This document shows, piece by piece, positions 1 to 25,191 of a stretch of 25,191 nt of DNA. How positions within the stretch are numbered: the first letter of the stretch is position 1; the number at the start of each line of letters is the position of its first letter. The notes under the pieces were generated by a model. The model worked only from the letters and a program-made list of their open reading frames with translations, was not told the origin of the DNA and searched no databases. Origin of the DNA: a virus; the IMG/VR virus record IMGVR_UViG_3300015611_000014, positions 1-25,191 of that record. One strand, written 5' to 3'. The translations under genes were made by a program, and so were the position numbers.

Positions 1-187
1 CTTGTCTGTTCTTCAGGCTGCCATGGACCTCGACCTTGGCCTTGCCCTGATTGACTTGGATCACGCCCTCCTTTTTATCTGGCGTGATCGCGATGACGAA
101 CGTGTCCTTGCCGGCCGGTGGCTTCTTATAGGCAGCGGCTTTGATCCCGAACTTCTTCAATGACTCTACTAGGTTGCTTGTTATCAT
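1..187 (-). CDS. Hypothetical protein, C-terminus cut by window edge
   Basis: Reading frame on the minus strand starting MITSNLVESLKKFGIKAAAY and still open at base 1, so only the first 62 residues are visible. The fragment is lysine-rich with a predicted beta stretch (TFVIAITPDKK). An upstream leader with CAACAACAACA followed by AGAAAGAC supports the ATG at 185-187. It is the most distal visible gene of the left arm, 39 bases after the stop of the next gene. No family recognised; function unknown. Confidence 0.6.
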   Translation of the reverse strand, partial: MITSNLVESLKKFGIKAAAYKKPPAGKDTFVIAITPDKKEGVIQVNQGKAKVEVHGSLKNRQ

Positions 188-226
188 GTGTCTTTCTGTT
201 GTTGTTGGTTTACTGCATTCTGGGGG

Positions 227-454
227 TTAAAAGCCTGCTTTCTTAGCAGCATGGCCAGCACCTCGAATGTGAGGCGTGGCCGTTATTTTCTGTTCATGGG
301 GGAGTCGCTCGATCGCTTCGGCCTTCAAAATTGCAGACCAGATCTCGCGTAGTCGGGCCTTGTCACGGTCTCTGGTCATAATTGCCCAGAGACGCGCAGC
401 CCGTGCTTGTTTGGCTTTGTCGGTCTTTACGACCGGGTAGAGAAATCCACTCAC
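227..454 (-). CDS. Small basic hypothetical protein
   Basis: A 75-residue frame beginning at a GTG codon (452-454). An in-frame TGA nine bases upstream of that GTG means it cannot extend. The product is strongly basic and probably helical (KAKQARAARLW, RDRDKARLREIW), ending AAKKAGF. No Shine-Dalgarno is visible before the GTG, and an internal ATG (at MTRDRDK, near 381) is an alternative start. It continues the colinear minus-strand series. Unknown function; moderate confidence that it is translated, low confidence in the start. Confidence 0.5.
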   Translation of the reverse strand: MSGFLYPVVKTDKAKQARAARLWAIMTRDRDKARLREIWSAILKAEAIERLPHEQKITATPHIRGAGHAAKKAGF

Positions 455-472
455 GAGTTCAGTTCAGACCGC

Positions 473-772
473 ATGATGGCGCAGTCTAACTGGATTACAA
501 GTGCGGTGTTGTTGGATGACAGCCCCACCATGGCCATGAGCATGGAGCGCATCAATAAGATCGTGTTTAACCCCGAGAGCAATTACGTGGTCAGCTATCG
601 CACATTCTGGCTCTCGATCGTTGCTGCGCCCGCGACCATGATCGGCCGCGGGCTCACGGAAGGATTTGATCTGTTCGAGCAGGTTATGCTTGCGATCTCG
701 TGGTACGCGATAATCGAAACAGCCCGCAATTCCGTAATCACATCCCTGATCGCTAGGAAGGACGATCGCTAA
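473..772 (+). CDS. Possible small plus-strand protein with hydrophobic segments
   Basis: The only substantial plus-strand frame in the left arm that is not a shadow of a minus-strand gene: no minus-strand gene covers 455-752. Starting at the tandem ATGs (473/476) it gives about 99 residues. Two hydrophobic stretches (TFWLSIVAAPATMIG and VMLAISWYAII) could be membrane or amphipathic segments. It converges on the next minus-strand gene with a 20-base tail overlap. No Shine-Dalgarno is visible. The codon-aligned antisense frame is also free of stops over this stretch but has no ATG, GTG or TTG start. It may be a small membrane protein or non-coding sequence. Confidence 0.35.
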   Translation: MMAQSNWITSAVLLDDSPTMAMSMERINKIVFNPESNYVVSYRTFWLSIVAAPATMIGRGLTEGFDLFEQVMLAISWYAIIETARNSVITSLIARKDDR

Positions 773-920
773 TGCCTACAATGCCATCACCAAGGTTAAT
801 AGCCGTGCCTGGCTCCGCTCGATTCGGCTCAATAAGCTTAATCTCTTCGCGTTTAGTGAAATACACGAGTGAAACATGCTTCCCGCTAGCATACAGGGAT
901 TCAATGCTGATGTGACTCAT
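753..920 (-). CDS. Small hypothetical protein (55 aa)
   Basis: The start is chosen at the ATG (918-920), giving MSHISIESLYASGKHVSLVY. That codon overlaps the stop of the upstream gene in an ATGA and is preceded by a strong purine-rich site (GGAGAAGGGGG). A longer frame begins further upstream but that portion overlaps the neighbour. The protein looks like a small beta-rich fold (HVSLVYFTKREEIKLIEP). It ends in TAG, one of several left-arm stops showing that TAG is not reassigned. No family recognised. Confidence 0.65.
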   Translation of the reverse strand: MSHISIESLYASGKHVSLVYFTKREEIKLIEPNRAEPGTAINLGDGIVGISDRPS

Positions 921-1279
921 TGAGCCCCCTTCTCCCACGCCTTCTGCGGGCAATCAGGGTCATGCGGGACCGGCATACCACAATCACACCATGGCACCTT
1001 AAAACCGAGCGCTTCAATAAGCACAAATAGAGCATCATGTTCGGCATCATTGGAGTCACCCACGAGCGCAGCCTTCGACTGACTGACTGCATCCAGGAGC
1101 GTCGTATCCAGCGCCATGGCCCATTGGATCACCGCTGATGCTTCTTCGGCAATAGCATCAGGCGTGCTGTATTCACGGCCATTGCTGGCCACGGTACGGA
1201 TGTGATCCGCTACAGCCAGGCCCGAGCTTGTACTCGACTCCTCCATCTGTTTTAGGATCTTTTCGATCTCCTTATTCAC
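917..1279 (-). CDS. Hypothetical acidic protein with C-terminal Cys/His cluster
   Basis: 120 residues from a GTG start overlapping the preceding stop as GTGA. The N-terminal two thirds are acidic and helical (MNKEIEKILKQMEESS; EEASAVIQWAMALDTTLLDA). The C-terminus carries CDCGMPVPHDPDCPQKAW, a compact CxC...H..C arrangement that could bind zinc. It is translationally coupled on both sides, to the 64-residue gene before it and the 55-residue gene after it. No family recognised. Confidence 0.7.
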   Translation of the reverse strand: MNKEIEKILKQMEESSTSSGLAVADHIRTVASNGREYSTPDAIAEEASAVIQWAMALDTTLLDAVSQSKAALVGDSNDAEHDALFVLIEALGFKVPWCDCGMPVPHDPDCPQKAWEKGAQ

Positions 1280-1470
1280 TTTGGTTGTTTGCCTTTCTTG
1301 GTGTGTTTTAGCAGCTTATCGAAGTTCAGCGTCTGACGCAGAACCTCATTGCCGCCTGTTTCGTTTTTGGCCACGACATCCACTACGAGCAGTTTCGAAT
1401 CGTGATTATAGAAAACGTTGATGATATTGCCCTCAGGCTTAGTTTTAATTCTGACTTCTTCCAGAGTCAT
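1276..1470 (-). CDS. Small hypothetical protein (64 aa)
   Basis: Starts at an ATG (1468-1470) that overlaps the terminal TGA of the upstream broken frame as ATGA. A GAAAGGAC element and CAACAACA tract lie just upstream. The product is a small lysine-rich, mixed alpha/beta protein (EVRIKTKPEGNIINVFYNHDSKLLVVDVVAK) with a basic tail KHTKKGKQPK suggestive of nucleic-acid contact. Its own stop overlaps the GTG of the next gene. Function unknown. Confidence 0.7.
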   Translation of the reverse strand: MTLEEVRIKTKPEGNIINVFYNHDSKLLVVDVVAKNETGGNEVLRQTLNFDKLLKHTKKGKQPK

Positions 1471-1724
1471 TGTTGTTGTGCGTCCTTTCTCATAGTGGTG
1501 TCGCCTTGTTGTTGAATTCGCCTACGGGACGGCAGGCGCCGTAAATGACCTACGGATTCCGGCTCGCCATCGGCCTCTAAAGATTGGATGCAGAACTCAT
1601 CAAGAAAGTCCGCGCAGAATCCGAGAGAGTGCTTGCTGTCTTTATTTGGATGGCTTTGAGCGTAGAGGCGGAATTGCTCGGCGCATTACTTCGGCGTCAG
1701 GAAGTTCCTAGGCTCGTTGCTCAT
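1467..1724 (-). pseudogene. ATGA-coupled frame interrupted by one in-frame TAA
   Basis: This minus-strand frame is exactly 86 codons and is not seen as an ORF because codon 13 is TAA (1686-1688). It starts at an ATG (1722-1724) that overlaps the upstream stop as ATGA and has GGAGGAT as a ribosome site. Its last codon is a TGA that overlaps the next ATG as ATGA. The residues are MSNEPRNFLTPK, stop, then CAEQFRLYAQSHPNKDSKH and onward with no other stop. No usable start follows the TAA except an ATG eight codons from the end. A single-base loss of an AAA or GAA codon, a sequencing error, or read-through would explain it. The C-terminal tail is arginine-rich and may be recent sequence. Confidence 0.65.
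1534..1554 (+). repeat. 21-base perfect match to 13847-13867 (copy 1)
   Basis: The core GGCGCCGTAAATGACC, with five flanking bases, is identical to a stretch inside the DUF1643 gene of the right arm. Similarity continues more loosely to the right with short gaps (ATTCC..TCG..ATCGG versus ATTGC..TCG..ATCGG). It lies inside the broken minus-strand frame, so the left-arm transcript would be complementary to the right-arm mRNA over this stretch. Confidence 0.85.
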
Positions 1725-2002
1725 AGCGCATCCTCCGAGGGCGCCTTGTAGCCCTTCTCGCCCCTCATCCAGTTCACAGTGCGGACGAGTTCATGGTAAA
1801 GGTTGTTGTCGCCATCGTGATACTCCTCCTCGGTCTCATCGCGATACCACTTAGCCTCGATCTGAGCATAGGTCATACGCGAATCAAGGACTTCGATTTG
1901 CGCTGCCATTTGCTGCAGGGTCTTGGAGTTCCACCTATCCTTATTAGCCATCAGCTCGTAGAGCTTGGCTGATTCTGCCTCGATCTCTGTTGTGCTTCTC
2001 AT
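1721..2002 (-). CDS. Hypothetical acidic helical protein
   Basis: 93 residues, starting MRSTTEIEAESAKLYELMAN after a leader with AAGAAAGGAAAATAA (GAAAGGA eight bases from ATG). It is strongly acidic and predicted mostly helical (ETEEEYHDGDNNLYHELVRTVNWMRGEKGYK). Its final codons contain the GGAGGAT ribosome site of the following broken frame, and its TGA overlaps that ATG. No family recognised. Confidence 0.7.
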   Translation of the reverse strand: MRSTTEIEAESAKLYELMANKDRWNSKTLQQMAAQIEVLDSRMTYAQIEAKWYRDETEEEYHDGDNNLYHELVRTVNWMRGEKGYKAPSEDAL

Positions 2003-2030
2003 TTATTTTCCTTTCTTGGTTGCATAGCGC

Positions 2031-2222
2031 TCAATGACCACTTAAAAAGATTCGTCTTTTGGCTGGCTCGAAACAAGAGCGCGGATGCTCAACTGTTACA
2101 CTGATGTGACTCCAGTCATCGGGAAGGCGGCGATTCATAAACATTGCTTGAATCGCGCTTCGCACCTTTTCAGGCGGCCATTCTGTCTGGAGTTCGATTT
2201 TAATAGCTACTAGATTTCTCAT
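2031..2222 (-). CDS. Small hypothetical protein (63 aa)
   Basis: Begins MRNLVAIKIELQTEWPPEKV at an ATG that overlaps the preceding stop as ATGA. An AAGAAAGGACC site lies within the end of the upstream gene. The layout is beta (LVAIKIELQT), helix (PEKVRSAIQAMFMN), beta (SHISVTVE), with a basic C-terminus (CFEPAKRRIFLSGH). Possibly a small nucleic-acid or protein-binding fold; no family recognised. Confidence 0.65.
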   Translation of the reverse strand: MRNLVAIKIELQTEWPPEKVRSAIQAMFMNRRLPDDWSHISVTVEHPRSCFEPAKRRIFLSGH

Positions 2223-2509
2223 TGGGTTGGTCCTTTCTTGTTTTTACTGAATGCTGCCATTCCTTCCTTCTTGTATCGGTATGTGGTTATTGTGAATGCC
2301 ACTGGCACCATGCTGCCCTCATAGATCTTGTCCACATGACAGAAGATCTGAGGCCGATAGCCGAAGCTACGGATTTGTTGTGCAGCCCATTCGTCCTGCT
2401 CATTGGGTTCGAGTTTAAGCACCGCCTGATCAACAGGTACTCGGAACTCGAAGCCGATGGTGTATTTGTTACTGAAGGCACGGCGTCTCGGACGTACAGG
2501 CGTCGTCAT
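2219..2509 (-). CDS. Hypothetical protein with GYRPQ motif
   Basis: 96 residues, MTTPVRPRRRAFSNKYTIGF onward, with ATGA overlap to the upstream gene and AGGAC seven bases before the ATG. It contains EQDEWAAQQIRSFGYRPQIF followed by MVPVAFTITTYRYKKEG. The same two motifs appear in reversed order in the gene at 3437-3694. The basic start and a mixed alpha/beta core are visible. No family recognised. Confidence 0.7.
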   Translation of the reverse strand: MTTPVRPRRRAFSNKYTIGFEFRVPVDQAVLKLEPNEQDEWAAQQIRSFGYRPQIFCHVDKIYEGSMVPVAFTITTYRYKKEGMAAFSKNKKGPTQ

Positions 2510-2739
2510 GATTCGTGTCCTGGGATGTAAAGCAGTTCCGTGGGCAGGGTCCCACTATCATCCACGTCCAGGATGACCTCTTTGGAGTGCTCAACCTTCT
2601 TCTCAGTGTGGAAGTATCGCTCGACCTTGATCGAGTCCAAATCCACCCGGTATTGCTTGCCTAGAGGTATATCATCGTGCATCTCGAACAAGCCGTCGCT
2701 GGTCTGGGTCTTTCGTAGTGTTGCGGTAACGACTCTCAT
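2506..2739 (-). CDS. Small hypothetical protein (77 aa)
   Basis: MRVVTATLRKTQTSDGLFEM from an ATG with an excellent Shine-Dalgarno (GGAGGA, spacing three to four) and an ATGA overlap with the gene before it. Beta-rich with charged turns (QYRVDLDSIKVERYFHTEKKVEHSKEVILDVDD). Coupled to the next gene through another ATGA. Function unknown. Confidence 0.7.
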   Translation of the reverse strand: MRVVTATLRKTQTSDGLFEMHDDIPLGKQYRVDLDSIKVERYFHTEKKVEHSKEVILDVDDSGTLPTELLYIPGHES

Positions 2740-2993
2740 GCGTCCTCCGAGGTGTAGGCTTGGAAAATAGCTGGATGACCAACGGCTTCATAGGATGCGC
2801 TGGAGGCGAGCCGGAGAATGTCGTCATCGTAGACGCCCGTAAACGCAGGCGCCTCAAACCATTCATCCATGTAGCAGTGATGGCCATGGGTGTTAAAGAC
2901 GACCATATCCACCTCGGGGTGGATCGATCGTACGTGGTCAATAGCAGCCAGTACTGCTAGTGGGATAGTTTGCTTAGTGCGATTAGTATTCAT
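2736..2993 (-). CDS. Hypothetical protein (85 aa)
   Basis: The frame is open from 3017, but the start is placed at the internal ATG (2991-2993) because AAGAAAGGACAA lies directly before it, matching the left-arm leader motif. The protein starts MNTNRTKQTIPLAVLAAIDH and contains a histidine-rich loop NTHGHHCYMDEWF and an acidic segment GVYDDDILRLAS. The His/Cys/Asp cluster could bind metal, but no catalytic family is recognised. Confidence 0.65.
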   Translation of the reverse strand: MNTNRTKQTIPLAVLAAIDHVRSIHPEVDMVVFNTHGHHCYMDEWFEAPAFTGVYDDDILRLASSASYEAVGHPAIFQAYTSEDA

Positions 2994-3013
2994 TTGTCCT
3001 TTCTTGGTGTTGA

Positions 3014-3184
3014 TCACCCTGCATGGTCTATAGACCCAGCAGGTGTGCGTTTAGTTTTTACTGCATGGTAACGCTTGTAGAGTTGAAGCATGGCGTGCAG
3101 TAGGCGCCACAGCGCTGGAGGCCGGGGCTCATGAGCGGGATCATAGCCCATGTTAATACACGAATCGGTTCTCAAATCACTCAT
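3014..3184 (-). CDS. Very small protein (56 aa) filling an apparent gap
   Basis: An overlooked short frame: MSDLRTDSCINMGYDPAHEP onward to a TGA at 3014-3016. Its ATG (3182-3184) overlaps the stop of the 3181-3390 gene as ATGA, which supports translation by coupling. The middle is helical (ALWRLLHAMLQLYKRYHAVK) and the end is basic. The last codons overlap the hairpin at 3018-3043. No family recognised. Confidence 0.6.
   Translation of the reverse strand: MSDLRTDSCINMGYDPAHEPRPPALWRLLHAMLQLYKRYHAVKTKRTPAGSIDHAG
3018..3043. promoter_or_regulatory. Inverted repeat, possible operator or hairpin
   Basis: CCTGC / GCAGG arms flank a perfect 12-base palindrome GGTCTATAGACC, with two unpaired bases on each side between the two stems. 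It sits at the end of the 56-residue gene and about 25 bases before the start of the next minus-strand gene. It has no T-run, so it is not an obvious intrinsic terminator. It may be a repressor site or an mRNA stem. Confidence 0.4.
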
Positions 3185-3390
3185 TCTGTGATGTCCCAGA
3201 TTGAGGCGTTTACCACGCCATGACCCTCAACTCTCAGCTCGATATTGGTCTTGTCTCCGAAGTAGAGCACCTCGGCTTTCTCTCCGCCTTTGATGGCGTA
3301 TTTACTCTCAGTGCCATAGACCAGGCGCTGTCCAAAGGCGCGCTTGGCCATGTGGACGGTATCGCCCCTTTTTACCTCAGTGATGTTCAT
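3181..3390 (-). CDS. Small hypothetical beta-rich protein
   Basis: 69 residues starting MNITEVKRGDTVHMAKRAFG, with a strong AAGGAGGTC ribosome site. The opening VKRGDTVHM and the strand-rich remainder (EKAEVLYFGDKTNIELRVEGHGVVNASIW) resemble small SH3-like or KOW-like barrels. This is a fold guess only. It is the first gene of a coupled run with 3014-3184. Confidence 0.65.
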   Translation of the reverse strand: MNITEVKRGDTVHMAKRAFGQRLVYGTESKYAIKGGEKAEVLYFGDKTNIELRVEGHGVVNASIWDITE

Positions 3391-3436
3391 ACTACTTGAC
3401 CTCCTTGGTGATAAGTTGAACTGAGTAGCTGTCGTC

Positions 3437-3694
3437 TCAGCGTTGGTTAATCTTAATGAAGTGCTGAGGCTTATAGCCCCACTCCTTAATCATGTGTTGT
3501 TGTTCGTCGGGATCGTTGCATTTACAGGTGCCGTCCTCCCGATAGTGACTGGCCACCATGATCACAAACGGGCACTTCAGAATGTCCGATTGTTTAATCA
3601 TGCGAATGTTGGTCTCGACTATTTGGCCATTGACGATCATGCCGTCAGAGAATCGAATCTCGTGCTCGCTCGTGCCATCCGATTCATCAGTCAT
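3437..3694 (-). CDS. Hypothetical protein with GYKPQ motif
   Basis: 85 residues, MTDESDGTSEHEIRFSDGM onward, after a leader AATGAAAGGACAATAACACA. It contains CPFVIMVASHYREDGTCKC followed by DEQQHMIKEWGYKPQHF. These match in reverse order the VPVAF..YR..EG and EQ..GYRPQIF motifs of the gene at 2219-2509. CTCKC-like cysteines could bind metal. Ends in TAA. Overlapping plus-strand frames here are judged shadows. Confidence 0.7.
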   Translation of the reverse strand: MTDESDGTSEHEIRFSDGMIVNGQIVETNIRMIKQSDILKCPFVIMVASHYREDGTCKCNDPDEQQHMIKEWGYKPQHFIKINQR

Positions 3695-3743
3695 TGTGTT
3701 ATTGTCCTTTCATTGGTTGGTTGTTATATCCAGATCGAATCAC

Positions 3744-4199
3744 TCAGGACCAGTCCTCCACTGCATCCTTACGTTTGCGCTCGGGGTAGACCGCAAGCTG
3801 ATGGGCATCGCCATCGCCTTCGAGGCTGAGCAGTACCCTGACCTCGCCGGTATCGCAGAGTCCAACAAAGACATCCGCTATGCAGTCCATGCCTGCATCT
3901 TGGCCGGGCTTAAAGCAGGCAATGCGTATCTCGCGATACCCGTCCCTGTTCTCTACTGAATTCTCTTCAACTGAATTCTCTTCAATGGCAGCGTCGGCCA
4001 TGATACGGTCCTCGTTCTTACCTTGATATAGCAGCTCAACCCTTTCGGTCTGTTCTGCACTGGCCTTAAGCAGGCGCTCAATCAATGAGTAATTGATAGT
4101 CATGCCCTCGGTGTAAGGAGCCACTGACTTGTGTTGCTCCATGCACAGCCTGACTAGCTCGCGTAGAGCGCGGAGTTCATTGTATTGCGATGTGTCCAT
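3744..4199 (-). CDS. Hypothetical protein, paralogue A of a duplicated pair
   Basis: 151 residues. The N-terminal half is helical (YNELRALRELVRLCMEQH; LLKASAEQTERVELLYQG). The C-terminal half (REIRIACFKPGQDAG through CIADVFVGLCDTGEVRVLL to HQLAVYP) aligns closely with the gene at 5836-6132. The linker EENSVEENSVE is encoded by a perfect 15-base tandem repeat. The start is supported by GAAAGGATAACA before the ATG. The shared domain reads as a beta-rich fold with alternating hydrophobics. Function unknown. Confidence 0.75.
   Translation of the reverse strand: MDTSQYNELRALRELVRLCMEQHKSVAPYTEGMTINYSLIERLLKASAEQTERVELLYQGKNEDRIMADAAIEENSVEENSVENRDGYREIRIACFKPGQDAGMDCIADVFVGLCDTGEVRVLLSLEGDGDAHQLAVYPERKRKDAVEDWS
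3956..3985. repeat. Perfect 15-base tandem duplication inside a gene
   Basis: CTGAATTCTCTTCAA occurs twice head to tail. On the minus strand it encodes the repeated EENSV of paralogue A, in the linker between the helical N-terminus and the conserved domain. The paralogue at 5836-6132 lacks it. It keeps the frame, so it probably arose by slippage in a tolerant linker. Confidence 0.9.
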
Positions 4200-4204
4200 T
4201 GTTA

Positions 4205-4286
4205 TCCTTTCATTGGTGTTGATGTGTATAGATGACCATGCTCACGCATAGGCGAGCATGGGTGCTGAGGGGTACGCATAGATGTC
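4205..4286. repeat. Intergenic repeat, copy A
   Basis: About 80 bases nearly identical to 5758-5837, including an identical 18-base block (GATGTGTATAGATGACCA). It fills the gap between the stop of 4298-4564 and the start of 4199. Within it, CCATGCTC and GAGCATGG (4236-4261) can form an 8-bp stem. On the minus strand it ends in the GAAAGGATAACA leader of the downstream gene, so it may be a 5'-untranslated regulatory element or a promoter. Confidence 0.85.
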
Positions 4287-4297
4287 GATGGATGCGC

Positions 4298-4564
4298 CTA
4301 CTGGAGAAGCGCCAATAGGGCGGCGCTCTCATCACTGACCTCGATGTGTTTCGCTATCTCACCGAGATCTCGCATGGGCTTCACTGTCCCATGGGGCTCG
4401 CCTGTATCCCAATGGTCCTCTTGGAACAAGAAGCGATCCCCGAACTTGGTTCTAACCCCAAGGAAGAGGCTATTCCCTTGATAGACAGCCATCCTGAAGT
4501 TACGGGCATGGACCACATAGAGATGGCGCTCAATGCAGGCCGAGAGTGGAATGTGCTCGCTCAT
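4298..4564 (-). CDS. Hypothetical protein (88 aa)
   Basis: MSEHIPLSACIERHLYVVHA onward. An acidic C-terminal helix (KHIEVSDESAALLALLQ) follows a beta-rich core with aromatic residues (FRMAVYQGNSLFLGVRTKFGDRFLFQEDHW). The ATG is 12 bases from the stop of the upstream phosphatase-like gene and has no strong ribosome site, so it may depend on coupling. No family recognised. A plus-strand frame over the same bases is a shadow. Confidence 0.65.
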   Translation of the reverse strand: MSEHIPLSACIERHLYVVHARNFRMAVYQGNSLFLGVRTKFGDRFLFQEDHWDTGEPHGTVKPMRDLGEIAKHIEVSDESAALLALLQ

Positions 4565-4575
4565 GGCGCATTGCG

Positions 4576-4971
4576 CTAGATGGGCTCCGTGCCCTTGAAT
4601 CCAACGCGCACTAACTCACTGTTGATGATCTCTACGAGCTTAGGATTGCGAAACTCGAACTGATCAGGGATATTCAAGCAATGCACAGGCTTATCGATCG
4701 TAAACGCTTCACAGATGGATTTACCATGCTCGCCCCCTGCGCAGACAATCTCATCAGCCCACGCTATCAGGGCTTCATCCACTGGGATCATAGCGTATTC
4801 TGCATTTGCCCCGGCAGCCCTCACATTGCAGTTGTATGGGTCATTACTGAGCACCCACGCTATAGTTGGACTGCGCAGCAACCCTGCTGAGCATACCGCA
4901 AGCACGCGCTTATAGCGCCCTTGGTATGGATTGCGAACGTTACTCATTCTATTCATGTTGATCATGGTCAT
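4576..4971 (-). CDS. Low-molecular-weight protein-tyrosine-phosphatase-like protein
   Basis: 131 residues containing RVLAVCSAGLLRSPTIAWVL, a beta strand leading into a CX5R loop (Cys27 to Arg33), followed by IPDQFEFRNPKLVEII with a possible general-acid Asp103. This layout matches the predicted tyrosine phosphatase family (COG4551-like), which hydrolyses phosphotyrosine through a phosphocysteine intermediate. Cys, Arg and the candidate Asp are all present, so activity is plausible. Its substrate is unknown; a host phosphoprotein or an arsenate-reductase-like role are alternatives. The start could be Met1 or Met3; GAAAGA lies just upstream. It overlaps the gene at 4949-5167 by 23 bases. Confidence 0.75.
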   Translation of the reverse strand: MTMINMNRMSNVRNPYQGRYKRVLAVCSAGLLRSPTIAWVLSNDPYNCNVRAAGANAEYAMIPVDEALIAWADEIVCAGGEHGKSICEAFTIDKPVHCLNIPDQFEFRNPKLVEIINSELVRVGFKGTEPI

Positions 4972-5167
4972 TCTTTCGGTTGGTGTGTTGATGTGGCCAG
5001 ATCGGATCGAACCCGAACTCGGCCGTAAATGCGTCTCGCTTCAGGGGCTTGCCAATTTGTTTATGTGAGCCATCGGGCTCAATAGTTCTCAGGACATAGC
5101 CTCGCTCCATGGTAGAGCGATCGATAGTGACAACGAAGCGTTTATCCTTGTAGCGCGCGACGTTCAT
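4949..5167 (-). CDS. Small hypothetical protein (72 aa)
   Basis: MNVARYKDKRFVVTIDRSTM onward after CAGAAAGAACACT. Basic and beta-rich at the start (RFVVTIDRS, GYVLRTIEPDGSHKQIG), ending in a polar His/Asn/Asp-rich tail (WPHQHTNRKNDHDQHE). It overlaps both neighbours by about 25 bases, so coupling is likely. No family recognised. Confidence 0.65.
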   Translation of the reverse strand: MNVARYKDKRFVVTIDRSTMERGYVLRTIEPDGSHKQIGKPLKRDAFTAEFGFDPIWPHQHTNRKNDHDQHE

Positions 5168-5753
5168 AGTGTTCTTTCTGTTTCATTGGCGCATTTCGTT
5201 TATCGAACTTTTTCGCCCTTGGACTCATGAACGCCTTAACCCACGTCACGATGTCCACCTCCACGGGGCATTCCGTTGAGAGCGGATCACACACAATTAT
5301 CAATGACGGGTTATCCTTGCGTGCAGCATTACCCTCGGCGTTCTTGATGGCATCTAACTGGGACGTGCCAAGAAGGTTGTAAGCTGTGCCACTCCAGTAA
5401 ATCCCCACCCGATCCCTTTCCCATGACAAGCTGAAGCTGTGCTCCACTTCTCCCTCGTATTGTCCATTCTCGGTTATGCGCAGCAGAATACGCAGGGGCA
5501 AATGTCTCTCCCCGTTGAGTAATTGGATCGCCTGCTCGATCGTGGTGATCTGATTCAATTCGGCGATCCGCTCCTCTGCCAGTTTGTCTTGTAGGCGAGT
5601 GATTTCGCCCTTCAGTAAGATCTTGCGCTGGGCGATGTAATTCTGGTCTGCCTTGAGCGCGCCAACGCCTTCGTATTTGGCTAACGCTGCTTCTGCGGCC
5701 TCAATGGCCTTAAAGGCTTGGCGCAGCTCATGTAGTTGTTCTCGATTGGTCAT
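5142..5753 (-). CDS. Hypothetical protein with N-terminal coiled coil
   Basis: 203 residues. Residues about 1-75 form a likely coiled coil (LRQAFKAIEAAEAALAKYEG; LLKGEITRLQDKLAEERIAE). After that comes a mixed alpha/beta domain with SLSWERDRVGIYWSGTAYN and a strand pair (SLIIVCDPLSTECPVEVDIV), then a basic C-terminus (FMSPRAKKFDKRNAPMKQKE). The start is preceded by AATGAAAGGACAGT. It may be a structural or adaptor protein. The largest unknown of the left arm; no family recognised. Confidence 0.75.
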   Translation of the reverse strand: MTNREQLHELRQAFKAIEAAEAALAKYEGVGALKADQNYIAQRKILLKGEITRLQDKLAEERIAELNQITTIEQAIQLLNGERHLPLRILLRITENGQYEGEVEHSFSLSWERDRVGIYWSGTAYNLLGTSQLDAIKNAEGNAARKDNPSLIIVCDPLSTECPVEVDIVTWVKAFMSPRAKKFDKRNAPMKQKEHYERRALQG

Positions 5754-5757
5754 ACTG

Positions 5758-5837
5758 TCCTTTCATTGTTGATGTGTATAGATGACCACACTCACCGATA
5801 GATGAGCATGGGTACTGAAGGGGTGCGTATAGATGTC
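5758..5837. repeat. Intergenic repeat, copy B
   Basis: Second copy of the element at 4205-4286, differing by a few substitutions and by short gaps. It lies between paralogue B (ending 5836) and the gene starting at 5753. The stem of copy A is weaker here (CTCA/TGAG plus an outer CCA/TGG with two mismatches). Its leader portion (GAAAGGAC) is retained just before the ATG at 5751-5753. Confidence 0.85.
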
Positions 5838-6132
5838 AGAACCGCTCGAATGCGTGATCCAGTGGGCGTAGCGGGTAGATCGCAAGCGAGTGATCCCCTT
5901 CACCTTCCCCATTCGTAGTCGTTAAGATCCTGATCTCGCCATGCTCGTTAAGGCCGATAAAGACATCAGCAACGCACTGTTTCGAATCAACCCCTTTGAA
6001 GAAGCTGATGCGTAACTCCTGATAGTCTCTCCCTCCCTCGCCTGGATTGTATTCAACCTCGGCTTCTACCCTGATCTCCTGCGGGTTATTGCCCTGATAG
6101 CGCAGTGGCACGCGCTCGATCTTAGTGCTCAT
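5836..6132 (-). CDS. Hypothetical protein, paralogue B of a duplicated pair
   Basis: 98 residues, starting MSTKIERVPLRYQGNNPQEI after a leader with CAACAACAACACTGAAAGGATAAC. The shared domain (YQELRISFFKGVDSK, CVADVFIGLNEHGEIRIL, HSLAIYPLRP) aligns with residues in the C-terminal half of the gene at 3744-4199, which adds a helical N-terminus and an insert. Matched positions include ADVF(I/V)GL, GE(I/V)R(I/V)L and LA(I/V)YP. Together with the flanking repeats this indicates cassette duplication. Function unknown. Confidence 0.8.
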   Translation of the reverse strand: MSTKIERVPLRYQGNNPQEIRVEAEVEYNPGEGGRDYQELRISFFKGVDSKQCVADVFIGLNEHGEIRILTTTNGEGEGDHSLAIYPLRPLDHAFERF

Positions 6133-6162
6133 GTTATCCTTTCAGTGTTGTTGTTGATTGAT

Positions 6163-6693
6163 CTAAGGGGTTTGAAAACGGCCTCGCGCGTCACGCTTCC
6201 GAGGTGCTGAAGGAGTAGAGCCAAATTGGCCTAAGGCGTTACGTGTACGGGGTCCATGATCCTGATGACCAAAGCGTCCCATCGAATCACGTATACGCTC
6301 ATGCCCAAGGATCATGCGAGTAAGGCGCTTTGCTTTCTCAATCGCCTTCAACCTCACCTTGCGCTTCTTGCGCTCTATCGCATCCAGTGTCTGAGGCGTG
6401 AGCTTCACTCGGCCTTTACGAACCGCATCCTTCATGTTCTCACTGCGCGAATCATTGAACAGATGGCATGGATTCACACACGCTCTGTTGTCGCATGAGT
6501 GACAGACATCCCGTTCAATGATCTCCCCGATCAGTAGGGTATAAGCGAGCTGATGAGCCCAGTGCTTGACGCTTTGGTATGTGAGCTGCCCATACCCAGC
6601 GTTGTTCACACTGCCAGTCCATGGCCAACACTGATTAAGATCACGCGCTACCGCATGGGCAGTGAACGCAGCTTCGAGTGATTGATATTGCAT
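6163..6693 (-). CDS. HNH endonuclease with repeated GRF tail motifs
   Basis: 176 residues. The start NQCWPWTGSVNNAGYGQL, then HQLAYTLLIGEII and VCHSCDNRACVNPCHLF with N and D further on (SENMKDAVRKG), is the zinc-supported HNH_3 type, with likely catalytic His65 and metal-site His77. Such proteins nick or cut DNA, often as homing or packaging-linked nucleases. The C-terminus has three related units, RDSMGRF, RNALGQF and RDARGRF, separated by polar linkers, probably DNA contacts. It is the first gene of the left arm. No Shine-Dalgarno is seen before the ATG, so it may start on a nearly leaderless transcript. Confidence 0.85.
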   Translation of the reverse strand: MQYQSLEAAFTAHAVARDLNQCWPWTGSVNNAGYGQLTYQSVKHWAHQLAYTLLIGEIIERDVCHSCDNRACVNPCHLFNDSRSENMKDAVRKGRVKLTPQTLDAIERKKRKVRLKAIEKAKRLTRMILGHERIRDSMGRFGHQDHGPRTRNALGQFGSTPSAPRKRDARGRFQTP

Positions 6694-6880
6694 AGGTTTA
6701 GAATTCGCTGGTGGTGGGAAGGAATCTACTCGTGAGTTTTCCTGTCAGGTAGCCGAGCCTGTGTAGAACGGATTTTTGTGGGACCCCCAAATTAAATAGT
6801 GTTACGGGGTACGTTGGCGTTGACAATTCCCCCTATGAAGAGCAGAGACCGTAACGGTCCACTGATTTAATCCGAACCGA
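6694..6880. promoter_or_regulatory. Divergent intergenic control region
   Basis: This 187-base gap separates the two arms and must hold promoters for both. On the plus strand TTGACA occurs at 6820-6825, but no good TATAAT follows at 16-18 bases. An AT-rich patch (AAATTAAATAGTG, about 6789-6801) could serve a minus-strand promoter, with TTGTCA on that strand about 20 bases before CACTAT. A 13-base palindrome lies at 6847-6859. No gene or terminator is visible. Confidence 0.6.
6847..6859. promoter_or_regulatory. Palindromic operator-like site
   Basis: GACCGTAACGGTC, six-base arms around one central A, lies 21 bases before the small terminase ATG and just downstream of the candidate -35. The position is typical of a repressor or initiator binding site. 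It could also act as a hairpin in the leader. Confidence 0.45.
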
Positions 6881-7489
6881 ATGCCTTCGATCACCGAAAT
6901 CGCTAACCACTGGGGCGTCTCGCGACCCCGAGCTTCAAAGCTAGTCAAGGAAGGGTGCCCGACAAATTCATTGAAGGCCGCGGACCTCTGGCGAGAGAAT
7001 AGAGGACGCAAGCGCGAGGCCCCAAAGTCGAAACTCGGCAAATTTGCAGACGAGCCCAAAAGGAAGGGCCGGCCTCAGACTCCGAGGAAACCAGCGAAGA
7101 CCGGGGACTCTCTTCTCGACGCCCTCAATAACGCGATCGCGGTCGCCGATGGCGCGTTCGAGGACTACGAATACGCCAGGGTCCACAAGCTTGGCAGCCG
7201 ATCGATCCGACTCTCCGAGCACAACAAAGCCATCGACTCCCGTCTCAAAGCCGAGAAAGCTTATCGCGAGGAAATGGAACGTCGGAAGATCCTAGTCCCA
7301 ATCCAGGAAGCGGTCGATATGTGCAGGCGCACAATGGACCCGGTTTTGCGACGGCTGAAGAAGCTGCCCCAGGAGTCAGGACCGCAGTGTAATCCCCAGG
7401 ATGCGTTGACGGCCGTTCGAATATTAGAGGCCGAAGTAAACACGATCATAGGAATCGGCCGGAAAGCTCTCGATGCCATCAAAGCCTGA
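6881..7489 (+). CDS. terS: Terminase small subunit, Nu1-like
   Basis: 202 residues. It opens with a helix-turn-helix, ITEIANHWGVSRPRASKLVK, as in Nu1-type small terminase subunits that recognise the phage packaging site. A basic linker (KRKGRPQTPRKPAK) and a helical oligomerisation region (FEDYEYARVHKLGSR through AYREEMERRKILV) follow. It lies directly upstream of the nuclease and large subunit, overlapping the former by 17 bases. No Shine-Dalgarno precedes the ATG. The HTH and position are strong evidence; the exact family assignment is inferred. Confidence 0.75.
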   Translation: MPSITEIANHWGVSRPRASKLVKEGCPTNSLKAADLWRENRGRKREAPKSKLGKFADEPKRKGRPQTPRKPAKTGDSLLDALNNAIAVADGAFEDYEYARVHKLGSRSIRLSEHNKAIDSRLKAEKAYREEMERRKILVPIQEAVDMCRRTMDPVLRRLKKLPQESGPQCNPQDALTAVRILEAEVNTIIGIGRKALDAIKA

Positions 7490-7991
7490 CACAATCTGGA
7501 TGTTCCGGGCCGCCGCCGTTCAATGGCTGCGCTACAAAACCCAGTGCTCAATCGTGGCCATCGAACGCGGGATCTCAATGGGCGGAACCCCGGATGTGAT
7601 CGGGTTGACGCCCAAGCGCTTCATCACCGAGATCGAGATCAAGCGCACCGTTGCCGACTTCAAACGGAACGCGAAAAAGCTATGGAGTTTCCAGGAGGGC
7701 GGCTCGATTTTCGAGGGCACGGGCTGGGAGCGCACACGCCCTCGCCTCTTCTACTTTCTCGTCCCGGAGGAGATCGTCGAAAAGGTCCAGCCACTGCTTC
7801 TACCCGAACAGGGGTTAATGTGCATCAGTAGCCGTTATCGCAAATACCAGGGCGTGTCCGAGGTAAAGGTGGTCAAGAACGCGATCCCGAGCGCCCGCGC
7901 CAAACGCTTGACGATGCGCCAATGCGTGGCAATGGCCAAGCATCAAACTGGGTCCCTGTCATCGCTCTTGAATAAACTCGCTGTCCAATGA
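7473..7991 (+). CDS. PD-(D/E)XK nuclease-like protein
   Basis: 172 residues with GGTPDVIGLTPKRFITEIEI followed by KRT. This is a PD...ExK core (Asp of PDVIG, then EIEIK), the signature of PD-(D/E)XK nucleases, some resembling MmcB-like putative repair endonucleases. Upstream is a helical segment (FRAAAVQWLRYKTQCSIVA) and downstream a strand-rich part (PRLFYFLVPEEIV). A basic C-terminus (SARAKRLTMRQCVAMAKH) may contact DNA. It sits between the terminase subunits and overlaps the large-subunit start by 4 bases (ATGA), so a packaging or end-processing role is plausible but unproven. Confidence 0.65.
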   Translation: MPSKPDTIWMFRAAAVQWLRYKTQCSIVAIERGISMGGTPDVIGLTPKRFITEIEIKRTVADFKRNAKKLWSFQEGGSIFEGTGWERTRPRLFYFLVPEEIVEKVQPLLLPEQGLMCISSRYRKYQGVSEVKVVKNAIPSARAKRLTMRQCVAMAKHQTGSLSSLLNKLAVQ

Positions 7992-9862
7992 ACGCCGCCA
8001 GCGCACTCTTCAACCCGGCCGGCATCGAAGAGGTGCGACTCGTCCTCTCAGATCTATTCGCTCCTGTCCGGCAGGAATCGGTCGTGGACTGGGTTGAGGA
8101 GTATGTCGAACTCCCGACCGGCGCCATCACGGGCAAGATGCAGATGAAGTATATCCCGTACGGGCGCGAGATCCTGGAGCGCTACGGGGATAAGAAAACT
8201 CGTCACCTCGTTCTCGTCTTCCCGACTCAGGCGGCAAAGACCACGCTCTTGGCGGCAGGGATGCTCTACCGAATCGCCAAAGACGCGGAGGATGCGATGT
8301 GGGTCATGGGCAACGCTGATCAATCCCGCGACTTCAGTAAGGAGCGCTGGCAACCGTTCGTGCACTTGTGCAAGCCCGTCCTAGATCTTGTCCCTCGAAC
8401 TTCCAAGGGCGCAATCAATAAACACCTCTGGGGCTTCACGTCTCAGCACTTCTTGTCGATGGTGCTGAACTTCGTCGGTGCGGGATCGACCACGAATCTC
8501 TCCTCTCGTCCCCGTGGTCTGATCCAGATGGATGAGGTGGACAAATATTACGACGAGCTGAAGTTCGACGCCGGTACGATCCAACTCGCGGAAGAGCGCC
8601 AGAAAACGTTCCCGTTCCCGCTCGCAGTCAAAGCGTCCTCGCCCACGCTCGCGAACCGGATGATCTGGGTCGAGTACCTCAAAACCGACCAGCGCAAATA
8701 CTGGCTGCCGTGTCCGCGGTGCGAGAAAGAGATCTTGTTCAAACTCAAAGTCCTGAACGAGAAACATGGCGAGTGCGGACTGCGCTGGTGGCACGAGCAC
8801 CCGGACGAGGCCAAGACTGATGGCTTCTGGGACATGCAAAAGGTCCGGGCCAACGCTTTCTACAAGGCCCAGTGCTGCGGTAAGATGATCCACAACTTCG
8901 AGCGGCCGATGATGCTGGAGAACGGGATCTGGAAACCTGACAACCCGCGCGCGGAAAGCGGACGCCACGGCTACCACCTGAATTCGCTGTACTCGATCCT
9001 GTCGCAGCAAACCAGCTTCGCCCAGATCGCGATTCAGTTCCTCACCGCCAAGGGCCTTCGATCAGAGCTACAAAATTTTATCAACGGCTGGATGGCTGAG
9101 CCATGGGATGAGTCTCAGGCGTACGACCAAAAAGATGTTAAACTCGAAGTATTCAACAACGAGAATATTCCTCAGGACGGCTCGATCCCGATCATGGGCG
9201 TGGACGTTCAGGAAAACGGCTTCTGGGTCATCATCCGGCGCTTCGCTCCGCCGTCGAAAGGAAAGCCCTATGGTGAGAGCTGGCTGCTCTTTGCCGACAA
9301 AATAGATTCTGAGGCCGATCTCGAAGATCTACAGAAAGAGTATGGTGTCCTGGGCGAGGATGTGCTGCTCGATATGGCACGACGGCCAAACCAGGTAGGC
9401 GCCATGATCATCGAGCACGATTGGCGCGGTGTCTGGGGTAGCCCGGTCGCGAAGCACTACTACCACCCGCAGCCTGACGGAACCCGAGTCAGCCGGCCAT
9501 ACTCCGTTGTTCAATTTCGTGATCCGATGCTTGGAACGAAATGGGAGAACCGGACCTTCAAGCGCGCCCGCTTCGTCAATTTTGCCAAGAACGCGATCCT
9601 GGATCTCAAAAGCAGCCTTCGCTTTTCTGAGCCCACGATCTGGCATGTGACCGCGCAGGTGAATAACCAGTACGCCCGACACCTGAACTCGCGCGTGAAG
9701 CGCTGGGAGCGCAACAAGCGCACCGGCCGCATGGAGTGGGTATGGTATGAACTGCATCAGCAAAATCACTTGGATGACGCTGAATCCTTTGTCACTATCC
9801 GAGCCCTGCAACGCGGCCTCCTGTCCCCGCCACCGGAAACGAGCCAACAAGACGCTGCCTGA
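7988..9862 (+). CDS. terL: Terminase large subunit, GpA family
   Basis: 624 residues, the usual size. The N-terminal packaging ATPase has a variant Walker A (PTQAAKTT, about 79-86) and Walker B (LIQMDEVDKY, about 178-187). A zinc-like insertion follows (PCPRCEKE at 241-248; QCCGKM near 295-300). The C-terminal nuclease begins at GVDVQENGFWV (Asp406), with IEHDWRGVWG and HLDDAESF as later acidic elements. The motor translocates DNA into the prohead and cuts concatemers. The start overlaps the previous gene as ATGA. No portal gene follows, unlike lambda. Confidence 0.93.
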   Translation: MNAASALFNPAGIEEVRLVLSDLFAPVRQESVVDWVEEYVELPTGAITGKMQMKYIPYGREILERYGDKKTRHLVLVFPTQAAKTTLLAAGMLYRIAKDAEDAMWVMGNADQSRDFSKERWQPFVHLCKPVLDLVPRTSKGAINKHLWGFTSQHFLSMVLNFVGAGSTTNLSSRPRGLIQMDEVDKYYDELKFDAGTIQLAEERQKTFPFPLAVKASSPTLANRMIWVEYLKTDQRKYWLPCPRCEKEILFKLKVLNEKHGECGLRWWHEHPDEAKTDGFWDMQKVRANAFYKAQCCGKMIHNFERPMMLENGIWKPDNPRAESGRHGYHLNSLYSILSQQTSFAQIAIQFLTAKGLRSELQNFINGWMAEPWDESQAYDQKDVKLEVFNNENIPQDGSIPIMGVDVQENGFWVIIRRFAPPSKGKPYGESWLLFADKIDSEADLEDLQKEYGVLGEDVLLDMARRPNQVGAMIIEHDWRGVWGSPVAKHYYHPQPDGTRVSRPYSVVQFRDPMLGTKWENRTFKRARFVNFAKNAILDLKSSLRFSEPTIWHVTAQVNNQYARHLNSRVKRWERNKRTGRMEWVWYELHQQNHLDDAESFVTIRALQRGLLSPPPETSQQDAA

Positions 9863-9933
9863 ATTAAGTTCTTGACACATTCTCCCAGAGGATCGAGAAA
9901 TGGTGTCCTGAAACCGAAACTGAACTGAATCCG
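9863..9933 (+). promoter_or_regulatory. Short intergenic gap with TTGACA
   Basis: The 71-base gap after the large terminase holds TTGACA (9872-9877) and ends in a polypurine-like tract (GAAACCGAAACTGAACTG) before the next ATG. No good -10 is seen at 17 bases (GAGAAA). It may be the promoter for the recombination genes. Confidence 0.4.
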
Positions 9934-10683
9934 ATGCAAGAACTCCTCGTAGTCCCGCACGTCACCGAAACCCCCACGCTTTCAATCAGTGATGAGGGCC
10001 AACGGATCAAACAGGAGCTGATCGAGAAGGCAAAGCCGATCCAAACGATCTGGAATGAGAAAGGCCGCGATTCAGCGATCACTGTCGCCAGCACAATCAA
10101 GGGCCACCTGAAACTGGTTGAGGCCAGCCGCGTCGAGGTCAAAAAACCTTTCCTGGAAGTCTCTCGCGACATCGACGCCACCTCGGCTATGCACGTCAAA
10201 GAGCTGGAGGGCGAGCTGCGCCGAATCAACCGTCTCGTAGGACAATTCGAAGAGGATCGCGAGAGCAAATCCCGAGAGGCCGCTGAGGCCCTGCGTAAAG
10301 AACAGGAACGACTGGCCGCGATCGTACTGCAGCCAGACAATGAACTCGAACTCCAAAACCTGTCCGACGAAGAGCGAGGCAAACGATTACGGGAGCGCCT
10401 GGCCGCCGAGGAGCAGTTAGAAGCCACTGAACAGCAGGCGGCGCAGGTGACAGCGGCGGCGGTCGCTCAGAAGCCCACTGGCGGGGCTTTACGGAGGGAC
10501 TGGGACATTGAGGTTCTCGACATCAAGGCGCTTTATGCCGCCCATCCCCAGTGCGTGGAACTCACTCCCAGGAACCTGGCCATCAAAGATCTTCTGAAGG
10601 CTGGTATTGAGCCGGCTGGTGTGCGCGCGACGCCCAAGGTTGATTACGCCGCCAGAGCGAAAACACCGAGACTGAAACGATGA
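9934..10683 (+). CDS. Coiled-coil phage recombination-associated protein
   Basis: 249 residues. A long helical middle (VKELEGELRRINRLVGQFEE; ESKSREAAEALRKEQERLAA) is followed by an Ala/Gln linker and a compact C-terminal domain (RRDWDIEVLDIKALYAAHP then LAIKDLLKAGIEPAGVRATP). That C-terminal pattern is common in phage proteins next to RecT- or Bet-type recombinases. Here a RecT-like gene lies four genes downstream, which fits. Direct function (annealing helper or host-nuclease inhibitor) is inference. No Shine-Dalgarno. Confidence 0.65.
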   Translation: MQELLVVPHVTETPTLSISDEGQRIKQELIEKAKPIQTIWNEKGRDSAITVASTIKGHLKLVEASRVEVKKPFLEVSRDIDATSAMHVKELEGELRRINRLVGQFEEDRESKSREAAEALRKEQERLAAIVLQPDNELELQNLSDEERGKRLRERLAAEEQLEATEQQAAQVTAAAVAQKPTGGALRRDWDIEVLDIKALYAAHPQCVELTPRNLAIKDLLKAGIEPAGVRATPKVDYAARAKTPRLKR

Positions 10684-10832
10684 GCCTCTTAGCAGCATTT
10701 GACCATTGGATCATTCGAACTGATCGACGTATCGCCCAGAGGCGAGCCAGTAAACGTCGCAGGGCCGATGGAGCCGAGCTTACTCGCATGAAAGCCGAAG
10801 GAATCATCCAATCACCGAGACCTCAGAAATGA
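10680..10832 (+). CDS. Very small basic protein (50 aa)
   Basis: Short frame joined by ATGA overlaps at both ends (10680-10683 and 10829-10832). MSLLAAFDHWIIRTDRRIAQ onward, then a highly basic helix (RRASKRRRADGAELTRMKAEG). Double coupling and exact fill of the gap argue that it is translated. It could bind nucleic acid; no family recognised. Confidence 0.6.
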   Translation: MSLLAAFDHWIIRTDRRIAQRRASKRRRADGAELTRMKAEGIIQSPRPQK

Positions 10833-11053
10833 CCACGACCTCAGTCCGAGAGCAACTCGCATCCGCATTCCCGAGCCGAACCTTTGCCATCAGTGAAACG
10901 GCCTGGTATCACGGCAACATCTCTCACGAGCGCTACGTGGAATACGTAATCTCGGTCCAGCCGGGATTCGATAGAACCGAGTGTCAGAATTTCAGTGATG
11001 ACTCACTCGAAGCCTGCCTCGTCAAACTCAACGCAGCAGCAGGAGTCCAATAA
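10829..11053 (+). CDS. Small hypothetical protein (74 aa)
   Basis: MTTTSVREQLASAFPSRTFA onward, with a central YHGNISHERYVEYVISVQPG and an acidic end (DDSLEACLVKLNAAAG). ATGA overlap upstream and a one-base overlap with the next ATG (TAATG) place it in the recombination operon. No family recognised. Confidence 0.65.
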   Translation: MTTTSVREQLASAFPSRTFAISETAWYHGNISHERYVEYVISVQPGFDRTECQNFSDDSLEACLVKLNAAAGVQ

Positions 11054-11259
11054 TGTTTTCCATCCGTCAAAAAAGAGAGATCGCAGAGAAGGTGCAATCC
11101 ATTCTGCGTGCCACCAACCATCCCGAATTACCTGAAGGCGAGATAAGCTTCACGCTTCACGTCGAAGGCGCCGAGAGTTGGTCATGGGCTGACATTCGCA
11201 ACAATGGAGCCGTGGCTAATCCAGATTTCAACCCGCACAACGAACAATCAGACCCGTAA
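11053..11259 (+). CDS. Small hypothetical protein (68 aa)
   Basis: MFSIRQKREIAEKVQSILRA onward, a basic N-terminal helix, then a short strand region (EISFTLHVEGAESWSWADI) and an Asn-rich tail. GGAG precedes the start. It ends four bases before the RecT-like gene, with which it may be coupled. Function unknown. Confidence 0.65.
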   Translation: MFSIRQKREIAEKVQSILRATNHPELPEGEISFTLHVEGAESWSWADIRNNGAVANPDFNPHNEQSDP

Positions 11260-11263
11260 ATTT

Positions 11264-12448
11264 ATGGCCGAAGAAAATCAACAACTCGCAGTCCGCGAAA
11301 TCTCATTCGAGAACATGGAGAAGCTCGCGGTATCCGCGGCTGCCAGCGGCATGTTCGGCATCACAAAAAAGGAACAGGCCCTGTGTTTGTTCGCGATCTG
11401 TCAGGCCGAAGGAATGCACCCGATCCAGGCCCTGCGACGTTATCACCTGATCGACGGCAAGCCCGCCATGCGCGCTGACGCCATGCAGGGCGAGTTCATG
11501 GCCAAGGGCGGTGGAATTATCTGGCACGTCCGTACCGACGACGCTGTAGCGGCCACGCTGTTTGCCGACAAGACCAAAGTGGATGACGCCGCACGCAATA
11601 GAGCCATAAAACGGTTCGACCTGCTCTGGAGGCTTGAGTCAGCCGAAGACACTGAGGTCAGCGAGATCATGACCGCGATCGCAAATCTCAGTCGCGAGGG
11701 CGAGGAAACGATCCTGCGCACATACGAGGACGCTGAGGACAAGGGACTTACCTGGTCCTGGAAAAAGAAGGAGGGTGAGACCGGGTTCGAGAAAAAAGAC
11801 AAGGTGAATTGGAAGCAATCCCCCAGGCAGATGCTGACCGCGCGCGTGATCACCGAAGGCGTGCGCCTCATTGCTCCGGGTCTCATCGCCGGGATCTACA
11901 CTCCAGACGAGGTTGAGGACATCGTTCATGCCGAGAGAGTTGAACGGGAAGAGTTCGTCAGAACAGCTTTAGAAGAACCAGATCCGAGGGACAAGGAGGC
12001 GATCCAGCGCATGATTGATCAGTACGTCGCGGACGCAAAGACCGCGACTGGACACGAGAAGAGTCGCCTCCTGGGCCTGGCATCAGAGCTACGGGTTAAG
12101 CTCTCTGATTTGGAGCTGGAGGCCGATGAGATCCCAGGGATTAAATCAGCCAAGGAGATTGCAAGTGAACTACCTCACGCGGCCGAGCCCGAGCTGCAAC
12201 TCCATGGCGAGCCTAATCCCGTCCTGGTGCCATTGCCGAAATACAAGCTCCAGCACGTAAAGCAGAAATCACTGCTCGGGAAGGCCCTGGGCGACTTCAG
12301 TAAATCCGAGATCAAGGTCATCTACGAGAAGACTAAGCACGCCCTTACGAGCGAGGATGAACGCATTCGCAGCGAAGCCCAATACATCAAAGCGGCCTAC
12401 GACGCCCATGAGGCAAAGGCTACCGAGGAAAAAAATGAGCAAACCTGA
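11264..12448 (+). CDS. RecT-like annealing recombinase
   Basis: 394 residues from the ATG giving MAEENQQLAVREISFENMEK; an upstream extension from 11204 overlaps the previous gene and is not used. Key stretches are ALCLFAICQAEGMHPIQALR, YHLIDGKPAMRADAMQGEFM, and QSPRQMLTARVITEGVRLIA, a layout seen in RecT-superfamily single-strand annealing proteins. The C-terminus is long, acidic and helical. The role would be annealing complementary strands during recombination-dependent replication. The neighbouring coiled-coil gene and resolvase fit. Family match is by pattern, so moderate confidence. Confidence 0.6.
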   Translation: MAEENQQLAVREISFENMEKLAVSAAASGMFGITKKEQALCLFAICQAEGMHPIQALRRYHLIDGKPAMRADAMQGEFMAKGGGIIWHVRTDDAVAATLFADKTKVDDAARNRAIKRFDLLWRLESAEDTEVSEIMTAIANLSREGEETILRTYEDAEDKGLTWSWKKKEGETGFEKKDKVNWKQSPRQMLTARVITEGVRLIAPGLIAGIYTPDEVEDIVHAERVEREEFVRTALEEPDPRDKEAIQRMIDQYVADAKTATGHEKSRLLGLASELRVKLSDLELEADEIPGIKSAKEIASELPHAAEPELQLHGEPNPVLVPLPKYKLQHVKQKSLLGKALGDFSKSEIKVIYEKTKHALTSEDERIRSEAQYIKAAYDAHEAKATEEKNEQT

Positions 12449-12740
12449 ACTGTCTAAAATCCAAAATCGTCGGAAGCTGGTCGCGGTCCCGCACAAACGC
12501 GCCCTACAACTCCTGTTCGCGTCCAAGAGCTTGCAGACCTACGTCTGCGTGCCCGAGGCCGACCTGCCCGAGGGTGTGATCGTTCTCGGAGTTCACACCG
12601 ACTTCATCCGCAACGCTTTCGTCTTCGAGGTTTGCCATGCCTCGTTCGACGAGATCCCAGAAGGTGTAGAGGCACCGTTTATCACAGTGAATTGGACCTT
12701 TGTTGACCTGGCGCTGCCTGAGGGAAGGGAGAAGCCGTGA
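12435..12740 (+). CDS. Hypothetical protein (101 aa)
   Basis: Start chosen at ATG 12435, preceded by AGGAAAAA, giving MSKPELSKIQNRRKLVAVPH; it overlaps the RecT-like end by 14 bases. A strand-rich protein (TYVCVPEADLPEGVIVLGVH; AFVFEVCHASFDEIPEGVEA) with one acidic face. No family recognised. Its GTG-linked neighbour follows with a 4-base overlap. Confidence 0.65.
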   Translation: MSKPELSKIQNRRKLVAVPHKRALQLLFASKSLQTYVCVPEADLPEGVIVLGVHTDFIRNAFVFEVCHASFDEIPEGVEAPFITVNWTFVDLALPEGREKP

Positions 12741-12985
12741 GTGACAACGCTTTGGTACTAACAAAAAAGCGGGTCGCTGGCGACTTTGCTAATTACACGA
12801 AGACCAAAGACGGATACCAATGCAACACCTGCTGCGGAGTAATCATGGCCGCGCGAGTGTATCATCCAATCTGGGACGGCCCATTCCCTTGCTCTGGGTC
12901 CGGCAGGGTCCAAGTTGAGGAAGTCCCTTATTGCCCCACGTGTGAGGAAAAACCTTCAGAGAGCGGAGCGCCCATAACGGTATGA
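12737..12985 (+). CDS. Small zinc-finger-like protein
   Basis: 82 residues from a GTG (GTGA overlap; GGGAGAAG upstream). Cysteine pairs occur in YQCNTCCGV, PFPCSGSG and YCPTCEEK, giving a C..C(C)..C..C..C layout consistent with one zinc site. The N-terminus is basic (TKKRVAGDFANYTKTK). Probably a DNA- or protein-binding accessory. Function unknown. Confidence 0.65.
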   Translation: MSDNALVLTKKRVAGDFANYTKTKDGYQCNTCCGVIMAARVYHPIWDGPFPCSGSGRVQVEEVPYCPTCEEKPSESGAPITV

Positions 12986-13284
12986 TGACCGAAACCGAAC
13001 ACCTACTCATCTGCCTCAACGAGGAATGTGCCGAGATCGCCAAGCGAGTCGATAAAGCTCTGCGATTCGGACTCGACGATCGTGATCCAACCTTCGAAGG
13101 GGCGGAGCCTGAGCGCCTGCGTATCCAGCACGAGATTAACGATCTCATGGCAGTCGTCACCATACTCGAAAATCGCGGCATCATCGGTCTCTGCGCCGAC
13201 CCTGACCGTAGTCGAGCCAAACAGGCCAAGATCTTGAAGTTCATGGAGTACGCCCGTGACGCTGGCGCGCTGGAGCCGCAATGA
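12982..13284 (+). CDS. MazG-like nucleotide pyrophosphohydrolase
   Basis: 100 residues, all helical. LLICLNEECAEIAKRVDKAL followed by RIQHEINDLMAVVTILENRG gives the EExxE ... ExxD metal-binding pattern of all-alpha NTP pyrophosphatases (MazG/HisE type). These hydrolyse NTPs or dNTPs to monophosphates, in phages linked to nucleotide pool control or alarmone removal. The start uses the first of two ATGs, overlapping the previous stop. A single-domain short form is typical. Confidence 0.7.
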   Translation: MMTETEHLLICLNEECAEIAKRVDKALRFGLDDRDPTFEGAEPERLRIQHEINDLMAVVTILENRGIIGLCADPDRSRAKQAKILKFMEYARDAGALEPQ

Positions 13285-13315
13285 GCTACCAGGCTGGTTA
13301 AGTAGGTGAAATACG

Positions 13316-13531
13316 ATGCGAGCCAAGCCGACATTAGAGACATTTCGACAGCAGACAATGCAACGACAACCATTGTGGGCCACTGCCATGCTCGGCCTCT
13401 GTGTGATGACTGGCTTAATCGCGATGGCTTATGTCCGGGTGAAAACTAACGAAATACCGGCCGCATTGTTGGCGGTGACGAACTTGTTGGCGGGCGGTTT
13501 ACTTGCTGCGTGCATGAGGAGGCGAGTATGA
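13316..13531 (+). CDS. Small membrane protein with two TM helices
   Basis: 71 residues. A basic N-terminus (MRAKPTLETFRQQTMQRQ) precedes a first hydrophobic helix (WATAMLGLCVMTGLIAMAYV), a short polar loop, a second (IPAALLAVTNLLAGGLLAAC) and a basic end (MRRRV). AGGTG lies before the ATG. The size and topology suit a holin-like or other small phage membrane protein, but no lysis gene sits next to it. Function uncertain. Confidence 0.65.
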   Translation: MRAKPTLETFRQQTMQRQPLWATAMLGLCVMTGLIAMAYVRVKTNEIPAALLAVTNLLAGGLLAACMRRRV

Positions 13532-13566
13532 GTTACCGGATCAAATTCGAAAAGAGGTCGCTATGA
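13528..13566 (+). CDS. 12-residue mini-ORF, possible coupling peptide
   Basis: MSYRIKFEKRSL, read from an ATG preceded by a strong GAGGAGG. It overlaps the upstream stop as ATGA and the downstream DUF1643 start as ATGA. It may be a translated leader that delivers ribosomes to the next gene rather than a functional peptide. The alternative is chance. Confidence 0.35.
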   Translation: MSYRIKFEKRSL

Positions 13567-14087
13567 TCAGGAGCGGAGTCTGCGAATTCTCACCCTGCCG
13601 TCGCTACCGCTACGTGCTCATCCGGGAGTGGGAGACTTGTGAGCCCGTCGAGCCGAAGCTACCGGGCTCGTTCCTGCTCGTGATCGGCCTCAATCCCTCG
13701 ACGGCGGATGAGACCCAGAACGATCCCACAATCACTCGCTGTATCGGCTTTGCTCGTAAGTGGGGCTTCAGGAAGCTGGTGATGATGAACATCTTTGCCT
13801 TCCGAGCAACTCAACCTTGGGCGATGAAGAACCAGAAGAACCCGATAGGCGCCGTAAATGACCTACGATTGCTCGAAATCGGCCGGCACTGTCACGCCAG
13901 GGGCGGGATCGTTCTCGCAGCCTGGGGCACCCATGGCGCTCACGGGGACAGGGGATCTGTGGTTCAGGTGATGATGGCTCAAGCTGACGTTCCACTGTTT
14001 TGCTTAGGGAGGACTTCCAGGGGCCATCCTAAGCACCCGCTTTACGTCGCGGGCGACACTCAACCAATCCCATTCGCATTCCCATGA
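13563..14087 (+). CDS. DUF1643 family protein
   Basis: 174 residues. Family landmarks are SPCRRYRYVLIREWE, LVIGLNPSTADETQNDPTIT, RCIGFARKWGFRKLVMMNIF, NPIGAVNDLRLLEI, VLAAWGTHG and RGHPKHPLYV. These define DUF1643, often found in phages and islands, with unknown biochemistry. Full-length. It carries the 21-base match to the left arm at 13847-13867. A GAGG lies before the start. Confidence 0.9.
   Translation: MIRSGVCEFSPCRRYRYVLIREWETCEPVEPKLPGSFLLVIGLNPSTADETQNDPTITRCIGFARKWGFRKLVMMNIFAFRATQPWAMKNQKNPIGAVNDLRLLEIGRHCHARGGIVLAAWGTHGAHGDRGSVVQVMMAQADVPLFCLGRTSRGHPKHPLYVAGDTQPIPFAFP
13847..13867 (+). repeat. 21-base perfect match to 1534-1554 (copy 2)
   Basis: Lies inside the DUF1643 codons for GAVNDLR, a segment that is normally conserved in that family, so this copy is probably the source. 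Confidence 0.85.
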
Positions 14088-14281
14088 CGCTCCGAGATCT
14101 CAGCGCCGAAGAAGTAAAGAGATTACAGGCTCAGTGCAAAGATGACTTTGTTGCGACCAGGTCCTCTTCAGTGGACATACCTTTTAACCAATACGAGAAG
14201 ATCTGGTCAAGGGGACTCAAGGGCGGATTGGCTCTGTTCGATAAAACCGATGTAACAAACCTGTTCCTGAAACAGAAATGA
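14084..14281 (+). CDS. Small hypothetical protein (65 aa)
   Basis: MTLRDLSAEEVKRLQAQCKD onward, overlapping the DUF1643 stop as ATGA and the next start as ATGA. Predicted helix then basic loops (QYEKIWSRGLKGGLALF). No Shine-Dalgarno; coupling likely. No family recognised. Confidence 0.65.
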   Translation: MTLRDLSAEEVKRLQAQCKDDFVATRSSSVDIPFNQYEKIWSRGLKGGLALFDKTDVTNLFLKQK

Positions 14282-14526
14282 GTACTCCACTTGCACCCGG
14301 CGATCGCGTCGTCTTCGTCTCTGAGAAATCCGGCCTCAAACTGCGAGGCGTCGTCAGTGACACCCTTGGTCTCAAGACCCGCGGAGAGGAGATGCTCGTG
14401 CCCGTGGTGCGCCCACGCACCAGCAATAAGCCCGAGACCTGTAAAGCTGATCACGATGGGACGAAGCCTCGCGAGTTGAAGACGCGCTGGATCGAGCGAT
14501 CAAAACTGCGTAAACTGCCCGACTAA
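14278..14526 (+). CDS. Small basic protein with KOW/SH3-like start
   Basis: 82 residues, MSTPLAPGDRVVFVSEKSGL onward with a PGDRVVF..LRGVVSDT pattern typical of small SH3/KOW barrels, then a basic polar stretch and WIERSKLRKLPD. A binding role for nucleic acid or protein is plausible but not shown. ATGA-coupled to its neighbour. Confidence 0.6.
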   Translation: MSTPLAPGDRVVFVSEKSGLKLRGVVSDTLGLKTRGEEMLVPVVRPRTSNKPETCKADHDGTKPRELKTRWIERSKLRKLPD

Positions 14527-14527
14527 T

Positions 14528-15487
14528 ATGGCTCAAATAGTCAATTACAATGATCCCAGGGATCGCGTGCGTGCGGTGATCAATTTCAACTGCGGCAAGT
14601 GCGAGAAGAAGGTGGAGAAATGGCGGTTTATCGAGCGCAACGATCCCGTTATGGCCAGACAGGGGTTTTACTTCGAATGCCATGGGGACACCGACTTCCT
14701 GGAGATTAGTGACTCGATGTTGCTCGTGCCCAAGCGTGTCGCGGGATGGCAGCCCTTCAGTAAATTCGCGATCGCAAAGAGGCAAAAAGAGCAGGCCAAG
14801 CTTGAGCAGCTTGAGCGGGATCTACGCAAGAAAATACTGGAGGTGGAAGCTGCTGAGGTTCGACAGCTTAGCCCTACCGAGAGGCGTATTATTATAGAAG
14901 CGGCGTCCAGGAGACGCGAAGCGGCAATGAAGCAATCTATCGAGTACGGTGAAGACATTCGCTGGCGTGGTATTCGCCCAAAGTGCGCAGTCTGTGATCG
15001 GCCAGTCGATGCCATGCGGGCATTCAGAAATGAGATGACTCTCCAGACTGTGTTCCAATTTCGTTGCCACGGCAAAAGCGAGGACGTTCCTGTGGACGAA
15101 CAGGAGATGCGGCGAAGCCCTGATTTCGTGATGGCGTTGAAGAATTACATTCCGTTTGCGCGAGAGGCCGAAATACTTCGACAGGCCCAGATGACGCCAG
15201 GCGGCGAGTTCCTACGCGATCAGAATGGCAGCGTCATTGGTTACGTCAGCGCCAATGCAGGTGGAACTCCAGATCCTGATCCCAGTGGCAAGCCCTCGCT
15301 AAACCTCACGGAGTTCATGGCGAGATTGATGGACGATATTACGTCCGGCAATCTCACTGCCCGGCAAATATCAGCACTTTTGAACAGGGCGCCTGCTTTA
15401 CCCACTTCACAGCCGAAGCCGCCGCCCAAAAAGGAGACCTTGTTGATCGCGCCCACAAAGCCTCGCGTTATCATCCTGGAGGACTGA
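14528..15487 (+). CDS. Protein with two similar zinc-binding modules
   Basis: 319 residues. Two related modules are visible: residues about 20-53 (FNCGKCEKKVEKWRFIERND ... ECHGD) and a later one (PKCAVCDRPVDAMRAFRNEM ... RCHGK). Each has C-x2-C, a helix, then C-H-G. A long coiled coil (KRQKEQAKLEQLERDLRKKI) lies between them, and a proline-rich C-terminus (SQPKPPPKKE) follows. Internal duplication with a spacer suggests a dimeric or bridging zinc protein. It starts one base after the previous stop. Function unknown. Confidence 0.7.
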   Translation: MAQIVNYNDPRDRVRAVINFNCGKCEKKVEKWRFIERNDPVMARQGFYFECHGDTDFLEISDSMLLVPKRVAGWQPFSKFAIAKRQKEQAKLEQLERDLRKKILEVEAAEVRQLSPTERRIIIEAASRRREAAMKQSIEYGEDIRWRGIRPKCAVCDRPVDAMRAFRNEMTLQTVFQFRCHGKSEDVPVDEQEMRRSPDFVMALKNYIPFAREAEILRQAQMTPGGEFLRDQNGSVIGYVSANAGGTPDPDPSGKPSLNLTEFMARLMDDITSGNLTARQISALLNRAPALPTSQPKPPPKKETLLIAPTKPRVIILED

Positions 15488-15488
15488 C

Positions 15489-15740
15489 ATGGGCGTCCAA
15501 CTCGGCAAAGTGTTCAAGTATGGCGACGAGAAGGCAGCGGTTGTTACTTCCGTCTCGATCAGTCAAAACGTGGGTGAGTTCACGCGCCTCAGCTTGGAAC
15601 TGATCGTGCCCACCAGCTTCGGCCTTTCCGATGTCGGCAAGCTCGACCTCTCCAAGATCTTTCAATCCCCGACCGTGAACAAAGCCATCAACGATGAGAT
15701 CCAAACCCAAATGAGAAAGATCACCTTCGATGACAGGTAA
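15489..15740 (+). CDS. Small hypothetical protein (83 aa)
   Basis: MGVQLGKVFKYGDEKAAVVT onward with GGAGG before the ATG. Beta-rich start (AVVTSVSISQNVGEFTRLSL), then a helix (NKAINDEIQTQMRKITF). No family recognised. Overlaps the next gene by 11 bases. Confidence 0.65.
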   Translation: MGVQLGKVFKYGDEKAAVVTSVSISQNVGEFTRLSLELIVPTSFGLSDVGKLDLSKIFQSPTVNKAINDEIQTQMRKITFDDR

Positions 15741-16008
15741 CGAACTGCCGCCAGCTCCACCGTACCGGCCGCTGCCAAAGATCGTAGCTCGCCACCCAAA
15801 ACAAAAGCATGACCCGCTCCTGGTCGGGGATCGAATTAGTATTAAGATCCATGACCGACACTCAGCGCCCTTCTGGAGGCTCTACGAGGTCACTGTAATC
15901 GATGGCGGGGATTGTCGGCTCGTGACACCGAACAAACGCTTTGCCGTGAACATGAAAACGGAACTTGTTAAGAATATTCGCGACCTTCAGCGCAAGCTCC
16001 ATAGTTGA
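15730..16008 (+). CDS. Small hypothetical basic protein (92 aa)
   Basis: MTGNELPPAPPYRPLPKIVA onward: a proline-rich N-terminus, then a strand domain (GDRISIKIHDRHSAPFWRLY; EVTVIDGGDCRLVT) and a basic helix (ELVKNIRDLQRKLHS). No family recognised. Confidence 0.6.
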   Translation: MTGNELPPAPPYRPLPKIVARHPKQKHDPLLVGDRISIKIHDRHSAPFWRLYEVTVIDGGDCRLVTPNKRFAVNMKTELVKNIRDLQRKLHS

Positions 16009-16024
16009 AACAGGAACCTATCTT

Positions 16025-16276
16025 ATGGCCGAGAAGTTAGTAAAACAAAATGGCGGCATCCATGGAGTTGCGCTGTCGAAGGAAGAAATTAACTCTGGTG
16101 TCCAGGAAATGATCGCCCGGCACGTGGTCCAGCTCAGTGAACACGTCTCGTCCGTGCAGATAATTTGCACCAAGCTCGAAGCTGACGGGAACACGACCCT
16201 GTTCACATTCGGCAACGGAGATCTCTACGCTCGCGCCAAAGCCTGCGAGACCTTCCTGAACCGCATCCAGAGCTGA
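16025..16276 (+). CDS. Small hypothetical protein (83 aa)
   Basis: The start at ATG 16025 is supported by CAGGAACC upstream; a longer frame from 15965 overlaps the previous gene. MAEKLVKQNGGIHGVALSKE onward, helical middle (EEINSGVQEMIARHVVQLSE), strands (VQIICTKLEADGNTTLFTFG), helical end. No family recognised. Confidence 0.65.
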   Translation: MAEKLVKQNGGIHGVALSKEEINSGVQEMIARHVVQLSEHVSSVQIICTKLEADGNTTLFTFGNGDLYARAKACETFLNRIQS

Positions 16277-16277
16277 C

Positions 16278-16469
16278 ATGGCCACCAGGCGAACCAGGAA
16301 GGCCGCTGGCAGGTCCCTGATTGACTCCAGCTCCTCTGAGGCCCGGCGCCAGCCCCATGGCCATTACCTGTGCCCATGCGGGGCTCCACACGTCCAGGAT
16401 TCTGAGGACCCGCTCATCAATCGATGGTGCAACGAGTGCAAGTGCATCACTCAGCAAAAAAAGGTTTGA
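16278..16469 (+). CDS. Small zinc-ribbon-like protein
   Basis: 63 residues: basic N-terminus (MATRRTRKAAGRS), then YLCPCGAPHVQDSED and WCNECKCITQQKKV, giving CPC and CNECKC cysteine groups of a short zinc ribbon. Probably nucleic-acid binding. Its stop overlaps the TTGACA at 16466-16471. Confidence 0.6.
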   Translation: MATRRTRKAAGRSLIDSSSSEARRQPHGHYLCPCGAPHVQDSEDPLINRWCNECKCITQQKKV

Positions 16470-16498
16470 CACCAGTTACAGCTTCTGGCTGACTCCCT

Positions 16499-16663
16499 GT
16501 GCGCGATTCGGAACTCGAAAGCCTGTTGCGCAAACTGAAAACTGGCAATATGCTTCCATTAACAACCGTTCCGTCCCTCGTCTTGGGCGCCGCCAGAGCC
16601 TATTTCGAGATGTCCTCAAAAGGGGCAGGGCGAGGGACTGAGCGGTTGGAGGTCAGTAAGTGA
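16499..16663 (+). CDS. Very small protein (54 aa) from GTG
   Basis: The gap between two recognised genes holds an open frame starting at GTG (16499-16501), giving VRDSELESLLRKLKTGNMLP onward. It ends in TGA, overlapping the next GTG as GTGA. An in-frame TGA seven bases upstream rules out extension. A helical, basic-acidic protein; a frame on another register here (16321-16641) is a shadow. Confidence 0.5.
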   Translation: MRDSELESLLRKLKTGNMLPLTTVPSLVLGAARAYFEMSSKGAGRGTERLEVSK

Positions 16664-17133
16664 TCTCCCTGGAGGATTCGCCACCAAAAGGCGACGCTCA
16701 CAAAACTCTCCGCACATGCAAGTGCGGCACTAAATTCCGACCGAAGCCAATGGGTTACAATGCGGTCTATTGTAAACCCTCTTGTAAATCCAGGTTCAAG
16801 GCCGCGCCGAACCCGATCCTTAAAAAGGCGGGAGCAAAGCGATCTTACCAGAGGATCATGCTCGATCCAGATCGTCGTGAAGTTCGACGATACAACGCCA
16901 ACCCTTGTGCCTTGCAGTTCGATCACGAGGGACCTAAGACCGCCTCAATCTCGTCAATTCGCTCCAGCCAGAGACGCATTCTCACTGAGATTGAATCTGG
17001 CAAGTGCGTTCTACGATGTGCAAATTGTCACGCGGTTAAAACATGGGCCGATAAGAACGGTATCACTTACGTTCCTGGCATGGCTCAAGACGAAGAAATC
17101 TGGAATAAATTCTGGCAGGAGAAATGCGAATGA
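16660..17133 (+). CDS. HNH endonuclease-like protein
   Basis: 157 residues. An N-terminal zinc-ribbon-like part (TCKCGTKFRPKPMGYNAVYC, then KPSCKSRFK) precedes CALQFDHEGPKTASISSI, LTEIESGKCVLRCANCHAVK and TW. The DH ... ExxKC...C.NCH core is the HNH fold of phage single-strand nickases. GTG start, GTGA overlap with the previous frame. Likely a nicking or recombination nuclease. Confidence 0.75.
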   Translation: MISLEDSPPKGDAHKTLRTCKCGTKFRPKPMGYNAVYCKPSCKSRFKAAPNPILKKAGAKRSYQRIMLDPDRREVRRYNANPCALQFDHEGPKTASISSIRSSQRRILTEIESGKCVLRCANCHAVKTWADKNGITYVPGMAQDEEIWNKFWQEKCE

Positions 17134-18044
17134 GCACGATCGAACAAAATCACCCACCCTTAGGATATGCCCCTGGTTACGATGAAGCGGCAGCCTACGG
17201 AGACCCGAACGCATCAAGTTTTGGTATCACCAAAATCACCTTCGACCGTCTCATGAAGATGGAGAACTGTGATGCCTGTATCGCGCTCTACGCTTTCTTT
17301 TGTTACACCGCGAGATGGCAGAACACCGACCAAGCGAAATGCACAGTTGGCTACGCGAGCCGGGCTCTCGGATGGAGTCAGAGTAAAACCCAGCGAGCTA
17401 AGGCTCAATTAGTCGAAGCTGGCCTCGTTGAAAACATTAAACGTGTCGAGCAGGCCACAGGAAAAGTTGTGGGTTGGTTTGTGCGTGTTCGTCACGTCGT
17501 CCGATTGCGTCGTCACCCGGATATTAACGACCTCGTAGACTTCCACCCTGTCACCAGTGATAGGGTGGTCCACCCTGTCAAAAAACCAGGGGGTGGAGAT
17601 TTGACACCCAAATGCTTAAGAACTGGTAATGGAAATGCTTCAGAACTGGTAGGCGATCTCCCACTGAATGGATCAAAAGGGAGGAAGAAATTCACGCCAC
17701 CATCCATCAAGGAAGTCGAGGCACGCTGTATCGAGATCGGGCTCGATAAACGGGAGGCTGTGAAATTTTTCAACTGGCACGATTCCCGAGGTTGGAAAGT
17801 CGGTCGGATGCCGATGGTGAATTGGAAGTCTGCATTGAACACATGGAAGGCTCACCATGACGATCGCAAAGAGCAAAACAGCACCTCTCACACAAATAGT
17901 GCCGCGGCTCCACGCGGCTGGGATGAATGGCTGAAAACTAAACCCCAGTATCAGGAATTGTGCCGCGGCCTACCTTACAGGGCTTGCCGCGGATTTATTC
18001 AAACTGAGTTTATACAAGACAGGAAAACCCTCGCACAATCATGA
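17130..18044 (+). CDS. Replication initiation or helicase-loader-like protein
   Basis: 304 residues; the ATG at 17130 is preferred over 17124 because AGGAG lies eight bases upstream. N-terminal winged-helix features (FDRLMKMENCDACIALYAFF; VGYASRALGWSQSKTQRAKA QLVEAGLV) resemble lambda O-type initiators. The C-terminus has FTPPSIKEVEARCIEIGL, EAVKFFNWHDSRGWKVGRMP and MVNWKSALNTWKAHH, a DnaD/DnaT-like region found before DnaB in phages. The likely job is origin binding and helicase loading. Directly upstream of dnaB. ATGA-coupled. Confidence 0.75.
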   Translation: MSTIEQNHPPLGYAPGYDEAAAYGDPNASSFGITKITFDRLMKMENCDACIALYAFFCYTARWQNTDQAKCTVGYASRALGWSQSKTQRAKAQLVEAGLVENIKRVEQATGKVVGWFVRVRHVVRLRRHPDINDLVDFHPVTSDRVVHPVKKPGGGDLTPKCLRTGNGNASELVGDLPLNGSKGRKKFTPPSIKEVEARCIEIGLDKREAVKFFNWHDSRGWKVGRMPMVNWKSALNTWKAHHDDRKEQNSTSHTNSAAAPRGWDEWLKTKPQYQELCRGLPYRACRGFIQTEFIQDRKTLAQS

Positions 18045-18229
18045 TTCTCTGGAACAAAACCCAAGCGGAGTTGACGGCTGCTCTCGAAACGGCCCAGGGC
18101 GCGAAACGCCGCGAGATCCTCAAGGAGCTACAAAAACGCTGGGAAGAACAAACTAAGCGCCTGGTCCGCTGCGAGGACCACAGCATCTACACCATCCCTC
18201 GATTTGATTTTGAACTCTGCTACCGATGA
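18041..18229 (+). CDS. Small hypothetical protein (62 aa)
   Basis: MILWNKTQAELTAALETAQG onward, a helical, charged N-terminal part and an aromatic tail (IYTIPRFDFELCYR). ATGA overlaps on both sides link it between the initiator and DnaB. It may assist loading, but that is only positional. Confidence 0.6.
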   Translation: MILWNKTQAELTAALETAQGAKRREILKELQKRWEEQTKRLVRCEDHSIYTIPRFDFELCYR

Positions 18230-19704
18230 GGCATCACTCGAAGCCTCTTCACCCAAGCAAGGCCGGTAAGCAACCTCCTGCCCATAAATCTCGGCCTAAC
18301 GAGCGCCACAAGGACTCATTCACGGCCAAGAGCGAGGACATACACCGGACGCTACCGCACAGCGTTGAAGCGGAACAGGGCGTGATCGGCTCATGCTTGA
18401 TTTCCCCGCGTGATGTTATCGCGGAACTCATCGAGCTTGGTCTCAACGAAGAGTATTTCTACGTCCCCGCGCATCAGACAATCTGGCTCATTCTTGTAGA
18501 GTTATGGAAGGCGAATCACGCAATCGACCTCATCACTTTCACGCAGATCCTGCGCGATCGGAAAGGCAGCGCAGGCGGATCGATTCTCGACACCGTGGGT
18601 GGCGCTTCTGTAATAACAAGCCTATTCATATTTGTTCCGACAGCCGCAAATGTGATCTACTACCTGGAAATCGTCCGCGACAAATACATCCTCCGCCAAG
18701 TCATTGCCGGATGCACTGAGGCTGTGCGTCGCGCCTTTGAGGAGCAGGACGAGACATACAATCTCCTCGAAGAAGTGGAGCGCAATATCCTGAGTATCCG
18801 CCCATTTCAAGGAATCCGCGAAGCCAACATCAAAGAAGACGTGATGGCCGCTATCGAGGTCATTGAACAACTCTACGAGCGAAAAGGCGCCGTCAGCGGC
18901 ATCGCGACCGGATTCGCCGAGTTCGATCGGATGACTAGCGGCCTCCAGGATCAGGAAATGATTGTGATTGCGGCTCGACCCAGTATGGGAAAAACGGCAT
19001 GGGCTATGAATGTCGCCGAGCACGTAGCCATCAACCTCAAGCTCCCGGTTGGCGTATTCAGTCTGGAAATGAGCAGGGAGCAACTTGTGCAGCGCCTACT
19101 GTGCTCAGTGGCACGTATAAATTTACAGAAGGTTCGAGACGGCTTCCTATCTGAGCGCGACTTCCCGGCCCTCACCTCCGCCTCTTCAAAAATCGCCGAG
19201 TCAAAACTCCACATCAATGATCAAAAGCTTCAGATTGACGCCTTGGTCGCGACCGCGCGCCGGATGAAACAAAAGCACGACATTAAACTCTTTATCGTCG
19301 ATTATCTACAGCTCGTCACCGCCAGAGGATTCAAAGCCGACCACAGGCAGGCGGAGGTGGCGTACATCTCAGGCGCCCTCAAAGGGATCGCCAAAGATCT
19401 TCGTGTTCCAGTGCTTGTGCTGGCACAGTTAAATCGACAACCAGAGGGTCGTCGCGGCGGCAAGCCCCGCATGAGCGACCTCCGTGAATCTGGTGCGATC
19501 GAGCAAGACGCGGACATGATCGGTCTTTTGACCCGTGCCGAGCTTTACGAGGATGATGAGGAGATTCGTGCCGAGAAGGCTGGTGAAGCCGAACTCATTA
19601 TCGCCAAGCAGCGCAACGGTCCAGTTGGCGAGATCTTCCTCACGTTTTTGAAGGAGTATACAAGGTTCGAAGACCGCGCCCGAAACGTTCAAGGAGAATT
19701 GTGA
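18226..19704 (+). CDS. dnaB: Replicative DNA helicase, DnaB family
   Basis: 492 residues. A basic, disordered 40-residue N-terminal extension precedes the N-terminal collar domain (PHSVEAEQGVIGSCLISPRD). The RecA-like core has Walker A ARPSMGKTA (about 250-258), catalytic Glu281 (SLEMS), Walker B LFIVDYLQL (355-363), and RESGAIEQDADMI (420-432) with the arginine-finger region. It unwinds DNA 5'-3' as a hexamer at the fork. The N-terminal extension is unusual. The 60-base gap after it holds a hairpin and TTGACA. Confidence 0.95.
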   Translation: MRHHSKPLHPSKAGKQPPAHKSRPNERHKDSFTAKSEDIHRTLPHSVEAEQGVIGSCLISPRDVIAELIELGLNEEYFYVPAHQTIWLILVELWKANHAIDLITFTQILRDRKGSAGGSILDTVGGASVITSLFIFVPTAANVIYYLEIVRDKYILRQVIAGCTEAVRRAFEEQDETYNLLEEVERNILSIRPFQGIREANIKEDVMAAIEVIEQLYERKGAVSGIATGFAEFDRMTSGLQDQEMIVIAARPSMGKTAWAMNVAEHVAINLKLPVGVFSLEMSREQLVQRLLCSVARINLQKVRDGFLSERDFPALTSASSKIAESKLHINDQKLQIDALVATARRMKQKHDIKLFIVDYLQLVTARGFKADHRQAEVAYISGALKGIAKDLRVPVLVLAQLNRQPEGRRGGKPRMSDLRESGAIEQDADMIGLLTRAELYEDDEEIRAEKAGEAELIIAKQRNGPVGEIFLTFLKEYTRFEDRARNVQGEL

Positions 19705-19764
19705 ACTTGACACCCCAACCTTCAACGAGTGAAGTAGTGAACCGAGCTTCACTGAACCTAACCA
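19705..19764 (+). promoter_or_regulatory. Gap with TTGACA and hairpin before the KH gene
   Basis: This 60-base gap holds TTGACA (19707-19712), with only weak -10 matches at 17 bases, and a 7-bp stem AGTGAAG (19728-19734) / CTTCACT (19747-19753) with a 12-base loop, ending 11 bases before the ATG. The stem would sit in the leader of the KH-domain gene and could mask its start. No Shine-Dalgarno is visible. Confidence 0.45.
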
Positions 19765-20298
19765 ATGCCGAATCCGAAACTCGAAAAGTTACTGCGTGCA
19801 ATTATCGCGTGCGTGGGTCGAAAGACGACCGATCCCATCATCAACTGGGACGAGTCCGCTCATTGCTTTCACATCCAGGTCAATGCCCAGGACCAAGGTC
19901 GATTCATCGGGAAGAAGGGTGTTGTAATCTGGGCGCTCAAAGCCATTTTCTGGTACGCGGGGCTGGCCCAGATCACTCACACCGTAGACATCGATCTCCT
20001 GGAGCCCAAAGATCCAGACGGGGAGCGCCGCGCCACACCTTTCAAACCGAATCTGAATTGGGACACGGCCGAGATCGAGACGATGCTCAACGAGATCCTG
20101 GAGACATGCTTCAAAGAGTCACCGCGCTACGCCATTGGAAAACCGGAGCCGGCCGAGGCCGCGATCTCAATTATTTTGAATCCATACCTCAAGACCCCGT
20201 GCTCCGATCCAGATCTGGCTGGAGCCATCAAGGTCGTCGTTCACGCTGCAGGCATGGCTGATGGCTGCGCAATCAAAACGGAAATCCTCTGGCAATGA
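19765..20298 (+). CDS. KhpA-like KH-domain protein
   Basis: 177 residues. The N-terminal KH-like domain (about 1-66) has strand HCFHIQVN, then QDQGRFIGKKGVVIWALKAI, where GKKG (49-52) is the RNA-binding GxxG loop. This layout matches KhpA/YlqC, small bacterial RNA chaperones that bind mRNA and small RNA. KhpA itself is about 75-80 residues, so the remaining 110 residues (ETMLNEILETCFKESPRYAI; AIKVVVHAAGMADG) are an unrecognised second domain. A role in RNA regulation during infection is inferred. No Shine-Dalgarno. Confidence 0.65.
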   Translation: MPNPKLEKLLRAIIACVGRKTTDPIINWDESAHCFHIQVNAQDQGRFIGKKGVVIWALKAIFWYAGLAQITHTVDIDLLEPKDPDGERRATPFKPNLNWDTAEIETMLNEILETCFKESPRYAIGKPEPAEAAISIILNPYLKTPCSDPDLAGAIKVVVHAAGMADGCAIKTEILWQ

Positions 20299-20641
20299 TC
20301 GCATTGAAGAGCGCACACTGGAAGGGATGCGGGTCGTCCGCACTGGACGGGGGCTATACGAATGCTCCTCGGAGTCTAACCCAGGCCATTATTACCACGT
20401 GGACATCCTTGCTCTTGGGGGTCTCGGAGAATGTGATTGCTGGAACTTTATCGGACTCCGAAAGCCTCGCTGGAAGGCCGTCAAATGTCCCTACGACATT
20501 TTCCGCTGCAAGCACCTGCGCCGGGTAAGGAACCACGTCCTCGACCAAATTTTACACGCCTACATCGAACAAGAAACCAAACCGAGACCTAAATCCAATG
20601 AAACACGCCAGAGCAGATTACAACCGCATCCAGGACCCTGA
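20261..20641 (+). CDS. SWIM zinc-finger protein
   Basis: 126 residues with YYHVDILALGGLGECDCWNF and FRCKHLRRVRNHV: a CxC then CxH, the SWIM zinc-finger signature that binds DNA or protein, seen in recombination-linked proteins. Overlaps the KH gene by 38 bases, so the real start may be the later ATG at EGMRVV (20327). The C-terminus is basic and polar. Confidence 0.65.
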   Translation: MAAQSKRKSSGNDRIEERTLEGMRVVRTGRGLYECSSESNPGHYYHVDILALGGLGECDCWNFIGLRKPRWKAVKCPYDIFRCKHLRRVRNHVLDQILHAYIEQETKPRPKSNETRQSRLQPHPGP

Positions 20642-20852
20642 AGGGAAGATCCCAGCCGATGAGCCGGTGTTCATCCTTCGCGCGCAAGATCAGACGGCAG
20701 CCGCGACTGTTCGCGACTGGGCACGCCGCAATCAGCAAATCGCCGGACACGATTCCGCAGCCGTTGTGCTCGCCCTGAAATGGGCCGACGAGATGGATAA
20801 GTGGCCCGTGAAGAAGACAGCCGACGTGCCAGCAGCTCAACCCGTGGCCTAA
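20598..20852 (+). CDS. Small hypothetical protein (84 aa)
   Basis: MKHARADYNRIQDPEGKIPA onward with DEPVFILRAQDQTAAATVRD, a helical middle (SAAVVLALKWADEMDKW) and a Pro/Ala-rich end. Overlaps the SWIM gene by 44 bases. The DEPVF..R..D pattern recurs in small phage proteins of unknown role. Confidence 0.65.
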   Translation: MKHARADYNRIQDPEGKIPADEPVFILRAQDQTAAATVRDWARRNQQIAGHDSAAVVLALKWADEMDKWPVKKTADVPAAQPVA

Positions 20853-20874
20853 CGACAGCAACCACTTTACAATT

Positions 20875-21168
20875 ATGGCAAAACAACCCGATCTCGAAGG
20901 CATGGAAGGACCTGGCGTAGGTCAAAAACGGATTCCTGAGCTGGATAAGCTTATCGACAAATATGTGGTAGCTCGCGATAAGCGCATGGAGGAGTCGCCG
21001 AAAGAGAAAGCGGCGAAAACCTTCGTCATCGAAAAACTCCTGGCCCTCAAGGACGAGATCGGTGTCGATGCCAACGGCGAGATCGTGTACCGCCACGGCG
21101 ATGAAGTTGTCAGCCTGAAACCAGGAACTCCAAAACTCAGCATCCGATCCGCACCCGAGGAAGCATGA
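20875..21168 (+). CDS. Small hypothetical acidic/basic protein (97 aa)
   Basis: MAKQPDLEGMEGPGVGQKRI onward, with a long helix (ELDKLIDKYVVARDKRMEES through EKAAKTFVIEKLL) and strand end (GEIVYRHGDEVVSLKPG). The pattern resembles small phage proteins found beside recombination genes. Function unknown. Its stop overlaps the next ATG. Confidence 0.65.
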   Translation: MAKQPDLEGMEGPGVGQKRIPELDKLIDKYVVARDKRMEESPKEKAAKTFVIEKLLALKDEIGVDANGEIVYRHGDEVVSLKPGTPKLSIRSAPEEA

Positions 21169-21452
21169 CGGCTAAGTTTAGGACCGCGGTCCCTAGAGAG
21201 GATCTTCGAGTCTGTGCCTTCGAATCTGCTGGCGTAGAGGCACCTGAAGATATTCGAGTTGAATCCTTCTGGGATGAAGAAAGGCGCGGTAATGTCATCA
21301 GGGTTGGCCGATTTACTTCCGAAGAAGATACCAGGGAAGTGTTTATTCCATTGCAGGGAAATACCGACTTCGCAAAGTTTTTTAATGCGGAGATCGCGGC
21401 TATAAAAAACCTCCTCATTGAATTGAAACTTCTGCCGCCTACGATACCATGA
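21165..21452 (+). CDS. Small hypothetical protein (95 aa)
   Basis: MTAKFRTAVPREDLRVCAFE onward; GAGG before the ATG. Alternating strands (NVIRVGRFTSEEDTREVFIP) and a C-terminal helix (FAKFFNAEIAAIKNLLIEL). No family recognised. Coupled on both sides (ATGA). Confidence 0.65.
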   Translation: MTAKFRTAVPREDLRVCAFESAGVEAPEDIRVESFWDEERRGNVIRVGRFTSEEDTREVFIPLQGNTDFAKFFNAEIAAIKNLLIELKLLPPTIP

Positions 21453-21976
21453 CAACTTACGCACGCGGCGCCTACCGGGCTCCCCGGAAACAGGAGCGTG
21501 ATGCGCCATCGATTCTGCCGAAGACGTACGATCCACATGACGGCATGATCCGGTGGCGCAGCGGCCCCATCCCTGGACAACCCGATTACGCGCTCACGAA
21601 GACAGGGGCTTGTGTCCGCACTGGCAATCGCATCCTAAACAAAAAGGAGCGCCGCCGTGACAAGGCCGCCCAGGAAAAATACAGCGAGGGCTATCGATTC
21701 GTCTGCACCTGCAAAGCCTTAACCTTTCACTTCCCGTCAAATACAAAGGTGAAGGTTAAGGGATACGAGAAGCTCCAGGAGATGGAGACGTACGAGTGCT
21801 CTGTCTGTGGCGAACACTTCGACCGCGAACGCATTGATGCCGCTGTAGCCGCGCACCATGAAAGGGAAGAGAACAAGGATAAGCCTAAGGTCGTCAACTT
21901 TCCGAAACCAATACCGCTGCCGGAAAAACTCAACATATCGCCAAACATCAACCGACCCGAAGTAGACCGAATATGA
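21449..21976 (+). CDS. Basic protein with CxC/CxxC zinc-binding features
   Basis: 175 residues. A basic N-terminus (ARGAYRAPRKQERDAP) and RILNKKERRRDKAAQEKY precede FVCTCKALTFHFP and YECSVCGEHFDRERIDAAVA, a four-cysteine set (CTC ... CSVC) with following HH. Likely one zinc site. Proline-rich end. Function unknown. Confidence 0.65.
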   Translation: MTTYARGAYRAPRKQERDAPSILPKTYDPHDGMIRWRSGPIPGQPDYALTKTGACVRTGNRILNKKERRRDKAAQEKYSEGYRFVCTCKALTFHFPSNTKVKVKGYEKLQEMETYECSVCGEHFDRERIDAAVAAHHEREENKDKPKVVNFPKPIPLPEKLNISPNINRPEVDRI

Positions 21977-22281
21977 CTCACCACCTCAAATCCTGGCCAG
22001 GAGAATTTGCCCAGGTCCAATCCGGTGCCAAGTGCCACGAGATCCGTAACTGTGACGATCGCGAATTCACCAAGGGTGACGATGTGGTCTTGCGCGAGTG
22101 GAACCCGGCTGTGTACGAAGAAAATGAACCCTGCGTCGGCCGTGAGGCCGCGGAGAAGCGCGCGTACACTGGCCGTGAAGTCCTGCGACGGATTACCTAC
22201 GTCAGCAAGGCGGGATCGTGGGGCTTGCCGTCCAATATCTGCGTCTTCAGCATAAAACCATACGAAAGGACTGACTCATGA
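21973..22281 (+). CDS. DUF3850 (ASCH-like) protein
   Basis: 102 residues with the landmarks HHLKSWPGEFAQVQSGAKCH, EIRNCDDREFTKGDDVVLRE, YTGREVLRRITYV and NICVFSI. These match DUF3850, an ASCH/PUA-like beta-barrel thought to bind RNA. Many phages carry one. ATGA overlaps both sides. Confidence 0.85.
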   Translation: MTHHLKSWPGEFAQVQSGAKCHEIRNCDDREFTKGDDVVLREWNPAVYEENEPCVGREAAEKRAYTGREVLRRITYVSKAGSWGLPSNICVFSIKPYERTDS

Positions 22282-22553
22282 CACTGACACCCATTGGCGA
22301 CCGCGTGGTCGTGGAAAGAATTGTTGATGAACAAAAAGGCGCGGTCTTCATCCCCGAGAGCGCGCGTCGGCCATCGAACTGGGCCAGGGTAATGGTGCTC
22401 GGCTCGGGACTGCCTGGATTCAAATTCATCGTTAAGAGGGGGGACCTCGTGATGTTACCACCAAATCTCCGCACCGATCTCGATTTCTACGGTCGCAAGA
22501 TCGTCGTAATCCGCGAGCAGGATCTATTTGCCATCGCCGAAGCCGCTGCATGA
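22278..22553 (+). CDS. GroES-like co-chaperonin
   Basis: 91 residues beginning MTLTPIGDRVVVERIVDEQK G, then AVFIPESARRPSNWARVMVL and VKRGDLVMLPPNLRTDLDFY G..IVVIREQDLFAIAE. This follows GroES (Cpn10) from the conserved GDRVVVE start through the mobile loop to the DLFAI end. It would cap host GroEL to help fold phage proteins, as T4 gp31 does. No GroEL gene is in the window. AAAGGA lies before the ATG. Confidence 0.85.
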   Translation: MTLTPIGDRVVVERIVDEQKGAVFIPESARRPSNWARVMVLGSGLPGFKFIVKRGDLVMLPPNLRTDLDFYGRKIVVIREQDLFAIAEAAA

Positions 22554-23125
22554 CCTCCAGGACGTTTGTTGCGGTAGACCCTGGTGGTAGCGGCGCCGTG
22601 GCCTGGAGCAACCGCCACGGGGCTTTTGTGAAGCCCATGCCTGCGACTCGGCGCGACACCATCGATCTCATCAAGGAAACGCTCTACGAGGCCGTGGACC
22701 CGATCGCGTACATGGAAAAAGTCGCAGCCTTCATCCCTGACGGCGGGGCCGCGATGATGTTCGAGTACGGCCGCAAGGTCGAGCGTCCAGGCTGCATCCT
22801 GGAAATGCTTGGTATCCGCGTCATCGAGATCATTCCCCGGTCCTGGCAAAAAGAGCTAGGGCTCGGAAAGAGCGATCGCATCTCTCCTCCGCGAATGCCC
22901 AAGGGATTCAACCCAGCCCAAAAAACTGCGTGGCGGGTGCAAAATAAGGTTGCACTCGACGCCGCCAGGGTGCATAACGCCAAAGCCAAGAGGGATTGGA
23001 AGAACCGCCTCAAAGAAGAATCCCAGCGCCGATTCCCAAAACTGAATGTAACGTTAAAAACCTGCGACGCCCTTCTCCTTCTGGACGCCGCTATAAAACT
23101 CGAAGGAGAAAAGCTGAACCTATGA
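22550..23125 (+). CDS. RuvC-like Holliday-junction resolvase
   Basis: 191 residues. FVAVDPGGSGAVAWS (Asp10) opens an RNase H-like fold, IAYMEKVAAFIPDG gives Glu56, PRSWQKELGLG follows the third strand, and KTCDALLLLDAA gives Asp173. These are the three acidic metal ligands of RuvC-type resolvases, which cut branched DNA before packaging. The central basic insert (RVHNAKAKRDWKNRLKEESQ) is unlike bacterial RuvC. ATGA-coupled. Confidence 0.8.
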   Translation: MTSRTFVAVDPGGSGAVAWSNRHGAFVKPMPATRRDTIDLIKETLYEAVDPIAYMEKVAAFIPDGGAAMMFEYGRKVERPGCILEMLGIRVIEIIPRSWQKELGLGKSDRISPPRMPKGFNPAQKTAWRVQNKVALDAARVHNAKAKRDWKNRLKEESQRRFPKLNVTLKTCDALLLLDAAIKLEGEKLNL

Positions 23126-24039
23126 GAACAAAACCGAACCTGAGTAAATTACAGCCGCACCCTCTCGGGGCACTGTTTCCTCCAATGGAAGATCCGGCCT
23201 ACGAGCAACTCGTGACTGGATTGAAAATGAACGGCTACGACAAGCGTGAACCAATGACGCTCCTCGACGGCCAGATCCTCGACGGCAACAACCGTTATAC
23301 CGGCCTCAAAAAGGCACGCATCAAACCCACTCCAGATATGTTCGAGGAGTACAGGGGCGATGACCCGATCGGATTCATCATCCAAAAGAACCTCGCCCGC
23401 CGCAATCTCACGCCCAGCCAGGCGTCCATGCTCGCGGCCAATTTGGTCGAAAAGATGGAAGCGGCCGAGAAGGCGGAGAAAGAAGCCGCTGCCGCTGCCG
23501 GAACTGCAAATTCGCAGAAAGGCGGGAAGACGAAAAAGGCCAAGGGCGCGAAAGTAACCAAAGCCGCGAAGGCCCTCAAGGTCTCCCCAAGATCTGTTGC
23601 TGCAGCCCGGAAGCTCAAGAAAAAGAACCCCAAGGCTGCCGCCGATGTTGCAGCGGGCAAAAAGACTCTGCACAAGGCGACCACGGAGGCCGAGAGGCAG
23701 CAATCTGCCGAGGACGCCAAGACCGAGGAATTCACCAAGGCCACGACCCGCATCGATAAGACGCTGGGCGTTGGATTCGCCATCAAGGCCGCAGAGACCC
23801 TGCCCTCGAAGGACATCATGAAGTTGTCGCTGCTCGATGCCGAGGAGATGAAGCGGATCAAACCCTTCATCGAAGCCGGCTGGCCGCTGAAGAAGGCGCT
23901 AGGGTATCAGTCTGTTGATCTGACTCAGGCCCATCAGATCAAGCATCTGATCGAGCGCACGATCGCGCAGGGCGGCAAATACATGCTGCACCTCGATGGC
24001 TGGATCGTCGCCGTCGAGAAGAAGCCCGACGAGGCTTGA
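23122..24039 (+). CDS. ParB-like nuclease-domain protein
   Basis: 305 residues starting at ATG 23122 (ATGA overlap). LQPHPLGALFPPMEDPAYEQ, GYDKREPMTLLDGQILDGNN RY and FIIQKNLARRNLTPSQASML form a ParB/Srx-like domain with DGNNRY (54-59) as the conserved G..R box, then a helix-turn-helix-like region. A strongly basic Ala/Lys-rich linker (KKAKGAKVTKAAKALK) follows. The C-terminus is a separate domain (MKRIKPFIEAGWPLKKALGY). Likely DNA binding; partition, modification or nuclease roles are all possible. Confidence 0.75.
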   Translation: MRTKPNLSKLQPHPLGALFPPMEDPAYEQLVTGLKMNGYDKREPMTLLDGQILDGNNRYTGLKKARIKPTPDMFEEYRGDDPIGFIIQKNLARRNLTPSQASMLAANLVEKMEAAEKAEKEAAAAAGTANSQKGGKTKKAKGAKVTKAAKALKVSPRSVAAARKLKKKNPKAAADVAAGKKTLHKATTEAERQQSAEDAKTEEFTKATTRIDKTLGVGFAIKAAETLPSKDIMKLSLLDAEEMKRIKPFIEAGWPLKKALGYQSVDLTQAHQIKHLIERTIAQGGKYMLHLDGWIVAVEKKPDEA

Positions 24040-24308
24040 TGCCAGCCAGCGAGACAGAGCAAAAGTGCGTGAACTGCGGTGACGTAGTGGGCGACAAACC
24101 CCACTACGTCCCGCAGGGCGTCATTGTGCCCGGCTTCTTCCGAATGATGTGGACCTGCAAACGCAGTCCAGAGCGAGAGGCGAAACTCCAAAAGGTCCAC
24201 GGCAAAGAATGCGAGCTACGGCGCTGTGAAAATTGTCATGAGACGATGGTTCTTCCCACGGGCAAGTGTATGCAGTGCGGGCATTACCAGGGCATTGTCG
24301 CTCTATGA
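24039..24308 (+). CDS. Small protein with two CxxC zinc sites
   Basis: 89 residues; ATG 24039 overlaps the ParB-like stop (TGATG). CVNCGDVVGDKPHYVP, TCKRSPEREAKL, CENCHETMVLP and CMQCGHYQG make two or more zinc knuckles. It is coupled to the HNH-like gene by ATGA. Confidence 0.65.
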   Translation: MPASETEQKCVNCGDVVGDKPHYVPQGVIVPGFFRMMWTCKRSPEREAKLQKVHGKECELRRCENCHETMVLPTGKCMQCGHYQGIVAL

Positions 24309-24679
24309 GCATGATCCGGCCGCGGCCGATGCCAGTATTTCCGAAACCGAAGCGTGAGCCGGTTCGACGCTTCGCCAATGGATTCCCTGTGGGTAAGCGA
24401 ACAAAGAAGCGCGAGGCCGTAAATCACAAGCTCAATCGGACTCTGCGGATCAAGGAGTGCGAGCTTAAGCTGCCGGGGTGTTGGAGGATTGTGTATCTAG
24501 GTTGGGCGCACTCAAAAAAGAGCCGGTTCCTCGTCACGCGAAAGGATTGGGAAGAGGCCGCGCGAGCGTGCCAGCACTGTCACGACATCATCGAGGCGTG
24601 GCCGCACAAGAAAATGGAAGCCTTCATCAAAGAGGTGATCGCGAAGAGAAAACCACAGGCGCCCTCCAGGAGTTACTGA
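24305..24679 (+). CDS. HNH/NinG-like nuclease
   Basis: 124 residues from ATG 24305. The N-terminus is basic (PKPKREPVRRFANGFPVGKR). ECELKLPGCWRIVYLGWAHS then SRFLVTRKDWEEAARACQHC and HDIIEAWPHKKMEAFI make a zinc-supported WAHS ... AC.HCH core seen in phage NinG/HNH proteins. A recombination role is plausible. The start overlaps the previous stop (ATGA); a longer frame from 24266 overlaps the neighbour. Confidence 0.7.
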   Translation: MSMIRPRPMPVFPKPKREPVRRFANGFPVGKRTKKREAVNHKLNRTLRIKECELKLPGCWRIVYLGWAHSKKSRFLVTRKDWEEAARACQHCHDIIEAWPHKKMEAFIKEVIAKRKPQAPSRSY

Positions 24680-24680
24680 A

Positions 24681-25191
24681 ATGATTCTCTTGACTATGCA
24701 CAGCCAGGCGTACTCCGACTTAGCTGATGCAACGCTCCCCAGTAAAACAACCTACTGCTTGCGCCACGGCATAAGTTTGATCGTCCGGGAACACCAGGAG
24801 CCAGTGAGTTGCTGGCAGCGACCCGAGGCATGGCTAGAGAGTCTCAAGAGCCTACCATTAAACGACTGGATGTTATTCATGGGGACGGACGCCATGATCA
24901 CAAATCCAGATTACGATGTACGACAACTTTGTTTCCACGATGCAGATTTTGTATTCTGCGCTGACGGAAATGGACTTCAGTGCGATGTATGGTTGATGCG
25001 CTCGTGTCCAGACACGATCAATTACATGACCCGCGTCCTTCGCCACCAAGAGGAAATCACAAGCAATGAGCAGGACGCCCTAAGTGTAGAATTGAGCGGC
25101 TGCCGCAACTACACTGAGTTCATAATCCAGCTTGGCGATCTCAAGCAAGATGGGGAACCTCCAAGCCTATCACTCCTCAATCGGCTTCAAG
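24681..25191 (+). CDS. GT-A glycosyltransferase (GT34-like), 3' end beyond window
   Basis: At least 170 residues, open to the window edge, not closed by a stop. AGGAG lies before the ATG. MILLTMHSQAYSDLADATLP, YCLRHGISLIVREHQE and NDWMLFMGTDAMITNPDYD carry a Rossmann-like start and a D-x-D-like GTDAM box (Asp70). DGNGLQCDVWLMRS then NEQDALSVE matches the G.N.G..L.R and Q.D.A motifs of GMA12/MNN10-like (GT34) galactosyltransferases. Donor and acceptor are unknown; modification of phage DNA, capsid or host surface are all possible. Confidence 0.7.
   Translation, partial: MILLTMHSQAYSDLADATLPSKTTYCLRHGISLIVREHQEPVSCWQRPEAWLESLKSLPLNDWMLFMGTDAMITNPDYDVRQLCFHDADFVFCADGNGLQCDVWLMRSCPDTINYMTRVLRHQEEITSNEQDALSVELSGCRNYTEFIIQLGDLKQDGEPPSLSLLNRLQ

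Follow-up and report, generated by a model that had tools for sequence, protein, structure and literature searches.

Introduction

In bacteria, the KH proteins KhpA and KhpB bind RNA (PMC9037510, PMC12456014), and KhpA homodimerises as well as pairing with KhpB (PMC12456014). An arrangement of two contiguous type II KH domains has been described for the archaeal protein MTH1203, in which one of the two domains lacks the GXXG loop and had been overlooked by sequence analysis (PMC3095777). This study concerns a phage gene whose product resembles both systems. The gene lies on a 25,191-base virus record, referred to below as the window, that also carries genes for small and large terminase subunits, a RecT-like protein, DnaB, a GroES-like protein and a RuvC-like resolvase. 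The gene product is probably a tandem KH protein, consisting of a working KhpA-like KH domain with a GKKG loop followed by a loop-less type II KH domain, and would form a cassette with a SWIM-type protein.

Results

In the first-pass annotation, the KH gene had been given the span 19705–20298, but not all of this span is coding: positions 19705–19764 are a leader that fills the 60-nt gap between dnaB and the KH gene (Table 1). The start was placed at 19765 rather than at 19705 because an in-frame TAA precedes this ATG and because the N-terminal sequence MPNPKLE is conserved, being identical in the homologue L002. The KH gene is real and under purifying selection, with differences distributed over the three codon positions as 50/32/86 and dN/dS values of approximately 0.15 in domain 1 and 0.25 in domain 2.

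Table 1. Positions of the KH gene, its predicted domains and its surroundings in the window.
Feature	Position	Strand	Evidence
Tandem KH protein, whole CDS (177 aa)	19765..20298	+	ORF; 67%-identical homologue L002 with the same start; 9-member family
Domain 1, residues 1–84, predicted KhpA/KhpB-type type II KH	19765..20016	+	PF13083, hhalign, AlphaFold2
GKKG, putative nucleic-acid-binding loop, residues 49–52	19909..19920	+	Within DQGRFIGKxG, family alignments
Domain 2, residues 97–177, predicted degenerate type II KH without GxxG	20053..20295	+	hhalign, prediction
SDPD in place of the expected GxxG, residues 147–150	20203..20214	+	Family alignment
SWIM-type zinc-finger-like gene, 126 aa	20261..20641	+	Synteny; CxC, CxH
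DnaB-like helicase, directly upstream of the leader	18226..19704	+	PF03796, 3.3e-94; synteny
Inverted repeat AGTGAAG (19728–19734) / CTTCACT (19747–19753)	19728..19753	+	Present, not above chance
TTGACA box	19707..19712	+	8 of 9 family leaders; expected approximately 0.008 per 70-nt leader

Profile comparisons and structure prediction indicated that domain 1 is a KH domain of the KhpA/KhpB type with an intact GKKG loop, in agreement with the first-pass annotation. PF13083 matched all six family members that were scanned (best 5.1e-8); the match of the window protein (E=1.6e-4, 21.9 bits) and that of L002 (22.2 bits) lay below the gathering cut-off of 32.1 bits. Comparison of domain 1 with a phage KhpA profile by hhalign yielded P=7.9e-16. 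The loop motif DQGRFIGKxG was invariant in all nine aligned members. Structure prediction, which had been proposed as a check that might reveal a non-KH fold, returned the secondary-structure order of a type II KH domain: AlphaFold2 predicted a helix (4–17), two strands (25–29 and 34–38), two further helices (41–48 and 50–70) and a strand (75–79), with the GKKG loop located between the two latter helices. Sequence matches of the family profile in the PDB were mostly to KH proteins (KhpB 9lrg, 3gku, KhpA 7xqc) and all weak, and no PHROG family matched the KH protein.

The remainder of the protein had been described as an extra domain of 110 residues. An extra domain is indeed present, C-terminal to a short linker and approximately 80 residues long; rather than a new domain, it appears to be a degenerate second KH. 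Against the phage KhpA profile, domain 2 scored 31.5 in hhalign (P=5.8e-6), while the maximum among 100 column-shuffled controls was 15.7. Direct profile comparison of domain 1 with domain 2 was weak (P=0.07) and in the right register. In most members SDPx occupied the GxxG position, and P149 was invariant. When supplied with six family sequences, AlphaFold2 gave a model (pLDDT 77, pTM 0.77) in which the KH secondary-structure order occurred twice, the second time as a helix (101–115), strands (121–124 and 131–138), helices (140–143 and 151–163) and a strand (169–176). With two sequences only, pLDDT was 38 and the fold search based on that model was uninterpretable. Both the profile match, far above that of the shuffled controls, and the predicted repetition of the fold identify domain 2 as another type II KH domain, one whose loop has been lost. 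A PDB fold search with the model gave no match at E≤0.001 and TM-scores against solved tandem KH proteins were approximately 0.3 over the whole length, so that the packing of the two domains in the model is tentative.

Protein-only searches retrieved a single homologue, L002. Searching for the loop with a degenerate DNA pattern revealed further two-domain members, and a profile search still more, so that the final alignment contained nine distinct members, all from IMG/VR environmental phage contigs. Neither the 50,697 named phage records nor the GTDB species contigs yielded a two-domain member, and no additional KH members came from scans with the DnaB, SWIM or resolvase proteins. The pattern scan of IMG/VR returned at least 119 stretches; these included two-domain members as well as many KhpA-like proteins with a single domain. 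Among the 50,697 named phage records there were 12 weak KhpA-like matches, most of them on unannotated metagenomic or short records. Acidobacteriota phage Tunturi_5 was the only complete, annotated named phage with such a match, which fell on a hypothetical protein. The matching region overlaps gp147 (PP885688.1, 106495–106767; L222), which is annotated as hypothetical. By sequence, KhpA-like genes are thus common on environmental phage contigs and rare in named phages, and the earlier expectation that this is not a routine phage gene held for the latter but not for IMG/VR.

Single-domain KhpA-like genes occurred on about 100 IMG/VR contigs among the matches listed (L087–L204), often near genes that, judged from their sequences, are Hsp20-, HU- or GroEL-like. 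Three representative proteins of this set had no convincing PHROG family. The usual neighbour of khpA in bacteria is the gene for ribosomal protein S16. An origin of the KhpA genes in IMG/VR from host contamination was rejected, as ribosomal S16 was found in none of 20 contigs tested; a terminase profile matched eight of 20 such contigs and, since it also matched bacterial controls, lends weak support.

A SWIM-type gene was located downstream of the KH gene in every locus of the two-domain family; it runs off the contig in L213 and L214, and an extra open frame lies between the two genes in L218. In the window it overlaps the 3' end of the KH gene by 38 nt (20261–20298). Within this overlap, the DNA encoding the KH C-terminus shows unusually high conservation. 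The CxC (residues 58–60) and CxH (residues 83–85) of the SWIM-type protein were invariant in seven members. PF04434 matched the homologues in L216 (20.2 bits, the only one above the cut-off) and L218 (16.9 bits, below it), and Pfam gave no match for the window's own SWIM-type protein. Near single-domain KhpA-like genes, a SWIM-like motif was seen at one locus only (L113), the recurrent neighbours there being other families. Upstream, dnaB was the neighbour only in the window phage and in L002; the other members had a terminase gene or leftward genes in this position. The KH and SWIM genes were taken as a unit because the SWIM gene is constant in two-domain loci, the upstream gene varies and a SWIM-like motif is rare beside single-domain KhpA-like genes. 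Linkage is the evidence that suggests a physical partnership of the two proteins. Further downstream, the window carries a phage gene for a GroES-like co-chaperonin at 22278–22553 (phrog_3188, 1.8e-8).

Apart from a conserved TTGACA box, the leader is unremarkable for an intergenic region, and its hairpin is incidental in the window. The inverted repeat recorded upstream of the start in the first-pass annotation is present, but neither its folding nor its length exceeded chance: folding z was −0.8 to −1.0, 43% of GC-matched 51-nt windows of the contig folded at least as well, and perfect inverted repeats of at least 7 bp occurred in 6.3% of all 60-nt windows in the contig. In L002, a strong hairpin ends at the ATG (z −4.5 to −6; 0.9% of GC-matched windows). 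The other family leaders had z values of −2.5 to +1.2, and those of L214 (+1.2) and L216 (+0.5) contained no hairpin. Across the homologues (z −4.5 to +1.2), no leader structure was both conserved and above chance.

TTGACA was absent only from L218, in which the KH gene overlaps the end of the terminase gene. Six of the eight TTGACA leaders (L213, L214, L215, L216, L217 and L219) had CCGAYCYGAMC just before the ATG, between the box and a start codon located 29–32 nt from it; this motif was unmatched in the window and in L002. A sigma-70 promoter was rejected because the conserved TTGACA was accompanied by no −10 hexamer, either by scan or, in these six leaders, by eye. No terminator was found in the leader. 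Immediately before the leader, a start codon overlaps the dnaB stop (GTGA/ATGA; window 19701–19704, L002 5942–5945) and begins a frame that reads past the KH start, with no conservation of this frame downstream. A leader peptide and a translated dnaB-KH fusion were rejected: the frame of this start codon relative to the KH gene differs between the two phages (+1 versus +2), which argues against a conserved frameshift or fusion.

The lack of a Shine-Dalgarno sequence before the KH start was confirmed and is ordinary, as most gene starts in the window have three or four matching bases or none. In positions 6881–24681 of the window, CYGAA and AACC were approximately 5- to 6-fold enriched in the 22 nt that precede start codons (CYGAA at 10 of 36 starts versus 1.7 expected, AACC at 11 of 36 versus 2.1, with starts hand-picked from the ORFs). 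A motif of the CYGAA/AACC type is possibly the phage's own start-site signal, replacing Shine-Dalgarno.

Discussion

By analogy with known KH proteins, domain 1 of the tandem KH protein would bind single-stranded nucleic acid via its GKKG loop, in the groove typical of KH domains. RNA is a likelier ligand than ssDNA because the nearest relatives are KhpA and KhpB, while ssDNA is an option because the phage KH gene lies among replication genes. Domain 2 may be a structural partner that does in one chain what the second subunit does in the KhpA dimer. The SWIM protein would act together with the KH protein as a two-gene cassette, situated here among replication and recombination genes. A more specific proposal, which we put forward tentatively, is that KH and SWIM proteins constitute an undescribed cassette of environmental phages forming a dedicated RNA- or ssDNA-binding complex, in which the dead KH domain replaces the dimer partner.

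Binding of ssDNA is known for KH domains, and recombination complexes can include SWIM proteins. The KH protein could accordingly be an ssDNA-binding accessory of replication or recombination that works with the SWIM protein on phage DNA. The neighbours in the window, which encode DnaB, a RecT-like annealing protein and a RuvC-like resolvase, fit this role, but the other family members have terminase or leftward genes rather than dnaB upstream, and the sequence kin KhpA and KhpB are RNA binders (PMC9037510, PMC12456014); we regard it as rather unlikely. If RNA is the ligand, the protein might act as an RNA chaperone of the phage and control its own synthesis through binding to the hairpin in its leader, as the first-pass annotation suggested. 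The known RNA binding of the KH family, the inverted repeat just upstream of the start and the strong hairpin at the ATG of L002 would suit such a mechanism. In an alignment made by eye, the inner stem AGGTAA/TTTACC of L002 corresponds to AGTGAA/TTCACT in the window with two paired changes, a lead from two sequences. The hairpin in the window is nevertheless within chance and the leaders of L214 and L216 are devoid of one, which leaves autoregulation via the leader unsupported and, in our judgement, very improbable. Even more far-fetched is a dominant-negative role, in which the phage protein would imitate KhpA and disturb the KhpA/KhpB dimer of the host: KhpA forms homodimers and also partners with KhpB (PMC12456014), and the phage protein could pair through either of its domains, but the fused second domain might itself occupy the dimer surface.

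Whereas KhpA and KhpB are candidate RNA matchmakers in bacteria, the KhpA-like match in a complete annotated phage is only a 'hypothetical protein'. The many environmental phage contigs with KhpA-like genes suggest that this type of RNA-binding protein has escaped notice in phages. With its constant pairing, the putative KH-SWIM cassette represents a compact two-gene system amenable to expression and testing.

Compared with known systems, the phage protein shares with KhpA (YlqC; PF13083) a type II KH domain with an IGKxG loop, PF13083 being matched in all scanned members. KhpA is a single domain of approximately 80 aa, whereas the 177-aa phage protein has a second, loop-less KH domain fused to the first and a SWIM gene downstream. 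The predicted fold and the GxxG agree with membership of KhpA; because the PF13083 score is below the curated cut-off and the size is not that of a single domain of 75–90 aa, the protein is called KhpA-like rather than KhpA. Its loop sequence GRFIGKxG is also that of KhpB (Jag/EloR), which reads GRFIGKEGRT in Thermus thermophilus, but R3H and Jag_N had no Pfam match in the phage protein, whose second domain is KH-like. The single-domain KhpA-like proteins of IMG/VR likewise combine a KH domain with IGKxG, but are mostly 80–110 aa long and have other recurrent neighbours. Over its full length, the model matched that of an uncharacterised protein of an uncultured Caudovirales phage (BFVD A0A6J5PF67; E 1.7e-5, TM 0.62/0.64); the two proteins are 18% identical. 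Two contiguous type II KH domains are found in the KHa-KHb pair of the archaeal beta-CASP protein MTH1203 and in KH1-KH2 of NusA. MTH1203 has its loop-less domain in first place and a nuclease after the pair, whereas the phage protein consists of the pair alone, with the loop-less domain in second place.
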